A program made the position numbers and the translations under genes. A stretch of DNA of 64,000 nt from Sphingomonas ginsengisoli An et al. 2013. GTDB lineage: Bacteria > Pseudomonadota > Alphaproteobacteria > Sphingomonadales > Sphingomonadaceae. Location: assembly GCF_009363895.1 (NCBI RefSeq), contig NZ_CP045434.1, positions 1,860,001 to 1,924,000 on the forward strand, in the 5' to 3' direction. This document shows positions 1-64,000 of the stretch, piece after piece. The notes beneath the pieces were generated by a model. It worked only from the letters and a program-made list of their open reading frames with translations. It did not search any database and was not told the origin of the DNA. Position 1 is the stretch's first letter; every line of letters begins with the position of its first letter.

Positions 1-619
1 CGCCGAGGAATTTGGGGCTGGCCCAGCGGCCGTTGTCGTTGAGCCAGCGGCGGATCACCCCGGCGACCAGCTTGGCGTCCTGGGTGACGCCGTAATAATT
101 CTTCGGGTCGGCCTTGCCGATGAGGTGCGACCAACCGGTGCCCGGCGGGTCGATGAAAACCATGTCGCTGACGTCGAGCAGCGAGCCCGGATTGTCGACA
201 ATCGGGTAAGGCGGGGCGCCATCGTCGCGCGCGTCGGAGGGGATCGCGACCCGCTTGGGCCCGAATGCCCCCATTTGCAGCCACACCGAGCCCGAGCCGG
301 GACCGCCGTTGAACAGGAAGGTGATCGGCCGGTTGGGGTCTCGCGGCTCCTTGACGTAGGCGGTGGTGACCACCGCGACCTCGGGCACGCCATCGTCATT
401 CTTGACGATCGTCTCGCCGATGGTCGCGGCGTAGTTGATGCGCTGGCCACCGAAAGTGCCCGAGTGGCGGGTGGTGACGACCTGCGGCACCACGTCGACG
501 GGCGCGTCGGCCGCGGCCTGCCCCTTGCGGTCGCCCCCCGGCCGGTCCTGCGCCGCCGCCGGTCCCGCCGTCACCAACACCGCCGCAAGTACCGCCGCCA
601 GGGCCCACCGATCAGTCAC
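1..619 (-). CDS. Peptidase S10 (serine carboxypeptidase-like), 3' end outside window
   Basis: The protein begins with a GTG at 619, preceded by a GGGAG ribosome-binding site about 8 nt away, and runs off the left edge of the window, so only about 206 N-terminal residues are visible. It opens with a signal peptide (hydrophobic Ala/Val-rich stretch ending near AAAQD). The conserved S10 block FLFNGGPGSGSVW follows, then FIDPPGTGWS, which is typical of secreted bacterial serine carboxypeptidases. The catalytic Ser, Asp and His lie beyond the edge. Members of the family remove C-terminal amino acids in the periplasm. This is ordinary chromosome upstream of the island. Confidence 0.88.
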   Translation of the reverse strand, partial: MTDRWALAAVLAAVLVTAGPAAAQDRPGGDRKGQAAADAPVDVVPQVVTTRHSGTFGGQRINYAATIGETIVKNDDGVPEVAVVTTAYVKEPRDPNRPITFLFNGGPGSGSVWLQMGAFGPKRVAIPSDARDDGAPPYPIVDNPGSLLDVSDMVFIDPPGTGWSHLIGKADPKNYYGVTQDAKLVAGVIRRWLNDNGRWASPKFLG

Positions 620-740
620 GCTCGTCTCCCTCAGAACCGGCGCGCACCATGCCCGTTCGCGGTCGGCTGACAAGAGGGAGCCGTTACGGTCGCGACGCGT
701 TCAGCGAAGCGGGTTCATCCAAACTCAAGGGAGAAGACAC

Positions 741-1013
741 ATGGCCGACCTCAGCCAGGTTCGTGAGCATATGGAAGTCATCGGCGCCGACGGCGTCCAT
801 GTGGGCACCGTCGACCACGTCGATGGCGAGCGGATCAAGCTCACCAAGAAGGACAGCGGCAGCGGTGAAGGCGGCGCGCACGAGGGTCACCACCATTATC
901 TCCCCGGTGGTTTGGTGGCCGGAGTCGAGGGCGACCAGGTCCGCCTGAGCGCCAACGCCGACGTCGCCGCCAATCTGTTCGAGGAAGAAGAGAGCGGTCA
1001 GTCGCTCGGCTGA
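741..1013 (+). CDS. DUF2171 domain protein
   Basis: This is a 90-residue cytoplasmic protein. The ATG at 741 follows AAGGGAGAAGACAC, a good ribosome-binding site. The start (VREHMEVIGADGVHVGTVD) matches DUF2171, a small PRC-barrel-like domain common in Alphaproteobacteria. A His-rich turn (GGAHEGHHHYLPGG) and an acidic tail (FEEEESGQ) follow. The function of the family is unknown; PRC-barrel-like folds often bind partners or pigments. A strong terminator lies directly downstream, so it is probably monocistronic. Confidence 0.85.
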   Translation: MADLSQVREHMEVIGADGVHVGTVDHVDGERIKLTKKDSGSGEGGAHEGHHHYLPGGLVAGVEGDQVRLSANADVAANLFEEEESGQSLG

Positions 1014-1040
1014 GTCACCGTTCACCATAACGGAATCGAT

Positions 1041-1080
1041 AACCGCCGTTGCCTTTTTTACGAGGGTAACGGCGGTTTTT
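1041..1080 (+). terminator. Rho-independent terminator after DUF2171 gene
   Basis: A stem of AACCGCCGTT at 1041-1050 pairs with AACGGCGGTT near 1067-1076, and the second arm runs into a T tract. It lies 28 nt after the DUF2171 stop codon and before the GGDEF-EAL gene. Confidence 0.85.
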
Positions 1081-1127
1081 CGTGGGTTCGCGCGATTCCG
1101 GCTGGCGCGCTCGCCTATCATGGAAAG

Positions 1128-2879
1128 ATGGAACGACGGGGGGAGCGCGGCGGATCGAACGATCCGCCCAGCGCGGCCGAGAAGGGCCGCTACGAGCGCA
1201 TGCTCGGCAATTCCGCCACCGCGGCGATTTGCGCCGATCCCGACCACGGCATCATCGGCTGGAATAGCGCGGCCGAGCAAATGTTCGGTTATCCCGCGGC
1301 GGAGGCGATCGGCCAGCCGCTTTCCATCATCATCCCCGAGCGATTGCGCGCCGCGCACGACGCGGGAATGATCCGCGCGATTGCTGCCCGCAAGACGCCG
1401 ATGGCCGGCCAGACCATCGAGATCATGGCCCTTCACCGCGACGGGCACGAAATCCCGGTCGACCTGTCGTTGTCGATGTGGTTCGAGGAGGGGCGGCCGA
1501 TGTTCGGCGCGCTCCTGCGCGACGTCAGCGACCGCCACGCCGCGACCCGCCGGCTCGAGCATCTCGCCCATCGCGACACGCTGACCACGCTGCCCAATCG
1601 CGGGGCGCTGGTGACGCGGCTCGCGGAAACGCTCGGCCAGCAGCCGTGCGCGCTGTTGATGCTCGACCTCGACGGCTTCAAGCATGTCAACGACAGCCTC
1701 GGCCACAGTGCCGGCGATGCCCTGCTCGCCGAGGTCGCCAAGCGGCTCAGGGCCGCTGTCGACGTCGGCGATTTCGTCGCCCGTCTCGGCGGCGATGAAT
1801 TCGCCATCCTTCTCACCGAACATGTCGGTCCGCTGCGGATCGATGCCCTGTCCACCCGCATTTTCACCGCGCTCAAGCAGCCGTTCGCGCTCGCCGGGCG
1901 CTCGGTCTTCGTTGGAACCAGCATCGGCGTCGCCTTGAGCCCGCACGATGCGACCGAGGTCGACCAGTTGCTCGCCGATGCGGACCTTGCGCTTTACAGC
2001 GCCAAGAGCGCGGGCGGCGGCGGCCGCGCCTTCTTCGCCCGGGGAATGAAGACCCGCACCGAACAGCGACTGCGCCTCGGCAACGAGTTGCGCGAGGCGT
2101 TCGTCGGCGGGCAGTTCGAATTGTGGTACCAGCCACAATTGTCGATCCGCGACGGCACCCTGCTCGGGGTGGAGGCGCTGCTCCGCTGGCACCACCCGCG
2201 CCACGGCCTGCTCGCGCCCGGCGCTTTCATCGAAGTGCTGTCGGACAGCACGATCGCTGAAGACGTCGGATGCTGGGTCCTTGAGGAAGCCTGCGCCGTC
2301 GCCGCGCGCTGGCTTGGGCAGGGGTTCGGACCCGTCCGCATGGGGGTCAATCTATTCCCGGTGCAGCTGCGTTCTCACGGGCTTCGCGAACTGGTCTGCG
2401 CGACTCTCGAGCGGCACGGTCTGCCGCCGCACCTGCTCGAACTGGAGATCACTGAGAATACCGTGCTGCGGATGGACCAGCCGTCGACCGCCGCGCTTCG
2501 CCGGCTGAAAGACCTCGGCGTCAGTATCGCCTTCGACGACTTCGGCACCGGCTTCGCCTCGCTCAGCCTATTGCAGCATTTCCCGCTCACCCGGCTCAAG
2601 ATCGACCGCAGCTTCATCGCCCGGATCGATGAGCGACCGGGCGACGCGGCCATCGTCAAGGCATTGATGTGCATGGCCCAGACCTTCGACCTGGAGGTCA
2701 TCGCCGAAGGAGTCGAAACCGCCGCCCAGGAGAAAATGTTGCGCGAGCTTGGCTGCCAGGAAGCCCAGGGCTTCCGTTACGGCCGACCGATGAAGGCCGA
2801 AGAGCTGGTGAAAGCTTACGCCGACGCCGCGAGCAGGGCCGATGACCAGCCAGGCGAACCGCGCCGCTCCGCCGCTTGA
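1128..2879 (+). CDS. PAS-GGDEF-EAL cyclic di-GMP turnover protein
   Basis: This 583-residue protein has no membrane segment. A PAS domain covers roughly residues 20-145 (ICADPDHGIIGWNSAAEQMFGY), a GGDEF domain about 150-310 with an intact RLGGDEF active site, and an EAL domain about 325-570. The EAL part keeps GVEALLRW, ITEN, FDDFGTGFASL and IAEGVET, so both synthesis and hydrolysis of c-di-GMP look chemically possible. The PAS domain probably senses a small ligand or redox state. No strong ribosome-binding site precedes the ATG; an out-of-frame ATG lies 8 nt upstream. It ends 24 nt before the left att repeat and belongs to the core chromosome. Confidence 0.93.
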   Translation: MERRGERGGSNDPPSAAEKGRYERMLGNSATAAICADPDHGIIGWNSAAEQMFGYPAAEAIGQPLSIIIPERLRAAHDAGMIRAIAARKTPMAGQTIEIMALHRDGHEIPVDLSLSMWFEEGRPMFGALLRDVSDRHAATRRLEHLAHRDTLTTLPNRGALVTRLAETLGQQPCALLMLDLDGFKHVNDSLGHSAGDALLAEVAKRLRAAVDVGDFVARLGGDEFAILLTEHVGPLRIDALSTRIFTALKQPFALAGRSVFVGTSIGVALSPHDATEVDQLLADADLALYSAKSAGGGGRAFFARGMKTRTEQRLRLGNELREAFVGGQFELWYQPQLSIRDGTLLGVEALLRWHHPRHGLLAPGAFIEVLSDSTIAEDVGCWVLEEACAVAARWLGQGFGPVRMGVNLFPVQLRSHGLRELVCATLERHGLPPHLLELEITENTVLRMDQPSTAALRRLKDLGVSIAFDDFGTGFASLSLLQHFPLTRLKIDRSFIARIDERPGDAAIVKALMCMAQTFDLEVIAEGVETAAQEKMLRELGCQEAQGFRYGRPMKAEELVKAYADAASRADDQPGEPRRSAA

Positions 2880-2902
2880 AGCCGGCTTGGTGCGGAAGTG
2901 AG

Positions 2903-2953
2903 AAAGTTGGTCGGGGAGAGAGGATTCGAACCTCCGGCCCCTGCCTCCCGAAG
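2903..2953. repeat. attL: 51-bp direct repeat, detached tRNA-Pro 3' half
   Basis: This stretch is identical to 59,825-59,875. It carries the anticodon-loop-to-CCA part of a minus-strand tRNA-Pro but no 5' half: from 2,954 the sequence diverges and cannot form a tRNA. It therefore marks the far end of the island, not a functional tRNA. Confidence 0.9.
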
Positions 2954-3471
2954 GCGTATCTCCCTGCTCCACTAGAGAGCATCCTCGGGTGCCCGATTAC
3001 ACGTCAGTAGCGTCAAATGGCCTGCAATGTCGCTCGATCTTGGTCCCAAGGTTCAGATTGAACCTCGACCCCTGTCTATGAGCCTCGTCAGATTACAGTC
3101 GCACCTAGTGATTTCCACAGGCTTGCCTTGCGCAACTTTGAACCGGCTTTGGTCACAGCGACTGTCTGTCATTGGTGGGAAGCGGAACGGCTGCTTTCGG
3201 GTCAAGACGACCGGATCGCAGACGTTCGATCGCAAGGAGCGACGGGCTGCTTTGGCGGCAATAACGGGCGCTTGGTAGGCCTCGCAGGTCCTCGCGGGGG
3301 CAACACGTTAAGACAAGGGCTGAGGTCCGCTTCCGACACCTTCCGGGCCTGATGACAGGAATGCCGATCAGATTGCCAACGTCTGCCGTTGGTAAAGTAC
3401 GGGCCGGTCGCCGAAGGTTTGCAAACAGAATCTCGGTAGCAAGCCCATTAAATGAGGGTTGCATGCCACTC
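2954..3471. other. Non-coding left edge of the island
   Basis: No open frame here looks like a protein gene, and the frames that reach into the next gene are shadows of the subtilase. I see no tRNA, insertion sequence end or clear terminator. The sequence is the leftmost island DNA downstream of the convergent-facing subtilase gene. Confidence 0.5.
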
Positions 3472-6009
3472 TCAGCCTGCAGGCCCGACAGGGACCGCGA
3501 TCGGCACACGCGTTGCGATCGCTGCCTCAACCTCGGCATAGAGGTCGACATCGAGATCAGGCGCCGAGATCGACAGGAGCAGCGAATAACGCGCCTTATC
3601 ATTTGCACGGTGTTGGCCAAGATGTGACTTCCACCAACCCCCGACCGGGAACACTGCGATCTCGTCATGGCCCGCGAGCTCGACCGCCGGACCGCGCCAG
3701 AGGTCGCAGTGCAAGGACCCAGCAACCATGGCCTGCGGCCCAAGCAGCCAACGATCATCCTCCTTTCCGGCTTTCTCGGCTTTCTCGTCGCTTTTGCTCA
3801 GCCGGCGCCGGAAATCGTTGGCGGTGTCGTTTCGCTTTTTCAGTGCGAAGCGTAGTCCGAACGATCGATACGTGTCGGGGCGAGTGCCAGCGCGGCCGGA
3901 TAGGTTCGGCTCGATGAAATAGGATAGCGTGGCCTTCATGATGACGGGGCTGTTCTCCAGTGCCTGTAACGCATGGCTTGGCCAAGGCAGATCGTAGAAA
4001 TGCACCTCATTGAACACGGCGCGACCGTCAGGCGTCAAAGTATAGGGCTGGATCTCGGCTTCCGCGATCAGCGTTAGGTCGTTCCGCATCGAGCTGCTCG
4101 CGCGCGCGAAGTTCGGAACGCCAAACCCAACCTCCCTAAGCACTTTCTGCTTGGCGCCCTTGGTCATCGTCTTCCAGCTACGGCCTTTACCGATCAGCAG
4201 CTTGCGGAGCGGATGCGGCCAATCGGCCGACTGGATCATCAGCGCGCGATAAGTCTCTGGCCACAGGCCCGGCACAGCTGCCTTCAGCCGGCCGAGGAAG
4301 TTACCCGCCATGCCGGTTGCGGCACTCGTCGCCCAGAAGGGAATGAGGGGTTCGTTGATGACATCCCGGCCGGTGCTGATCAGCGAGACTGCCCGGTGCC
4401 AGCCACAGAAATCCGTTGAATCGACCATCATGTTGCCTGCCTCGAACAGCACTTCTGGCTTGATCGGGGTCAGGTCCGGCGGAAGCAGCTGCGACCCGCA
4501 GCTGAACGGGCTTTTTTTATTCGCACCCGCAAGGGGCATCAGGTGAGGATCCTCGGTGGAGAGATCGACCTTTGCGGTATATCCGCCGATCGTCAGCGCG
4601 TTCCAGCTCTGCGCCGGATCCTCGAGCGAATGATGCTGCTCGACGATCGTTCGCTGTCCGCCCTGCATGTTGCCGGTCGCGACCACCAAAAGGCGCTTTG
4701 GATGATCTTTCGCCGCGAGATTATCCTGCCGATCGCCCGGCATCGATCCCGAAGCGATCTGGTCAAGCGCCCCACTCCAGCTCGACGGCGCTTCCGATAC
4801 GAAATCCGGTGATGACGTGGCGAGGCAGAAGCTTCGCACAGCGTTGCCGCCCTCGATTTCGGCAATCGAGACCGCGTTTTGGGTCACCAAACCGTAGCGG
4901 GTCGGCTCAGTCGCCGGAAACCCCTCTGGCGGCAGGAATTTGACCGACTCGACTGCATGGCCAAGCTCGACCAACCGATCGTCCTGCAACGGACCCGTCA
5001 GATCGCCGTGAAGAATTAGGCCAGCCATGGCGGTTCCATGGCCTCCGTCGCGCTCGTTGTCGTCGCTGCCCCAATCCTCATCGGCCGCCCATGCTCCTGC
5101 CAAGGCGGGCGCGACCAGCGGATGGGCGCCAGCGATACCGGCATCAATCACGCAAATCACTGGTGCGCCAGGCCCCGGCGGCGTAACGCGCGCTAAGTAG
5201 CTATCGACCAACTCATGCTGGCCAAACGCGGTATCCCCGAGGTCGAGTAGGGGTTCGACGCTCGGCGCGGCCGGTCTAATCTCGCTTATGGCACCGTTCA
5301 GACGGCCGACGAACGACAGCAGTGCTGATGGTGCTGCGTTGACGAACAGAACTTCTGTGTCCGGAAACGTCAGCCGATCCGGATGAACGTCAAGCCCAGC
5401 GTTAGCTGCAGCGCCCGCGACCGCGTCCGCGACGCCTACCAAGCGGCGGATCCAGAGCTCCCACCAGCCCGCCTCAGCTGCAGCGAAGTCGACATCTCCG
5501 ACAACCAGTGCCGCCGGCGAGGCCTGTCGGATCGCTTCGAGCACTTCGAACTTTTCGACATCGGGACGGCTATGATTGCCTAGATTGTCGCTGCCGTAAG
5601 CCTCAATTCGCTGACGCAGGAAAGTGCGCGCGTCGTCCGGCACGAACATCACCGCGCGCTCTGTTCGGTCTGCTTGGCGCTCCGACTTAAGGACGGCAAT
5701 CTGTTGGGCCTGGAAATCGAGCGTATTGGGGATCTTGGTCGCCATTGCTTGCGGCGTCGGCGCCATCGTTTCGACCTCGACCAGCACGCCGCGCCGCACC
5801 CCCGGCATGGCCAGCCGCGTGTCGGCGTCACCTACTGGCACTTCGCCGAGAGCTTGCGTCAGCTGCGCAATGAGCTGGGCTGCATGGTCTGGATAGCTTA
5901 CGCGCCGCGCACGAAATTCGCGCTTGGTCTTCGGGAAGACGTACTGGAAGCTTTCCTTGAAGCCACTAATCGATACGTGCGCCTTCTGAGCGCCTTCATT
6001 CTCGGGCAT
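3472..6009 (-). CDS. ietS: IetS-like subtilisin-family serine protease
   Basis: An 845-residue S8-type peptidase without a signal peptide. After a roughly 270-residue N-terminal region comes the Asp motif (VICVIDAGIAGAHP), the His motif (GGHGTAMAG) and a Ser region (ATSAATGMAGN), so the catalytic triad appears complete. The start ATG has GGGGGGTGA directly upstream. An AAA+ ATPase gene lies 68 nt upstream in the same direction. A subtilase next to this ATPase type is the arrangement of ietAS, first described on an Agrobacterium Ti plasmid as a toxin-antitoxin/incompatibility pair and later listed among anti-phage systems. I infer the protease is the effector. The symbol rests on architecture, not alignment. 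Confidence 0.8.
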   Translation of the reverse strand: MPENEGAQKAHVSISGFKESFQYVFPKTKREFRARRVSYPDHAAQLIAQLTQALGEVPVGDADTRLAMPGVRRGVLVEVETMAPTPQAMATKIPNTLDFQAQQIAVLKSERQADRTERAVMFVPDDARTFLRQRIEAYGSDNLGNHSRPDVEKFEVLEAIRQASPAALVVGDVDFAAAEAGWWELWIRRLVGVADAVAGAAANAGLDVHPDRLTFPDTEVLFVNAAPSALLSFVGRLNGAISEIRPAAPSVEPLLDLGDTAFGQHELVDSYLARVTPPGPGAPVICVIDAGIAGAHPLVAPALAGAWAADEDWGSDDNERDGGHGTAMAGLILHGDLTGPLQDDRLVELGHAVESVKFLPPEGFPATEPTRYGLVTQNAVSIAEIEGGNAVRSFCLATSSPDFVSEAPSSWSGALDQIASGSMPGDRQDNLAAKDHPKRLLVVATGNMQGGQRTIVEQHHSLEDPAQSWNALTIGGYTAKVDLSTEDPHLMPLAGANKKSPFSCGSQLLPPDLTPIKPEVLFEAGNMMVDSTDFCGWHRAVSLISTGRDVINEPLIPFWATSAATGMAGNFLGRLKAAVPGLWPETYRALMIQSADWPHPLRKLLIGKGRSWKTMTKGAKQKVLREVGFGVPNFARASSSMRNDLTLIAEAEIQPYTLTPDGRAVFNEVHFYDLPWPSHALQALENSPVIMKATLSYFIEPNLSGRAGTRPDTYRSFGLRFALKKRNDTANDFRRRLSKSDEKAEKAGKEDDRWLLGPQAMVAGSLHCDLWRGPAVELAGHDEIAVFPVGGWWKSHLGQHRANDKARYSLLLSISAPDLDVDLYAEVEAAIATRVPIAVPVGPAG

Positions 6010-6077
6010 TCACCCCCCGTTGTAATGAGCCGGATTCCCCACGCTCATCTACGCATTTCTCGAAGCGCTTCGTGCTT

Positions 6078-7070
6078 CTAAAGTTGGAAGCGCGCGCGAA
6101 CCGACTGCCGTTCGTGCAGCGCTCCGGCGAGAGCCTCCGGCGACACCGACGTTCCCTTTTCTAGAATGGCGTCCTTGACCACAGCTTCGGCGGCGCGGAC
6201 GAGTTCGCCCTGGCTCAAACCGTCAGTGGCTTCGAGAACCTTGGTCCACGAGCGCTGAGAAAGCTTTAACTTGCCCAGGCGCCGCATCAGTATCGACTTG
6301 GCTGATTCACTGTCGGGCAGCCCATACTCGACCACTTCGTCGAACCTGCGGCCCAGTGCTCTGTCGAGGATTTCGACGTGATTGGTCGCGGCGATCACCA
6401 GACTGTCGGTGGCGTTCGGCTCTTCCATGAAGGCTAGAACCGAATTCAAGACGCGGCGAATCTCGCCAACGTCGTTCGGATCACCGCGCCGGGCGCCGAT
6501 CGCATCAAATTCGTCGAGCAGATAGACCGCGCGGGTCTGCGCAATCTGATCGAACAGCAGCCGGAGCTTGCCAGCGGTCTCACCGAAGAAGCGGCTGAAC
6601 AGCGCTTCCAGCCGGACCGTGAAGAGCGGCAAATGCAATTCGCCGGCCAAGGCCGACGCTGTCATTGTCTTGCCGGTTCCGGGAGGGCCCACCAGGAGCA
6701 AGTGCGTTGCGGGGATTTGGCCATGATCGCGCAGCGTCGCACGTTCGCGCTGTTGTCGCACGATCCGCTCGAGCCGGACGCGCACAGCGTCGCCGAGCAC
6801 CATCGCGTCCAGTCTTATCTTTGGGTAATTGCTCTCGACGAGTCCCTGCAGCTCGCCTCGCGGACGAGCCAAGGGTATCGGCGCTTGGCCGCTCGGCTTT
6901 CCGCTCAGACGATCACGCGCCTTCTGGACAAGCCGCTTGAGCTGGTCGGCCTCCTCTCGGTGGCCCTGTCGCGCCTGCTGTGCCGCTACTTGGAGCGCAA
7001 TCGAAAGAAACTGCTCCTCATCGCCTTCAACATGAGAGTTCAGGAGCGCGACAATCTGCTTAGTCGACAT
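6078..7070 (-). CDS. ietA: IetA-like AAA+ ATPase
   Basis: A 330-residue AAA+ protein. It has a Walker A (GPPGTGKT), a Walker B (YLLDEFDAIG), a sensor 1 block (VIAATNH) and an arginine-finger-like RALGRRFD. The helical N-terminal about 90 residues may bind the partner. I chose the ATG at 7,070 because CAGGGAGGG lies just upstream; a longer frame to 7,121 has no such site. It precedes the subtilase and is probably co-transcribed with it. In the known ietAS pair the ATPase counteracts or controls the protease. Generic AAA+ proteins look alike, so the pairing is the main argument. Confidence 0.8.
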   Translation of the reverse strand: MSTKQIVALLNSHVEGDEEQFLSIALQVAAQQARQGHREEADQLKRLVQKARDRLSGKPSGQAPIPLARPRGELQGLVESNYPKIRLDAMVLGDAVRVRLERIVRQQRERATLRDHGQIPATHLLLVGPPGTGKTMTASALAGELHLPLFTVRLEALFSRFFGETAGKLRLLFDQIAQTRAVYLLDEFDAIGARRGDPNDVGEIRRVLNSVLAFMEEPNATDSLVIAATNHVEILDRALGRRFDEVVEYGLPDSESAKSILMRRLGKLKLSQRSWTKVLEATDGLSQGELVRAAEAVVKDAILEKGTSVSPEALAGALHERQSVRARFQL

Positions 7071-7387
7071 TCGCCCTCCCTGTTTTCTCATACTGCCTGA
7101 AACACGTTGTGACGCGAGCAAACCGCTAAGAACCTAACAGACTCAGATTCCCGATGCTATCGGCGATTGAACCCGACAGCGGGCTCGCGAAACGTAGCCG
7201 CTCGGTCCCCAAGAATCGCTCTTGCTTTGCCGTCGAGCGGTGCGGCTAACTTCCCTATAAACGAGCGTCCGAAAGTAGGGGTCGCCACCACAAGTTTGAG
7301 CGTCCGAGAGTGGGTCTAAGCGGCCGCGATGAACAAGCGTCCGCTCGCGTGTAACCGCGATCCAGGTCCCAATGGCCGAGTGGGGGT
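7071..7387. other. Intergenic, with repeated GCGTCCG words
   Basis: There is no credible gene. Three GCGTCCG words occur within about 70 bp (near 7,265, 7,300 and 7,328), two followed by purine-rich half-sites. The same word recurs near 22,103 and 59,591. The stretch also carries the ietA promoter region, but I cannot assign -35/-10 elements with confidence. Confidence 0.35.
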
Positions 7388-8521
7388 CTATGCAGCGGTC
7401 ATGGAAGGTTCGTCTGCCCGCACGCTCGTGTTAACTAGCGCCGGGTCAATGTTCTTGCGCGTGCCCCAATGCGTAAGGCTAGGGGGACGATACTCGCGAT
7501 TAGCACGCCATCTCTCGAAAACAGAAGCATCGATCGTCTCGTTGATGCGTGATGTAGTGCGTAGAGTGCCCACGTCTGGGTCGGCGCCGACAACCCGGTA
7601 AAACGGCTTCTTAAACGGTCGCAGCACTCGCGGGACGAACGCGGCATAAGAGTCCCTGATAGGTGCAGCCGGGTCGGCCGGCTCACTCGTGAAACCCGGA
7701 CGCAGCGCCAAGCCTGCTTGACGCGCCTTCTTGGCGATCCAAGCCAAGGGGGGCTGCGCTAACGTGTCACTGGGGTAGCCGCCGCCTACGTTAGCATGTG
7801 CGCCCACGAACCAACGCTGCTCCGCCTGATCAAGGGGTCGAGATGGTAAGGGAGCGGCAGTGTTCTCCACCGTCCGCGTCCAAAGGGTCGGTTCAAACTC
7901 CTTCCTGTGCTCGTCGAGCGCGAGTGCGTGAAAGGCGTATTCGTTCTGAAGACGGAGGTGCGTGTCTAGAAATTGGTACTGCTTCAGTCGCCGACGCAGA
8001 GACAGCAGTGGGCTGCCGACCGAGCCCACCGTGTCCCAGACACCTAGGAAGCGTATCGGCGTAGCCGTGCAATACTTAATCATCCAGCACTCCTCGAGCG
8101 TTAACGCGCCCGTCGGCCGCGCCTGGAGCGCGACAAGTGTAGGCTCCGAATAGCGTCTGTATCGGTCGAAGAGCTGCTGGATTGATAGTGGAGCGCCCGG
8201 CACCAGCACACCGCATTTTGCGATTAGTCCGGATAAGCTCCGGGCGGCGTAGGCGCCGCGACTAAAGCCGAAGACAAACAGCTCGTCACCCGGTTCGAAT
8301 ACCTGAATGATCCACTCATACGCCTCGAGAATCTCTTGATCGATGCCGTATCCAGCGATTCCGCCCCGAATCCTTTCACCTACTGTCGTTCCTACGCCTT
8401 TGCCGTAGTACACCAGCTGACCGTCGGCCGCGGGTTCACACAGCGATCTGAGGCGCCAGACGTTAGTGTTGTTCTCAAGCGTGTTCCAAGTGCCGTCGAG
8501 GAATATGGCGAGCCGCTTCAT
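7388..8521 (-). CDS. DUF2235 alpha/beta-hydrolase (Tle1-like fold)
   Basis: A 377-residue protein. It starts with LAIFLDGTWN, the DUF2235 hallmark, and carries the nucleophile elbow GFSRGAYAAR around residue 95 and a VWDTVGSVG block near 170. DUF2235 proteins share a fold with type VI phospholipase effectors of the Tle1 group, but many stand-alone members have no known substrate. The start is supported by AAGGAGAACCG before the ATG. It has its own intergenic regions on both sides and lies between IetAS and AbiE pairs. No signal peptide or toxin-delivery domain is seen, and no immunity gene is obvious. Confidence 0.82.
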   Translation of the reverse strand: MKRLAIFLDGTWNTLENNTNVWRLRSLCEPAADGQLVYYGKGVGTTVGERIRGGIAGYGIDQEILEAYEWIIQVFEPGDELFVFGFSRGAYAARSLSGLIAKCGVLVPGAPLSIQQLFDRYRRYSEPTLVALQARPTGALTLEECWMIKYCTATPIRFLGVWDTVGSVGSPLLSLRRRLKQYQFLDTHLRLQNEYAFHALALDEHRKEFEPTLWTRTVENTAAPLPSRPLDQAEQRWFVGAHANVGGGYPSDTLAQPPLAWIAKKARQAGLALRPGFTSEPADPAAPIRDSYAAFVPRVLRPFKKPFYRVVGADPDVGTLRTTSRINETIDASVFERWRANREYRPPSLTHWGTRKNIDPALVNTSVRADEPSMTAA

Positions 8522-8948
8522 CGGTTCTCCTTCGAACTGCTCTGACTAGTATACGTCCTACCTCGCAGCGCCAACCGGACGGTCGCACTTGAGGAGCCCT
8601 GCAATGCTGATTACGTCTTTCGGCTCGTGGGACGCCTTCTGTGCCCGAAAAGCGTCATCTTTGATGCCTTCGAACCCATGTTTGGTTCAGGGCCGCACCA
8701 AATTAGAACTGAGCGCAGCTATCGTGAGTCTACAGCGGCAGCCGGTTTGATGTGCGCTCGCCCTTGTATGCCGCTCTCCGTTTTCTTCGGAAAGTGCGCA
8801 ACGAGCACCGTGTTCGTGGGCCTGGACCGTAGGTCCTTCGGCTGAAGATTAGATCGTTTGGGCTGGCGACTAACAAAAGTGTGTACCTCTGTAACGAGTA
8901 TGGTACAAAACCTCGGACAAATTGCCCGGCAATCCTAGGCTTTATATC
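8522..8948. other. Divergent intergenic region before AbiE operon
   Basis: No convincing gene lies here. It separates the divergently transcribed DUF2235 and AbiEi genes and holds the inverted repeat at 8,882-8,907. Confidence 0.4.
8882..8907. promoter_or_regulatory. Inverted repeat upstream of AbiEi, possible operator
   Basis: TGTACC at 8,882-8,887 and GGTACA at 8,902-8,907 form a perfect 6-bp dyad 41 bp before the AbiEi start. AbiEi proteins of the family repress their own operon by binding inverted repeats, so this is a plausible autoregulatory site. That use is inferred. Confidence 0.4.
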
Positions 8949-9572
8949 ATGTCTGAAGAAAGCACAGCATCGCACAAGGAGAGGATCGTACACCTTCTGC
9001 AGCAGCAGAACGCTGCTCGCATGAGCGAGATTCTCGCAGCTGGCGCCACAGCCACCGCGGTTTCTCGACTCGAGCGTGACGGAACGATCGTTCGTCTGAG
9101 TCGAGGCCTATACCAACTGGCTGACAGACCACTTGAGGCTAATCAGCCTCTTATCGAAGCGGCGAAGCTTGTATCAAAGGGCGTCATTTGTCTCGTCTCA
9201 GCCCTCTCATACCACGAGCTCACCGATCAAATTCCCCGGCGGGTCTCAATGGCGATTGGCCCACGAGATTGGCTTCCTCAGATTACCTACCCTCCTATCC
9301 GCTTTTTCCGCTTCTCTCCCGACGCACTCACTAAGCATGTTGAGACCCGCACAATTGACGGGGTCGACATCCGGGTAACGAACCCTGCCCGCACAATAGT
9401 GGACCTGTTCAAATATCGCGGAAAGGTCGGTCAAAATGTCGCGATCGATGGCCTCAAAGAGGTTTTCCGACAAAGGCGAGCCACGCCGGCCGAGGTTCAC
9501 AATATCGCCGCTGAGATGAAGCAATGGAAGGTCATGCAACCCTACGTCGAGGCCCTCTCATTCAATGGCTAA
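8949..9572 (+). CDS. AbiEi-family antitoxin
   Basis: A 207-residue protein. An N-terminal winged-helix region (residues about 10-60, ending LSRGLYQLADRP) is the AbiEi DNA-binding part. The middle (ALSYHELTDQIP) and NPARTIVDLFKYR are typical of the C-terminal domain. I use the ATG at 8,949. The gene overlaps the AbiEii gene by 8 nt, so the two are translationally coupled. In the type IV toxin-antitoxin model AbiEi represses the operon and prevents AbiEii toxicity without needing a stable complex. The pair probably serves in abortive infection or island maintenance. Confidence 0.9.
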   Translation: MSEESTASHKERIVHLLQQQNAARMSEILAAGATATAVSRLERDGTIVRLSRGLYQLADRPLEANQPLIEAAKLVSKGVICLVSALSYHELTDQIPRRVSMAIGPRDWLPQITYPPIRFFRFSPDALTKHVETRTIDGVDIRVTNPARTIVDLFKYRGKVGQNVAIDGLKEVFRQRRATPAEVHNIAAEMKQWKVMQPYVEALSFNG

Positions 9573-10542
9573 AGACATCAAAGATGTGGGCACCTCGGTG
9601 CGCGCGCGTCTGCTCTCCCTATCGCGAAAGACAGGCCAGGCGAACGAACTTCTGCTCACGCGTTATGCGCTCGAGCGCCTCTTGTACCGCATGGGAATGA
9701 CCGAACACGCAAGCCGCTTCGTGCTCAAGGGCGCGATGCTTATGACCACCTGGTTTGACGACCCGCACCGGCCGACTCGCGACATCGACTTGCTCTGCTT
9801 CGGGGATCCGCGGCCTGACGAAATGCTTCAAGTCTTCAGAGAAATCTGCAGCATCCAAGAAAAGGATGGCGTTGAATTTGACGTCGACAGTTTGGGAGTG
9901 ACCGCTAACCGCGAGGACCTCGCCTACGGTGGCCTACGCCTTCAGACCTACGCCACGATCAGCGGTGCACGCCTCCGCATCATCATCGACATTGGCTTTG
10001 GAGACTCAACCGAGCCTGGGCTCGAAGAACTCGAGCTCCCAGTCTTGCTCGATCAGCCTCAGCCGCACCTCAGGGCCTACGCGCGAGAGACCGTCGTCGC
10101 CGAAAAATTCCAGGCGATGGTTATGCTCGGTCAGGCGAACAGCCGACTGAAGGACTATTACGATCTCTGGCTGCTGGCGCGAAGCTATGAGTTCGACCCG
10201 CATCGCTTGGCTGGGGCGATCGCCGCAACCTTCAGACGGCGAGGGACTCCGATCCCGACGGATGTACCCGACGGCCTCAAGCGCGAGTTCTACGAAGATC
10301 GAGCGAAAACAAGCCAATGGCGAGCTTTCGTCGACGACGTAGCCGTTGACCCGGGTTCTCTGGCGGACGTTGCAGCGGCACTTTCCGACTTCCTGATGCC
10401 CGCAGCCCGTGCAGGCGCGTCTCTGACCGACGGCGGCGCCGACGGCAGTGCCGCCGGCGGTGGTTCAGACCCGCCGGCGAACAGCGCCGACGACGACGGC
10501 GCGCCACCGACGTTAGTTCAGTCGGGAACTCGTCCGAGCTAA
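9565..10542 (+). CDS. AbiEii-family nucleotidyltransferase toxin
   Basis: A 325-residue protein with the AbiEii nucleotidyltransferase core. It has KGAMLMTTWF (residues about 53-62), then PTRDIDLLCFG with the metal-binding DxD, a third acidic strand LRIIIDIGFGD, and VAEKFQAMV and RLKDYYDLWLL further on. Such toxins transfer nucleotides to tRNA or other acceptors and stop growth. The C-terminal about 55 residues are Gly/Ala/Asp-rich low complexity (GGADGSAAGGGSD) and not part of the usual domain. It is coupled to the upstream antitoxin. Confidence 0.9.
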   Translation: MAKDIKDVGTSVRARLLSLSRKTGQANELLLTRYALERLLYRMGMTEHASRFVLKGAMLMTTWFDDPHRPTRDIDLLCFGDPRPDEMLQVFREICSIQEKDGVEFDVDSLGVTANREDLAYGGLRLQTYATISGARLRIIIDIGFGDSTEPGLEELELPVLLDQPQPHLRAYARETVVAEKFQAMVMLGQANSRLKDYYDLWLLARSYEFDPHRLAGAIAATFRRRGTPIPTDVPDGLKREFYEDRAKTSQWRAFVDDVAVDPGSLADVAAALSDFLMPAARAGASLTDGGADGSAAGGGSDPPANSADDDGAPPTLVQSGTRPS

Positions 10543-10549
10543 TGTAAGC

Positions 10550-11257
10550 TCAAGATGGCTCGAACTGCAGCACGACGGCAGTAACGTTATCGTGCCCTCC
10601 GGCGTGAAGCGCAGCTTCAACCAGTTCCTCGGCCGGCCGCTCACTACGCCCCAGAATCTCTCGGATCTGCTCATCGGGAACGATATCCGTCAGACCGTCA
10701 CTGCTGAGGAGGAGCCGGGCGTCGGCCGGAAGTGGTTGTGTGAAGATGCATGGTGCAAGCGTGCGTCCTTCTGATGAGCCTCCCAGGCACTGGGTTAGGA
10801 TATGGCCATGAATAACGTGATCCTCGGACAAGTGCCGCAGCTCGCCATTCTCGAGGAGGTATATTCTCGAGTCACCTACATTGAAGGCGCTCATGCTCCT
10901 GCCGACAGCCACGACGCCGCAAACCGTCGTACCCATTCCCTTGAATGCGGGCTGCTGGTTCATCGCCTCGCGGATCGCCCAGTCTGCCGCAGCCAATGCA
11001 TCAACAAGGTCTGAGGCATTTGCGTCCTGCATTAGGAAAGGTCCAAGCACCTCAACAGCTAAGCGGCTAGCGACCTCGCCGGCAGCAGGTCCACCCATAC
11101 CGTCGGCGACCACTGCCCACACGCGCTCTCCGGGCAGCCGCCCCTGCCACGTACCCTCGCCTCCAAGCGTGAAAGCAGTAGATAAACCGAGCGCGTCCTC
11201 ATTTTGTTGTCGCACAAGCCCCACGTGCGTTGCCGCCCAGCAGTAAAGATCAGGCAC
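10550..11257 (-). CDS. PP2C-type protein serine/threonine phosphatase
   Basis: A 235-residue soluble PP2C phosphatase with the family metal-ligand motifs: RQQNEDA near the N-terminus, VVADGMGGPAAG, LLSSDGLTD and GGHDNVTAVV at the end. I start it at the GTG at 11,257 because AAAGGAGAG lies 9 nt upstream; the longer ATG frame to 11,293 would read through that site. It is convergent with AbiEii. PP2C phosphatases usually reverse a Ser/Thr kinase or act on an FHA or type VI pathway, but no kinase or FHA gene is in the window. Its role in the island is therefore unclear. Confidence 0.9.
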   Translation of the reverse strand: MPDLYCWAATHVGLVRQQNEDALGLSTAFTLGGEGTWQGRLPGERVWAVVADGMGGPAAGEVASRLAVEVLGPFLMQDANASDLVDALAAADWAIREAMNQQPAFKGMGTTVCGVVAVGRSMSAFNVGDSRIYLLENGELRHLSEDHVIHGHILTQCLGGSSEGRTLAPCIFTQPLPADARLLLSSDGLTDIVPDEQIREILGRSERPAEELVEAALHAGGHDNVTAVVLQFEPS

Positions 11258-11493
11258 GTTGGTATGCTCTCCTTTGGTGCGCCGACGCGGCAATATTCAA
11301 TGACCGCATGAACACGACATCAATCGAACCAGCGGCTGCCGCAGTACACACCATATATTCACTCAGGTTTCCGCTTTGCCGCTGCTGCGCGAGGGTGTGG
11401 GCGAGGTAACATGCCTCTGTCAGCGCTCAACCGGTAGGCCTTCAAAACATGCGGGCGCGCGCGATGGCACCGGTCCGATTGCCAGCTAGCCTT

Positions 11494-12198
11494 CTAATCG
11501 GCGGCCTGGGCGAGGCTGAAGCCCGTCGGTGAGCGCGTGTCGAACAGAACAAGTTCGGAACAGTCCGGGTAGACTTCGTGGACCTGACCTATGCACGGCG
11601 GCTCGCACTTTTTCAGGAGTGAATCGATGCTTACGATGACGTCGAGACAGTGCATGTCGCCTCGTCGAACGCATTGCTTGCCGGCTTGGCGAACCACGTT
11701 CCTTGCAGCGTCAATGGTATGAAAATCGATGAAGTAGCCGTCGAGACCCTCGGCACCACGCTCATCAGGCCAGTCATCCCGCACGGACCAGGGATGGGGC
11801 CGCTCTTTACGGGACCTCTTCCGAACAACAGAGGCTTCCGGGTTTGCCTGACCTGTACCGATCGCGTCCGCAAAGGCATCGCGATGGTGGCAAAGGGCAA
11901 GTAAGGCGAGCCGCAATGGCTCAGCGGGATCAACACGACTTGCAAGCTCCCTCAGGCTTACCCAAGGTCGGCCTCGTCCCCAGACAATATCGTCTACCGC
12001 CTTGCGAATGTAACGCACCGGATCGCCGACATCTTCACCTTCCTCAGGTAACCAGCTTCCGATGAGTCTAGTCAACGCCTTCAGTTTGACGATGCCCTCT
12101 TCGCTACAATAGCTAAAGGACTCTAGACCCGAGGAACCACCAGGTATTTCATCCAGATAATGTCGATCGTCGTTAATGATCGAATCTAGTTCAGGCAT
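11494..12198 (-). CDS. Hypothetical protein (234 aa)
   Basis: I do not recognise this soluble protein. It has no signal peptide or membrane segment. The visible landmarks are an acidic N-terminus, a helical middle with HHRDAFADAIG, a basic linker (RKRSRKERPHP) and a C-terminal half with several Cys. It lies downstream of two other minus-strand genes (12,271-13,435) separated by 72 nt, so it may be the third gene of that unit. Confidence 0.55.
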   Translation of the reverse strand: MPELDSIINDDRHYLDEIPGGSSGLESFSYCSEEGIVKLKALTRLIGSWLPEEGEDVGDPVRYIRKAVDDIVWGRGRPWVSLRELASRVDPAEPLRLALLALCHHRDAFADAIGTGQANPEASVVRKRSRKERPHPWSVRDDWPDERGAEGLDGYFIDFHTIDAARNVVRQAGKQCVRRGDMHCLDVIVSIDSLLKKCEPPCIGQVHEVYPDCSELVLFDTRSPTGFSLAQAAD

Positions 12199-12270
12199 TA
12201 TTGTCCAACTCCAATCACGGGCGGCAGCGACATCGAACTGAGACAGAAGGGCGTTTATCCAAGATTTAAA

Positions 12271-12960
12271 TCAGCGACTGAGCGAAAATCCAGGCGTATC
12301 GCTCATGTCTTCCAAGTACCGATAGGTGCTGGGATCATCACTGAAGTAGAAGTACAGGGTCTTGCCTGCATTATCCCCAGAGAAATGGAAACGCGTAGGC
12401 CACAGCAAGGTGGTTAAGAGGTGGAGAAACGCGCTTACGACCGATGTCCGAGCATCCTGCCCGTCGGCCGACTTTGCCAGTTCGAAAATCTTCGAACGAG
12501 CTTCTTCAACGCTAGCGATTTCAACCTTGTAGCCGATGCATTTGGTACTGCTGGTGTAGTCGGCTCGCGGGGGGAGGTAGATTACTGTTCTTGCAAGCGC
12601 GTCGAACTCCGCTCCGGGATCTTTGGCGATCACTCGCTCCTCAATTCGCACCATCGATTGCAAGAGAAGCGACGCTACCGACCGCAAACGAAGCAGCGGA
12701 TCGTTCGGGTCGATAGGGTTTTCGATCTCCCGAAGAGCTGCGAGGAGCTGCTCACACGCCGCAATTAGCCGACCGAAGGGGTCGAGCGGAGGCGCGGACA
12801 GGGATCGGGTACTAGCGCGCAGTTTTTTGGCCAACGTCCGCGCCTTGCTATGTGCTTTGGTACCTGGCGCGGGTGCCGCAATGATCTTAGCGGCGATCTC
12901 GGGATCGTCCTTGAAAAACGAAAAAGTCGTCAGCTGGGCGATGCGTTCTCGATCATTCAT
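12271..12960 (-). CDS. Hypothetical protein (229 aa), coupled to RHH-like gene
   Basis: The first codons overlap the stop region of the upstream gene by 8 nt, which supports it as real and translationally coupled. The N-terminal third is basic and helical (HSKARTLAKKLRAS). The rest is a mixed alpha/beta region ending with FYFSDDPSTYRYLEDMSDTPG. I see no catalytic motif I can name, no signal peptide and no membrane helix. The strict pairing with the RHH-like protein suggests the two act together, perhaps in plasmid-like replication or segregation of the island. Confidence 0.6.
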   Translation of the reverse strand: MNDRERIAQLTTFSFFKDDPEIAAKIIAAPAPGTKAHSKARTLAKKLRASTRSLSAPPLDPFGRLIAACEQLLAALREIENPIDPNDPLLRLRSVASLLLQSMVRIEERVIAKDPGAEFDALARTVIYLPPRADYTSSTKCIGYKVEIASVEEARSKIFELAKSADGQDARTSVVSAFLHLLTTLLWPTRFHFSGDNAGKTLYFYFSDDPSTYRYLEDMSDTPGFSLSR

Positions 12961-13435
12961 GGGAAATCGCCTCTGTAGGCTGCAATAGGGTGTAGGCTTT
13001 GATCAGGTGACCGTCGGCCGGCTTGGTGTAGCGCATGGCGATTGTTCCGTTCGGCCGGCGCACAGGCTCGGCGCCCAGGCACTTCTTCACCAGCGCGCCA
13101 ATCGCGCGATTGAGACGAGGATGGTCGCTCGCACTGACAGCGTCTTGATACAGCTGCAGGTTTTCGAGACGGATACGATCGAATACCCGCAACGTCACGT
13201 CTGGCTCCCAACCTGTATCTCGGAGCTCAGCACAGATCGCCCGAACAATGCGCAGCAGAGCACCCTCTGAACTCGGGAGCCTAGGCTTTCCGCTTGTACG
13301 CCTTTGCCTCAGTGCCTCCTCGAGCACCAACTCAGCATGGCGCGCCGGGGAAATTCCCAAGACCTCAGCGTCAGCGGCATTGGTCGCTGCAGCTTCCGGA
13401 GAAAGGGCCAAGCTGAGCACATGTTTGGACGGCAT
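12953..13435 (-). CDS. RHH-like protein, copy 1 of a family found twice
   Basis: A 160-residue protein. The first about 45 residues fit a ribbon-helix-helix pattern: a short beta-like stretch, then a helix through VLGISPARHAELVLEEAL. The C-terminal half contains TLRVFDRIRLENLQLYQDAV, then a basic helix and a short beta-rich end. It aligns along its whole length with the protein at 20,212-20,727, including the FxRIRLE...LY core. It is divergent from the HUH-like gene at 13,507 across 71 bp and coupled to the gene at 12,271. DNA binding is inferred from the RHH-like start; the C-terminal domain is unknown to me. Confidence 0.65.
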   Translation of the reverse strand: MPSKHVLSLALSPEAAATNAADAEVLGISPARHAELVLEEALRQRRTSGKPRLPSSEGALLRIVRAICAELRDTGWEPDVTLRVFDRIRLENLQLYQDAVSASDHPRLNRAIGALVKKCLGAEPVRRPNGTIAMRYTKPADGHLIKAYTLLQPTEAISHE

Positions 13436-13506
13436 CAGACAACCTTGAAATCAGCTCGGCTGGCTACTTAATTAGCTTTTTCCTCATTGCAAGCGTTGAA
13501 AAGGTA

Positions 13507-14430
13507 ATGTCCCGCTACAAGAATCTCGATCCTTCTGAGCAGCGCATCGCCTCACTGCGACGTGACGGATACCTTCCGGTGGACGTCTTTGGCCGACCAA
13601 GGGTTCCGCTCGGCAATGGTCCTGAAAGCCAGCTCGCCCGCGCCACTCACCCGATTCAGGAACCTCGTCTCCGGACAGTTTCTAGAGGGCTGACCGCCAA
13701 GGACTTTAAGTTACTCTACACCAGCACAGCAGTGGCCAACCTTTCAGGGTGGGTATTGAACACCTTTGCGACGGTCGCCTGGCGGGTAGACGAGAATTGC
13801 AGCGAAACCTTCGCCGCGCAGTGCCACAACGATCTTCTGGAGCGCATGCGAGCTTGGTTTCGGGATCGGCGCAAGTCGCATCCCAATCTTCCGTATGCCG
13901 CGATCTGGGTAAAGGAGGTTGGTCGCAAGCTCGGACTGCACAGCCATTTCCTGCTGCACGTCCCTTATGAGCTTCGATTCGATTTTCGTCGCTGGCTTGA
14001 GCGAGCGGCGCACAAGCTCATTGAGGCACCTGACATTAACCCCTTTAAGGAAGACGGCACACGACGGCTGGTGCATGTATCGCCGAATTTCGACGCCGAC
14101 GTGGCCGAACAATGGAATGTGTTTCGCTACCTCGTCAAAGGCCTAGAGCCTTCGGCGCTGCTCACGCTCCGGCACGAGGAAAAGCACATAAAGCATCTTG
14201 TGCGGGAATTTGCCGGCATCGCGATTTCTGACCAAGGCAGGGTCATGGGCAAGCGATGCGGAAACACGCACGATGTCGGACCCGCGGCCCTGACGGCCTT
14301 AAAACAGCGATTCGGCACGCCGGTGATCTGGCCTGAGCATTCGCTTCAGGGCGACGAACTCGGCTTTGACGACCGATTTATTAGGGCTGGTCATATCGGC
14401 AGGCACCTAGGATCGCTACCGGAGATTTAG
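13507..14430 (+). CDS. Putative HUH-type Rep/relaxase-like endonuclease
   Basis: A 307-residue soluble protein. Residues about 147-151 read LHSHFLLH, an HxH metal-binding motif set in hydrophobics. About 65 residues later comes FRYLVKG, giving the YxxK nucleophile motif of single-tyrosine HUH endonucleases. The preceding YAAIWVKEVGRK resembles the strand before HUH in inovirus Gp2 and rolling-circle Rep proteins. It would nick one strand at an origin to start rolling-circle replication or transfer. The ATG follows GAAAAGGTA. It is divergent from the RHH-like operon. It is shorter than conjugative relaxases and has no helicase part. Confidence 0.65.
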   Translation: MSRYKNLDPSEQRIASLRRDGYLPVDVFGRPRVPLGNGPESQLARATHPIQEPRLRTVSRGLTAKDFKLLYTSTAVANLSGWVLNTFATVAWRVDENCSETFAAQCHNDLLERMRAWFRDRRKSHPNLPYAAIWVKEVGRKLGLHSHFLLHVPYELRFDFRRWLERAAHKLIEAPDINPFKEDGTRRLVHVSPNFDADVAEQWNVFRYLVKGLEPSALLTLRHEEKHIKHLVREFAGIAISDQGRVMGKRCGNTHDVGPAALTALKQRFGTPVIWPEHSLQGDELGFDDRFIRAGHIGRHLGSLPEI

Positions 14431-14773
14431 ATCGAAACCTGAGGTTTTGATTTCAAAACAGCAGGAGCCTGCAGCCTAAGTGATTGAAAGGTTTAAACTA
14501 TTCCCATCACTCGCTTGCGTGTCGGTTCAGCCTTGCGCTGCTCTCAAATGTGGGCGGTTGTCTGCAATCGAGCTTTCTAAGGATCGTCCAGAGGGCGAGA
14601 GGCGGATCGATCTTGAAGCTCGACGGCTGACGCTGGCGGCTACCGAAAGCGAGCGACTTTTCTTTTGATCCCTTTGATTCATTTGACGTGCTCACGATAG
14701 TGGGCCCGTCCGAAGGGCGATCGACGGCGTCATCCTTGTCGCCCAAACGCCGGCCTTCCACGCGGCCTTGACT
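14431..14773. other. Intergenic region after the HUH-like gene
   Basis: Two short open frames here look random. Just after the HUH gene an AAACCT/AGGTTTT repeat followed by a T-rich run (14,436-14,452) could be a weak terminator. A candidate nick site for the HUH protein would be sought here or at 13,436-13,506, but I cannot point to one. Confidence 0.35.
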
Positions 14774-14998
14774 TCAGCGGCCGTGCCATTCCTCGGGTAA
14801 AGTCCTCAGCCTCGGACGCAATGCCCAGTGAGCCAGCCCAGCTATTTCTATGCCAGCGTCGCGGGCCCGTCTCAACGCGTTTCGCCGTGGCATCCCGCCG
14901 CCGGGCAAGCGCCGAGGAAGCAGTGGAGCGATTTCCTCAACGATCTCGCAAATCCTGAGCATAGCGTCGTCGGCCGTTTCGATCCGTCGGACGCTCAT
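14774..14998 (-). CDS. Small hypothetical protein (74 aa) coupled to nuclease gene
   Basis: The ATG at 14,998 overlaps the stop of the Cas4-like nuclease by 4 nt (ATGA), the standard sign of translational coupling. The protein is basic with a helical start (VRRIETADDAMLRICEIVEEI) and a Pro/Gly/Arg middle. No known domain is evident. Coupling makes it a likely accessory of the nuclease. Confidence 0.5.
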   Translation of the reverse strand: MSVRRIETADDAMLRICEIVEEIAPLLPRRLPGGGMPRRNALRRARDAGIEIAGLAHWALRPRLRTLPEEWHGR

Positions 14999-15723
14999 CG
15001 ACGGGCGGCCTGCTGCACAACCTTGCCTTGGCAATAATCGAGGAACTCGCAGGCAAAGGGGTCGCGGCAGTGAGGGCCTGCAGCAATCGCCGGCTCAGGC
15101 GCAGCGAGTGTCCGCTTCGCAGCGTCGATCACCGTTGCTCGTTGAGGTAAGTATGACAGCACTTCCCCCGTGACATCCACGTCCACGAAGGAGGCGGGCT
15201 CATCGGCTGCTCCGCGGCGTGCAGGCTTTAGGTGCCTCAGAAACATCGAAGACACGCACACCTTTGACCCTCGCAGCACCCAGGCCTGAGTGGCGACGTC
15301 TCGGATGTGGTACGGCCTTAGGCTGGTCGAGCTCTTTACCTCGATCAGTGACCAGCCGCCCCATCGATCAGGCGCAAGCACATCAGCACGGATGATCACG
15401 CCGGCATGCATGAAGGCTGGTTCGAACAAGGGCGTGAGGCGCTTCGCTGACACCAGAGACCGGGTGTGCGCCATTGCTGCCACAAGGTTGCGGTGATCAT
15501 CAGCAACCAGGACGCCGCCCGATGTCCGCTCCCGGGCCACTTCGCCGATGTAGTGACCTCGAGCAAATATCCGCAGCGTCTGATCATCAAAGCGGGCAAG
15601 GCCTGGTCGATGAACCTGCAGCCAGAGCCGTCTGCGGCAATGCTCGAACGCCGCAATTTTGCTCTTCGAGAGCCTCGGCTCGTGGAAAGGTGAAGCACGA
15701 TCGGCAGTTACGGCGTTTGACAA
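14995..15723 (-). CDS. Cas4-like/DUF2779-related Fe-S PD-(D/E)XK nuclease
   Basis: A 242-residue protein that starts with LSKSKIAAFEHCRRRLWLQ and continues ARGHYIGEVAR, as DUF2779 and Cas4-like nucleases do. The nuclease core has IRADVL followed by LIEVKSST (the D...ExK signature). One Cys near residue 28 and three near the C-terminus (HCRDPFACEFLDYC) match the four-Cys 4Fe-4S cluster of Cas4/AddB-type nucleases. It is about half the usual DUF2779 length and stops just after the last Cys. No CRISPR array or cas genes are present. It probably acts as a stand-alone exonuclease or repair/defence enzyme. Confidence 0.7.
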   Translation of the reverse strand: MSNAVTADRASPFHEPRLSKSKIAAFEHCRRRLWLQVHRPGLARFDDQTLRIFARGHYIGEVARERTSGGVLVADDHRNLVAAMAHTRSLVSAKRLTPLFEPAFMHAGVIIRADVLAPDRWGGWSLIEVKSSTSLRPYHIRDVATQAWVLRGSKVCVSSMFLRHLKPARRGAADEPASFVDVDVTGEVLSYLPQRATVIDAAKRTLAAPEPAIAAGPHCRDPFACEFLDYCQGKVVQQAARR

Positions 15724-15844
15724 GACAGCGGAACCTCAGCCTGGGAGTGAGACAGATTCACCGGAGCTGTGCCGATGTTGATGGGTGCAAGGTCCGGGAT
15801 GGGTGAGCGAAGCCCCGAGGTGCCTGTTGCTCCAGCTTTGCCGA

Positions 15845-16321
15845 CTAGAAGCGCTTGAACTCTGGCTCCTGACCGTTGGAAAGGAAGGTCGCCGCAAACC
15901 GACCCGACTTGGTCAAAGCGGTGCAGGTGATGTGGCTGGGACCGGCGTAGGGGTTGGTGTAAGTACAAGTCCCTGTCGCTGGCACGGTGTTCCGCGGCGT
16001 GCCGGTGCCGATCAGCGAGAAAATTACATGGTCGAGCTTGATCTCTGCGATGTCACCTTGTGCTCCCGTATCGAAGCCGCTGAAGGTCACAACGGCAAGG
16101 TCACCGGCGGTGAAGACGAAGCCGCCTCTGCCCGTCCGATACATCGAGTTCGTGACGAGACTTGAGCACGCTCGGCTCGCATCCTTACCAGCAACGACAA
16201 GGCTCCTGCAGCGACCATGCATGATCGCAACGGCTTTGAGGTTGGTGAGATCGCTAGTTTGCGCGGGCAAGTTTGTGCCCGCTGCAATCGCCAGAATGGC
16301 GGCCGTGATCAGTAGCTTCAT
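15845..16321 (-). CDS. Secreted hypothetical protein (158 aa)
   Basis: A clear signal peptide (MKLLITAAILAIAAG, cleavage near NLPAQT) starts at the ATG at 16,321, which has GGAAGGA upstream; an upstream in-frame ATG would spoil the signal. The mature part has four to five Cys and a beta-rich pattern (FVFTAGDLAVVTFSG, TGTCTYTNPYAGPSHITC). I do not recognise a family. It follows the SHOCT membrane-protein gene by 39 nt and may share its transcript. Confidence 0.6.
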   Translation of the reverse strand: MKLLITAAILAIAAGTNLPAQTSDLTNLKAVAIMHGRCRSLVVAGKDASRACSSLVTNSMYRTGRGGFVFTAGDLAVVTFSGFDTGAQGDIAEIKLDHVIFSLIGTGTPRNTVPATGTCTYTNPYAGPSHITCTALTKSGRFAATFLSNGQEPEFKRF

Positions 16322-16360
16322 CGGAAGGTCCTTCCAGAGGAGTTCTAGCCACGCCAAGGG

Positions 16361-17326
16361 CTACATGGCGTAGGTGTTGTCATCGTTCGGGCGACCGTCG
16401 CGCTTGTTCGCTTCGATGCGCTGCTGGCGTTCCCGCTCGGCAGCCTGACGTTGCTGATCCTCAGCCGCGTGCTGCTCTTCGGTCTTCCTTTCTCGCAAGG
16501 CTGCGCGGGAGGCGACACACGGCGCGAGTACGCTCCCTACCTCCGTGCTCGATTGATCCCAGGCGAATGTTTCCTCACCGTTGGGCAGGAAGAGCCGGAG
16601 TGTGATGCGCTTGGCTGCGGCCATTTCATCGGCAGTATCAGGAAGGATGCCATCGCCAGGAGTGTCCTGAATTGTGCCCGAGGTCAGCTTGACCTCGTTG
16701 GTGTACTCAAGTGGCGCTTGCACGAGCTGCACGGCTGCTTTGTCATCTGCGCGCATCTGGTAGCGGATGCCCTGCGCGCCGAAGCCGTTCACCGTCTCCG
16801 TACGCATTTCTGCCGGCTGATCATCTTTCTGGAAGGTGCTGGCCACAAAGTTGATCTCACCGTCGCTGCGGCAGCTGATCGCGATTTCGGCGTCGGCTTG
16901 GACACCAGAAAGACGCGTGCGCGCCGCGGTCGTCCGCAGGTCGGTCATAGGGTCCTGCTGGGCCGTGACACTCCACGAGCTGCTTTCGGCCGAGCTATCA
17001 TCAGCTGTCTCGTGGGGGCTCCCTCCGGGTGAAGTCGTCGAGGGGCTAGCCCCGCTGCTCGCCGGCGTCAGCGAGCTTGCCTTGCCGAAGAAGAAAACAC
17101 CTATGAGTAGTAGCGCCACCGCGGTTGCGACGAAGCTCCACTTCAGCACCTGACGCAGGCTGCCCGCGCCTCGCCAGCCGGCTTGCCACCGCTCGGCCGA
17201 TGAAGTGGGGCGAGGAGCGCTGCTACCACGAAGCTCAGCCTTTCGTGCCTCATATTCATCTGCCGACAATTGTCCCTGAGCGCGCATGCGCTGAAGGCGC
17301 GCAAACCCGTCAACAGAATCGCTCAC
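16361..17326 (-). CDS. SHOCT-domain membrane protein (321 aa)
   Basis: I use the GTG at 17,326, preceded by CGGAGGAAA. Residues about 5-35 (LQRMRAQGQLSADEYEARKAEL) form a SHOCT short helical-hairpin domain. A single membrane helix follows at about 75-95 (LLLIGVFFFG), then a Ser/Pro linker and a periplasmic domain of about 160 residues. The end is a charged helix rich in Arg, Glu and Gln. SHOCT domains tend to mediate oligomerisation. The substrate or partner is unknown. Confidence 0.65.
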   Translation of the reverse strand: MSDSVDGFARLQRMRAQGQLSADEYEARKAELRGSSAPRPTSSAERWQAGWRGAGSLRQVLKWSFVATAVALLLIGVFFFGKASSLTPASSGASPSTTSPGGSPHETADDSSAESSSWSVTAQQDPMTDLRTTAARTRLSGVQADAEIAISCRSDGEINFVASTFQKDDQPAEMRTETVNGFGAQGIRYQMRADDKAAVQLVQAPLEYTNEVKLTSGTIQDTPGDGILPDTADEMAAAKRITLRLFLPNGEETFAWDQSSTEVGSVLAPCVASRAALRERKTEEQHAAEDQQRQAAERERQQRIEANKRDGRPNDDNTYAM

Positions 17327-17434
17327 GTAACTTTCCTCCGTTTGCTCCGGAGCCGCTTCCAAGATACGACCACGCAGCGACTTACACACTAAAGTTGATA
17401 AACAGCATCGTGTCCAGGCGCGACGGTCGCGTGC

Positions 17435-17653
17435 ATGGATATGCGCCGCCTAGTTGGAGAAAACGTGCGCTACCGGCGTATCGCCCTGGGCTGGACCCAG
17501 GAGCGGTTTGCCGATGAGAGTGGCTTCTCGCAGCAGTACATCAGTGGGCTGGAGAGTGGCCGGCGCAACCCGACCGTCGTGAGCCTGTTCGAGCTGGCTC
17601 AGGCGCTGGGAACGTCTCCGGCCGAGCTGTTGCTTCCGCCGAAAAGCGAATGA
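17435..17653 (+). CDS. XRE-family HTH regulator (72 aa)
   Basis: This small protein is essentially one Cro/C1-type helix-turn-helix: VGENVRYRRIALGWTQERFA, then SGFSQQYISGLESGRRNPTV as recognition helix, then LAQALGTSPAELL. No strong ribosome-binding site precedes the ATG. Its last 113 nt run antisense to the 3' end of the ArdC gene, so the two genes overlap tail to tail. It probably regulates a nearby island operon. Confidence 0.8.
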   Translation: MDMRRLVGENVRYRRIALGWTQERFADESGFSQQYISGLESGRRNPTVVSLFELAQALGTSPAELLLPPKSE

Positions 17654-18497
17654 GATAATCGGCCGCTTCCTGTGCCTTTGCAGCGGCAGTAACAATGGCT
17701 CGGCTGTCGTTCTTCAGAACTCGCAGCCATGAGGCGATGTAGCCGGCATGATCGGGCCGCGGTTCGACGGTGAGCCCCAGGTGCCCGGCAATGAAGGCAG
17801 AACCGAGCTCAGCGACAAGCTCTTCCATGGCGTAAGCTTCCGTGGCGAACCGCCCGGAAAGTTCTCGCGCAAGCCGGTGCTTTGCTCCCGACCAGTGCAC
17901 AAGTTCGTGGCACACCGTCGCGTAATAGGCCTCCGGACCTCGGAACTGAGCGAACTGCGGCAACCAAATCTGATCGATTTCTGGAATGAAGCAGGCCTGA
18001 TCCTGACCGTGTCGAATCTGCGCGCCGGTCGCAGCGACAAAGTCTTCAGCATCGGTAATCCGCTCACGTGTCGAGAGCGTCCTCACCTCGGGTGCCGGCG
18101 GTACACCCTCGACTTGGGCTTCGTTGAAGACCAGGAAAGTGCGGGCAAGGACGCGCCGGCCTTGATCAGAGCTATCACCATCCTCTGTGCCTGCCGGGGT
18201 GCCGGTCGCCTTCCACAGAACAACGGCCGTCGACTTCTCCCCCTTGCGGACTTGTCCGCCGGCCTGCCGCCACTGCTGGTATGTAGCCCAGCGGCCGGTC
18301 GGGTACCCCCCTGCTTCGGCTGCTGCCCAAAGCAGCAGCGTGTTGATGCCGCGATAGGCGCGCCCTGACATTGAGTTGGCAGGCTGGGCGATGCCCCTGC
18401 CCCAACTGTGCCAGGGCATTTTGAAGGCACTCGCCCCAGCTTCGACCGCAGCAATGATGTGCTGGGTGATCTGCTCGAATAGCTCGTTGGCGCGCAT
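17541..18497 (-). CDS. ardC: ArdC-like antirestriction protein with metallopeptidase domain
   Basis: A 318-residue protein starting at MRANELFEQITQHI (ATG 18,497; the longer frame upstream is out of family). The N-terminal ssDNA-binding domain contains WGRGIAQPANSMSG and YRGINTLLLW. The C-terminal zincin domain has the HELVHWSGAKHRL zinc motif. ArdC proteins of plasmids and integrative elements protect incoming DNA from host restriction. The family normally ends near AADYLIRF; here about 35 extra residues run antisense through the XRE gene. It fits an element that transfers between cells. Confidence 0.9.
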   Translation of the reverse strand: MRANELFEQITQHIIAAVEAGASAFKMPWHSWGRGIAQPANSMSGRAYRGINTLLLWAAAEAGGYPTGRWATYQQWRQAGGQVRKGEKSTAVVLWKATGTPAGTEDGDSSDQGRRVLARTFLVFNEAQVEGVPPAPEVRTLSTRERITDAEDFVAATGAQIRHGQDQACFIPEIDQIWLPQFAQFRGPEAYYATVCHELVHWSGAKHRLARELSGRFATEAYAMEELVAELGSAFIAGHLGLTVEPRPDHAGYIASWLRVLKNDSRAIVTAAAKAQEAADYLIRFSAEATARPETFPAPEPARTGSRRSGCAGHSPAH

Positions 18498-18516
18498 GGC
18501 CCTGCCCTGCGTCGGG

Positions 18517-19584
18517 CTAGGCGGCAGCGGCGAGGACAGGAAGCGCGGCGGGCTTTGCCCGTGCCGGCTTGGACCAGGCCGCGGCGTCGGCACGAAGTGC
18601 GTCCTCGACTGCGAGGTCGACTTTGAGCCAGTTGCAGTATCGATCGTAGAGGATCTGGGCATAGTCGAGCTGGCCAGCCCAGGCGATTGCTTCGATCACC
18701 CGTTCAAGCTCAAGATTGATGAAGGGCACGGAGCCAGGCTGGGGTTCCGTCAGCATGGAAGCGTAAAGTGCCGCGCCCTGCTGGATCAGGTGGTTGTGGC
18801 GAGGCGCGATCAACACGAAGCGGGCTTCGGCGTAGGCACCGCCCTGCGTCGCCGCGACCGTCAGCAGGTGCTCTCGGAAAAGCTGCTGGCACGGGCCGGT
18901 GCGCAGGACACCATGCATCGGGTTTTTGTACATTTCGGATGAACGGGCGAGTTCGCCGTAACGATGGCGGTGTTCGCCAACCGCGGCGTCGGTGCCTTCA
19001 GAATACTTCTGCTCGATTGCTAGGAGCCCTCTCTGCCCGTCGCGGCGCTCGTAGACGATTGCCACGTCAAAGGCCGTTCGGTCCTCGGTGAACTCGGGGC
19101 GGCTGCGGCCGGGGCTGTGCTCGAACCAGACTTCGACCACTCGGGCGAGGTCGATGTCGGGAATGAGGCTGCGGACGACACGTGCAGCAAATTCGAGATC
19201 GAAACGAAGGGGAGCGAAGAGGTTGAAGGCAAGCGGCATGCTACTGAGCAGATTGCCGAACAGGCGCTGGCGCTCGATTAGCGCCCCCACTTCCTGGTAG
19301 ATGACTTCGCGGCGCGCGAGCAGAGCTACGTCCGGCGTGAGGAAGTTGCGCCCGGCCGCGGCAGCGGCGCCACCGAGGAGCGAGCCAATCTTGCGCTGCC
19401 CGTTCCGGCCGATGTGGGTGCCCATTGGCAGACCTTGTTCCTGGCGCCAGAGTGCCTGAAGGAGGCGGGCGCAGGCACGGAAGCGATGATCATGCTTCTC
19501 GTAGACCCGGTGCTGACGAAGCAGCGCTTCTGGCACCAGCGGAAGCTGGCGATAGTGGCCCGTTCGCCGAATGCCCATCAACAT
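18517..19584 (-). CDS. PGN_0703-like putative restriction endonuclease
   Basis: A 355-residue soluble protein. The nuclease core shows TAFDVAIVYE followed by LLAIEQKYSEG, a D...ExK signature of the PD-(D/E)XK superfamily, as in PGN_0703-type putative restriction enzymes. A helical N-terminal region and a C-terminal part ending Ala-rich flank it. AAAGGATC precedes the ATG. It lies 19 nt upstream of ArdC in the same direction, so they may form one transcript. No methyltransferase gene is adjacent, so a classical restriction-modification role is doubtful. Confidence 0.7.
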   Translation of the reverse strand: MLMGIRRTGHYRQLPLVPEALLRQHRVYEKHDHRFRACARLLQALWRQEQGLPMGTHIGRNGQRKIGSLLGGAAAAAGRNFLTPDVALLARREVIYQEVGALIERQRLFGNLLSSMPLAFNLFAPLRFDLEFAARVVRSLIPDIDLARVVEVWFEHSPGRSRPEFTEDRTAFDVAIVYERRDGQRGLLAIEQKYSEGTDAAVGEHRHRYGELARSSEMYKNPMHGVLRTGPCQQLFREHLLTVAATQGGAYAEARFVLIAPRHNHLIQQGAALYASMLTEPQPGSVPFINLELERVIEAIAWAGQLDYAQILYDRYCNWLKVDLAVEDALRADAAAWSKPARAKPAALPVLAAAA

Positions 19585-20211
19585 GATCCTTTCTGCCCAG
19601 GCCGCGGCCGGCCTTTCGAGGAGGATTCACGCAGTGCAGGAGGATCGTGCTTCCGCCCCGAACTTGAGGGCCGAACTCCATCTCCGATCGACCGACCTGT
19701 GAGGCTGGGGCTGCGGCGCAGGCTGTTACGACTGCGCGGACCGCCGGACACATCGATTGTGGCAGGGCTACGGGGAAGAAGCAGAAGGGAGGATGCAGAG
19801 GGTGGTTAGATAAGGAAGTTGAGAGAGGGGATAAGGTTGGTGGTGCAGGTTGAAGGTATAGGTAGGAGGTTAAGGTGGTAGGAGGGAGTGGGGGGTTATG
19901 CGGAATGCGGAATATAGTGCTTCGCCTTCTGTCCGAGCAGCTCATGGGAGCCAACTCCCACAGCGTTTATCGTCCACATTATGGCCTCGCCTTCACGCCC
20001 GTTGAGTTGGGGTCGGCCTAGGCGCCTCACGCCGGTTTGCGCATTGAAAGTTGACAGCTCGAGCCTCGAAAGTTGATGTTGTCATCGGTGAAGGGCCGAG
20101 GGATGGATCTGCGCCGCTCACATGTCAGGACGACGCTAGGCTCGTCCTACCAGCGAGCTTCTACGAAGGCTGCCTGCCAAGCACGAAAGTTGAGGTTCCT
20201 ATTTTGGAAAG
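19585..20211. other. Gene-free region with a strand-asymmetric purine-rich tract
   Basis: No credible coding frame is present. Between 19,772 and 19,900 the plus strand contains only three C in 129 nt and is almost all G, A and T, with repeated GGT/AGG blocks. The rest (19,905-20,211) has no recognisable feature. The tract lies between the PGN_0703-like nuclease and the second RHH-like gene and could be a replication, transfer or R-loop-forming region. Confidence 0.5.
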
Positions 20212-20727
20212 TTAGGCATCTGGCTTCAGGTGGGAGGAAGATGAAGTCCAGTCCGCGGGAGCGCAGAGCAATGTGAAGTCGCCGATCAGCGCTTCCGATC
20301 CGCGCGGAACTCTTGCCATCGCGGGCCTATCGCCACGTTTCAGCACCTGGGCTCCTACGGCACTTTTGATCTGACGGGCGACACGCCGATTGACGGCGTC
20401 TCGATAACCACCCTGGATAGCAAGCTCATAGAGAGGACGGTGCTCGAGCCTGATCCGCTCGAACACGGCAAGAGTAAGGCGCTCATTCCAGACAGACATC
20501 GTGCTGACTTCATCTCTTGCAAGCTCTGCAGTCACGTCGAGCAGCTGCCGCTCGGCACGAGCCTGATCCAGCTCGGTACCCGGCTCCAGAAAGGGCTGAA
20601 GTCCCTGCTCGACAAGCCGGGACACGGCCTCGGCTTCGGTGATGCCGAGTTCCTCCGCCCGCGCGCGCAGGGCCTGCTGGAACACCGGCCGAAGCATGAC
20701 CTGGATGATGGGCCGAGACTTCTTCAA
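20212..20727 (-). CDS. RHH-like protein, copy 2 of a family found twice
   Basis: It aligns with the 12,953-13,435 protein: IIQVMLRPVFQQ and LGITEAEAVSRLVEQGL match its RHH-like start, and TLAVFERIRLEHRPLYELAI matches TLRVFDRIRLENLQLYQDAV. Both end with a short strand before an LL(C/Q)(A/P) tail. I prefer the TTG at 20,727, with AAGAGG upstream, because only this start keeps the whole first beta-strand seen in copy 1; an ATG at 20,697 would cut it. It stands alone here, between the purine-rich tract and the integrase module. Confidence 0.65.
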   Translation of the reverse strand: MKKSRPIIQVMLRPVFQQALRARAEELGITEAEAVSRLVEQGLQPFLEPGTELDQARAERQLLDVTAELARDEVSTMSVWNERLTLAVFERIRLEHRPLYELAIQGGYRDAVNRRVARQIKSAVGAQVLKRGDRPAMARVPRGSEALIGDFTLLCAPADWTSSSSHLKPDA

Positions 20728-20904
20728 GCAAATGCCTCTTGTCGGCGGTGAAGAACTTATTACATACACGTAAGTCGATACAGCAATGGCCGATAACGTG
20801 CGTCATCATCCCTTAGCAACAGCCCTCACCGTCCGCCAAGCGAGGCCGCCGGTCACCGTGCAAGTCCTTCGTGCTGCACCCATGCGCTTGCTCGGAGAAC
20901 GGTC

Positions 20905-21228
20905 GTGACGCGCGCGTACACGGTTTCCTCTCTGGCCGGCGAATGGGGCTGCTCCGAGGGCGCCATCCGCAAACTGATCGCGACCGGTGAACTGGGAAGT
21001 TTCCGGATCGGCTCTCTCATCCGCATCCCCGCCGAGGAGGTCAGGCGTTTCGAATGGAAAGATATTCAGTCCAGCGACTTCGCGGCGGTTACGCCATCGT
21101 CTGGCATGACGAAGCTGGCAAGCGGCACCGATACACCCTTGAAGCTGCCGATCGCCCCACCGCGGAAGCGGAGGCGCGTGCGTGGTGGAAGCGCAACACT
21201 GGCGCAGCCAGCACGGTCGGCGGTTTAG
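20905..21228 (+). CDS. Excisionase-like HTH protein overlapping the integrase
   Basis: A 107-residue protein from a GTG with GGAGAACGG upstream. Residues 1-50 (SLAGEWGCSEGAIRKLIATG ... GSLIRIPAEEVRRFEW) are a MerR/excisionase-type winged helix. The integrase ATG at 21,054 lies exactly where this domain ends, and the remaining about 58 residues are encoded in a frame overlapping the integrase by 175 nt. The basic tail (PPRKRRRVRGG) may be a by-product of that overlap. It would control directionality of island excision. Confidence 0.75.
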   Translation: MTRAYTVSSLAGEWGCSEGAIRKLIATGELGSFRIGSLIRIPAEEVRRFEWKDIQSSDFAAVTPSSGMTKLASGTDTPLKLPIAPPRKRRRVRGGSATLAQPARSAV

Positions 21229-22070
21229 TCGCGGCCTACATCGACGCTCGCGAGCTCGCCGGCATCATCTCAACGGCACGCCAGCGGGACGCGTGGAAGG
21301 CGATGGCGCCTTATTGGGACCGGGTCGATCCGGGCATGATCGATGATGAGATGGCGCGGGAATATGTGCGTCGCCGGAGTCGGTCGGCTTCGACTACTCG
21401 CTACGAGTTGTCGATGCTCGCGGTTGCCCTGCGGTGGGCCGTAAAGCAGAACCTGATCGAGAAGGCACCGGACATCTGGCGACCAGCGGCACCCGAGCGC
21501 GGCATGAAGCATCTCACGCCGCAAGAGTTCGGCAAGTGGTTCGCAGAAGTGCGGGCCGAGCACGCGCGCTTATACGTCGAGCTCGCCCTGGCAACCATGG
21601 CACGTCCGAGCGCAATTCTTGAGCTTACCTGGCCGCAGATCGACTGGGAACACGGCACCCTGAACCTCAACCCGCCGGGTCGGCGACAGACGAAGAAGCG
21701 TCGCCCGATCGTCGCTCTGGACGATGATACATTGGCGTTGCTGAAACGAGCCCGAGAGGGAGCGCAAAGCAGTTACGTGGTTGAGCGCGGCGGTAAGAGG
21801 ATTGCCAGTATCAAGAAGGCTTTCCAGGCAGCTTCCGAAAGGAGCCAGGTTCATGTGACGCCATACACCCTGCGGCACACTGGAGCAGTGTGGGCGGCGG
21901 AGCGCGGCACTCCGATGGCGGAGCTCGCACAGTTTATGGGTCACGACGACGACCGGACGACCCAGAAGCACTATGCCCGTTTTTCACCGACGTACCTGCG
22001 CGGCGTCTCGACTAACCTTCGCGCCGCTCGCAACGAGGCAGCAGCCATCAACGGAAGCTCGCCAGCGTAG
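21054..22070 (+). CDS. int: Tyrosine recombinase/integrase
   Basis: A 338-residue phage-type integrase. The N-terminal arm-binding part contains YAIVWHDEAGKRHRYTL. A core-binding SAM-like domain spans about 50-150. The catalytic domain has R in MARPSAILELTW, the box II segment TPYTLRHTGAVW, then FMGHDDDRTTQKHY with the Tyr nucleophile. The first His of the usual HxLR is a Tyr here. It probably catalysed insertion at the tRNA-Pro repeat, but its mid-island position is unusual because such genes normally sit next to an att site. Confidence 0.92.
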   Translation: MERYSVQRLRGGYAIVWHDEAGKRHRYTLEAADRPTAEAEARAWWKRNTGAASTVGGLVAAYIDARELAGIISTARQRDAWKAMAPYWDRVDPGMIDDEMAREYVRRRSRSASTTRYELSMLAVALRWAVKQNLIEKAPDIWRPAAPERGMKHLTPQEFGKWFAEVRAEHARLYVELALATMARPSAILELTWPQIDWEHGTLNLNPPGRRQTKKRRPIVALDDDTLALLKRAREGAQSSYVVERGGKRIASIKKAFQAASERSQVHVTPYTLRHTGAVWAAERGTPMAELAQFMGHDDDRTTQKHYARFSPTYLRGVSTNLRAARNEAAAINGSSPA

Positions 22071-22177
22071 CTTCCCTTCGGAAAGCAGAATGCGAGGCGC
22101 AAGCGTCCGCTTTAGACCGAGAGCAGGCCGTCCGCTCTCGGGACTGGCCTCCTAGCTTGCAGCGGCGGCGCAAAAAG

Positions 22178-22897
22178 TCAGCCCAGTAGCTCCTCGATCA
22201 GTAGCAGCCCCAAGAAGCCGATGAAAAACATGGCGCTGATAAGCGGGCTGTCAGGTTTCTCATGCGCCTCTACCAGCAGTTCCTCAGTTACGAGATAAAG
22301 CAGGGCCATGAGGCCGAAGCTCAGAAAACCGGCGATTATAACTGGAGGAAAGTTCGCTACCGGCGTGGCCAGTGCCGCACCGATAGGAAGAAGCATCGCG
22401 ATGCCAAGACTAGTGCCAACAATTCGAGCTTTAGAGCGAGTTGTTTCCTTAAGTTCCGTCGTCACCGTGAGACCGAGGAAGAGCACCTCGAGCGTCAGGG
22501 CAATCGTCAACAGGACGCCGGCTTTTTCACCTGCAACAAACGCTAACCCAAGGACTAGGCCATCGATTAAGATATCAACTCCAACTGCCCCCAACATTGC
22601 AAGCGGCCCCTCGGCGCGCCCCTCCATGGCTTTGAGCGACAGCATGAGGGAAACGCCGAGCGCTCCACCAACGAAGGTCGCGACAGGAGATCCCTCGTGC
22701 ATGACCTGAGGTAGGATCTCGGCCGCTGCAGCCGCAAATACCACGCCGGCAGCGAGATGTTGCATTGCACTGACGACGGCCTCGCTTGAACGCCTAAATA
22801 CGGCAAACAGCGAGCCAAGCAGCACAGCAGCAAGTGGGATCAGGGTATATGCAACAGCCTGCACGGCTTCAAACAACCTTATCGGACTCAAGCTCAC
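22178..22897 (-). CDS. ZIP-family metal transporter
   Basis: A 239-residue membrane protein with about 7-8 helices. The family core is visible: MQHLAAGVVFAAAAAEILPQVMH in the helix 2-3 region and VGVDILIDGLVLGLAF plus LTLEVLFLGL in the conserved helices that bind metal. The GTG start lies inside the end of the CDF gene (29-nt overlap). It is the last gene of the czc-type cluster. ZIP proteins import Zn or related metals; with efflux genes upstream it may rebalance the cytoplasmic pool. Confidence 0.88.
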   Translation of the reverse strand: MSLSPIRLFEAVQAVAYTLIPLAAVLLGSLFAVFRRSSEAVVSAMQHLAAGVVFAAAAAEILPQVMHEGSPVATFVGGALGVSLMLSLKAMEGRAEGPLAMLGAVGVDILIDGLVLGLAFVAGEKAGVLLTIALTLEVLFLGLTVTTELKETTRSKARIVGTSLGIAMLLPIGAALATPVANFPPVIIAGFLSFGLMALLYLVTEELLVEAHEKPDSPLISAMFFIGFLGLLLIEELLG

Positions 22898-23840
22898 AGG
22901 GCGTGGTTGAATCGGTTTCTATTTGAATGGTGGCATGGTCGATGCCGAACTTTGCCTTCAGCCTCGCGGCAATTTCGACAGTGTAGATGTCGCCTGGATA
23001 GCCGGTCGGCATGAGCAGGTGGACCGTGAGTGCTGTTTCAGTCGTGCTCATCGGCCAGACGTGAAGGTCATGGAGAGCCTCCACTCGAGCTTGGGCACGC
23101 AAAAAGCCGCCGATCTCATCCAAATCCATGCCTGGCGGAGCTGCCTGCAAGCTCAAGTTTACCGAGTCGCGAAGCAGCCCCCAAGTTCCGGCAGCAATTA
23201 GTACGACGATGACGAGGCTGGTGACTGGGTCGATCCAGTTCAAGCCGGTTCGAAGGATAACGAATCCCGCGACCACGACTCCTGCAGAAACGGCGGCATC
23301 CGCCGCCATGTGAAGGAAAGCGCCGCGGATATTGAGATCGCCTTTGCGGCCAGACATGAAGAGGAGCGCGGTGACGGTGTTGATGACGATGCCTATGCCA
23401 GCAACAATCATCACCGTTCCGCCAGCGACGGGCTGTGGGTCCGAAAAGCGGCGAATAGCCTCAACCGCGATTACGACAATCGCGACAAGCAGCAGGAGCG
23501 CGTTCAAGAAAGCTGCAAGGATCGACGAGCTGCGGAACCCATAAGTATAGCGGCCCTTCGGCACTCGTTTGCCTAACGTCGCGGCACCCCAAGCGATGAG
23601 CAGGCCGAGCACGTCGCTTAGATTATGCCCAGCATCGGCAAGGAGGGCCATCGAACCGGCGGTGATACCGTAGCCGGCCTCAACGAGGACGAATCCCATG
23701 TTGAGCGCTGTACCGATTGCAAACGCGCGGCCAAAACTCTTTGGAGCGTGGCTATGCCCATGGCCGCCCGGCCCATGGTCATGGTGATCTTCGTCGGCGT
23801 GACTGGCATGGGTATGGTCATGCACTTCGGAGTACTCCAA
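22869..23840 (-). CDS. czcD: CDF-family Zn/Cd/Co efflux transporter (CzcD-like)
   Basis: A 323-residue cation diffusion facilitator. A His-rich N-terminus (HDHTHASHADEDHHDH, GGHGHSHA) precedes six membrane helices. The metal site pairs HNLSD in helix 2 with HMAAD in helix 5 (the HxxxD pattern of Zn carriers), and the cytoplasmic C-terminal domain has VEALHDLHVWPMS. It uses a TTG start at 23,840; a GTG at 23,822 is an alternative. It follows DUF190 and overlaps ZIP, and it exports Zn, Cd or Co to the periplasm where CzcCBA can remove it. Confidence 0.9.
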   Translation of the reverse strand: MEYSEVHDHTHASHADEDHHDHGPGGHGHSHAPKSFGRAFAIGTALNMGFVLVEAGYGITAGSMALLADAGHNLSDVLGLLIAWGAATLGKRVPKGRYTYGFRSSSILAAFLNALLLLVAIVVIAVEAIRRFSDPQPVAGGTVMIVAGIGIVINTVTALLFMSGRKGDLNIRGAFLHMAADAAVSAGVVVAGFVILRTGLNWIDPVTSLVIVVLIAAGTWGLLRDSVNLSLQAAPPGMDLDEIGGFLRAQARVEALHDLHVWPMSTTETALTVHLLMPTGYPGDIYTVEIAARLKAKFGIDHATIQIETDSTTPCELESDKVV

Positions 23841-23932
23841 TATGTTCTCATCGACCGGCTCAGCAGCCGGTTGATAGCGAGTTTCTCATGCCGACTTGGG
23901 ACACCTCACCAAATCTATCCGGGCGACTTTTC

Positions 23933-24271
23933 TCACATTTTGCTGATGGCGGCTGCAGCCTCACCCCCGATCACCTCGACGGCCTCGAGGGTGATCAGAG
24001 CTACGCCAGAGACCTCTCGGATTGCTGTAACGAATGCACGGAGTCGGTCCTCGCGATCGACGATTTCAACTACCAGCGATTGATCGTCCTCAAGAACATG
24101 TCGACGATGCACATGCGCCGTGCGGCCAAAACCGAACAGCGCCTGCAGCACTGTCACCCCGGCCATACCGGCCTCGCGGGCGCGGGTGGCGACCACCTCG
24201 AAGACCTTTCGGTCGCCGTAGAATTCAGCCTCGTCGGTGTAGATCCGAAGTAGCTTGATGGCACTGTTCAT
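23933..24271 (-). CDS. DUF190 protein (PII-like)
   Basis: A 112-residue soluble protein of the DUF190 family, related in fold to PII signal proteins: AIKLLRIYTDEAEFYGDRKV, then AGVTVLQALFGFG and VVEIVDREDRLRAFV. I choose the ATG at 24,271 because GGAGGTGCGC lies immediately upstream; the longer GTG start at 24,289 would overlap the czcA stop by 4 nt. DUF190 genes often accompany CzcA and may modulate the pump. The mechanism is unproven. Confidence 0.85.
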   Translation of the reverse strand: MNSAIKLLRIYTDEAEFYGDRKVFEVVATRAREAGMAGVTVLQALFGFGRTAHVHRRHVLEDDQSLVVEIVDREDRLRAFVTAIREVSGVALITLEAVEVIGGEAAAAISKM

Positions 24272-24285
24272 GCGCACCTCCATTG

Positions 24286-27200
24286 TCACGCCAGAACGGA
24301 TCCAGCAGGTGGGCTCGTCGATTCAACTCTAGGCTGTTCGACGGTTCGGTCCCTCTCTTTCTTCTCACCCCACCCGAGCACCACGCGCGCGAGGGCTGGG
24401 AGGACGAGGAGGGTAAGAACGGTGGCAGCAATCAGCCCGCCGATGACGACGGTGGCCAACGGCTTCTGCACCTCGGCACCGGTGCCGTGCGCCAGCGCCA
24501 TGGGTACAAAGCCGATTGCCGGCACGAAACCGGTCATTACCACGGCACGCATCTTCTCGATGCAGCCATCGATGATGGCCCGATCAAGCGAAGCTCCATT
24601 TTCTGACTGCTCTCTAATCGCCGTCATAACGACGAGCCCGTTCAGCACGGCCACCCCGGCCAAGCAGATAAAGCCAACTGCTGCTGACACGGAAAACGAG
24701 ATGCCCGTAACGGCCAGGGTGAATACACCTCCGGCAAGGCCGAGGGGCACCGCAAGGAAAACCGCACCGGCTCGCGCGAATCCACCCAGAGCCATGTAAA
24801 GCAGTCCGAAGATGGCAAGAAAGCAAAGTGGCACCACGATCGCCAGCCTTCTGCTTGCGTCCTGCAGGTTTTGGAACTGCCCACCCCACTCCAGGTACGA
24901 ACCGGTGGGCAGTGTCACCTTATCAACCTTGGCTTTCGCCTCCGCGACAAACGACCCAACATCGCGACCTCGCACATTCGTTTGAATGACGACGCGCCGC
25001 TTGCCGTTTTCGCGGCTGATCTGATTCAAGCCTTCGCTGAACCGGAATTGCGCCACCGAAGAAAGAGGAATCGAGGAGCGCCGGCCGCCTTCGCCCGGCA
25101 AGAGCACCGGCAATGCGGCCAACGCATCGAGGCTCTCGCGCGTAACTTCTGGAACCCGCACGACGACCTCGAACCGACGGTCCCCTTCAAACAGCAGCCC
25201 GGCATCGCGCCCTCCCATTGCGGCTGCCACTGTGTCCGCCACTTCCTCGATGGTGAGCGCGTAACGGGCGATGGCTGCCCGATCGAACCGGACATCCAAG
25301 GTCGGTGAGCCGCTGGTCTGCTCCGCTTTGACGTCGGCTGCGCCTGAAATGCCTTGCAAAACGCGAACAATCTGCGCGGCAGCAGCACCCATCTTATCGA
25401 GATCGTCACCGTAGAGTTTGATTGCGACATCGCCGCGCACGCCCGCGATCAGCTCGTTGAAGCGCAGCTGGATTGGCTGACTCACCTCATAGGTCTGTCC
25501 CAACCTGCTGCCCGTCTTCTTCTCAATGCGTTCAAGGACGTCGGCCTTCGCTTCGACGCCCGCAGGCCACTCGTCCTGGGGTTTGAGGATGACAAAGCCA
25601 TCCGAAACATTCTGCGGCATCGGGTCAGTCGCCACTTCAGCAGTACCCGTCTTCGAGAACATCAAGGCCACTTCTGGAAGGCTTGTAACCGCCCGTTCGA
25701 CCCCACGCTGCATCGCCAGTGACTGGTCCAGAGAAACGCTGGGGACACGGGTTGAAGCTAAAGCGACGTTCTTCTCGTCGAGCTGAGGGATAAACTCCTG
25801 CCCGAGCAGCGAGAAGGCCGGAATGCATGCCAGGAAGAAGGCGAAGCCGCCGATGATGAACGGCCATGGGCGGGCGACAGCCTTGTCGAGCAGGGGTGCA
25901 TAACGCCGTTTGGTTTGACGTATAAGCCACACGTCTTTTTCCGACACCTTGCCGCGCATTAGCAGCGCCACCATTGCCGGAACGAAGGTAATTGCCAGGA
26001 TGAACGCGGCAACAAGCGCAAGCATGATCGTGATCGCCATTGGCGAGAACGTCTTGCCTTCGACGCCCGTGAACATGAGGAGTGGCGCAAAAGCGAGCAG
26101 GATGATTGCCTGTCCGAAGACAGTCGGCTTGATCATCTCCTGCGACCCTCGCATCGTTTCCTCGAGACGCTCGCGGAGAGTAAGAAGTCGTCCCTCGTGC
26201 TCCTGTCTGCTCGCAAGCCGAGCAAGGCAGTTTTCGATGATGATGACGGCTCCGTCGACAATCAGACCGAAATCGAGCGCTCCAAGGCTCATCAAGTTTC
26301 CAGGAACTCGAAATGCATTCATCCCCATCGCCATCATCAGGAACGAGAAGGGAATAACCAGCACTGCGATGAACGCCGCTCGCCAGTTGCCGAGCAGGAC
26401 GAACAGGGAGACGGCAACAAGTATGGCACCTTCGGTAAGGTTGCGCTGCACGGTCGCAACCGTCGCATTGACCAATTTCGACCGGTCCAGCACGGTGGTC
26501 ACCTTGACGCCGGGCGGGAGTGACTTGGTCAGGCCGTCCAGCTTCTCGCCCACGGCACGCGCCACGATCCGGCTATTCTCACCGATCAGCATCAATGCCG
26601 TGCCGATAACGGCTTCGTGACCATTCATGCTGGCCGCACCGGTTCGCAGCTCACCGCCGACGTGCACGTTGGCGATATCCTTGACCGCTACAGGTACGCC
26701 GCCGCGGGTAGCTACGATCGCGTCCGCAATCTCGTCGATGTCGCGAATACGAGCGTCGGCCCGCACGAGAAAAGCCTCGCCCCCGCGGTTGAAGTAATTG
26801 GCACCAACTGAAAGGTTGGCTGCTTCAAGAGCCTTCGCCAGCTCAGAGAAGGAGATTCCGTACGTCGACAGCTTCACCGGGTCGGGTTCGACGACATACT
26901 GCTTGGCGTAGCCGCCGATGGAGTCGATGCCCGCGACCCCGGAGACGGTCCGTAGCTGGGGTCGGATGATCCAGTCCTGGACTGTACGGAGATAGGCGGC
27001 CCGGCTGACATCGTCGGTGAGACGCTGACCCTCGGGGGTTAGAAAACTGCCGTCAGACTGCCAGCCAGGCTGCCCATCTTGTACCTTCGCGCCGCGCCCT
27101 CCGGGGTTCGCGAAATCGACCGAGTACATCAGCACTTCGCCAAGACCCGTGGTTACCGGACCAATCTGGGGCTGCACTCCCTCGGGAAGTGTATCTCGCG

Positions 27201-27549
27201 CCTGAGTCAGCCGCTCGCTTACTTGCTGGCGCGCGAAGTATAGGTCAGTCCCCTCCGTGAAGATCGCCGACACCTGACTGAAGCCGTTGCGTGACAACGA
27301 GCGGGTGGTCTCTAGCCCCGGGATTCCGGCTAGCGCCGTCTCGACCGGAAACGTCACCCGCTTTTCGATTTCGATCGGTGAGAGGCCAGGCTCAACTGTG
27401 TTAATCTGCACCTGCTTGTTGGTGATGTCTGGCACGGCATCGATTGGCAGCCTGGTAAGCTGCCAAGCACCGATTGCAGCAACCACGAGAAATAGAAGCA
27501 CCACCGCCCAGCGGGCGCGGACGGAAAGACCCATAAGGCTCGCGATCAT
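24286..27549 (-). CDS. czcA: CzcA-type heavy-metal RND pump
   Basis: A 1,087-residue inner-membrane RND pump with 12 helices and two large periplasmic loops. The helix 4 signature is DFGLIVDGAVIIIEN, the HME class associated with Zn, Co, Cd or Ni. This contrasts with the Cu/Ag form at 53,360. Other blocks are LPIDAVPDITNKQVQINT near residue 35 and VGFICLAGVAVLNGLV near the end. The ATG lies 5 nt after the czcB stop, with GGAGGAG inside czcB. It is driven by proton flow and works with CzcB and CzcC. Confidence 0.93.
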   Translation of the reverse strand: MIASLMGLSVRARWAVVLLFLVVAAIGAWQLTRLPIDAVPDITNKQVQINTVEPGLSPIEIEKRVTFPVETALAGIPGLETTRSLSRNGFSQVSAIFTEGTDLYFARQQVSERLTQARDTLPEGVQPQIGPVTTGLGEVLMYSVDFANPGGRGAKVQDGQPGWQSDGSFLTPEGQRLTDDVSRAAYLRTVQDWIIRPQLRTVSGVAGIDSIGGYAKQYVVEPDPVKLSTYGISFSELAKALEAANLSVGANYFNRGGEAFLVRADARIRDIDEIADAIVATRGGVPVAVKDIANVHVGGELRTGAASMNGHEAVIGTALMLIGENSRIVARAVGEKLDGLTKSLPPGVKVTTVLDRSKLVNATVATVQRNLTEGAILVAVSLFVLLGNWRAAFIAVLVIPFSFLMMAMGMNAFRVPGNLMSLGALDFGLIVDGAVIIIENCLARLASRQEHEGRLLTLRERLEETMRGSQEMIKPTVFGQAIILLAFAPLLMFTGVEGKTFSPMAITIMLALVAAFILAITFVPAMVALLMRGKVSEKDVWLIRQTKRRYAPLLDKAVARPWPFIIGGFAFFLACIPAFSLLGQEFIPQLDEKNVALASTRVPSVSLDQSLAMQRGVERAVTSLPEVALMFSKTGTAEVATDPMPQNVSDGFVILKPQDEWPAGVEAKADVLERIEKKTGSRLGQTYEVSQPIQLRFNELIAGVRGDVAIKLYGDDLDKMGAAAAQIVRVLQGISGAADVKAEQTSGSPTLDVRFDRAAIARYALTIEEVADTVAAAMGGRDAGLLFEGDRRFEVVVRVPEVTRESLDALAALPVLLPGEGGRRSSIPLSSVAQFRFSEGLNQISRENGKRRVVIQTNVRGRDVGSFVAEAKAKVDKVTLPTGSYLEWGGQFQNLQDASRRLAIVVPLCFLAIFGLLYMALGGFARAGAVFLAVPLGLAGGVFTLAVTGISFSVSAAVGFICLAGVAVLNGLVVMTAIREQSENGASLDRAIIDGCIEKMRAVVMTGFVPAIGFVPMALAHGTGAEVQKPLATVVIGGLIAATVLTLLVLPALARVVLGWGEKKERDRTVEQPRVESTSPPAGSVLA

Positions 27550-27554
27550 GAACC

Positions 27555-28802
27555 TTACTCCTCCTCGCCTGCGCCCTTGGCGAGTTCGGCCTTGAGCAGG
27601 AAAGCGTTCTTGGTAGCAATCGATTGTCCGGGCGTAAGCCCTGAGAGAATCGTAACTCGGCCAGCGCTGCGCTGACCTGTAGAGACCGAAACGGCCTTGA
27701 AGCCGGTCGGGGTGCGGACAAAGACCACATCCCGCCCGTTGAGCGATTGCACCGCTTCTTCGGGGACTACGATCCCGTTCGCCGCGCCGCCCGCCTGACT
27801 TGGTAGTAGGCGAACTCGAACGGCCAGCCCGGGTTGGAGGCGACCTGAAATAGCTTCAAGCACCGCCGTGGCGGTGCGGGTCTCGCCACTAATTGTTGGG
27901 GTCACTGCGCGAACCCGCCCGTTGGTCGTAGTGCCGTCCGGCAACTCGATGACGGCTCGGTCGCCAGCACGCAGTCGGGATGCATCAAGCGGGCTGACCG
28001 CCGCTTCGATCTGAATCTCGGCTGGGTCGGCAACGCGGAACAGTTCCGTTTCCGGCTGAACGAAGCTCCCAAGCCTTGCTGTTACGCCCGTTACTCGGCC
28101 AGAGATCGGCGAGGCGATGATGACGCTGCGACCATCACTGCTCACGTTGGCTGCTCCGGCCGCTACGCTCGCGCGGCGAGCTTCAGCCGCCGCAGAAGCC
28201 GCTTCCGCCTGCGCTTGCTCAAGGTCTACCCTCGGGGATACCTTCTGACCGTAAAGGTAGCGCTCTCGCGAGAGATTGCGCTGAGCCAAGGTCGCTTTGG
28301 CTGCCGCTGCCGATCGATCCGCGCTGATCTGCGCGGCTTCACGGCTCTCCACCACGGCGAGTGTCTCACCGCGGCGCACCGCGTCCCCAAGTCGCTTCAG
28401 CATCCGGGTGACCGCCCCAGCAGCACGGGCGGTTATCACCGCCTCGCCCCTCGCGGAGGGAGTCACGGTTGCCTGCGAGACGATCTCGGATGCAAGACCG
28501 CCAGCGCTTACAGTCTCGGTGACCACCCCCATTGCTTTCGCCAACTGTGCCGACAGTTTGATTGCGTCCGGTGTCGGTGGTTCAGCCTTAGTCTGCGCAG
28601 CTGGCGCGCCTTGCGACACTTCATCAGAAGAATTCTGGGTTGTAAACTTGGCCAGTAGGAATCCACTCAGGCCGGCGACAAGCGCCGTAGCTGCGACGCC
28701 GCCTAGAAATGGACGTTGCCGGACGAGCGTCACTACGTTGAGACCAGCCGGCGAGGGCGACGAGGCAACCGTGGTGCCCTCCGTCGGAGAAATTGGTTCC
28801 AT
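27555..28802 (-). CDS. czcB: CzcB-type periplasmic adaptor (membrane fusion protein)
   Basis: A 415-residue HlyD-family adaptor. An N-terminal anchor helix (LGGVAATALVAGLSGFLLAK) is followed by a barrel-sandwich region (VITARAAGAVTRMLKRLGD). An Ala/Glu-rich helical hairpin and a beta-barrel part (SPISGRVTGVTARLGSFVQ) come next, then a C-terminal end with VPEEAVQSLNGRDVVFV. The ATG at 28,802 lies 4 nt after czcC. It couples the RND pump to the outer membrane channel. Confidence 0.9.
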   Translation of the reverse strand: MEPISPTEGTTVASSPSPAGLNVVTLVRQRPFLGGVAATALVAGLSGFLLAKFTTQNSSDEVSQGAPAAQTKAEPPTPDAIKLSAQLAKAMGVVTETVSAGGLASEIVSQATVTPSARGEAVITARAAGAVTRMLKRLGDAVRRGETLAVVESREAAQISADRSAAAAKATLAQRNLSRERYLYGQKVSPRVDLEQAQAEAASAAAEARRASVAAGAANVSSDGRSVIIASPISGRVTGVTARLGSFVQPETELFRVADPAEIQIEAAVSPLDASRLRAGDRAVIELPDGTTTNGRVRAVTPTISGETRTATAVLEAISGRLQPGLAVRVRLLPSQAGGAANGIVVPEEAVQSLNGRDVVFVRTPTGFKAVSVSTGQRSAGRVTILSGLTPGQSIATKNAFLLKAELAKGAGEEE

Positions 28803-28806
28803 CAGA

Positions 28807-30072
28807 TTATCTTTCTGAACTGGAGAAGGAAGTTGTGAGGCGGGCGAGGCGCGCTTCTGCATCACGGTATGCGGCAAGAGCGTCCACCGCGTCCGATCTC
28901 GTCTGAGACAAGGTTCGTTCGGCCTCGATCAGCTCGAGTTGGCTAAACTTGCCTGCACGATAGCCGATGCGGGCAATGCGAGCGGCCTCAGTCGCGGCGA
29001 CTAAAGCCGGACCTGCAGCATTCCTGGCCGCTGCGGCAGCGTTTGCTAGCTCGGCTTGCGCCGTGCTGATGGTTTGTTGCGCCTCCAGCAAAGCAACCTG
29101 CCTAAGCGCTTCGGCTTGCGTCAGCTGCGCACTTGCTTGTTCGATCGCCGCTCGGCCGTTGTTGAACAACGGAATTGCGACGGCAACACCAACGACCGCA
29201 GCGACGTCGTTCGTTGCCTCAAGCCTTCGTGCCCCAGCACTGATTGTCACATCGGGAATGCGCTGAGCGCGAGCCAGTCGGAGCTGAGACCCGGCAATGC
29301 GAGCGTCAGCTGAAGCGAGCGCAAGTGCAAGCGTGCCTCGAGCGTCGATGCTCTCAACAGGACCAAAGGTTCCGATCTGCTGGAACCACGCACTGTCCAG
29401 ACTGCCTGAGATCGGCTGTCCAACCAGGCGCGATAGGTTCAAGCGTGCAGCGTCTGCCGTTCGCTGAGCCCGCTCAACCGCGGTGTCGGCATTGAGCCGC
29501 AAAACCTCCGCTCGCTGCTGCTCGATCGGCGACGCTGCTCCGGCGAAAACTCTCGCTCGCGCAGCGAGGGCGCTCTCGGTTGCCAAGGCCGCCTGCTCCT
29601 GTGCGATTTCAACACGGCGCTCGGCAGCTAAGGCAGCAGCATAGGTTTGCCGGATTGTGAGTGTCAGGTCGGCAAGAGCAATTCCGGCGGCGATTTGCGC
29701 GCGACTGACCTGCGCATCGGCCAAGGCGACCCGGGCCGAGCGCTTGCCGCCAAGTTCAAGCGGCAAGGCAATGCGAGCTGTTGTCTCAGCACCCCGAACG
29801 CCGCGATACTCTCCGGTACCACCGATGTTCTCACTTTCCAGGCTGATCTCTGGATTGGGGCGAAGAGAGGCTAGGCCGCGGCCAGCACGCGCCGCCTGCA
29901 CCCCTGCAGCTCCCGCAGAAATCGATGCAGAGCGAGCCCCACCGAGCGCTAGCGCCTGCTCGAGTTTGAACGGCTGAACGCTATTAGTCGTTGCGGGCAA
30001 GGGCATTTGCTGCCCCTGCGCGGCCGACGCGTACGCTCCTGCGGCAAATGCTGCCGCGAAGAAACGGATCAT
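28807..30072 (-). CDS. czcC: CzcC-type outer membrane factor
   Basis: A 421-residue TolC-family protein. The start at 30,072 gives a proper signal peptide (MIRFFAAAFAAGAYASAAQG); an upstream in-frame ATG does not. The two Ala-rich coiled-coil halves of the family are seen, with PNPEISLESENIGG near residue 70 and IGYRAGKFSQLELIEAERTL near the end. It forms the outer membrane exit of the CzcCBA pump and is the first of the three pump genes in transcription order. Confidence 0.9.
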   Translation of the reverse strand: MIRFFAAAFAAGAYASAAQGQQMPLPATTNSVQPFKLEQALALGGARSASISAGAAGVQAARAGRGLASLRPNPEISLESENIGGTGEYRGVRGAETTARIALPLELGGKRSARVALADAQVSRAQIAAGIALADLTLTIRQTYAAALAAERRVEIAQEQAALATESALAARARVFAGAASPIEQQRAEVLRLNADTAVERAQRTADAARLNLSRLVGQPISGSLDSAWFQQIGTFGPVESIDARGTLALALASADARIAGSQLRLARAQRIPDVTISAGARRLEATNDVAAVVGVAVAIPLFNNGRAAIEQASAQLTQAEALRQVALLEAQQTISTAQAELANAAAAARNAAGPALVAATEAARIARIGYRAGKFSQLELIEAERTLSQTRSDAVDALAAYRDAEARLARLTTSFSSSER

Positions 30073-30139
30073 AACAATTGAGACTCCTGACGAACCGGGA
30101 AAACCCAGGCGCAAAGCAGCGCGTGGGTGCTCAGGCTTG

Positions 30140-30484
30140 TCAGGCGATAGGTGGCCTCAGATCGCTCTCTGATTCAGCTGAGGCGAGCACATCTGTTGGT
30201 CGCTGCGAAGCGAAAGAAGAGTCCAAGTCGATCAGCTTGAAACCAGAGGTGCGGGCAGGCTCGCCTACCTGGTGGCCGTGGCATGAGCCATGGTGATGTG
30301 CGTAGCCTTTCTCACTGTCGGCAGGCCCCTCATCGGCATCGCCAGCTGTGTGGCCATCAAAGGTAGCTTCAGCTTTGTCGATACAGCCAATCGGCTCTGC
30401 CACGTGCGCGATCGCTGCCGCTCCAAATGAGGACGCGAGCAACACAGATAGAAGGATAGCTAGAAGCCAACGCACCGCCGTCAC
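30140..30484 (-). CDS. Small periplasmic CzcI-like protein
   Basis: A 114-residue protein with an N-terminal signal or anchor helix (LLAILLSVLLASSFGAAAIA) and a His/Cys-bearing middle (YAHHHGSCHGHQVG). Small exported proteins of this kind head czc operons and are thought to tune metal efflux. The family link is by position and composition only. It lies 67 nt before czcC in the same direction. Confidence 0.6.
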   Translation of the reverse strand: MTAVRWLLAILLSVLLASSFGAAAIAHVAEPIGCIDKAEATFDGHTAGDADEGPADSEKGYAHHHGSCHGHQVGEPARTSGFKLIDLDSSFASQRPTDVLASAESESDLRPPIA

Positions 30485-30631
30485 ATAGCAGCTACTCGGC
30501 GGCTAGCAATGGCTTTGAATTCGGGCGTGGAACTACAAATGCCGTACTTCGAAGAGAGATGTGAATGGACCCTCTTGCGACAATGCAACTGGCCTTTTCG
30601 AGCTTCCAGGCTGAGGCGCGCAGAAGCGGCC

Positions 30632-30790
30632 TTAGAGTTGCGAGTTGATCATGTGCGAATCTTGCTGATTCTCGATATCTAGCTGACGGCTCACGTCGCG
30701 TGAATGCCACACAAGGATTATCACGAAAGCGATTACTAAACCGATGACGATCCAGCCGAGCGTTTCGACTAAAGACCGGTTGACTTTCAT
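30632..30790 (-). CDS. 52-aa single-span membrane protein
   Basis: A reading frame too short for standard gene lists. It codes for 52 residues with one strong membrane helix (WIVIGLVIAFVIILVW at about 13-28), then a charged, Gln-rich C-terminal tail. Its ATG overlaps the stop of the upstream gene by 4 nt (ATGA, 30,787-30,790), which argues strongly that it is translated. It lies upstream of the czc genes and may be a small regulator or subunit of the efflux machinery. That role is a guess. Confidence 0.6.
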   Translation of the reverse strand: MKVNRSLVETLGWIVIGLVIAFVIILVWHSRDVSRQLDIENQQDSHMINSQL

Positions 30791-31083
30791 TGTTCTGGCT
30801 CGGGGTGCAGCTTAAGGCGTCGCAGGGCACGTGAGGTCGCTCGAACCATGTCACCGTCAAAAACTACCTCGCCACTGTGCATCATGTTAGTCAGTAATCC
30901 TTTCAGGCCTCGGCTGTTGAGTCTGCCTTTCAAATCAGGTCCTGACTCAAACGCCGCCGCCAAATCTCGAATTTCTATCACCCCACCGGTTCGACCAAGC
31001 GCTCTGCGGACGAAGGCATAAAGCGACGTGGGATCGCCGTACGTAGGCTTGCCCACTCGCCCATGGGGTATCGGTCTGTCCAT
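30787..31083 (-). CDS. Hypothetical protein, first gene of the czc-side cluster
   Basis: A 98-residue protein from the ATG at 31,083. After a basic start it shows VIEIRDLAAAF, a winged-helix-like stretch, then GLLTNMMHSGEVVFDGDMVRAT, which looks like a small wing and strand. It could be a DNA-binding protein, but I do not recognise the family. It is coupled to the 52-aa gene downstream. An inverted repeat lies 34-60 bp upstream. Confidence 0.55.
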   Translation of the reverse strand: MDRPIPHGRVGKPTYGDPTSLYAFVRRALGRTGGVIEIRDLAAAFESGPDLKGRLNSRGLKGLLTNMMHSGEVVFDGDMVRATSRALRRLKLHPEPEQ

Positions 31084-31494
31084 AAGCCTTGCTACGCGCA
31101 CGTTATTTTTAGAGCGATGTACACAGTAGAAAATTTAGTACATTGCCCACATGGCATACTTGTAGCTCCCGGCGGCAACCGCGACCGGGTCCTTCGACTG
31201 CGGTCCTCAATTCAGGTCGTCGTTGTTCCGAAGAGTAGGTCCTTCGGTGTAAAAGGGCCGTTACTCCTCAAAACATCGACGGAGCGATCGCGAGGAGGCA
31301 CTCTGCTTGCGCCCTCGACAACTGGGTTCCGATGCTGACCGTCACGACGGGCCGGGACCCCAGGCGCCGGTGCTCGCAGATGACAGCATCGCCGCTGGTC
31401 TCTCCCAGCTGGGCTGCCACTGCCTTCTCGAGGGGGCCAATCGGCGCAGCGCACAATCAAGCCGAGAAGCCGATGCACAATCCGCTCACGACAG
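31084..31494. other. Intergenic region with a dyad and a doubtful 62-aa frame
   Basis: An inverted repeat (31,117-31,143) is described separately. A TTG-started minus frame at 31,268-31,456 could encode about 62 residues, but it has no ribosome-binding site and no family I recognise, so I do not call it. The rest carries nothing I can support. Confidence 0.4.
31117..31143. promoter_or_regulatory. ATGTAC...GTACAT inverted repeat
   Basis: ATGTAC at 31,117-31,122 and GTACAT at 31,138-31,143 flank an AT-rich 15-nt centre, 34 bp before the gene at 31,083. An AT-rich dyad just upstream of the first gene of a cluster is a plausible operator and promoter site. The binding protein is unknown. Confidence 0.35.
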
Positions 31495-32148
31495 CTACCG
31501 GGAGCGGTGTAGCGGGGCCGGCGAAGCGTTGCTCTTGACCTCGCCAAGTTCTCCATATGCCTGCTGGATGATCTGGAAGCCACCCCACAAGCCAAGAGCC
31601 GCCATCAAGCTCGCTACGAGTAGGTCAGGCCAGGCCGTGCCGGTCCCGAACACACCCGCGGCCGCCAGCACAACGGCGACGTTGCCGATCGCATCGTTGC
31701 GGGAGCAGATCCAGACCGACCGCATGTTCGCGTCGCCCGTGCGGAAGCGGTAGAGCATCATCGCGACAAAACCGTTCGCAAGCAGCGCCACAATCCCAAC
31801 GGCGCCCATCACTCGGGCCTCCGGCACCGGGTCGCCCATGACCGCCCATATCGTCGCCATTAAGACGTAGAGCCCTAGCAGCGCCAGCGTCGCACCTTTG
31901 AGCAGCGCCGCCTTGGCGCGCCACGCGAGCGCCATGCCGGCGACGCCCAAGCTGATCGCGTAGTTCGCAGCGTCACCGAAGAAGTCGAGCGCGTCGGCTT
32001 GCAGCGCCTTCGATCCGCCCGCGATGCCGGCGACGAGCTCAACGGCGAACATGCCAGCGTTAATGGCAAGCGCAATCCAAAGGGCGCGCCGCCACTTCGG
32101 GTCGTTGAGGGTGCCCGCCGTCTCGGACGCACAACTTGTGCAGGCCAT
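31495..32148 (-). CDS. Short CDF-like cation transporter
   Basis: A 217-residue membrane protein with about six helices. It has the CDF-like metal motifs DALDFFGDAANY and SRNDAIGNV but lacks the usual cytoplasmic C-terminal domain. The N-terminus has CTSCASE. I start it at the ATG at 32,148: a longer GTG frame would begin inside the MerR-type -10 box. It is transcribed away from the MerR gene under its operator, so it probably exports the metal (Cd, Pb or Zn) that the regulator senses. Confidence 0.8.
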   Translation of the reverse strand: MACTSCASETAGTLNDPKWRRALWIALAINAGMFAVELVAGIAGGSKALQADALDFFGDAANYAISLGVAGMALAWRAKAALLKGATLALLGLYVLMATIWAVMGDPVPEARVMGAVGIVALLANGFVAMMLYRFRTGDANMRSVWICSRNDAIGNVAVVLAAAGVFGTGTAWPDLLVASLMAALGLWGGFQIIQQAYGELGEVKSNASPAPLHRSR

Positions 32149-32178
32149 GCTCGCTACCTCGATAAAGTCGATCTGACC

Positions 32179-32215
32179 GCCCATATGCACCTTGTAGTCG
32201 CTAGAGGGTCAAGTG
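32179..32215 (-). promoter_or_regulatory. MerR-type promoter/operator for the CDF-like gene
   Basis: The near-palindrome at 32,189-32,209 (ACCTTGTAG then CTAGAGGGT) is a MerR-family operator. On the minus strand it fills the spacer between TTGACC and CATATG. The spacer is 19 nt, the over-long distance typical of MerR-activated promoters. Confidence 0.75.
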
Positions 32216-32217
32216 CC

Positions 32218-32655
32218 GTGTTTGAGAATTTGACAATCGGAAAGCTCGCGAGAGCGACCGCGACCAAGGTGGAGACGATCCGCTATTACGAGCAAATTGG
32301 CTTGTTGCCGGCGCCGGCACGATCGGCTGCCAACTATCGCACCTACGATGAAGGACACCTCCGCCACTTGTCTTTCATTCGACGGGCGCGCGATCTTGGC
32401 TTTTCGATCGAACAGGTGCGCGAGCTCATGAGTCTCGCGGACAGACGCGATCAATCGTGCATGGCGGTTGATCGGATCGCCAATCAGCATCGCGCCGAGA
32501 TTGAGCGGAAGATCATCGATCTGACTGCGCTCGCGGGCGAACTTGATGCTTTGATCGACTCGTGCAGCCGCAACATCGTTGCGGACTGTAGGATTCTCGA
32601 AGCGCTAGCGCCAGTTCGGCCAATTGCTAATGCGAGAGAGTCGCAAACTTCTTGA
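32218..32655 (+). CDS. MerR-family metal regulator (CadR/PbrR-like)
   Basis: A 145-residue MerR protein from a GTG at 32,218. The HTH is LTIGKLARATATKVETIRYYEQ and the wing NYRTYDEGHLRHLSFIRRARDLGFS. Cys at about 81, 116 and 124 match the three metal-binding Cys of CadR, ZntR and PbrR proteins that sense Cd, Zn or Pb. MerR operators lie on both sides of the gene. The protein probably bends these promoters into an active form when metal binds. Confidence 0.9.
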   Translation: MFENLTIGKLARATATKVETIRYYEQIGLLPAPARSAANYRTYDEGHLRHLSFIRRARDLGFSIEQVRELMSLADRRDQSCMAVDRIANQHRAEIERKIIDLTALAGELDALIDSCSRNIVADCRILEALAPVRPIANARESQTS

Positions 32656-32682
32656 CCCTCTAGCTACTAGAGGGTGTACGAA
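32652..32682 (+). promoter_or_regulatory. MerR-type promoter/operator for the FTR1 permease
   Basis: A perfect 9-3-9 palindrome at 32,655-32,675 (ACCCTCTAG, CTA, CTAGAGGGT) lies between TTGACC (32,652-32,657) and TACGAA (32,677-32,682), a 19-nt spacer. It starts at the last base of the MerR stop codon, so the regulator gene and its second target are packed together. Confidence 0.8.
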
Positions 32683-32688
32683 GGCCAG

Positions 32689-34710
32689 ATGATCGCATCA
32701 AACACTCTGTTATCGGCCACGACGGTAGCAAGATTCGAATCCAATGTGGCTCGGACATTGCGTCGCCTGATGGCGCATGCCGTACTAATGCTGCTCAGTC
32801 TGTTCGCTCTGCCCGCCGCTCTGCTCGCTGCGCCCGCGGCCGATCTCAATGAAGTCCAAACCGCGTGGCGGCTGCTCGACTATATCGCCGTCGATTACGG
32901 CGGCGCGGTCGAGGGGGGGCGCGTCAAGAGCGCGTCGGAATATGCCGAAATGATGGAGTTCGCCGGCTCCGTGTCGTCGCGGCTCGCCACGCTCCCGCCC
33001 AAACCGGAACGTACGATATTGCTCGCGGGAGCGACGCGCCTGCAAGGCATAATCGCTCGCAAGGGCACGCCGCAAGCGGTCGCGACGCTCGCGCACGGGT
33101 TGGCGGCCAATCTGCTGCACGCCTACCCCGTGCCGCTCGCACCCGCTTCGCCCCCTGATTTCGCGCGGGGGTCCGTCCTGTTCGGTTCCACCTGCGCTGC
33201 CTGCCACGGTGCGACGGGAGATGGGCATGGCCGGAATGCCGCCAAGCTTTCCACCCCGCCGATCGCGTTCACGGACGGGGATCGGGCCCGCCAGCGCAGC
33301 GTGTTCGCGCTCTATCAAGTCATCACGCAAGGCATCGACGGGACGGCGATGCAGAGCTTCGGCGATCTGCCGAGCGGGGATCGCTGGGCGCTGGCGTTCC
33401 GCGCAGGGAGCTTCGCGTTTACTGATGAACAGGCGCGCGAAGGCGAACGGCTGTGGAAGGCCGATGCGGCCTTGCGCCAGCGTGTTCCAGACCTGAAAAC
33501 GCTTGTGGGGCTCACCCCTGCCTCGCTCGCAAACAGCATCGGCGAACGGCGGGCGCTGGCGGTTATGGCCTATTTGCGCCGCCACCCGGAAGCTGTGGTC
33601 GAGCAGGCGCCAGCATCGCTCTCGGTCGTTCGCCATAAGCTCGCCGCAAGCCTCGATGCAGCCCGCAAAGGTGATCGCCGTGCCGCGAAGGAACTGGCGC
33701 TGTCGGCCTATCTCGATGGGTTCGAGCCTGTCGAGCCGACGCTCGGCGCTCGCGACGCGACGCTGCTTGCTCGGATTGAGAGTGCGATGGGAGAGTATCG
33801 CGCTGCGGTCGATCATGGCGCCAAGCCCGATGATCTGACGAACCGTGCTCTCGTCCTCAACGGCCTGTTCGACGATGCAGAAGCGGCGCTCGCCCCTAGC
33901 GCATCTAGCGGCGCATCGACGTTCCTCGGCGCGTTCGCGATCCTGCTGCGCGAGGGGCTGGAAGCCTTGCTCATTATCGTCGCCATGATCGCGTTCCTGC
34001 GGAAAGCAGAACGGTCGGAGATCCTGCCTTATGTGCATGGCGGCTGGGCTGGGGCGCTCGCCGCCGGGCTGCTGACTTGGGTGATCGCCACCTATGCAAT
34101 CGGGATCAGCGGTGCGAGCCGGGAGCTGACGGAAGGTTTCGGATCGCTGTTCGCGGCCGTGGTCCTGCTGTCGGTCGGGATCTGGATGCACGGCAAGGCG
34201 CAAGCCGATCAATGGCAACGCTATATTCGCGAGAAAATGACGCACGCATTGTCGGGCCGTTCGACCTGGATGCTGTTCGGATTGGCCTTCGTGGTGGTTT
34301 ACCGGGAGGTATTTGAAACGATCCTGTTCTACGCGGCACTGTGGACGCAAGGAAATGGTGGCGCGCTAGTGACTGGGGCCGGAGCGGCCGTCGCGGTACT
34401 CGGCGTGATTGCCTGGGCCATGCTACGCTACAGCCGCCAACTTCCGATCGCCAAATTCTTTTCGTATAGTTCATGGTTGATGGCTGGCTTGACCATCGTG
34501 CTCGCCGGCAAAGGGGTGGCGGCGTTGCAAGAGGCTGGGATCATCGACATCGCGCCGATCGCCGATGGACCTCGCCTGTCGGTATTGGGCCTGTTCCCAA
34601 CTTGGCAATCGATCCTCGCACAATTGCTCATCGCAGGTGCGATTGTAGCCGGCTTTTCGCTGAACAGGCGCGAGGCTCGTCGGACGCGTGACCTCGCGCC
34701 GACCAAGTAA
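32689..34710 (+). CDS. Cytochrome c-FTR1 family permease (PbrT-like)
   Basis: About 673 residues. After a signal sequence (LMLLSLFALPAALLAAPA), a periplasmic region contains a c-type haem site (CAACH) near residue 167. The C-terminal part is an FTR1 permease of about seven helices with the two metal motifs REGLEALL and REVFETILF. Related proteins take up Fe or, as PbrT, Pb. The promoter sits under MerR control. The start is uncertain: ATG 32,689 has AAGG upstream, while GTG 32,746 or ATG 32,770 would give a tidier signal peptide. The pairing of uptake with a Cd/Pb-type regulator is characteristic of pbr loci. Confidence 0.87.
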   Translation: MIASNTLLSATTVARFESNVARTLRRLMAHAVLMLLSLFALPAALLAAPAADLNEVQTAWRLLDYIAVDYGGAVEGGRVKSASEYAEMMEFAGSVSSRLATLPPKPERTILLAGATRLQGIIARKGTPQAVATLAHGLAANLLHAYPVPLAPASPPDFARGSVLFGSTCAACHGATGDGHGRNAAKLSTPPIAFTDGDRARQRSVFALYQVITQGIDGTAMQSFGDLPSGDRWALAFRAGSFAFTDEQAREGERLWKADAALRQRVPDLKTLVGLTPASLANSIGERRALAVMAYLRRHPEAVVEQAPASLSVVRHKLAASLDAARKGDRRAAKELALSAYLDGFEPVEPTLGARDATLLARIESAMGEYRAAVDHGAKPDDLTNRALVLNGLFDDAEAALAPSASSGASTFLGAFAILLREGLEALLIIVAMIAFLRKAERSEILPYVHGGWAGALAAGLLTWVIATYAIGISGASRELTEGFGSLFAAVVLLSVGIWMHGKAQADQWQRYIREKMTHALSGRSTWMLFGLAFVVVYREVFETILFYAALWTQGNGGALVTGAGAAVAVLGVIAWAMLRYSRQLPIAKFFSYSSWLMAGLTIVLAGKGVAALQEAGIIDIAPIADGPRLSVLGLFPTWQSILAQLLIAGAIVAGFSLNRREARRTRDLAPTK

Positions 34711-34790
34711 GAAACGCCTCAGGAAGGTGCTTCCCGGAAGCCATCTTTCTCTAGATGGCCGCACGAACAGTGCTTGTTACAGGGTGGGTC

Positions 34791-35090
34791 TTAAAACGAA
34801 GAGAGCTCTTCAAGAATGCCGCACTGGCGATTGTCCCGTGCCCAATACTTGTCGATTACGCCGGATGGTTGACGATCAAAGACTGACAGACAAGTGGGTA
34901 ATCTTGCGCTCGATTGCGGTCCGGTGCTGCCGCGCGATGGGCTCGACGGCCGCCCAGAACCAGTCTTAATGGTCCGCCAAGCTCAACAACTTCGCCACTT
35001 CTCCAGGATAGAGCCAAGGCGGCGCGCGCAGCGGATAAACAACAGGCGCAGAAGAGCGCGGCATGTTTACCACGATTGAAAGTACCACGG
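34791..35090 (-). pseudogene. Decayed MerR-family regulator gene
   Basis: On the minus strand, pieces in shifting frames match the MerR at 32,218: LLSLADH, stop, then AAVEPIARQHRTAIERKITHL corresponds to LMSLADR...MAVDRIANQHRAEIERKIIDL. In the next frame, RDNRQCGILEEL corresponds to NIVADCRILEAL and ends in a stop at 34,791. Further upstream, FIRCARRLG and LEKW match FIRRARDLG and IEQV. At least one stop codon and two frameshifts break it. It is a dead paralogue of the metal regulator; the N-terminal HTH part is not clearly recoverable. Confidence 0.7.
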
Positions 35091-35150
35091 TCTGCAAGGC
35101 TCCGACGACTGGCTCATCCGCGGTAGTTTCGTGGCGAGCCGGTCGGTCTT

Positions 35151-35531
35151 TTACTTCATTTTGGCTTCAAGCTCCCGGAGCGAGCGCTGATTCTCGTCGG
35201 CCGTTTTCCGAGCTTCACGAAGTACCTGCTGGTTCTTCGAGTGGCGCATGATGATACGCGACATGTCGATGGCACCCTGGTGATGCGCCGCCATGCTCTT
35301 CATCCAGGCACGACCAGGATCGGGGTCCATCATGCCTTGCATCATGTTCTTGTTCATTCGGTCCATGGAAGCCATCATCTCGTGCTGTGCCGGTCCCATG
35401 TTCTGCATGCCTGACATGTGCGTGCCTTGCATGTGGGACATACTGTGGTTGGACTGGCCCTGAGCCATAGTTGGAGTCAGCGCGCCAAAAGAAAGCGCCA
35501 AGGCCGCCTGAAGAGTCTTATTAAGCACCAT
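35151..35531 (-). CDS. DUF305 periplasmic protein
   Basis: A 126-residue protein. The ATG at 35,531, preceded by GGAGACTT, gives a signal peptide ending near PTMAQG; an upstream longer frame is spurious. The mature part begins with a Met/His-rich stretch (NHSMSHMQGTHMSGMQNM). The DUF305 region has AWMKSMAAHHQGAIDMSRI. Such ferritin-like helical proteins occur in copper clusters and may bind Cu in the periplasm. Confidence 0.85.
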   Translation of the reverse strand: MVLNKTLQAALALSFGALTPTMAQGQSNHSMSHMQGTHMSGMQNMGPAQHEMMASMDRMNKNMMQGMMDPDPGRAWMKSMAAHHQGAIDMSRIIMRHSKNQQVLREARKTADENQRSLRELEAKMK

Positions 35532-35952
35532 AAGTCTCCTGTGAAACGAGACATTAACGATATGGCGAGCCGAATGTTCACGAGGATCGAGGATATGGTG
35601 GGCATCTGCGAACATCTCCGCGGGCAGCTTTGCTCGTACTCTCTTACTCCGGCTAGCCAGCTTCCTCGTATTGCGGGGCTGTCCCAAGACGGACACCCGC
35701 TTCGGTCATCGCACGATCGTCTACTTTGAGGCTGGATAAGAGCTACGGGGCCTTCGGCGCATCAGAGGTGTTCGCACCGCAACAAAGGAACAGAGTGGTA
35801 TGGTCTCTTCCGCCTGCATCCTTCCGGTGGGATCAGCTCCGCAAGGCGTGCGCTGATCGCGCGCTCAGTGGGTGCAGCCCTGGGGAGGTTGCTAGTAGGT
35901 GGAGGCGGGCGAAAGCGACAACGCAGAACCGCATCCAAAGGCCTCTGCGCCG
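35532..35952. other. Intergenic region, no recognised feature
   Basis: No credible gene, RNA or repeat is visible. It separates the DUF305 gene from the DsbA-like gene upstream of it on the same strand. It may be remnant DNA, but I found no alignable protein fragment. Confidence 0.4.
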
Positions 35953-36600
35953 TCAGGTAGCCGCGCGCGCTTGCGCGAATAATCGAATGAACTCACCTTT
36001 GTCGATGGCGCCGGCAACTAAGACTTGCCCGGCCAAATAGCCGGGAGTCCCGGGAAGTCCGAGCGAAAAGGCTTGTTGGGCGTTGGTCCGCAATTGCAGG
36101 TCGATTCCATCTTTCTGCGCCTTTAGGTGGACTAGCGCCCGCGACCAGTTGCCGCCCGCTCGAGTGACAATCTCGCGTAGCAGATCGTCGTTGATCGCTC
36201 TTCCGTCCGTCATCAGCATTCGGTGGACTGCCGGATAGATACCCTGCTCGGCGGTCGCGAGTGCAACCCTGGCTGCGCGCTCTGACGGGGGACCGAATAT
36301 GGGCCAATCCTTATAGACAAGGCGGACATCTCTGTCGACGCCAACTGCCGCGTCCATCGCGAGGAACGCACGCCTACATGCCGGGCACCGGTAATCCGTA
36401 AAGACCGCGAGGTAGAGTGATGCTCCCGGTGGTCCGCTCGAAGGCGATGTCTTTGCGTCGAGAATAGCCGACTGAAGGTCCGACTGACCAATGCTCTTCC
36501 CGACCGGGGTTGCCCTCCTGAGGAGCGAGGCAAGACCCAAGCCTCCTAGAGCCATTGCACCGAGCTCAAACATTTCCCGCCGGTCTATTTGTTTGGGCAT
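35953..36600 (-). CDS. DsbA-family thiol oxidoreductase
   Basis: A 215-residue protein from the ATG at 36,600. An N-terminal anchor or signal (LGAMALGGLGLASLL) after DRREM resembles a Tat-type leader. The thioredoxin core has FTDYRCPACRRAF with a CPAC redox pair. A helical insertion follows, then the cis-Pro loop GTPGYLAG. It probably oxidises or isomerises disulfides in exported Cys-rich copper proteins. It stands in the copper cluster, 117 nt downstream of the DUF305 membrane gene, with a hairpin between. Confidence 0.85.
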   Translation of the reverse strand: MPKQIDRREMFELGAMALGGLGLASLLRRATPVGKSIGQSDLQSAILDAKTSPSSGPPGASLYLAVFTDYRCPACRRAFLAMDAAVGVDRDVRLVYKDWPIFGPPSERAARVALATAEQGIYPAVHRMLMTDGRAINDDLLREIVTRAGGNWSRALVHLKAQKDGIDLQLRTNAQQAFSLGLPGTPGYLAGQVLVAGAIDKGEFIRLFAQARAAT

Positions 36601-36621
36601 GATGCCCTTAGCCAGAGAACA

Positions 36622-36660
36622 TGCAGCGGCGGTGTGCACCGCATCGATTCACCGCCGCTG
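36622..36660 (-). terminator. Strong hairpin between DUF305 membrane gene and DsbA-like gene
   Basis: GCAGCGGCGGTG (36,622-36,633) and CACCGCCGCTGC (36,649-36,660) form a perfect 12-bp stem with a 15-nt loop. There is no T tract, so it may be a processing, attenuation or mRNA-stability element instead of a true Rho-independent terminator. Confidence 0.5.
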
Positions 36661-36717
36661 CTTCTGCTTCAAAAGCCATCAGGATGCTTACGGCTCATTA
36701 GGCGTAACCCCGCAAGT

Positions 36718-37308
36718 TCACTTGATAGGCGCGAGCGGATCAACGCCGACTTCCTTGTCTGTCTCTGGTGGGGGCGGTGCGGTCCCTTTGTCGCGGAACG
36801 AGGGCAGATCCGGTGCACCGTCCGGGGTCGGATGGGCCTCCAGCTTTGCAATCAAGCGCCGCATGTCCGTGATTTCGCGTACTTGTGCGTCGATGATTCC
36901 GTCGGCCAACTTGCGAACCTCGGGATCTTTGATGTGCGCGCGCTCACTGGTCATGATCGCGATGGAGTGGTGTGGAATCATCGCCCTCATGTAAGCCACA
37001 TCTCCAACCGTTTCTTGACTGCGGACAAGCCAGAGCGCGAGGGCGAACACGACGACACTGCCAGCGATGATAACGGCGTTTACGGTCTTGTTCTTGTACA
37101 TCGACCACATGAAGGCGAGCATGATGAGGGCCATGGCTGCCCCCATGACGAACGCCATCCAGAAGCGGGTTTGACTGAACTCGACATGGCCGATGACGTA
37201 GGTGTTCAAGTACATAAGCCCGAACATCACGGCCGTTGAGGTCGCCACCATCGCGGCGAACCGACCGTAGCCCATGCCCATATTCATCTGGCCTTTGTGA
37301 TCATCCAT
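36718..37308 (-). CDS. Membrane-bound DUF305 protein
   Basis: A 196-residue protein. Three to four N-terminal membrane helices (FAAMVATSTAVMFGLMYL, FWMAFVMGAAMALIMLAFMW, AVIIAGSVVVFALALWL) precede a DUF305 region with YMRAMIPHHSIAIMTSERA. The His pair and Met residues are the likely metal ligands. The end is Pro-rich. It belongs to the Cu cluster on the minus strand and probably handles copper at the inner membrane. Confidence 0.8.
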   Translation of the reverse strand: MDDHKGQMNMGMGYGRFAAMVATSTAVMFGLMYLNTYVIGHVEFSQTRFWMAFVMGAAMALIMLAFMWSMYKNKTVNAVIIAGSVVVFALALWLVRSQETVGDVAYMRAMIPHHSIAIMTSERAHIKDPEVRKLADGIIDAQVREITDMRRLIAKLEAHPTPDGAPDLPSFRDKGTAPPPPETDKEVGVDPLAPIK

Positions 37309-37483
37309 TACGTGTCACCTTTCGCGAAGTGGTTGCCCCCCGGCGTTCCGGCGCGGGCGCCTCGGCCCACAGATATTAAGCAGCACTGCATCACCCGGCC
37401 AAAGCGCAAGAAGACCGTTCACCAGGGCGAGCAGCCGTGGAGTAATACGTCTTCGACGTCACTTCTCAGTTCGAGGGGCAGCA

Positions 37484-38068
37484 TTATTTCATCCCCTGCA
37501 TATCTTTCATCATCGCATCGTGGTCCTTGGGTGCGCTCTTAACGATCTGCTGATACTGCTGCGGAGACATTGTTGGTAGCTTGCGAACGAACGCGACCAT
37601 GTCCCAGATGAGTTGATCATCATGGGTCTTCCCCCATGCTGGCATTGCACTCAATTTCACGCCGTGCTTAATCGTCCAGAATTGCTCGGCTGCCGTTTGG
37701 TCCTGGCCAAGCGCCAGCTCGGGAGCTTGCGGATAGAGACCCTGGCTCATCTCGGTCTTCTCAAGACCCGGCCCAAGGTGACAGCCGGTGCACATCTCGG
37801 TGTACAGGCCAGCACCGGTCGCAATCCGCGCCGGGCTGTTCAAATCGGCTGGCACAACGATGTTCCGGGCGTGATGCTTGATCGCGCGGTCGCGCAGCTG
37901 TTCAAGCGCCATGTAGACTGGCCGATAGTGCGGAGCATCAGCACCGATATTGTACAGCCCAGTGAAGATAAACGCCCCTGCAAATGCCGCGATCGCCAAC
38001 GCGAGGATTAGAACAAAGGTGACGCTCGGAAAGTGACGGCGCAAATCGGGAATTCGACCTTTGTCCAC
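37484..38068 (-). CDS. Membrane-anchored c-type cytochrome
   Basis: A 194-residue protein started by GTG at 38,068 with GGGAGAAC upstream. One N-terminal anchor helix (VTFVLILALAIAAFAGAFIF) is followed by a mono-haem cytochrome c domain with CTGCH near residue 117. The likely axial Met is in LSAMPAWGK. The last residues are Met/Asp-rich (DHDAMMKDMQGMK). Cytochromes of this kind occur downstream of copAB in sphingomonads and could accept electrons during Cu(I) oxidation. That link is inferred. Confidence 0.85.
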   Translation of the reverse strand: MDKGRIPDLRRHFPSVTFVLILALAIAAFAGAFIFTGLYNIGADAPHYRPVYMALEQLRDRAIKHHARNIVVPADLNSPARIATGAGLYTEMCTGCHLGPGLEKTEMSQGLYPQAPELALGQDQTAAEQFWTIKHGVKLSAMPAWGKTHDDQLIWDMVAFVRKLPTMSPQQYQQIVKSAPKDHDAMMKDMQGMK

Positions 38069-38133
38069 AATTGTTCTCCCGTTCTGGCTTCAGTTCTCAG
38101 GTCGTTTGCATGGTCAGACCGTTGGTCTCGCGG

Positions 38134-38649
38134 TCAGGACGCGGCCGGCTTCCGAGCTGAGCTGTGCATCATGATAATCCGCCATCGCCCGTGCATCTTC
38201 CGCAAAGCGCTCGTGGCTACGCCCAGCCGCTCCGCTACGTCACCCTTTTTGGTTTCGATCCGGTACTTGTAGGTCTCAACTACAAGCGCGACCGGACCCT
38301 CAAAGCGCACCGCGATCTTGTAATCGCTGAACTTAAAAGACTTAAACTCTGCCAGCTCGGGCGTGAGATGGTGAGCAAGGTAGGTGGCGTAATTTCCCTC
38401 CGCTCCGCCACTTTCAAAGATTACCGAGTCGTCAGCGAAAAGCTTATCTGTTCCGTGAGGGTCGAGGCGTTCGACGGCACTATCATAACTCGCCAGGACC
38501 GAGCGAATGGCGGCCTCGTCGCGGGCGCCGGGCGGGAGCGGTGCAGCGATGGCACTACTTCCGGCCATCACGAGCAACGCAGCCAGCCAAAGCGATTTAG
38601 GGGCGCCGCCTCCCACTCCGCACTTCGATTTGGATGAGCTTAGAACCAT
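38134..38649 (-). CDS. NTF2-like (SnoaL/DUF4440-type) exported protein
   Basis: A 171-residue protein. A signal-like helix (SLWLAALLVMAGSSAIAA) precedes a cone-like NTF2 fold: AAIRSVLASYDSAVERLD, then LFADDSVIFESGG and WRIIMMHSS at the end. Its ATG lies inside the copB stop region (10-nt overlap), so it is translated with copB. The function in copper resistance is unknown; related small NTF2-like proteins bind diverse ligands. Confidence 0.75.
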   Translation of the reverse strand: MVLSSSKSKCGVGGGAPKSLWLAALLVMAGSSAIAAPLPPGARDEAAIRSVLASYDSAVERLDPHGTDKLFADDSVIFESGGAEGNYATYLAHHLTPELAEFKSFKFSDYKIAVRFEGPVALVVETYKYRIETKKGDVAERLGVATSALRKMHGRWRIIMMHSSARKPAAS

Positions 38650-39962
38650 GTGCGGATCCCCGTGACGACGCTCCAGCCCCCACGACGCTCACCAGCCTCG
38701 CGGAGGTATCGCCCGGTGGCGCCAAACGACCGCTTATACTGCACACCGACATACGGCGCGAATTCTCGGCGAATATCATAGCGCAGGCGCAATCCCGCTT
38801 CCGCGTCCGACAATCCCGAACCTATGCCAATCGAGCGGCTACTTTGGGCTGCGGCATTCACTTCGACCCGAGGCTGAAGGATTAGCCGTTGGGTAATCCG
38901 CTGGTCGTAGCTTCCCTCGACCCGGCCCATCAGTTCGCCCTTGTTCGACAGAAACAACGCAGCCTCGATATCGAAGAAGCTGGGCGCCAGTCCCTCGATT
39001 CCGATCGTTGCATAAGTACGGGACGGGTTGGGCTTGAAGTCATACCTCACCCCGCCCTGCAGATTGAAATATGGCCCAATGGCACGGCTGTAGAGAGCCT
39101 GAACTTCAGCGCGGTCGACGCCGCGCCGGAACTCACCATCGCCTTCGCTTTTGATCCATATGCGGTTGATGTCGCCACCGTACCAAGCCTGGCCGACCCA
39201 CTCATAGCCGTCGCGGCCGCGATTGAACTGATACTCCGCCAGGTTGACGATCACCTGCGACATGTTCTGACCACCGTGGAACGTCTGAAGGTGATGGCGC
39301 CCCATCGCCATCGCCTCCGTTCCATAAACCTGGTCCGCCGCATGGGTCGTCGGCACTGGCGGCGGCGGCGCAGTGCCGGCCGGAAGGTTCGTTCCACTTG
39401 CATCGCCATCGGACGGCATCGGCATGTTGCTCATTGCCTGTCCGGGCGCCGACATTCCCGGCATGTTCGCCATGTCCTGGCCAGAAGGGGTACCCATCCC
39501 CGGCATGTTCTGCATGTTGTTGCCAGCGGGTGCCCCCATCCCGGGCATATCTTTCATGTCATGACCGGAAGGTGCCGCCATGCCGGGCATGCCCTTCATG
39601 TCATGGCCAGCGGGCGCCGCCATCCCAGGCATGTCCTTCATGTCATGGCCTGGGGGCATGGTCATGCCCGGCATGGATGACATGTCGTGACCGGCAGGCC
39701 TTCGCATCCCAGGCATTGACGACATCGCGCCGCCCTTACGCTTGGCAGCTGGCGCTCGGGCAGGTTGCTTGGGCCGTTTCTTGCTCGCCCGAGCAGGAGA
39801 CTGTTTACTCGTGCTTTTCTTGGTCGCCAGCTTCTTTGTGCCGGGCATCTTCATTCCTGGCATGTTCATGCCTGGCATATTCATGTTCATTTGCGCGGAG
39901 GCAGCTGAAGCCGACGTAACGACCGCCGTCGCCATCAGCAGCGCAAGCTTACGATGCTGCAT
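38640..39962 (-). CDS. copB: CopB outer membrane copper resistance protein
   Basis: A 440-residue protein with a signal peptide (LMATAVVTSASAASAQ). A long Met-rich region of about residues 25-170 has many MPGM units. The C-terminal about 240 residues form the CopB/PcoB beta-barrel (FHGGQNMSQVIVNLAEYQF, SRAIGPYFNLQGGVRYD, ending TGIRTWF). It overlaps copA by 14 nt and belongs to the same operon. It probably binds copper at the outer membrane and sequesters it with CopA. Confidence 0.92.
   Translation of the reverse strand: MQHRKLALLMATAVVTSASAASAQMNMNMPGMNMPGMKMPGTKKLATKKSTSKQSPARASKKRPKQPARAPAAKRKGGAMSSMPGMRRPAGHDMSSMPGMTMPPGHDMKDMPGMAAPAGHDMKGMPGMAAPSGHDMKDMPGMGAPAGNNMQNMPGMGTPSGQDMANMPGMSAPGQAMSNMPMPSDGDASGTNLPAGTAPPPPVPTTHAADQVYGTEAMAMGRHHLQTFHGGQNMSQVIVNLAEYQFNRGRDGYEWVGQAWYGGDINRIWIKSEGDGEFRRGVDRAEVQALYSRAIGPYFNLQGGVRYDFKPNPSRTYATIGIEGLAPSFFDIEAALFLSNKGELMGRVEGSYDQRITQRLILQPRVEVNAAAQSSRSIGIGSGLSDAEAGLRLRYDIRREFAPYVGVQYKRSFGATGRYLREAGERRGGWSVVTGIRTWF
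39420..39900 (-). repeat. Met-rich tandem repeats in CopB
   Basis: The coding DNA carries about ten imperfect copies of a unit encoding MPGM-x(2)-P-x-G-x-DM. They are most regular at 39,460-39,700. Repeat units differ by a few bases, so copy number may vary between strains. They form the likely Cu(I)-binding arm of CopB. Confidence 0.75.
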
Positions 39963-42036
39963 TGTCGTTCCCCTCCGACGGACGGACCGTCACAACTCGC
40001 ATCATTCCCGCGGTCATGTGGAACAGGTTATGGCAGTGAAACGCCCAGTCGCCGGGCGCATCCGCGGTAAGATCGAAACTCATCTTTCCTCCAGGAGGCA
40101 CGTTCACCGTGTGCTTGCGCGGCGCGTTCGATCCATGCCCCGTCACGAGCTCAAAGAAGTGACCGTGGAGGTGGATCGGGTGCGGCATCATCGTGTCATT
40201 GATCAACGTCACGCGCACTCGCTCGCCGAGCCGGAACGGGATCGGTTCGGCTGGGTCGCTTAGCTTCACGCCATCGAACGACCACATGTAACGTTCCATG
40301 TTTCCGGTCAGATGGATGTCGAGCGACCGCGAGGGTGCGCGAACATCCTTGTTGCGGTCGAGCGACACGAGGTCACGATAGACGAGCACGCGATGATCTA
40401 GCCCCTCAAGACCCTGAGGCGCTTCGCCGCTCCGATCCATCGGCATCGGTGAAATCGTCTGCACGCCTGGTCCCATCTTAACCTGGGGAGCATTGCGGCC
40501 ATCGCGCATGTTCATGCTCATTGCACCGCTCTGCGACCCAGAAGACGCGGCGGCGCCATGATCCATCCCCGCCATCGAAGAAGAGCTGCCAGCGGCAGCT
40601 CCGCTGGCAGCTGCAGGACCCATGCCGGACATTCCCGCCATCGACCCACCGGACATCCCGGACATCGATCCACCGGCCATCCCAGGCATGGACGCCATTC
40701 CAGGCGTTGCTGCAGCGGAAGACGCTCCCATCCCGGCCATTCCTGCCACAGCGGCGGAGGCCGCACTGGCTGCCATCGAACCATGGTCGGTCGGCTCGCG
40801 CCATCCGGTTAGCTTGGCTAAGTTGCGTGAGGCGTTCTGCTCTGCCGACGGATCGATACCTCTCAGCATGGCTGGGTTCTTACCGCTCATGTCCATGCCC
40901 GACATGCCCTGCATGTCACTCATGTCCATGCCCATGTCCTTCATTGTCGTAAGCGGACGTGGGCGTAGCGGAGGAACAGGCGCAATCATTCCTGCCCGCG
41001 GCGCCAAGGTCGCGCGACCCTGTCCAGAGCGGTCAATGGACTCGCTGACGAAGCTGTAGGCGCGATCACCCGGCGTCACGATGACATCGAAAGTCTCGGC
41101 CACGCCGATCTGGAATTCATCGACGGTTACCGGGCGGACATTCTGCCCGTCCGCCTGAACCACCGTCATCGGCAAGTCGGGGATTCGGACGTTGAAGTTG
41201 GTTTGCGCAGCGGCATTGATGATCCGAAGCCGGACGCGTTGACCAGGCGTGAAGAGACCGGTCCAGTTGTCATAGGGACCATAGCCATTGACGGTGAAGG
41301 TATAGGTCGAGCCGGTGACGTCGGCGATGTCGGCGGGATCCATGCGCATCTTTGCCCATTGCCGGCGCTCGCTAAGCGGCATGTCCCTGCCAGCCAGGAG
41401 GCCGGAAAGTGTAAGGCGCTGCATGTTGAAATAGCCGCCGCCCATTTGCTTCAACTTCCGGAAAATGGTTGCTCCGCCCATTGGACTGTGGTCGGCGAGT
41501 ACGATGACGTGCTCACGATCGTAAGCAATGGGGTCTGGCCCAGCTGGATCGATGACGATCGGCCCGTACAGTCCGTCCTGTTCCTGATACGACGAGTGAC
41601 TGTGGTACCAGTAGGTTCCAGACTGCATGACCGGGAAGGCATAGTCGAAGGTTGTCCCAGGGCGGATGCCGGGGAAGCTCACGCCTGGCACGCCGTCCAT
41701 AGGAAAGGGGACGAGAAGGCCATGCCAGTGGATGGAGCTGTCCTCCGGCAATGAGTTTGTGACTTTCAGGCGAACCTGTTGGCCTTCTTTGAGCCGGATG
41801 AGCGGTCCCGGAACGGTCCCGTTGATCCCGATCGCCTTGCTCAACCTGCCGTCGACACGCACCGCGACGTTGCCAATCGAGAGAGCAATGTCTGTTCCAC
41901 TGACGGTCGGCAGAGGCCTAACCAGGCCGGGCGAAAGCGGCTTGGCCCAGCTCGGCATTGATGATGCAAGGACCATGGTGCCACCAGCAGCAGCGGCTCC
42001 GCGCATAAGCTGGCGGCGGTCAAGAAGGCGCGACAT
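39949..42036 (-). CDS. copA: CopA-type periplasmic multicopper oxidase
   Basis: A 695-residue protein. The ATG at 42,036 (GGGAG upstream) gives a Tat signal with DRRQLMRGAAAAGG. Copper motifs are complete: IHWHG, HSHSSYQEQDG, HPIHLHGHFFEL and HCHNLFHMTAGMM. A Met-rich insertion (about residues 360-520, MGMDMSDMQGMSGMDMSG and Ser/Gly/Met runs) precedes the last cupredoxin domain. It oxidises Cu(I) to less toxic Cu(II) in the periplasm. The promoter at 42,077-42,105 fits the ECF consensus and overlaps the end of the sigma gene. Confidence 0.94.
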   Translation of the reverse strand: MSRLLDRRQLMRGAAAAGGTMVLASSMPSWAKPLSPGLVRPLPTVSGTDIALSIGNVAVRVDGRLSKAIGINGTVPGPLIRLKEGQQVRLKVTNSLPEDSSIHWHGLLVPFPMDGVPGVSFPGIRPGTTFDYAFPVMQSGTYWYHSHSSYQEQDGLYGPIVIDPAGPDPIAYDREHVIVLADHSPMGGATIFRKLKQMGGGYFNMQRLTLSGLLAGRDMPLSERRQWAKMRMDPADIADVTGSTYTFTVNGYGPYDNWTGLFTPGQRVRLRIINAAAQTNFNVRIPDLPMTVVQADGQNVRPVTVDEFQIGVAETFDVIVTPGDRAYSFVSESIDRSGQGRATLAPRAGMIAPVPPLRPRPLTTMKDMGMDMSDMQGMSGMDMSGKNPAMLRGIDPSAEQNASRNLAKLTGWREPTDHGSMAASAASAAVAGMAGMGASSAAATPGMASMPGMAGGSMSGMSGGSMAGMSGMGPAAASGAAAGSSSSMAGMDHGAAASSGSQSGAMSMNMRDGRNAPQVKMGPGVQTISPMPMDRSGEAPQGLEGLDHRVLVYRDLVSLDRNKDVRAPSRSLDIHLTGNMERYMWSFDGVKLSDPAEPIPFRLGERVRVTLINDTMMPHPIHLHGHFFELVTGHGSNAPRKHTVNVPPGGKMSFDLTADAPGDWAFHCHNLFHMTAGMMRVVTVRPSEGNDNAAS

Positions 42037-42076
42037 GAAGAGCTCCCGTGAGGCCAAACGCGGCCTGCTTAATCCT

Positions 42077-42105
42077 GTTACGCAGCGCCACGTAGAAACC
42101 CTTAG
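42077..42105 (-). promoter_or_regulatory. ECF-type promoter of copAB
   Basis: On the minus strand CTAAGGG, a 15-nt spacer, then GCGTAAC. It is the weakest match of six shared promoters in the island and lies about 40 bp before the copA start, overlapping the last codon of the sigma gene. Confidence 0.65.
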
Positions 42106-42671
42106 GTTCGCCCCAATTTCTCGAACAAACGAGCGCGAGCACGATAGAGTCGGGTCTCGACGGCCTTCTGACTAATGCCAAGGACTTCGGCTGTTTCAGC
42201 CTGGCTCATCCCTTCGATCGTTCGAAGAACGAGGGGCTCCTTCAAATTGGTTGGGAGGGATGAGATGGCGCGCCTCACCCGATCTAATTCCTGGCGATCG
42301 GCAACAGCGTCGTCGAGCGCGACTTGGCCATCGGCTACGGATTCGGCTTCGCTGCCCATCGGAAGGGCGAAAGAAAGCATGCGGCGGACGGCGCGGCGTC
42401 GCGCCCAGTCGCGACACTTATTGATGGCGATGGCGGACAACCACGCCTTCATCGAACGAGCGCCATCGAACCGCGAAAGCGCCTGGTGAGCAGAAACGAA
42501 TGTCTCCTGCACAAGATCGAGGGCTTCATCGGGATCCCCAACCCATGCCCGCGCAAGACGAAAAACCGGCTGGCGATAGCGGCGCATGATCTCAGCAAAT
42601 GCAGCTTGCCGACCTGCGATACTAAGGTCGGCTAGCTCGCTATCGCCAAGCGACGTGTAGTCGAGGCTCAC
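42102..42671 (-). CDS. ECF sigma factor (CnrH-like)
   Basis: A 189-residue sigma-70 family protein. Region 2 has FRLARAWVGDPDEALDLVQE. Region 4 has LPTNLKEPLVLRTIEGMSQ followed by EVLGISQKAVETRLYRARA. Only regions 2 and 4 are present, as in ECF factors. Its first codons overlap the CnrX-like gene by 4 nt. The Y-X-H order and sequence features match cnrYXH, where metal sensing at the periplasmic X frees H from Y. Candidate target promoters are described at 42,077, 43,406, 43,444, 45,260, 46,228 and 47,656. Confidence 0.88.
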   Translation of the reverse strand: MSLDYTSLGDSELADLSIAGRQAAFAEIMRRYRQPVFRLARAWVGDPDEALDLVQETFVSAHQALSRFDGARSMKAWLSAIAINKCRDWARRRAVRRMLSFALPMGSEAESVADGQVALDDAVADRQELDRVRRAISSLPTNLKEPLVLRTIEGMSQAETAEVLGISQKAVETRLYRARARLFEKLGRT

Positions 42672-43108
42672 TGCTGATTGTCGGTGAGTGCCTTCACCAC
42701 CGCCTGGTCGTAGGCGGCGGTCTGATTGGGGCGCAAGATTTGCCGCATGGCAAAGATGTGTGCGAGCGTCCCCTTCTGGAGTTCACCCATCACGGCATGA
42801 CTGCGATCAACAGCGGCAATCACTCGTGGACCGTTGCCATGTTCCTGCTCGATTGCATCCGCCAGCCGCGCGTTATCGGCCCTCAACTCCAACTCGAGCG
42901 CCTTTCGCTGCACTGCGAAGCGTTGCTCAAGAAGCTGGAGCTGCGCCTGCTGGTTCTGGTCAAGCGCGAGCCTGTGATGCAGCACTTCGTGGAGCTCGGC
43001 GCCCGGCTGCGTTGGCTTGGGAAGGATCGCCCTTCCAGCAAAGACACCGCCTACCGCCGCGAGGAAGCAGGCTAGGACGGGCATGAGAAGACGGAAGCGT
43101 CGGCTCAC
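42668..43108 (-). CDS. Periplasmic metal sensor (CnrX-like)
   Basis: A 146-residue protein with one N-terminal helix (LLMPVLACFLAAVGGVFAG) and a helical periplasmic domain of the heavy-metal sensor type. Possible ligands match CnrX: HEVLH (an HxxxH pair near residue 40), LLEQRF (Glu near 61) and AHIFAM (His and Met four apart, near 118-122). It is coupled by 4-nt overlaps at both ends. It would sense metal and release the anti-sigma protein. Confidence 0.8.
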   Translation of the reverse strand: MSRRFRLLMPVLACFLAAVGGVFAGRAILPKPTQPGAELHEVLHHRLALDQNQQAQLQLLEQRFAVQRKALELELRADNARLADAIEQEHGNGPRVIAAVDRSHAVMGELQKGTLAHIFAMRQILRPNQTAAYDQAVVKALTDNQQ

Positions 43109-43386
43109 GGCTCACCGATCAACAGTGTTGAAGGCGCCAATGGCTGGGCGGGTCCCAACGGTGCGAGGGACGCTGCCGCAGTTGAAGGCAGCGGTACCCC
43201 TGCACCCATCACTCCGATCAGGGCCGCCACGACAAATACGGCTGGTCCGATCCGAAGGCCGACGCGTGCCGCCGATCCCGCTGCAATGCGCGCGAGCACA
43301 TTCGCTTCTATTGCGTCTAAACCCAAAGGTATCGGCACCTGCCCAAGTCTCTCCAGCGTCCGATCGAGGTCGTCCAATCTTCTCAC
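43105..43386 (-). CDS. Membrane anti-sigma factor (CnrY-like)
   Basis: A 93-residue protein with one central membrane helix (IGPAVFVVAALIGVMGAG). The short cytoplasmic N-terminus (RRLDDLDRTLERLGQVPIP) would hold the sigma factor and the periplasmic tail would contact the sensor. I prefer the GTG at 43,386 with AGGG upstream; a longer ATG frame (43,437) would extend across the -10 box of its own promoter. The assignment rests on position and topology, since such proteins are short and divergent. Confidence 0.7.
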   Translation of the reverse strand: MRRLDDLDRTLERLGQVPIPLGLDAIEANVLARIAAGSAARVGLRIGPAVFVVAALIGVMGAGVPLPSTAAASLAPLGPAQPLAPSTLLIGEP

Positions 43387-43405
43387 TCCACCCTCACTAG
43401 CATAG

Positions 43406-43434
43406 ATTACGCACGATGGGCCGCCAGCCCTCAC
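43406..43434 (-). promoter_or_regulatory. ECF-type promoter of the anti-sigma/sensor/sigma operon
   Basis: On the minus strand GTGAGGG (43,434-43,428), 15 nt, GCGTAAT (43,412-43,406), about 20 bp before the GTG at 43,386. It is the autoregulated promoter of the sigma operon. Together with the copC promoter it forms a divergent pair whose -35 boxes make a perfect 7-bp dyad. Confidence 0.75.
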
Positions 43435-43443
43435 CAAGTTCGT

Positions 43444-43472
43444 GTGAGGGATTGGCCATCGGCTTGCGTAAT
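43444..43472 (+). promoter_or_regulatory. ECF-type promoter of copCD
   Basis: GTGAGGG (43,444-43,450), a 15-nt spacer, GCGTAAT (43,466-43,472), 34 bp before the copC ATG. The two boxes are identical to those of the divergent anti-sigma promoter. Confidence 0.75.
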
Positions 43473-43506
43473 GACGGGCAGGGACCCTCTTACGGAAGAA
43501 CCAAAC

Positions 43507-43875
43507 ATGAAGCGCTTACCTTTAGTCATTGCTGCCGCGGCCGTCGCTATGCTTTCGAGCGCGGCAAACGCCCACCCGAAGCTTCTCTCTGCGACGCCGG
43601 CGGCCAACTCGTCAGTCGTGAGACCATCGCACATTGACCTGCGCTTCAGTGAGAAGCTGATGCCGGCGTTTTCCAAGGCTGACCTCGTGATGGCGGCGAT
43701 GCCCGGAATGGCGGCGATGAACATCGCCAGCACGGCCGTCGTTGCTCCTGACGGTCGCAGCCTCGTCATCACCCCGAAAGCACCGCTGCACTCCGGCCGT
43801 TACAATGTGGTCTGGCATGTCGTCTCGACCGATACTCACAAGGTAGCGGGAAATTTTGTTTTTGCGGTGAAGTAG
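43507..43875 (+). CDS. copC: CopC periplasmic copper-binding protein
   Basis: A 122-residue protein. The signal peptide (LPLVIAAAAVAMLSSAANA) is cleaved to leave an N-terminal His (HPKLLSATPA), the Cu(II) ligand of CopC. The domain ends with VWHVVSTDTHKVAGNFVFAV, and a Met-bearing loop (VMAAMPGMAAMN) could bind Cu(I). It is the first gene of a two-gene unit with copD. Confidence 0.9.
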   Translation: MKRLPLVIAAAAVAMLSSAANAHPKLLSATPAANSSVVRPSHIDLRFSEKLMPAFSKADLVMAAMPGMAAMNIASTAVVAPDGRSLVITPKAPLHSGRYNVVWHVVSTDTHKVAGNFVFAVK

Positions 43876-43879
43876 AACA

Positions 43880-44806
43880 ATGGCGGATTGGTCGCTGATT
43901 GCAGTTCGTTTGGCACTCTATGTCGTGCTGTCTGCGATGTTCGGCTTGGCCGCCTTCAGCCTATATGGACTGACCATGCGTGAGCGCGGCGACGCGCTCA
44001 CGCTACGCCCGTGGTTAATCGCAAGCGCTTGCCTAGGCCTCATCCTGTCGATCGCGTGGTTGATACTAATGGCCACATCGATGGCAGGCACATCGCTGTG
44101 GCCGATCGACCAGGAGGCTCTGGGCGCACTGCTGACGGGCTCGGCCATCGGAACGGCGTGGAAGGTGCGGATGGTCGCGCTCGTTGTTGCAACTGCTTGC
44201 GCGGGTGCGAGCCCTAATCGCACCTTACCCCTGATCCTGGTTACGGCGTCGGGCGCTGTCGGCCTTGGGAGTCTGGCTTGGACCGGGCATGGCGCGATGG
44301 ACGAGGGCTCCATCGGCTGGGCTCACCTTGTTGCCGACATCTTCCACCTGCTCGCTTCGGGCACTTGGGTCGGAGCCCTAGTCGGACTGCTCTTGCTGGT
44401 CTCACGTCCCGTAGTCCGGGTAGACGCCTCGCACCTTCGTTTGACCCATCGCGCGCTTCACGGGTTCGGCAGCATCGGAACCATCGTCGTAGGAACGATC
44501 GTCATCTCCGGCCTCGTCAATGGTTGGGTGCTCGTCGGATTAGGTAACATAACGACCCTAACGTCCAACCTTTATGGTCAGCTTTTTGTTCTGAAGCTCG
44601 TGCTGTTCGCGGCCATCCTTGGCTTGGCTTCGCTGAACCGTTTCCGTCTGACGCCGGCCTTCGAACAGTCGATCGCAGCCGAGAATCACCGCGGAGCACT
44701 CGGTGCACTGCGCACAAGCTTGCTCGTGGAAACCGGCTGCGTCGTTGGCATACTCGGGCTGGTGGCCTGGTTAGGAACCCTGTCTCCCTCGGCTTCGGCA
44801 ATGTGA
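43880..44806 (+). CDS. copD: CopD inner membrane copper protein
   Basis: A 308-residue membrane protein with about eight helices. It starts 4 nt after the copC stop. CopD landmarks include GHGAMDEGSIGWAHLVADIFHLLASGTW with conserved His and Trp, and LYGQLFVLKLVLFAAILGLASLNRFRLTP near the end. CopC and CopD are thought to pass copper across the inner membrane or to cytochrome assembly. Confidence 0.9.
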   Translation: MADWSLIAVRLALYVVLSAMFGLAAFSLYGLTMRERGDALTLRPWLIASACLGLILSIAWLILMATSMAGTSLWPIDQEALGALLTGSAIGTAWKVRMVALVVATACAGASPNRTLPLILVTASGAVGLGSLAWTGHGAMDEGSIGWAHLVADIFHLLASGTWVGALVGLLLLVSRPVVRVDASHLRLTHRALHGFGSIGTIVVGTIVISGLVNGWVLVGLGNITTLTSNLYGQLFVLKLVLFAAILGLASLNRFRLTPAFEQSIAAENHRGALGALRTSLLVETGCVVGILGLVAWLGTLSPSASAM

Positions 44807-44857
44807 GGCGCATGAATTCCTGACGCCTGAATCGCCGATCGCCGGGCGCATTAGCGA

Positions 44858-44885
44858 GGTGCGGGCAGTTGTAGGTGCCCGCACC
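44858..44885. terminator. Hairpin between convergent copD and csp genes
   Basis: GGTGCGGGCA (44,858-44,867) and TGCCCGCACC (44,876-44,885) form a perfect 10-bp stem with an 8-nt loop, in the gap between convergent genes. No T tract follows in either direction, so termination is likely but not certain. Confidence 0.55.
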
Positions 44886-44891
44886 GTCTTC

Positions 44892-45224
44892 TCAAGCGGC
44901 CATTTTCTCGCATTCCTTGGCGCAGCGGTTACAAGCGGCGGCACACTCTTCCATCCCATCGAGCGCCTCACAGCTCGTCGCGCACGCCCGGCAAATCTCA
45001 GCGCACTCGCGGCAGATATGCTGATGGTGCTCGGACCCGCGCGCCATGAAGTCGATCGTGACTGCGCAAATCTGGGCGCAATCCATCATGATCTTCATAT
45101 GCTGCGGCTGGGCGTGACGTCCGCCCGCTTCTAGGCAGTGATTCATCGCCATGTTGAGGCAGGTCACATGGCAATCATGGCAGGCGTCCATGCAAGCCTT
45201 CATTGCGGGGTCCATCTGATGCAT
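44892..45224 (-). CDS. Cys-rich four-helix copper storage protein (Csp/DUF326)
   Basis: A 110-residue protein with 16 Cys arranged in CxxxC and CxxC steps along predicted helices (CMDACHDCHVTC, CAQIC, CRECAEICRACATSC, CNRCAKEC). This is the pattern of Csp copper-storage bundles, which line the core with Cu(I)-thiolate sites. No signal peptide is seen, so it is probably cytosolic like Csp3. The ATG at 45,224 has GGAGAAC upstream; an earlier ATG at 45,257 would sit almost on the transcription start. Confidence 0.85.
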   Translation of the reverse strand: MHQMDPAMKACMDACHDCHVTCLNMAMNHCLEAGGRHAQPQHMKIMMDCAQICAVTIDFMARGSEHHQHICRECAEICRACATSCEALDGMEECAAACNRCAKECEKMAA

Positions 45225-45259
45225 CGGTCGTTCTCCGTGTGAAACCCCGCCCATCATCA

Positions 45260-45289
45260 GCTACGCGCCGGCGCGCGCCATCCCTTTCC
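45260..45289 (-). promoter_or_regulatory. ECF-type promoter of the Csp gene
   Basis: On the minus strand GGAAAGGG, a 15-nt spacer, then GCGTAGC, ending about 36 bp before the ATG at 45,224. Confidence 0.65.
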
Positions 45290-45316
45290 GAAATTACTGG
45301 CCGGCTCCTCGCCTGG

Positions 45317-46204
45317 CTACATCGTCCATCGGCCGAATAGCGTGGCAATCACATTTCCGCCCGCGAGCATCATGAGGGTTAAAACCGTCATCGCAGCAAT
45401 CTGAGCGTTGGTCACGCCCGCGTTCAATGCCATGCCTTCCGTGTTCTCCGCCATGTCGTGGGTCATCCCAGGCATCGCCGGCGGTGGCCGCTCGGCCGAG
45501 ACATCGTGCCCACCTTGGCCAAGCGCGCGCTCCGTTCCCATCCCATGCTTCAATCGGACACCGACAAGCCATAAGTTGATCGGATAGGCCGTAGCGAAGC
45601 CGACCAGAGTGGCCAGCGACATCACGCCCCAAAACCGGAGCGAGCTGGCGTGCATCGCTGCCATGTCCCTGCTCATCAACAGCACCATCGTTGGGATCAT
45701 GCCGGCCATCACGGCGTTCATGGAAAGCCATTCGGGAACGAAGGACATTCGAAGCGCCCGGATGTAGGAGCCCCCCGCCATGTCGCGCATGAACAGGGCT
45801 TGGAAGATGAACAGGCCGAAGCCAAACCCGAAGACATATTCGGCCGTGACATCTAACCACATCGGCAATCCGAGCGCCGTGGTGATTGCCGCTGCGACAA
45901 TGACCCCGGTCGCGTCACCAGCCATGCAATGAATGGACGACCCGAATGCCTGCTTCCAAAGTGGGCGGATGAAGTCCTCGTGGCGCTGGTTTGGCGGTTC
46001 CTGACAGGACAGGACATAAGCGGCAGCCATGATGGGCCCGCCGTAAAGGGTCACCAGCAGCCAGCCCCATTTCATCACCTTCATTTCGGGATTGCGGGTG
46101 AACGCGTCCCAAGCGACGTAGCCGACCGATAGAGCGGTCAACACAAACCACCCGATCAAAAGCGGATCAAGCCACGAATCCGGCGAAGGCATCGTCATCG
46201 TCAT
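45317..46204 (-). CDS. DUF4396 membrane protein
   Basis: A 295-residue protein with about seven helices. The family core is SIHCMAGDATGVIVAAAI and EYVFGFGFGLFIFQALFMRD, followed by WLSMNAVMAGMIPTM. A loop near residue 215 is His/Met-bearing (PPAMPGMTHDMAENTEGMA). DUF4396 members cluster with copper genes but have no proven function. An ECF-type promoter 24-52 bp upstream places it in the copper regulon. Confidence 0.8.
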   Translation of the reverse strand: MTMTMPSPDSWLDPLLIGWFVLTALSVGYVAWDAFTRNPEMKVMKWGWLLVTLYGGPIMAAAYVLSCQEPPNQRHEDFIRPLWKQAFGSSIHCMAGDATGVIVAAAITTALGLPMWLDVTAEYVFGFGFGLFIFQALFMRDMAGGSYIRALRMSFVPEWLSMNAVMAGMIPTMVLLMSRDMAAMHASSLRFWGVMSLATLVGFATAYPINLWLVGVRLKHGMGTERALGQGGHDVSAERPPPAMPGMTHDMAENTEGMALNAGVTNAQIAAMTVLTLMMLAGGNVIATLFGRWTM

Positions 46205-46227
46205 CGTTACGCACCCCTTTGAAGAAG

Positions 46228-46256
46228 GATACGCGGGGTTCGGCCTGAGCCCTCGC
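46228..46256 (-). promoter_or_regulatory. ECF-type promoter of the DUF4396 gene
   Basis: On the minus strand GCGAGGG, a 15-nt spacer, then GCGTATC, 24 bp before the ATG at 46,204. It belongs to the six-promoter set. Confidence 0.7.
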
Positions 46257-46266
46257 CAACGGCGAC

Positions 46267-47580
46267 CTAGGTTAGCTTGCTCGCAATGGCTTTGATCGCC
46301 TTCAACCCCGATCCGAAACGAGCAATGGCTTCGCGGTTCTTTTCCAATTCGCTGTACGGCAGATAGGCGATGTTGAGGTCAGCGATTCGACTGAATGCCG
46401 GTCGCCGCAGCTGAGCGCGAACATCGCTCTCGCGCGCGTCGGGCGCGACAAGGAACATGCCGGCTGCAGCATGAATCTCGCCGCCACTAAGTGCCAGATC
46501 GAGCATCCGCACGATCCCTGAGTAGATGGAGGTCGAATGCTCCACTTCGAAAGCGGCGGTCACATGCTCGCCGCCCTTCTCCAACCAGAGCACGTCGATC
46601 AGACGGATTGAATCTGCGCCGCTCGAAGTCGCGATCGAGTCCGGGAGCCGTTCTAGACAGCCGTGCCCAAGCGCCAAGTCATTCAAGAGTCGGCTTCGGT
46701 CGTTGGAAGCGATCCAAACATCATAGCCGAGTGCCAGGCCAAGATCACGCAACCAGCCCTGAAGCTCGGTGTGGGTACGCTCGTTCTCGCCGTCCTGCTT
46801 TGCGGCTTTGCTGAGCGTGCGTGCTTCCTCGCGGGCGGTTTCCAGTCGCGAGGCCCAATCGTTGAGCGCCCTGCAGTCCGGCTCCAGGGGCGGGGCTGGA
46901 TAGCGGCCTGACCCGATGTCGAACATCAAACCGCCGATCGCGCCCAGGTCGTTTGACAGAAGATCACGATATCGGTCGTTGAGGTCGAGGATCCCGGTTC
47001 GCATGGCAAGAAAGTGTTCCCAGCTTCCCAGCTTCACCTTCGCGCCAGTGAGTGCATTGTATCCGTTCACGATTGCAGTGTTGAAAGGCGGCACCAGGGT
47101 TGGGTGAAGAAAGTAGAGCAGGTTAGCGACCGCCGGCCCCAGCCCCTTGATCTTTAAGCGGTCGATGGTGTGAATATGGCTAATAATCTCCTCCGCCGTG
47201 TCGCAGCAGGAGCAGGCATCGAGCAGCCGGCCGAAAGCCCGTTGATTATCCGGGCTTTCGTAAATGTCAGGAATTCGGAGCTTGGGTTTCCACAAGAAGG
47301 CGTGGTCGGCACCTTTAAAGATCTGGCGTTGCTCGGCGACCGAGTGGACAACGGTTTCTAAAGACGATCCGCGGTACGCGACCCCGAAGGCACCTCGCTC
47401 GATTTCGCCAACGACTTGACTGATGCCTCGCCGGATAGAGCGGAAGTTCTTTAGCCGCTCATCCCACAAGAACCAGCTTCGATAGGTTGCCCCCGGATCG
47501 TCGCGCCAGTTCGCGATTAGCCGACGAATAAAGAATTCGTGATCACCGCTTGGCTTTGGCTGTTCAAGTTGCGCAGCCAT
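46267..47580 (-). CDS. HhH-like/PD-(D/E)XK-like nuclease, putative
   Basis: A 437-residue soluble protein. About residues 145-180 contain LKIKGLGPAVANLLYFLHP, a helix-hairpin-helix with a GxGP turn as in DNA glycosylases. The C-terminal third has IDVLWLEKGGE and then TAAFEVEHSTSIYSGIVRM, resembling the catalytic strand of some restriction-endonuclease-like proteins (D...ExE). GGGAGGCC precedes the ATG. It lies among copper genes but has no metal motif. It is probably a defence or repair enzyme passenger; no methyltransferase is adjacent. Confidence 0.6.
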   Translation of the reverse strand: MAAQLEQPKPSGDHEFFIRRLIANWRDDPGATYRSWFLWDERLKNFRSIRRGISQVVGEIERGAFGVAYRGSSLETVVHSVAEQRQIFKGADHAFLWKPKLRIPDIYESPDNQRAFGRLLDACSCCDTAEEIISHIHTIDRLKIKGLGPAVANLLYFLHPTLVPPFNTAIVNGYNALTGAKVKLGSWEHFLAMRTGILDLNDRYRDLLSNDLGAIGGLMFDIGSGRYPAPPLEPDCRALNDWASRLETAREEARTLSKAAKQDGENERTHTELQGWLRDLGLALGYDVWIASNDRSRLLNDLALGHGCLERLPDSIATSSGADSIRLIDVLWLEKGGEHVTAAFEVEHSTSIYSGIVRMLDLALSGGEIHAAAGMFLVAPDARESDVRAQLRRPAFSRIADLNIAYLPYSELEKNREAIARFGSGLKAIKAIASKLT

Positions 47581-47655
47581 CCCGGCCTCCCCTCCCCGAG
47601 TGCAAGCCTTTGGCTCTAGCGAGCCCCGTCGGGGCCGTCGACTTTACTCATGCGT

Positions 47656-47684
47656 TCGAGGGAAAAGAGGCCCTCGTGCGTAGC
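47656..47684 (+). promoter_or_regulatory. ECF-type promoter of the Cu P-type ATPase gene
   Basis: TCGAGGG (47,656-47,662), a 15-nt spacer, GCGTAGC (47,678-47,684), 55 bp before the ATG at 47,740. It rules out an ATG at 47,650 as the start. Confidence 0.7.
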
Positions 47685-47739
47685 ACAAGTAGGATTGGCG
47701 GATCAGGTGTCGGTCTTCTTGAGTCCAGGGAGTTTTCGC

Positions 47740-50343
47740 ATGAACGACGGGCATCCCCAGTCTCCGCCAGAAGGCCATGGCTGCTGCGAGGGCTCCGTCC
47801 CGCAGCCGCGGGACGCCGAACGCCAGCCGGCTGAGGTAGGGTGCTGCTCACGGAATAGTGCGTCAGCTGGCGTGCAAGCCGTCACGGACCCCGTGTGCGG
47901 GATGAAGGCCGATCCGGCAACTAGTGCGCACCATGCCGAACACGCCGGTCATAGCTTTCATTTTTGCAGTGCGGGGTGCCGAGCCAAGTTTGTCTCCGAC
48001 CCCGAGGCGTATCTCCGTGATGATGGGCAAATCGATCAGGCACAGGGTGCGGCTATGAAAACGGTCACTGACGCCGTGTGCGGCATGACCGTTGATCCGG
48101 AAGCGACGCCGCACCATTCAGAGCACGCTGGGCAAGCTTATCACTTTTGCAGCGCCGGGTGCCGGACCAAGTTCGTCGCCCAGCCTGACGCGTATCTGGG
48201 TGGACAGCCGCGCCCGGAACCGAAAGCGACGCCGGGCGCGATGTGGACGTGTCCGATGCATCCCGAGATTCGCCAGGAAGGGCCCGGGACCTGCCCGATC
48301 TGCGGCATGGCGCTCGAACCCGAAGAGCCGTCGCTCGACGATGCGCCCAACCCCGAGCTGGTCGACTTCACCCGTCGGTTCTGGATTGCCACAGCGCTAA
48401 CCATCCCGCTGCTCGCCGTATCCATGTTTGCCGAACTGCTTGGCTACGAACTGGTCAGTTCCGCTGCCTCGCCGTGGGTTCAACTCGCGCTCGCCGGGCC
48501 AGTGGTGCTGTGGGCCGGTGCGCCGTTCTTCGTGCGAGGATGGCGATCAATCGTCACGCGGCATCTGAATATGTTCACGCTGATTTCGATCGGGGTTGGT
48601 GCTGCGTTCCTATACAGCTTGTTCGCAACGGTAGCTCCTGGGACCTTTCCTTCGACGTTCCGGATGGGCGCAGTCGTTCCGGTTTATTACGAGGCCGCAG
48701 CCGTCGTCGTGACGCTGGTGCTGCTCGGGCAGGTGCTCGAATTGCGCGCTAGGGCGGCGACTGGTCGTGCGATCCGAGCGCTGATGGATCTCGCGCCCAA
48801 GCTTGCGCGTCGGCTGCGGGCTGACGGGTGGGAGGAGGAAGTCAGCCTTGCCGAAGTGGCGGCCGGCGATCGGCTGCGAGTGCGTCCCGGCGAGGCGGTG
48901 CCGGTCGATGGAGTGGTGGTCGACGGCCGCAGTTCGGTCGATGAGTCCATGTTGACCGGTGAGCCCGTTCCAGTGCTCAAAGAATTGGGCGCGGAGGTCA
49001 CGGGCGGAACAGTCAACGGCACGGGAAGCCTTGTCATGGAAGCCCGGGCGGTCGGCTCGAATACGATGCTCGCACGGATCGTCCGGATGGTCGCCGAAGC
49101 GCAGCGCAGCCGCGCACCTATCCAAGCGGTCGCAGATAGAGTCTCCGGCTGGTTCGTGCCGCTGGTGGTGCTGATCTCGGTTGCAACATTTGTGGTCTGG
49201 TCAGTGTTCGGTCCTGAGCCCCGCATGGGCCACGCTCTCCTGAACGCGATCGCAGTGCTGGTAATCGCCTGCCCTTGCGCGCTCGGGCTCGCCACGCCCA
49301 TGTCTATCATGGTCGGCACCGGCCGTGGAGCGCATGCCGGTGTGCTGGTCAAGAATGCGGAAGCCCTGCAGGCTTTTGAGAAGGTCGATACGTTGGTCAT
49401 CGACAAGACGGGCACGCTAACCGAAGGCAAGCCTAAGCTGCTGGACATCGAGGCCTTGGGCGGCATCGAGCAAGACGAGTTGCTTGCACTTGCCGCCGCC
49501 GTTGAAGGCCAGTCCGAGCATCCGCTCGCTCATGCGATTGTCACGGCTGCCAAGGACAAGGGCCTGGTGATCGGCCGGGTCGAGGAGTTCGCCTCCCACA
49601 CCGGCCTCGGCGTCAGCGCCAAGGTAGCCGGCCAGGAAGTCGTAATTGGCAATGCGGCCCAGATGAAAAGGGTCGGGATTGATCCTTCCTTCATCCACAG
49701 CGCGGCTGATCGTCACCGGCGCGATGGCGCTGGCGTCATGCTGGTCGCGGTCGACGGTAAGCTGGCAGGACTGCTGGCGGTCGCCGATCCGGTGCGATCC
49801 ACGGCGGCGGAGGCTATCGCGACGCTCCGACGCGAGGGCCTGAGTGTCATCATGCTCACCGGGGACAATGAAGCTACGGCCGATGCAGTCGCGCGCGCGG
49901 TGGGCGGCCTAGACGATGTGCGCGCGGACTTGCGGCCCGAAGACAAAGCTCGGATCATCGCTGAGCTGAAGGCGAGCGGCGCTCGCGTGGCGATGGCCGG
50001 GGACGGAATCAACGACGCCCCGGCCCTGGCGATTGCGGATGTCGGCTTGGCGATGGGAACGGGGACCGATGTCGCGATTGAAAGCGCCGGCATAACCCTC
50101 ACGCGTGGCGACCTCTCCGCAATCGTCCGCGCCCGCCGACTTGCTCAAGCTACTATGCGGAACATTCGTCAAAACCTGCTCTTCTCGTTCTTGTTCAACG
50201 GAATCGGCGTGCCCGTGGCGGCGGGTGTGCTTTACCCAGTTGCAGGCATCCTGCTCTCCCCCATGCTCGCTGGCGCGGCCATGGCGCTGTCTTCTTTCAC
50301 AGTTGTGCTGAACGCCCTGCGATTGAATAGCGTCAGATTGTGA
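47740..50343 (+). CDS. Cu(I)-translocating P1B-type ATPase with two YHS domains
   Basis: An 867-residue pump. The N-terminus carries two YHS-type metal domains (DPVCGM...HFCSAGC and DAVCGM...HFCSAGC) and a [22 protein letters not shown] heavy-metal-binding segment. Pump motifs are complete: [20 protein letters not shown] (the CPC site of Cu/Ag ATPases), [20 protein letters not shown] and GDGINDAPA. The ATG at 47,740 has GGGAG upstream. It exports cytoplasmic Cu(I) to the periplasm, feeding CopA and CusCBA. Confidence 0.93.
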
Positions 50344-50446
50344 ACGGCGATATTCTGGGAAAGCGGACGTGCTGTCCGCATCCAGCCCGGTCGACAAATA
50401 TTATCGGTAACGGTTCTGCGTCTTCGAACGTATAAGGTTGCCCTCG

Positions 50447-50782
50447 ATGAAGACGTTCCTCGCCATCTTTTTGATGCTATTCGCCGCGACCGCGGCATTT
50501 CCGGCCCCGACTGCGCACAGCAGCTGCGAGATGACGACGGGCAAGATGCACGGCATGACGATGGCGCCGGAGAGCTCGCATCCCGATGGGTCTTGTTGTG
50601 ATTCGAACAAGGATTGCGCACAGGCTTGCGACATGGTTTGCGCACCTACGGCGGTGGCCCCCATGATGGCAGGCGTGGAACCGACGCGCTCTTTGCGCCT
50701 GGTGGCCGTCGCAAGTCGCCAGCCTCAGCTCACCTCGTTGATTTTCACGACGACAGACCCGCCTCCGAAGACTGTCGGCTAA
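50447..50782 (+). CDS. Small exported Cys/Met-rich protein heading the cus operon
   Basis: A 111-residue protein. A signal peptide (FLAIFLMLFAATAAFPAPTA) precedes a segment with CEMTTGKMHGMTM, CCDSNKDCAQACDMVC, the likely Cu(I) or Ag(I) ligands. The tail is unremarkable. It lies 95 bp before the outer membrane factor and resembles small periplasmic metal proteins at the head of cus or czc operons, but no family name applies. Confidence 0.65.
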   Translation: MKTFLAIFLMLFAATAAFPAPTAHSSCEMTTGKMHGMTMAPESSHPDGSCCDSNKDCAQACDMVCAPTAVAPMMAGVEPTRSLRLVAVASRQPQLTSLIFTTTDPPPKTVG

Positions 50783-50877
50783 AGCAGCCCCTAAGGCTGC
50801 CCTGAAGCGGCTCGCTCTTATGGGCGAGTTCCGGACGTTCCCGGCGCTGTGCGCCTGGGCGATAAAAGGGTCATACC

Positions 50878-52140
50878 ATGCTTTTCAGTCTAACTGACGT
50901 ACCGTCGGTGCGCTTTCGCGGCGTCCTGGCATTGGCCGCCATCCTCCTGTCGGGCGCAGCTCAAGGGCGACCGATGACGTTCGACGATGCGCTTAGACAG
51001 GCGCGCGGCGACGCGCCCTCGCTTCGGGCCAGATCGCTCGAGATTGATGCGGCGCGTCTACGACGCGACGCTACCGGGCGCCTGCCCGATCCAAAGTTGC
51101 GACTAGAAGAGGATAGTTTTCCGATCTCGGGGCCGTTGGCATTCAAACCCTCACGCGACGACTTCAACTGGTTCAGTGTCGGCGTCTCGCAGGACATTTT
51201 GAACGCCGCCAAGCGCCACGCCCAGCAGCAGCGAGCCGGAGCCGAGATCACGGTCGCAACGGCTCAAGCGACGGCCGAGACGCGCACTGTGGAGGTCCAA
51301 ACCGCGCTTGCGTGGATTACCGTCGCTTTCGCCCAGAAAAGGGTCGCCGCGCTCGACTCGGTTAGGCGGCGGCTCGACCGGCTGGTCGGCACGACGCCGA
51401 GCGCGGTCGCGGCGGGCAACGCGCGACCAGCGCAGGTGTTGGCGGGGCGCCAGGCACTCGCCGCGCTCGATGATCGCCGGGATGAGCTAATCTCGGCTTT
51501 GGCGAAGGCTCGTGCTGTCCTTACACGGTGGACCGGCGATCCCGATCCGGCGATCGCCGGGCCCGTACCGAACTTCGAGGTCGATGCCGCGCGCCTTGAG
51601 GCCGCGCTGGACGGAAATCCCGCACTGGCGACTGTCGCCGCCAAGGTCACTCAGTCGCTAGCGGAGGTCCGGGTCGCGGAAGCGGAGCGGCGCCCGGACT
51701 TCAGCGTCGATGTCAGCTATCAGCGCCGCGACCCACGCTTTGGCGACTATGTCTCGGCCGGGGTAACGATCGGCCTTCCGCTTTTCCAGAAGCACCGTCA
51801 GGCGCCCCTCATCGCCGCGCGTCAGGCCGATGCCGCACGGGTGCTCGCCGAGCAGGAGGCCGCGCGGCGCGCGCTCCGCGCCGAGCTCGACGCCGGACTG
51901 GCCGAACACGCCGCTCACCACGCCCGGCTGGAGCGTGCCCTCCGGACCATCGAGCCACTCGCCCGCGAGCGGGTCGACCTGGAGACGGCCAGCTATTCAG
52001 CTGGACGGGCCGGGCTGATCGACATTGTCGATGCCCACAGCGCGCTGGCCAACGCGATGCTCGACACGCTCGACCGAGAGGCCGACGTCGCTCTCGAAGC
52101 AGCGCGGATCAATCTCACCTATCGGAGCGCGGCACGATGA
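50878..52140 (+). CDS. cusC: CusC-type outer membrane factor
   Basis: A 420-residue TolC-family protein with a signal peptide (VLALAAILLSGAAQG). Typical landmarks are FDDALRQARGDAPSLRA near the N-terminus, GRLPDPKLRLEEDSFPISG and AGRAGLIDIVDAHSALANA. It overlaps the adaptor gene by 4 nt (ATGA). It forms the exit channel for the Cu/Ag RND pump. Confidence 0.9.
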   Translation: MLFSLTDVPSVRFRGVLALAAILLSGAAQGRPMTFDDALRQARGDAPSLRARSLEIDAARLRRDATGRLPDPKLRLEEDSFPISGPLAFKPSRDDFNWFSVGVSQDILNAAKRHAQQQRAGAEITVATAQATAETRTVEVQTALAWITVAFAQKRVAALDSVRRRLDRLVGTTPSAVAAGNARPAQVLAGRQALAALDDRRDELISALAKARAVLTRWTGDPDPAIAGPVPNFEVDAARLEAALDGNPALATVAAKVTQSLAEVRVAEAERRPDFSVDVSYQRRDPRFGDYVSAGVTIGLPLFQKHRQAPLIAARQADAARVLAEQEAARRALRAELDAGLAEHAAHHARLERALRTIEPLARERVDLETASYSAGRAGLIDIVDAHSALANAMLDTLDREADVALEAARINLTYRSAAR

Positions 52141-53363
52141 CCTCAGTCTTCCGCACACCCCCGGGCCGCGCCGCGATCCTCGCAGTGGTCGCCAGCGGTG
52201 CGATCGGCTTCGGCATCGCTCGCTGGACCGCACCTGCTGCTCAAACGGAGACCGGTGCCTCTGCTTCCGAAAGCAAGAAGAAGGTCCTCTATTACTACGA
52301 TCCGATGGTGCCGCGGGAGCACTATAGCAGTGCAGATGCACTCTCATCCATGGGGATGAAGGCGTTCAAACCCAGATATGCGGACGAAACCGACGCAGTC
52401 GCCGGGCCGCCATCGGTAACGGTCGATCCGGGCGCTCAACAGAATCTCGGGATCAGGGTCGCGACCGCGACGACCGGCACGCTTGCTGGCGCGCTCGACG
52501 TCACTGGCACGGTCGACTTCAACCAGCGCGATGTTGCTATAGTGCAGGCGCGATCTACGGGCTTCGTCGAGCGGGTCTATCGCCGGGCGCCGGGCGACGT
52601 GATCCCAGCCGGCGCACCGATCGCCGATCTGCTGGTGCCCGAGTGGGGCGGCGCGGAAACCGAGTACAGCGCCGTGCGCCGCACCGGCGATCGCGCCCTG
52701 ATCGCCGCAGCAGGCCAGCGGTTACGGCTGCTCGGGGTTTCAGCCGGCCAGACGGGGCGGCGCGGAGTGGTAACCGTCCGAAGCCCGATCAGCGGTGTGA
52801 TTCAGACGCTCGATGCTCGAGCCGGGGTGACGCTCGCGCAAGGCCAGACGCTCGCCCAGATCAACGGACTTGGCACCGTGTGGCTCAACGCGGCGATCCC
52901 GGAGGCACAGGCTGGTCAGGTACGTGTCGGTCAGTCAGTTACCGCCGATTTGACCGCCTTTCCAGGTGAGCCTTCCGGGGGGCGCATCGTTGCGGTTCTG
53001 CCGACAGCCTCGACTGAGAGCCGGACGCTCACCGTCAGGGTCGAGTTGCCAAATCACGGCACGCGGCTGCGGCCGGGCATGTTCGCGACCGTCCACCTCA
53101 CGAACGAGGCGCGGTCGGCCCTGCTCGTGCCGAGTGAAGCGGTCATCCGCACGGGCAAGCGAACCCTTGTGATGCTTGCTGAACGGAAGGGCCATTATCG
53201 CCCGGCGGAGGTGCGCGTCGGCCGGGATGTCGGCGGTCAGACAGAAGTCCTCGCCGGGCTTAGCCCGGGTGAGAAAGTGGTCGCGTCGGGTCAGTTCCTG
53301 CTCGACTCCGAGGCAAGCCTTAGCGGTATTCCGGCGCGGCCAATCGGGGGCGGCACCAAGTGA
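52137..53363 (+). CDS. cusB: CusB-type periplasmic adaptor with metal-binding segment
   Basis: A 408-residue HlyD-family protein. After a membrane anchor ([17 protein letters not shown]) comes [17 protein letters not shown], the YHS/heavy-metal-binding-like segment typical of CusB-type proteins. The barrel-sandwich ([20 protein letters not shown]), lipoyl and beta-barrel parts follow, ending with [18 protein letters not shown]. Overlaps of 4 nt on both sides fix its place in cusCBA. Confidence 0.9.
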
Positions 53364-56300
53364 TCGCCCGGATTATCCGTGCGTCGGTCAAAGGCCGCTA
53401 TCTGGTTCTCCTAGCCGCGCTCGTCGTAATCGTGATCGGCATCGGTGCGATCAAAACGACCCCCGTAGATGCCTTGCCCGACCTTTCGGACGTGCAGGTC
53501 ATCGTCAAGACCAGCTATCCGGGGCAGGCACCCCAAGTCGTCGAGAGCCAAGTCACTTACCCATTGGCGACGACGATGTTGTCGGTGCCAGGGGCGCGGG
53601 TCGTGCGCGGCTATTCTTTCGAGGGCGACAGCTTCGTCTATATCCTATTCGACGACAGCACAGACCTGTATTGGGCGCGCAGCCGCGTTCTCGAATATCT
53701 CAGTCAAGTGCAGAGCCGGCTGCCTGAAGGCGCCAAGGCATCGCTTGGCCCGGACGCGACAGGCGTCGGGTGGATCTACGAATATGCCTTGGTCGATCGA
53801 ACCGGCCGGCACGATCTGTCTGAACTGCGCAGCATCCAGGACTGGTTCCTGCGCTACGAGCTCAAGACCATTCCCGGTGTCGCCGAAGTCGCAAGCATCG
53901 GCGGCATGGTAAGGGAATATCAGGTCTTGCTCGATCCGCAGAAGCTCGCCTCCTACGGCATCACACACGATCAGGTCGCGGACGCGCTCAAGCGCGCCAA
54001 TCAGGAGAACGGTGGCTCGGTCGTTGAAATGGCCGAGGCGGAATATATCGTTCGTTCGACCGGCTATCTAAGTTCACTCGACGACTTTCGCGCGGTTCCG
54101 CTGAAGACGGCAGCCGGCGGCGTTCCGGTGCGGCTGGGTGACGTCGCCACGGTCCAGGTCGGTCCCGCCATGCGCCGCGGGATTGCCGAACTGAACGGCC
54201 AAGGTGAAGTCGCTGGCGGCGTCATTGTCATGCGTCAAGGCAAGAATGCGCGCGAAGTGATCGACGGCGTGCGCACCAAGCTCGCCGAACTGAAGAAGAG
54301 CCTGCCGCCTGGCGTCGAGGTGGTCACCACCTATGATCGTTCGGGGTTGATCGACCGTGCGGTCGAAAACCTCACCAGCAAGTTGATTGAGGAGTTCATT
54401 GTCGTCGCGTTCGTCTGCGGACTCTTTCTTTGGCACGCCCGGTCGGCGCTGGTTGCGATCCTGACGCTGCCGCTCGGTATCTTATTCGCGCTGATCGTCA
54501 TGCGCCTGCAAGGCGTCAACGCCAATATCATGTCGCTAAGCGGCATCGCCATCGCCATTGGCGCGATGGTCGATGGCGCAATCGTGATGATCGAGAATGC
54601 CCACAAGCATATCGAACATTGGGAGCGCGATCGCCCTGGCGACGTACTGGAAGGTCCGGAGCGGTGGCGCGTCATCACCGACGCCGCAGCCGAAGTTGGT
54701 CCGGCGTTGTTTCTCAGTCTCCTGATTATCGCGCTGTCGTTCGTGCCGGTGTTCTCGCTTCAGGGGCAGGAAGGACGCTTGTTCGCCCCGCTCGCGTTCA
54801 CAAAAACCTATGCGATGGCCGGCGCGGCGATCCTCTCGATCACCTTGATCCCCGTCCTCATGGGCTTCTTCATTCGCGGTAAAATCCCGGTGGAGGAGAG
54901 CAATCCGATCAATCGCTGGCTGACCCGTCTCTACCGACCGGCGCTCGACTGGACGCTGTCCCGGCCCAAGCAGGTGCTGGTCATTGCGGCGCTGCTATTC
55001 GCCACCATCCTCTGGCCCGTTACCCGGCTCGGCGGCGAATTCATTCCGCAAATGAACGAGGGCGATCTGCTTTACATGCCCTCGGCACTGCCCGGCCTGT
55101 CTACCGCCGAGGCGGGACGGCTGCTTCAGCAGACCGACCGCCTGATCAAGACGGTGCCGGAGGTTGCCACCGTGTTCGGCAAGGCCGGACGCGCAGACAC
55201 GGCAACTGATCCCGCGCCGCTCGAAATGTTCGAGACGACCATCCGCTTCAAGCCGAAGAGCGAGTGGCGAGTGGGCATGACGCAGGACAAGCTGATCGAT
55301 TTGCTCGATCGCACCGTGAAGGTGCCCGGACTCGCGAACTTCTGGATTCCGCCAATCCGCAACCGCATCGACATGCTGTCGACTGGCATTAAGAGCCCGA
55401 TCGGGATCAAGGTCGCGGGCTCGAATTTGGCCCAGATCGACGAGGCCGCCCACAAGATCGAACTCGTGGCGAAGACCGTACCCGGCGTCAGTTCGGCACT
55501 CGCGGAGCGTCTGACGGGCGGCCGCTATGTCGAGGTTGTGATCAATCGTGCGGCCGCGTCGCGCTACGGCATGAACATCGCCGACGTGCAGTCGATCGTT
55601 TCCGGGGCCATTGGCGGCGAGACCATCGGCGAGACAGTCGAGGGGCTGGCGCGTTATCCGATCAACCTCCGCTACCCACGTGAGTTACGCGACAGCCTCG
55701 ACGATCTCAGGCAGCTGCCTGTGGTAACCCCGTCGTATCAGCAGATCACGCTAGGCACCGTTGCGGACATCCATGTTGCCGATGGGCCGCCGATGCTGAG
55801 AAGCGAGAACGGTCGGCCGGTCACGTGGATTTATATCGATGGCAGGGACCGCGCCCTGACCGAGATCGTGGGCAATCTCCAGCGTGCCGTAGCCGCGAAC
55901 GTCAAGCTGTCACCGGGAGTCAGCGTCACCTACACTGGCCAGTTCGAGTTTCTCCAGCGCGCGGTTGCACGGCTCAAGATCGTTGTGCCGGCAACGCTAC
56001 TGATCATCTTTCTGCTGCTCTACGCGACTTTTCGGCGGCTGGACGAGGCAGCGTTGATCATGGGCACCCTGCCGTTCGCCCTCACGGGCGGCGTTTGGCT
56101 GCTTTATCTGCTTGGCTACAATCAATCGGTTGCGACTGGGGTTGGCTTCATCGCGCTGGCCGGCGTCTCCGCCGAGTTCGGCGTGGTCATGTTGATCTAC
56201 TTAAAACACGCTTTGGCCGAACGACCCTCGCACCCGGATGGACAACAGATTGAAGAGGCGGTGCGGGAAGGCGCGCTGCTTCGAGTTCGACCCAAGGCGA

Positions 56301-56506
56301 TGACCGTCGCAGTCATTCTCGCGGGTCTTTTTCCGCTCTTGATCGGGACGGGAACCGGGTCGGAAGTAATGAGCCGTATCGCCGCCCCGATGATCGGCGG
56401 CATGTTGACGGCACCCCTGCTGTCCATGCTCGTCATCCCCGCTGGCTATCTCTTGCTAAGACGACGCGAGGGGAAGCGATCGCAACGGATCCAACCTCCT
56501 CTCTAG
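53360..56506 (+). CDS. cusA: CusA-type Cu/Ag RND pump
   Basis: A 1,048-residue RND pump. It begins with a GTG overlapping the cusB stop by 4 nt. The helix 4 motif [19 protein letters not shown] is that of Cu/Ag HME pumps, unlike the czcA here. Met residues in EMFETTIRF and [13 protein letters not shown] match those lining the Cu(I) path in E. coli Cus[24 protein letters not shown] lies in a late helix. It expels periplasmic Cu(I) or Ag(I). Confidence 0.94.
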
Positions 56507-56572
56507 CGGATGGTTCGAGACTTGAGGAGGAGGCAAGAGCTGATGGCCTGAGCTGACTCTCACCTGGCTTAG

Positions 56573-56986
56573 CTAGGTGTTCAGCTTAACAGTCTTACCG
56601 TCCTCTTTGGTGAAGTATTCCGGGCGCCGATCGAGAAGGTCGAGTACAACCTCGGAGGGGCGTGAAAGCTTAGAGCCTTTGGGCGTGACAACGATGGGTC
56701 GGTTTACCAAGATGGGATGCTCGAGCATCGCGTCGAAAATCTGTTCGTCGGTGGCATCCGGCGCGAGGAGCCCGAGCTCCGCCGCAGGCGTTCCCTTCTC
56801 GCGCATTATGTCGCGCGGGCGCATGTGCATGGCAGCGAGCAGCTCGCCAAGTTGCTGTCGCGTCCAACCCGCTTTCAGATACTCGATAATCTTCGGCTCG
56901 TACCCAGCGGCTCGGATCATGGCGAGCGTGTTGCGCGACGTGCCGCAGGCGGGGTTGTGATAGATCGTGATCGGGAATTCGGTCAT
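56573..56986 (-). CDS. arsC: Arsenate reductase, glutaredoxin-coupled type
   Basis: A 137-residue ArsC with the catalytic loop YHNPACGTSRNTL at residues about 8-20 and the Arg-bearing IVVTPKGSKLSRP later. It uses glutathione and glutaredoxin to turn As(V) into As(III). The ATG at 56,986 overlaps the aquaporin stop by 4 nt; the longer frame upstream is the antiparallel shadow of the aquaporin gene. No ArsB or Acr3 is present, so exit is probably through the aquaporin. Confidence 0.93.
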   Translation of the reverse strand: MTEFPITIYHNPACGTSRNTLAMIRAAGYEPKIIEYLKAGWTRQQLGELLAAMHMRPRDIMREKGTPAAELGLLAPDATDEQIFDAMLEHPILVNRPIVVTPKGSKLSRPSEVVLDLLDRRPEYFTKEDGKTVKLNT

Positions 56987-57684
56987 GCGAGGCGCTCCTG
57001 TCTGAATAGCCAACCGCTTAACAGTGCGGCGAGCGCTGCACCGGCGAGTTGGGCGATGATGAAGGCGGGTGCTGACGACGGTGCGATGCCGGCAAACGTG
57101 TTGCTGAGCGACCGGGCGATCGTCACTGCAGGGTTCGCGAACGAGGTCGACGCTGTGAACCAGTAGGCGGAGGTAATGTAGAGGCCAACGATGAACGGCG
57201 TCGCCTCGGGCCGGAAACGGAGCGAACCGAGGATGGCAGCGATCAGCCCAAAGGTCGCCACGCCCTCCGAAAATGCCTGGGCCGGTCCGTCGCGCAGCTT
57301 GCTCGAGATCTGGAGCACCGGCTCGGCAAACATTAGGTGTGCCGCCCACACACCCGCGACGGCACCGATGATTTGAACGGCAATGTATGCCGCGGCCGTC
57401 GACGCGTTGAGTTCACGACGGGCGGCGAAGACGAGCGTGACAGCTGGGTTGAAGTGGGCCCCCGAGAGCGGACCGAACATCGTGATGAGCACGACCAAAC
57501 CTGCGCCGGTCGCAAGTGTGTTGCCGAGCAGGGCGACAGCGGCGTTCCCGGCGGCAAGCCGGTCGCCCATGATGCCCGAGCCGATTACAATCGCGAGCAG
57601 CAGGGCCGTCCCCAGTGCCTCCGCGGCGAGACGGCGTGACAGGTCGAACTGCTGGAGGGGCGGCTCGAGGCTTGGCGAAGTCAC
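56983..57684 (-). CDS. Aquaporin/MIP channel (AqpS-like)
   Basis: A 233-residue channel with six helices and two NPA boxes, HFNPAVT and SFANPAVT. The GTG at 57,684 overlaps the arsR stop by 4 nt. In rhizobia an AqpS between arsR and arsC lets As(III), produced by ArsC, flow out. The same order here supports that role. Confidence 0.9.
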   Translation of the reverse strand: MTSPSLEPPLQQFDLSRRLAAEALGTALLLAIVIGSGIMGDRLAAGNAAVALLGNTLATGAGLVVLITMFGPLSGAHFNPAVTLVFAARRELNASTAAAYIAVQIIGAVAGVWAAHLMFAEPVLQISSKLRDGPAQAFSEGVATFGLIAAILGSLRFRPEATPFIVGLYITSAYWFTASTSFANPAVTIARSLSNTFAGIAPSSAPAFIIAQLAGAALAALLSGWLFRQERLA

Positions 57685-58043
57685 GCTGGCGCCGGGGCGT
57701 CGTCTGCGCAGCAGGCGGTTCGCGCCATGATCGCCGCCAGCGGCGCGCAGATCGCCGGGGAGCCCTGGCAGCAATCTTCGACAAGGTAGGAGAGCAGCGC
57801 CGACATCGGCTCATAAGCTGCGGTGTAGATGATCGACCGACCTTCTCGTCTCGACTCAATCAGCCCGGCATGGGTGAGGACGCTAAGGTTGGCCGAAAGT
57901 GAGTTGGCCGGAACTCCGAGGTGGCGCGCGATCTCACCGGCCGCAACGCCGTCCGCTCCGGCCTGCACGAGCATGCGGAACACGGCGAGCCGGCCCTCGT
58001 GGGCGAGCGCCGCCAGAGCGGCAACGGCGAGCTTGCTTTCCAT
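57681..58043 (-). CDS. arsR: ArsR-family arsenical repressor
   Basis: A 120-residue winged-helix protein: LAALAHEGRLAVFRMLVQAG, then IARHLGVPANSLSANLSVLTHAGL as the HTH and RSIIYTAAYE as the wing. The C-terminus carries EDCCQGSPAIC and TACC, likely As(III) ligands, a placement different from E. coli ArsR. It is the first gene of arsR-aqp-arsC and divergent from arsH. Confidence 0.9.
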   Translation of the reverse strand: MESKLAVAALAALAHEGRLAVFRMLVQAGADGVAAGEIARHLGVPANSLSANLSVLTHAGLIESRREGRSIIYTAAYEPMSALLSYLVEDCCQGSPAICAPLAAIMARTACCADDAPAPA

Positions 58044-58066
58044 ACTTCCACGTTATTAGAAGTGTA
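58042..58066. promoter_or_regulatory. ArsR-type operator between arsR and arsH
   Basis: ATACTTC (58,042-58,048) and GAAGTGTA (58,059-58,066) form an imperfect dyad around an AT-rich centre, matching the layout of ArsR/SmtB operators. It overlaps the arsR start codon, so the transcript may have a very short leader. Confidence 0.5.
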
Positions 58067-58112
58067 CGAGCTTGCCAACCATAATGTTGCGCACGCCCCG
58101 CCAGAGTGAGTG

Positions 58113-58811
58113 ATGACCGACGACTTTCCAGCCCTGTCACCCGAGCATATCGACCGGCCCTCGCTGGAGAAGCTGATACCTGTGACGGTGTCCACGCATC
58201 CACCTCGGTTCCTGCTCCTCTACGGCTCGCTGCGGGAGCGGAGCTTCAGCCGCCTGCTGATCGAGGAGGCAGACCGCCTGCTGCGCAACATGGGTGCAGA
58301 GACGCGGATTTATGATCCGCGCGGCTTGCCCCAGCCCGACGACGCACCCGCGACCCACCCCAAGATCGCCGAGCTCCGCGAGTTGTCGATCTGGTCGGAG
58401 GGGCACGTGTGGTGCTCACCGGAACGGCACGGCGCCATGACCGGCATCTTCAAGAGCCAGGTCGACTGGCTGCCGCTGGAAAGCGGCGGCGTTCGCCCCA
58501 CCCAGGGCCGGACGCTGGCGGTGTGCCAGGTCAATGCAGGCTCGCAATCGTTCAACACAGTCAACCAGCTCCGCATCTTAGGACGGTGGATGCGGATGAT
58601 CACGATCCCGAACCAATCCTCTGTCGCCAAGGCCTTTAACGAGTTCGACGACAACGGCCGAATGAAGCCGTCAGATTATTATGCGCGGCTCGTTGACGTC
58701 ATGGAGGAGCTCTACAAATTCACGCTGCTGACCCGCGACCGGTCGGAATACCTTGTGGACCGCTATAGCGAGCGGCAGGCTAGCGAACACCATCCGGTCG
58801 TCCCGCTCTGA
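58113..58811 (+). CDS. arsH: ArsH organoarsenical oxidase/flavoprotein
   Basis: A 232-residue NADPH-dependent FMN protein. It has [18 protein letters not shown] near residue 30 for the FMN phosphate, [18 protein letters not shown], and [19 protein letters not shown] followed by [18 protein letters not shown]. ArsH oxidises trivalent methylarsenicals and reduces quinones. The ATG at 58,113 is used; no good ribosome-binding site is seen. It is divergent from arsR under a shared control region. Confidence 0.93.
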
Positions 58812-58886
58812 TTAACGCCGAGCCGAATGAGGCGAGAGATTCAGCGGCCCATTGGCCCATGACGAGTGTAAGGGCGCCACTATAAA

Positions 58887-59552
58887 GTGGCTCAGCTCAG
58901 AAACCTCTGCCAGAGCGCGGTGTCCGCCAATATGGCGACCTCAATGCGCGTGCTGGCCGCGGTCGGCTCGCGTATCGTTCATTGGATGGGAGGGCAAGAA
59001 GCGCTCGGAGCTCTTCCGATCGCCTCTTCCTTGCCGCCAATCTTTACAAAGTGTGACGTAGCCTTGGAAACTGGAAGTCGGCCCCGACCGGCGGCGGCAT
59101 TCGTCGCCTCGAATGCGGCCCCAGTGGCTTGGCGGGCCGTTCGACTAGGACGACCGCTTCTGGGAGGCCAGATCACCGGCATCATGAAGGCGCAAATCGA
59201 CCACTTCCCGCTCAACATGGGCGGAATCAGGCCGACGCAGGGGCGCACTCTGGCCGTGACGCAGGTGTCGGCGGGATCGCAATCGTTCAACAGCGTCAAC
59301 ACGCTGCGTATACTTGGTCGCTGGATGCGGATGACGACCAGTCCGAACCAGTCGAGCGTCGCCAAGGCCTACCAGGGATTCGACGAGACCGGGCGAATGA
59401 AGCCGTTCAACCATTATGACCGGAGCGTAGACGTCATGGAGAAGTTGGTCCGCTTTCCCTGGCTGCTCCGCACCCACGGCGCGGCGCTCGTCGACCGCTT
59501 TTCGGAGCGAAAGGAGGCTGGCGCCAAGATGCTTGGCGCGGCCTCAATCTAG
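58887..59552 (+). pseudogene. Decayed second arsH
   Basis: The C-terminal about 130 residues are a good Ars[15 protein letters not shown], then [19 protein letters not shown] and [17 protein letters not shown]. The N-terminal part of the frame does not match ArsH: the FMN-binding GSLRERS and the [11 protein letters not shown] block are missing and appear to be scrambled or frameshifted. It is similar but not identical to the intact arsH, so it looks like an older, separate copy now broken. Confidence 0.7.
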
Positions 59553-59799
59553 CCAGCGAGTCCCAAGGGTCGACGTGTGCTTGGCTAAGGAGCGTCCGCT
59601 TCTAGGCGATCGTTTGGCGGCCGTGATGGGCCGAGAGATGGGCGCTTTGCGGTGGTTGAGCTCAACAAGCCAGGTCCGCGGAAAGTTATTTTCAAATCGC
59701 CGAAACTTGCGCCTGGACGCGGGCTATTCACGAGGTAAATTCGAGCGTCGGACACTAAAAAGTTCAATGTGAGCCTCGAACCCCTGTTCTTTTGGCGGA
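59553..59799. other. Non-coding right end of the island
   Basis: No credible gene. A GCGTCCG word occurs near 59,591, as elsewhere between island genes. Nothing else is recognisable. Confidence 0.4.
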
Positions 59800-59822
59800 G
59801 CGAGAGCGCAAAACGCTCTCGC
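59800..59822. terminator. Perfect 9-bp hairpin next to attR
   Basis: GCGAGAGCG (59,800-59,808) and CGCTCTCGC (59,814-59,822) pair around a 5-nt loop. It lies 7 bp after the tRNA 3' end on the minus strand and 2 bp outside the att repeat. It may end tRNA transcription or be an integrase-related structure. Confidence 0.5.
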
Positions 59823-59824
59823 AT

Positions 59825-59875
59825 AAAGTTGGTCGGGGAGAGAGGATTCGAACCTCCGGCCCCTGCCTCCCGAAG
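59825..59875. repeat. attR: 51-bp direct repeat within tRNA-Pro
   Basis: Identical to 2,903-2,953. It covers the tRNA from the anticodon loop to the CCA end plus 5 bp beyond. Insertion therefore restored a complete tRNA gene at this end. Confidence 0.9.
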
Positions 59876-59906
59876 ACAGTGCTCTACCAGGCTGAGCTAC
59901 TCCCCG
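59830..59906 (-). tRNA. tRNA-Pro (CGG anticodon)
   Basis: A 77-nt cloverleaf: acceptor CGGGGAG/CTCCCCG, D-arm with AGCTCAGCCTGGTAGAGC, anticodon stem CTGTC/GGCAG around loop TTCGGGA (anticodon CGG, reading CCG), T-arm GGAGG-TTCGAAT-CCTCT and an encoded CCA end. It is the integration site of the island. Confidence 0.95.
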
Positions 59907-60132
59907 ACCGACCACCGCGCGGTGACGCGGCGGTCAAGGCGGGGGCCTCTTAGGCGGCGGTCGGTGGGGATGCAACCCGCTTCACGGTCCGCCCGCCGGC
60001 GTCGCTTCATTCGGCGGACAAACGAGGCCGAGAAGCAGCAAAGAGGTCACAGCGAGACTTATTCGCGCGGTAACTCGAAACGGCCGCGCAACATTGAATA
60101 ATCGGTCATTCTTTTGCGGTTAGCAGCGGTGG

Positions 60133-60648
60133 ATGACCGAGCCCGTCCGTCTGCCAGATCCGGCCACTGCCGATCCCTTTACAGCCATGTTCCAGCAGGC
60201 CGACGGGTGGCGCCGCGATTGCCTGGCGCTGTTCGCGGAACTCGACGGAATCGTCGACAAGCTTCTCGCCGAACTGCAACCGCCGCGCCGGCGCCTGAAG
60301 CGACAGAAGCCCTCCGACCTGCCGCCGTTCGACCGGCTGCGTGAGCTGACCGGCAGCAAGGGAGCGCTGGCCAGCGTTGGCAAGGCGATATCGGAGACGC
60401 TGGCCGACCTTGCGCCATGGTGCGAATGGCGCCGACATCTTGATCATGGGGTGCTGACCGTCTGGCGCGGACGCGGGCATCAGTGGCTGCTCGCGCTTGC
60501 CTTTCAGCAGTCGGAAGCGGCGCCGACGCGCGCCTACGCCATCACCTGGTCGGAAGCGTGTGCGATGCGAACGCTGGTGACCAAGCGCATTGCCTCCCTG
60601 CGCAGCAACGCCCGCTCGCTGGCCAATGCCGTGGCGCTCGCCGCCTAG
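60133..60648 (+). CDS. Hypothetical protein (171 aa)
   Basis: A soluble, helix-rich protein I do not recognise. Landmarks are DGWRRDCLALFAELDGIVDK near the start, a basic RRRLKRQKPSD linker, and WRRHLDHGVLTVWRGRGHQWL. It is convergent with the aldolase gene (4-nt tail overlap). The frame and codon use look like core genes of this genome. Confidence 0.65.
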   Translation: MTEPVRLPDPATADPFTAMFQQADGWRRDCLALFAELDGIVDKLLAELQPPRRRLKRQKPSDLPPFDRLRELTGSKGALASVGKAISETLADLAPWCEWRRHLDHGVLTVWRGRGHQWLLALAFQQSEAAPTRAYAITWSEACAMRTLVTKRIASLRSNARSLANAVALAA

Positions 60649-61460
60649 CTCGCGAAGGCTGGGTCGAGCCGGTAGGCCTTGCGCAGCAGCGCGGGCCAGG
60701 CGAGCAGCTTGGCGGCGATCTTGAGGCCCATCTGGCCCTGCTGGGCGGCAATCTCGGGGGTGCCCTGCGGCGGGTTGTTGATCTTGTCGCCCGCGGACAG
60801 GGCGTAGATCTGCGCCTCGCAGGCGCGCTCGAGGAAATACATGCGGATGAACGCCTCGCCGACGGTCTCGCCGACGGTCAGCGTGCCGTGATTGCGCAAA
60901 AGCATCGCCGAGCGAGTTCCGAGGTCGGCGACGATCCGCTCGCGCTCCTCGAGATCGGTGGCGACGCCTTCGTAATCGTGGAAGGCGAGATCGCCGCCGA
61001 CCAGCATCGCGGTCTGAGTCAGCGGCAGCAGCCCCTCGGCATGGGCGGCGACCGCCTGGCCGTGCGGTGTGTGGAGGTGGATGACGGCATGAGCGTCGTC
61101 GCGCGCCATGTGTACCGCCGAATGGATGGTGAAGCCGGCCGGATTGGTCAGGAAGGGCGTCGGCTCGACCGGATTGCCCTGAAGATCGACCTTGATCAGC
61201 GACGAGGCGGTCACTTCCTCGAACATGAGGTTGTAGGGGTTGAGGAGGAAGTGGTGCTCCGGCCCCGGCACCCGCACGCTCATGTGGGTGAAGATGAGGT
61301 CGTCCCAACCGTAATGCGCGACAAGACGGTAGGCAGCCGCGAGGTCGATGCGCAGCTGCCATTCCTCGTCGCTGACTCGGCCTTCGAGGCTGGGGATCTC
61401 GACCGAGGCGAGCGGGCTCATCTGGTCCATGCCGCTGTTGATCGTGTCCACGCGATTCAT
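60645..61460 (-). CDS. Class II aldolase/adducin family protein
   Basis: A 271-residue class II aldolase-like protein. It has HYGWDDLIFTHMSVRVPG, then FTIHSAVHMARDDAHAVIHLHTPHG with the zinc-binding HxH, and AMLLRNHGTLTVGETVGEAF. Such proteins cleave or form sugar or aromatic aldols; the substrate cannot be read from sequence. It is translationally coupled (4-nt overlap) to the isomerase gene upstream. Confidence 0.88.
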   Translation of the reverse strand: MNRVDTINSGMDQMSPLASVEIPSLEGRVSDEEWQLRIDLAAAYRLVAHYGWDDLIFTHMSVRVPGPEHHFLLNPYNLMFEEVTASSLIKVDLQGNPVEPTPFLTNPAGFTIHSAVHMARDDAHAVIHLHTPHGQAVAAHAEGLLPLTQTAMLVGGDLAFHDYEGVATDLEERERIVADLGTRSAMLLRNHGTLTVGETVGEAFIRMYFLERACEAQIYALSAGDKINNPPQGTPEIAAQQGQMGLKIAAKLLAWPALLRKAYRLDPAFAS

Positions 61461-62098
61461 GAGGCGGTCTCCTGTCGGTCGGGATGGGCGGCGGCAAAGG
61501 CCGGAAGCTCGGTCAGCATCGCGTCGATGCGGGTAAGCGTCGGGAAGCCGTCAAGCGGGGTGTCGAGCCGCCGCGCATTGTAGAGCTGGGGCACGAGGCA
61601 GATGTCGGCCATGCTGAGCTGGTCGCCAAAAAGGTAGGTGCCGGCAACCGGCGCGGCGAGGCCGTCCAGCGCCGCCAGCCCCTCACTGCACCAGTGACGG
61701 TACCAGGTATCGACCACTTCCTGCGACTGGCCGAGCTCATTCTTGAGATAACGCAGCACGCGCAGATTGTTGAGCGGGTGAATGTCGCAGGCGACGGTCA
61801 ACGCCAGCGCCAGAACGTGTGCGCGCCCGGCGGGGTCTTTCGGGACGAACGGCGGATCCTTCACCTGCGCGTCGAGGAAATCGAAGATCGCCAGGCTCTG
61901 CGTGATCCGCTCGCCGTTCATCTCGAGCATCGGCACGAGCCCCTGCGGGTTGAGCGCGACATAGGCCGGCGCCTTCTGCTCGTCGTGGCGCAGGTCGACG
62001 GGATGCTGGGTGTAGGCGATGCCCTTGAGGTTGAGCGCGATCCGCACCCGGTAGGAGGCCGAGGAGCGGAAGTAATCGTGAAGGATCGCGTCGGGCAT
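61457..62098 (-). CDS. maiA: Maleylacetoacetate isomerase/zeta-class GST
   Basis: A 213-residue GST-fold protein. The active-site loop YFRSSASYRVRIALNL is the zeta-class signature (SSxxxR). ALNPQGLVPMLEMNG holds the cis-Pro, and QLSMADICLVPQLYNARRL lies in the C-terminal domain. It isomerises maleylacetoacetate in tyrosine or homogentisate breakdown using glutathione. It is in an operon with the thioesterase and the aldolase. Confidence 0.9.
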   Translation of the reverse strand: MPDAILHDYFRSSASYRVRIALNLKGIAYTQHPVDLRHDEQKAPAYVALNPQGLVPMLEMNGERITQSLAIFDFLDAQVKDPPFVPKDPAGRAHVLALALTVACDIHPLNNLRVLRYLKNELGQSQEVVDTWYRHWCSEGLAALDGLAAPVAGTYLFGDQLSMADICLVPQLYNARRLDTPLDGFPTLTRIDAMLTELPAFAAAHPDRQETAS

Positions 62099-62108
62099 CG
62101 AAGAGGCC

Positions 62109-62525
62109 TTACTCCAACCCGTACGGTTCGAGAAAGGGCGCGATCACCTCGGGCGGTACGCGGATCGGGCGGCCGGCGGCCTTGTCGATGATTGCCCACA
62201 CCGTGCGGGCGCGGACGCAGACCTTGCCGTCGGGGCCGATGAATTCCATCAGCCGGTCGAACTTGGCGCCCTTGGGCGCCTCGCCGACCCAGGTCCGCCC
62301 GGTCACCTTGTCGCCGACGAAAGCGGGGCGGAGGTAGTCGATCTCGTGGCGAACGATGACCCAGAAATAGTCGTCGGCATGGCGCGGGTCGGCGAGGCTG
62401 TACCAATGCGCCAGCGCCACTTGCTGGATCCACTGCACCCACACCGCATTGTTGACGTGGCCCAGCTCGTCGATGTGCTCGGGCAGCGCGGTCAACTCGA
62501 GGGTGAAGACCGGACGTTCGGTCAT
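62109..62525 (-). CDS. Acyl-CoA thioesterase, 4HBT/hotdog type
   Basis: A 138-residue hotdog-fold thioesterase: DELGHVNNAVWVQWIQQVAL is the 4HBT catalytic motif (HVNN), and VRHEIDYLRPAFVGDKV follows. The ATG at 62,525 overlaps the peptidase stop by 4 nt. It ends 10 nt before the maiA start. It hydrolyses acyl-CoA; the substrate is unknown. Confidence 0.88.
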   Translation of the reverse strand: MTERPVFTLELTALPEHIDELGHVNNAVWVQWIQQVALAHWYSLADPRHADDYFWVIVRHEIDYLRPAFVGDKVTGRTWVGEAPKGAKFDRLMEFIGPDGKVCVRARTVWAIIDKAAGRPIRVPPEVIAPFLEPYGLE

Positions 62526-64000
62526 TCCTTTATTCCCAGCTGGTCGAGCACGAAGGCATATTCCTCGGCGACTTCGCGTAAGGAATCCCAGCGGCCCGAT
62601 TTGCCGCCGTGGCCGGCGCCCATGTTGGTCTTGAGCATGAGCAGACGGTCGTCGGTCTTGGTCGCGCGGAGGCGCGCGGCCCATTTGGCCGGCTCCCAAT
62701 AGGTTACACGCGGGTCGTTGAGGCCCGCGGTGATCAGCAGCGGCGGATAGGCCTGCGCAGTGACATTGTCGTAAGGGCTGTAGCTCAGCAGCAGCTTGAA
62801 CGCGTCCGCGTCGGTGATCGGATTGCCCCACTCGGGCCACTCGCCCGGCGTGAGCGGCAACGAGTCGTCGAGCATCGTGTTGACCACATCGACGAAGGGC
62901 ACGTCGGCGATCACGGCTCCCCAGAGGTCGGGGTCGGTATTGATCACCACTCCCATCAGCTCGCCCCCGGCCGAACCGCCCTGGATCGCGATCCGCCCCG
63001 GCGCGCCGAAACCCTCGCCGACCAACCCCTTGGCGACGTCGACGAAGTCGGTGAAGGTGTTGGTGCGCTTGGTCAGCTTGCCGTCTAAGAACCACTGGTA
63101 GCCGAGGTCGTCGCCGCCGCGGATGTGGGCGATCGCGTAGGCGAAACCGCGGTCGAGCAGGCTGAGGCGCGCGGTCGAGAAGCTCGGCGGGATGGCGTGG
63201 CCGTAGGCGCCGTAGGCGTAGAGGAAGAGCGGTTGGCTGCCGTCCTTCGCATAGCCTTTCTTGTAGACCACGCTGGCCGGCACGAGCGTCCCGTCGCGGG
63301 CAGGCAGCATCAGGCGCTCGGTCGCATATTGGTCGGCATCGTAGCCCGACGGGATTTCCTGCACCTTGCGGACGATCAGCTCACCCGCACGCGGATCGTA
63401 GTCGTAGACCGTCGCCGGTGTGACCATCGAGGTATAGCCCACCCGGTAGAAGTCGGGCGCGTAATCGGGATTGCCGCCGAACCCGGCGGTGTAGCTCGCC
63501 TCGGCGAAGGGGATGCGGGTCGTCTCGCCGCTCGCATAATCGCGCAAGAGGAGCTGATCGAGCCCTTCGATTCGCGTGGTCAGCGCGAGATGATCGCGGA
63601 ACGAAGTGAGCCCGCGCAGGTAGGTGCGGTCCGATCCCGGGATCACCTCGGCCCACTCGCCCGGCCGCGCCGGATCGGCGCTGGCGACGCGGAAATTGAC
63701 GTGGGTGTCGTTGGTCAGGATCCACAGCCGGTCGTGCGCCGCGTCGACGCTATATTCTCGGCCTGCCTGACGCGGCGCGATCAGGGTCTGCGGTGCGGTC
63801 GGCTGGTCGGCCGGAACGAACCGCACCTCGCTGGTCGTGTTGTCGCCGGTAGCGATGAAGATGAAGCGCCGGTCCTGGCTGCGTGAGACGCCGACCGAGA
63901 AGCCCTTGTCGTCGGTCTCCTCATACAAGGTGACCCTCTCGTCCAACGGCGCGCCGATCCGGTGGTACCTGGCCCGGTAGCTGCGCCAATTATCGTTGAC
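62522..64000 (-). CDS. Prolyl oligopeptidase family S9 (oligopeptidase B-like), 5' end outside window
   Basis: About 492 C-terminal residues are visible; the gene enters from the right edge. The beta-propeller part includes EETDDKGFSVGVSRSQDRRF. The hydrolase domain has IAHIRGGDDLGYQWFLDGKL, the nucleophile AIQGGSAGGELMG, and the late MGAGHGGKSGR with the catalytic His. The order matches oligopeptidase B (PtrB), which cuts after basic residues. It heads the operon with the thioesterase, maiA and the aldolase. Confidence 0.92.
   Translation of the reverse strand, partial: VNDNWRSYRARYHRIGAPLDERVTLYEETDDKGFSVGVSRSQDRRFIFIATGDNTTSEVRFVPADQPTAPQTLIAPRQAGREYSVDAAHDRLWILTNDTHVNFRVASADPARPGEWAEVIPGSDRTYLRGLTSFRDHLALTTRIEGLDQLLLRDYASGETTRIPFAEASYTAGFGGNPDYAPDFYRVGYTSMVTPATVYDYDPRAGELIVRKVQEIPSGYDADQYATERLMLPARDGTLVPASVVYKKGYAKDGSQPLFLYAYGAYGHAIPPSFSTARLSLLDRGFAYAIAHIRGGDDLGYQWFLDGKLTKRTNTFTDFVDVAKGLVGEGFGAPGRIAIQGGSAGGELMGVVINTDPDLWGAVIADVPFVDVVNTMLDDSLPLTPGEWPEWGNPITDADAFKLLLSYSPYDNVTAQAYPPLLITAGLNDPRVTYWEPAKWAARLRATKTDDRLLMLKTNMGAGHGGKSGRWDSLREVAEEYAFVLDQLGIKE

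Follow-up and report, generated by a model that had tools for sequence, protein, structure and literature searches.

A CnrYXH-type sigma switch probably wired to copper resistance genes through six promoters of one architecture in Sphingomonas ginsengisoli

A gene cluster of Sphingomonas ginsengisoli, lying in the 64,000-nucleotide stretch of DNA analyzed here (the window; contig NZ_CP045434.1, positions 1,860,001 to 1,924,000), very likely forms a sigma switch of the CnrYXH type that has copper resistance genes as its targets. This type of switch, which is best known from nickel/cobalt resistance, appears to turn on copper genes both here and in many relatives. The regulatory core of the cluster consists of three genes:

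42102..42671, minus strand: ECF sigma factor, CnrH-like, 189 aa (Pfam Sigma70_r2 and r4_2; best PDB match CnrH 4cxf, 9e-29, the next PDB sigma being at 1e-17)
42668..43108, minus strand: periplasmic sensor, CnrX-like, 146 aa (Metal_resist; NccX/CnrX matches in the PDB; predicted fold like CnrX)
43105..43377, minus strand: small candidate anti-sigma at the place of CnrY, with a TTG start and a hydrophobic stretch (from position and alignment with relatives)

The sigma comprises regions 2 and 4 only, as in ECF sigma factors (Pfam; TIGR02937 above cut-off), and the match to region 4 runs to residue 182 of 189, with no Cys-rich tail behind it. No close homologue of it was found elsewhere in the genome, the four weaker ECF-like matches all lying outside the window. 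In three plasmid records the sigma is annotated merely as 'RNA polymerase sigma factor'. The sensor retains all five metal ligands of CnrX (H40, H44, E61, H117 and M121, equivalent to CnrX H42, H46, E63, H119 and M123), has extra His/Met positions at H90, H104 and M107, and is predicted to match CnrX in fold (mean pLDDT of the model 84.2). The anti-sigma candidate was matched by neither Pfam nor NCBIfam, and by nothing significant in the PDB, which does contain the CnrY-CnrH pair; on reading, its position, size and hydrophobic stretch fit CnrY. The sigma is followed by copA-copB, with no CnrCBA-type RND efflux operon there, and the Czc-like operon at 50878-56506 had no site of the class described below upstream of it in a matrix scan of the window. 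The genes under the promoters, other than the regulatory core, are:

39949..42036, minus strand: copA, copper resistance multicopper oxidase (TIGR01480, 755.6 bits, cut-off 479)
38640..39962, minus strand: copB (PF05275, 1e-84)
43507..43875, plus strand: copC (NF033814 above cut-off)
43880..44806, plus strand: copD (PF05425, 6e-22)
44892..45224, minus strand: Csp-like protein (DUF326), candidate copper store (PF03860, on the longer ORF; TIGR04401 Csp1 family weak, below cut-off)
45317..46204, minus strand: DUF4396 membrane protein (PF14342, 2e-36)
47740..50343, plus strand: copper-type P1B ATPase with YHS domains and HMBD (Pfam; TIGR01511 above cut-off)

By analogy with CnrYXH, the small CnrY-position protein would, when metal is lacking, keep the ECF sigma at the membrane; periplasmic metal, probably copper, would bind the CnrX-like sensor, upon which the sensor/anti-sigma complex would change and set the sigma free. 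RNA polymerase with the sigma would then start at six promoters, each with a -35 AGGG (usually TGAGGG) and a -10 GCGTA held at a fixed gap of 15 nt, raising the output of copAB, copCD, the Csp-like copper store, the DUF4396 protein, the copper ATPase and the sigma's own operon.

All six AGGG-N15-GCGTA promoters named in the original prediction were found, with exactly 15 nt between the boxes each time and, as it had noted, identical GTGAGGG and GCGTAAT boxes in the two divergent ones; five of its positions stand, and the csp site ends 1 nt away from where it had been placed (45288-45260, not 45289-45260). They are listed with scores from the weight matrix introduced below, and the fractions give the presence of AGGG-N16-CGTA (the same spacing, one base less specific) before the corresponding gene in 42 non-redundant loci of relatives, which were selected solely for encoding the sigma:

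43408..43431, minus strand: promoter of the anti-sigma/sensor/sigma operon (autoregulation), GTGAGGG and GCGTAAT; score 24.8; 42/42
43447..43470, plus strand: promoter of copC-copD, divergent from the preceding one; score 24.8; 40/42
42079..42102, minus strand: promoter of copA-copB; score 21.9; 41/42
45262..45285, minus strand: promoter of the DUF326 Csp-like gene; score 17.7; 11/42
46230..46253, minus strand: promoter of the DUF4396 membrane protein gene; score 14.7, the lowest among the six; 5/42 by an ORF rule, seven loci on inspection
47659..47682, plus strand: promoter of the copper-type P1B ATPase gene; score 19.1; 16/42

Their predicted placement 20-60 bp before starts holds with the start codons chosen here, the gap from CGTA to the start being 25-57 nt: 30 nt for cnrY (TTG 43377), 36 for copC (ATG 43507), 42 for copA (ATG 42036), 37 for csp (ATG 45224), 25 for DUF4396 (ATG 46204) and 57 for the ATPase (ATG 47740). 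For cnrY, copC and the ATPase the longest ORF in the list starts upstream of the gene's own promoter; for csp it starts 4 nt past the promoter. The -35 box of the copA-copB promoter and the sigma stop codon TAA have one base in common (the last of the TAA), and a base is shared in this way in 18 of the 42 loci.

Across the 3.04-Mb genome AGGG-N15-GCGTA occurs 11 times, with six sites in these 5.6 kb and five elsewhere, against 24 sites for the reversed pattern used as a control; the looser AGGG-N16-CGTA occurs 19 times, again with six in the cluster, against 59 for its reversed control. Given these totals and the six sites here, the motif is neither frequent nor rare as such, but it is clustered. 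The rate outside would place 0.009 sites in the cluster (Poisson P ~1e-15, a post hoc value for a region chosen by eye). Site number alone, ranging from 0 to 13 per genome in 61 genomes of the genus, is uninformative. When spacers of 10-21 were tried within the window, AGGG/GCGTA pairs occurred seven times with a spacer of 15, once with 20 and never with the others. The seventh match, at 35278-35255 on the minus strand, was rejected as a further promoter; it sits inside a DUF305 ORF (35151-35696) and is taken as background because it scores 8.4 as against 14.7-24.8 for the six. The scores come from a weight matrix trained on 118 sites from relatives with the window left out. In a scan of the 64-kb window this matrix ranks the six promoters first to sixth, and they also outscore the 13 other exact AGGG-N16-CGTA matches of the genome, the 12 outside the window ranging from -8.8 to 12.9. 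Ten simulated 64-kb windows yielded two sites scoring at least 14, at 15.6 and 19.9. The genome-wide regulon search covered exact AGGG/CGTA matches, and a weak extra member may lie elsewhere, for instance at 159593 (score 12.9).

The motif is conserved together with the sigma gene. Among AGGG-CGTA occurrences with spacings of 8-25 in the 42 loci, N16 accounts for 209 and each other spacing for at most 24, and the base before CGTA, which the pattern leaves unconstrained, is G in 97-100% of cases at the three anchor promoters. Five loci repeat all six promoters with the gene order unchanged. In 36 loci the copA motif is 500-720 nt from where the sigma starts and in five it is further off, copA keeping it where inserted genes part the two. 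The rule that assigned sites to genes (longest ORF within 200 nt) left 35 of the 209 sites unclassified, and its count of 21 for cnrY is too low because it chose cnrX (13) or the sigma (1) where cnrY comes first. In 30 further loci of the host's family (Sphingomonadaceae) the motif is present throughout, with the matched sigma segment 37-78% identical to that of the window, and among the matches listed all five other same-genus genomes with a homologue of at least 51% identity have at least two adjoining motif copies. In every relative examined for it the motif goes with the sigma gene, on plasmids as well as chromosomes. This comparison supports the proposal that one ECF sigma would read all six promoters, including that of its own operon: the motif stays with the genes down to 37% sigma identity and follows copA past insertions.

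A chance alignment picked by eye in GC-rich sequence could appeal to the greater abundance of the reversed controls and to a seventh window match that resembles background, but the clustering, the ranking by a matrix built from independent data and the conservation reduce it to a negligible prospect. More specific is the notion that the motif is the dyad operator of a DNA-binding copper regulator rather than a sigma promoter, as the -35 boxes between cnrY and copC do form an inverted repeat, CCCTCAC-N9-GTGAGGG. However, the gap between the facing boxes varies from 12 to 85 nt across the 40 non-redundant relatives in which both occur, on which ground we reject this reading; the remaining four sites are single, and the GCGTA half keeps a fixed distance, where the -10 of cnr sits, making an operator extremely unlikely. 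If these are sigma promoters, one of the four weak homologues elsewhere in the genome might read them instead; yet the autoregulatory site is there in 42 of 42 loci and the motif accompanies this sigma gene from replicon to replicon, so we regard another sigma of the same genome as very unlikely.

The nature of the metal calls for separate consideration. The original prediction spoke of a copper regulon, and copper genes do lie at the promoters, but that label was drawn from gene content, and the sensor has the five CnrX ligands. These are invariant in all 114 sensors of the copper branch, which, together with the kinship of the sensor with CnrX/NccX, would suit real ECF promoters with copper genes as output under a sigma that mainly answers nickel, cobalt or zinc. 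Against this, the neighbors match the window's copper genes in 29 of the 30 family loci, the exception (L111) being adjoined by TonB-receptor-like and PepSY-like genes with no window copper gene matched. In a phylum sample 17 of 19 loci with an H104/M107 sensor have copper-gene neighbors, the other two being overlapping loci at a contig end; one locus, L130, is the same as L109 of the family set. This sensor count excludes L143 and L148, where tblastn found no sensor, and L144, with a weak partial one; L143 has the sigma, copA and three motif copies. H104 and M107 are missing from three cnrC-linked sensors, CnrX having Glu/Ala there, and a copper-bound form of CnrX itself is recorded in the title of PDB entry 3epv. 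We therefore hold the nickel, cobalt or zinc alternative to be unlikely, and take copper as probably the metal bound by the sensor; copper would, we infer, also be the inducer. The AGGG-CGTA spacing was rejected as a mark of the metal, because the copper-linked loci L135 (at one site), L139 and L147 use N17 and the cnrC-linked L151 has an N16 site.

Of 199 genomes sampled in the family, 83 have a sensor match. It is conceivable, though we hold it as a tentative and rather doubtful idea, that one branch within the CnrX family came to sense copper, its marks being H104-x-x-M107 and, among sphingomonads, also E89-H90, and that it built a family-wide copper regulon with its own promoters in Alphaproteobacteria, with the nickel/cobalt CnrYXH as its specialized offshoot and not its ancestor. 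Both motifs would lie on the long helical hairpin of the sensor, at a distance from the classic site. A tree of 68 sigmas, covering about half of the non-redundant loci, groups the three cnrC-linked rows into a single branch (100/99) nested among the rest; it does not settle a copper-to-nickel direction, as it is midpoint-rooted and has long branches.

The fixed promoter rule makes the copper regulon of these bacteria readable from sequence and points to regulon members of unknown function, such as DUF305 and DUF4396. Further, sensors that share the five ligands but differ in their neighbors and at two residues offer a natural experiment in how copper might be selected over nickel by a single fold.

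Our searches of an open-licence library turned up no paper on a CnrH-type sigma for copper genes. Other ECF sigmas are linked to copper in different ways. CorE of Myxococcus xanthus activates a multicopper oxidase gene and a copper ATPase gene (PMC10141476). It is controlled by its own Cys-rich C-terminal extension with no anti-sigma, a tail that the window sigma lacks. The SigF-NrsF regulon of Caulobacter crescentus rises under copper, whereas the members listed in PMC8224329 belong to other gene families, with pcoAB handled separately. SigAb of Acinetobacter baumannii is copper-stimulated, but its direct regulon, according to PMC12153292, consists of sigAb, relA and a small RNA, with metal resistance genes affected indirectly. 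Closer at hand is NccYXH of Cupriavidus metallidurans 31A, since no PDB sequence matches the window sensor better than its NccX does, though it concerns nickel-cobalt-cadmium resistance, going by the PDB molecule name. The nickel/cobalt system CnrYXH of C. metallidurans pMOL28 (CnrX sensor, CnrY anti-sigma, CnrH sigma) shares with the window the order Y-X-H, the X/H overlap, the CnrX fold with its five metal ligands, and promoters with AGGG and CGTA boxes ahead of both Y and the first resistance gene. It differs in serving one RND efflux operon, as opposed to copper genes under six promoters; in an AGGG-CGTA spacing of 17 rather than 16 (not constant across relatives); in CCGTATA in place of GCGTA; and in Glu/Ala in CnrX where the window sensor has H104/M107. 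Both Cupriavidus promoters read AGGG-N17-CGTA, a spacing unlike that of our matrix, which gives them no score; counted from the published starts, CGTA occupies positions -12 to -9 and AGGG positions -33 to -30, the cnrY anchor being less clean than that of cnrC because the table of start sites labels its start 'RpoD'. The original prediction knew of no published consensus for comparison, but the same boxes occur in these cnrY and cnrC promoters, whose starts are mapped; the promoter class thus has a known relative, and the copper branch is a new part of it.

The six AGGG/GCGTA promoters that the original prediction placed in the copper island are all present with a gap of exactly 15 nt, the csp site, given as 45289-45260, being one base shorter (45288-45260). 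With start codons that fit the promoters, CGTA stands 25-57 nt before the genes, in keeping with the predicted 20-60 bp.

Genes behind the six promoters: strand, start, CGTA-to-start distance, and score in a weight matrix built on 118 anchor promoters of relatives, window left out
cnrY (-): start TTG 43377; 30 nt; 24.8
copC (+): start 43507; 36 nt; 24.8
copA (-): start 42036; 42 nt; 21.9
csp (-): start 45224; 37 nt; 17.7
DUF4396 (-): start 46204; 25 nt; 14.7
ATPase (+): start 47740; 57 nt; 19.1

AGGG-N15-GCGTA occurs 11 times in the 3,037,290 bases of the genome against 24 for the reversed control, and AGGG-N16-CGTA 19 times against 59; since these counts fall below the controls, the signal lies in clustering and not in number. 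Six of the 11 fall within the 5.6 kb, where the rate outside predicts 0.009. A seventh exact match in the window, at 35278 (-), lies within a DUF305 ORF (35151-35696). The matrix ranks the six promoters 1-6 in the window, followed by a site at 10.4 and with the DUF305 site at 8.4; the 12 exact AGGG-N16-CGTA matches in the rest of the genome range from -8.8 to 12.9. Ten windows simulated with a first-order Markov model yielded two sites of at least 14, at 15.6 and 19.9, which leaves the DUF4396 site especially dependent on conservation. Elsewhere in the genome (331220-333243, L087), a CopB-like ORF is overlapped near its start by an antisense AGGG-N16-CGTA scoring -2.0, which is taken as chance.

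Conservation was examined by scanning genome contigs with the sigma alignment; the best 80 of 315 confirmed loci and three plasmid loci (83 in all) merge at 95% identity into 42 non-redundant loci (517 kb). These hold 209 copies of AGGG-N16-CGTA, as against at most 24 for each other spacing from 8 to 25. At the three anchor promoters the base before CGTA, left free in the search, is G in 97-100%, and a T stands two bases 5' of AGGG in 69-85%. All 42 loci have the motif ahead of the anti-sigma gene, 40 have it on the divergent side facing copC, and 36 have it 500-720 nt past the start of the sigma gene. Of the six loci without a copy at this last place, five have one before copA, displaced by an insertion, and the other, L068, showed no copA within the locus. 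Counted by gene, 41 of the 42 loci have a motif followed by a copA homologue. In 18, as in the window, the copA promoter's -35 box takes in the final base of the stop codon of sigma. Window gene families account for 174 of the 209 sites, 35 being unassigned: copA 41, copC 37, DUF305 29, cnrY 21 (plus 13 cnrX and one sigma picks from the same operon), ATPase 16, Csp 11 and DUF4396 5. Five loci (L039, L043, L057, L058 and L063) match the window in gene order and have all six promoters; L058 has no ATPase match within the stretch examined, and L057 and L063 have other sequence between sigma and copA. That the six promoters form one regulon is, on sequence grounds, well supported.

Fourteen loci (L043-L054, L071, L077), taken from Sphingomonas records under many different names (one of them filed as Arthrobacter), collapse into a single cluster when the sigma region is merged at 95% identity, which suggests recent spread of one copper island. 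Within the genus, a homologue of at least 51% identity is listed in 6 of 71 genomes, the five others each having at least two motif copies beside it; the system is accessory there, and probably mobile. Across Sphingomonadaceae the sensor is matched in 83 of 199 genomes and 58 of 96 genera. Thirty family loci were examined (one same-genus genome, nine of the best loci from the search and 20 sensor hits spread over identity): all have the motif, 27 a copA homologue and 29 some window copper gene. The sole exception, L111 (5962-11550), matches neither copA nor any other window copper gene; what follows its second promoter reads, from the sequence, as a TonB-receptor-like gene and PepSY-like genes. 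In five more distant family loci (L114, L117, L118, L119, L120) TGAGGG-N16-CGTACT recurs on the side opposite the sigma gene, 1.7-2.8 kb beyond the divergent promoters, before genes without assigned identity.

The regulatory genes point to the CnrYXH type. The sigma has ECF regions 2 and 4 (Pfam), and its nearest solved structure is CnrH (9e-29; next 1e-17). The sensor belongs to the Metal_resist family, with NccX and CnrX as nearest solved structures; its AlphaFold model (mean pLDDT 84.2) matches CnrX chains best (2y3d, TM 0.87 by target length). The anti-sigma candidate, small and with a hydrophobic stretch, occupies the CnrY position, and has no Pfam or NCBIfam match and none significant in the PDB. 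The target genes encode CopA oxidase, CopB, CopC, CopD, a DUF326 Csp-like protein, DUF4396 and a copper-type P1B ATPase with YHS domains. The island also contains a 437-aa ORF (46267-47580, -) with a hit to the PADLOC REase_II model of type II restriction enzymes (4e-12) and none in Pfam; an 81-86% identical counterpart occurs in 21 relatives' loci. After the ATPase comes a Czc-like RND efflux operon (50878-56506, +), before which the window matrix scan found no site of this class.

The CnrX metal ligands H42, H46, E63, H119 and M123 (CnrX numbering) are invariant in all 115 aligned sensors, window and CnrX included; PDB titles mention CnrX E63 and M123 mutants. Among the 114 sensors other than CnrX, H104 is found in 114, M107 in 113, and the full set E89 H90 G93 H104 M107 in 112, E89 and H90 being variable outside the family. 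A phylum sample gave matches in 18 of 398 genomes, the window's own counted; of its 19 sensor loci with H104 and M107, 17 show a copper gene within the sequence examined, the other two being overlapping loci at a contig end. The three cnrC-linked sensors (pMOL28; L142 and L151, with cnrC identities of 77% and 45%) carry Glu and Ala at these positions. H104 and M107 are candidate metal-binding positions. In a midpoint-rooted sigma tree with several long branches, the rows linked to cnrC group as a single branch (100/99) nested among the copper-linked ones.

The original prediction knew of no published promoter consensus for this sphingomonad group to set beside its own; the pMOL28 cnrY and cnrC promoters, both AGGG-N17-CGTA, share the boxes and so provide a published relative. 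If the starts reported in PMC9045368, 24 and 25 nt upstream of the genes, are taken in that order and combined with the gene positions, CGTA spans -12 to -9 and AGGG spans -33 to -30, compatible with -10 and -35 boxes; the 'RpoD' label of the cnrY start in a table of PMC11647585 is a point against a clean reading there. The window's AGGG-CGTA distance is one base shorter, and its -10 begins with G instead of C. Spacing as a mark of the metal was rejected, because N17 also occurs in copper-linked L139 and L147, and an N16 site in cnrC-linked L151. CnrH has reportedly been placed in group ECF20 by an early ECF classification.

By analogy with CnrYXH, metal bound in the periplasm by the sensor would free the sigma from its membrane anti-sigma; CnrY is described as wrapping or embracing CnrH in PMC8103513 and PMC7406223. 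Copper is the putative inducer. In the open-licence literature searched, we found no description of a CnrH-type copper regulon, and PMC7563307 has CnrH serving cnr alone. The copper-linked ECF CorE differs in working through a Cys-rich tail (PMC10141476), and SigF (PMC8224329) and SigAb (PMC12153292) in having other direct regulons.
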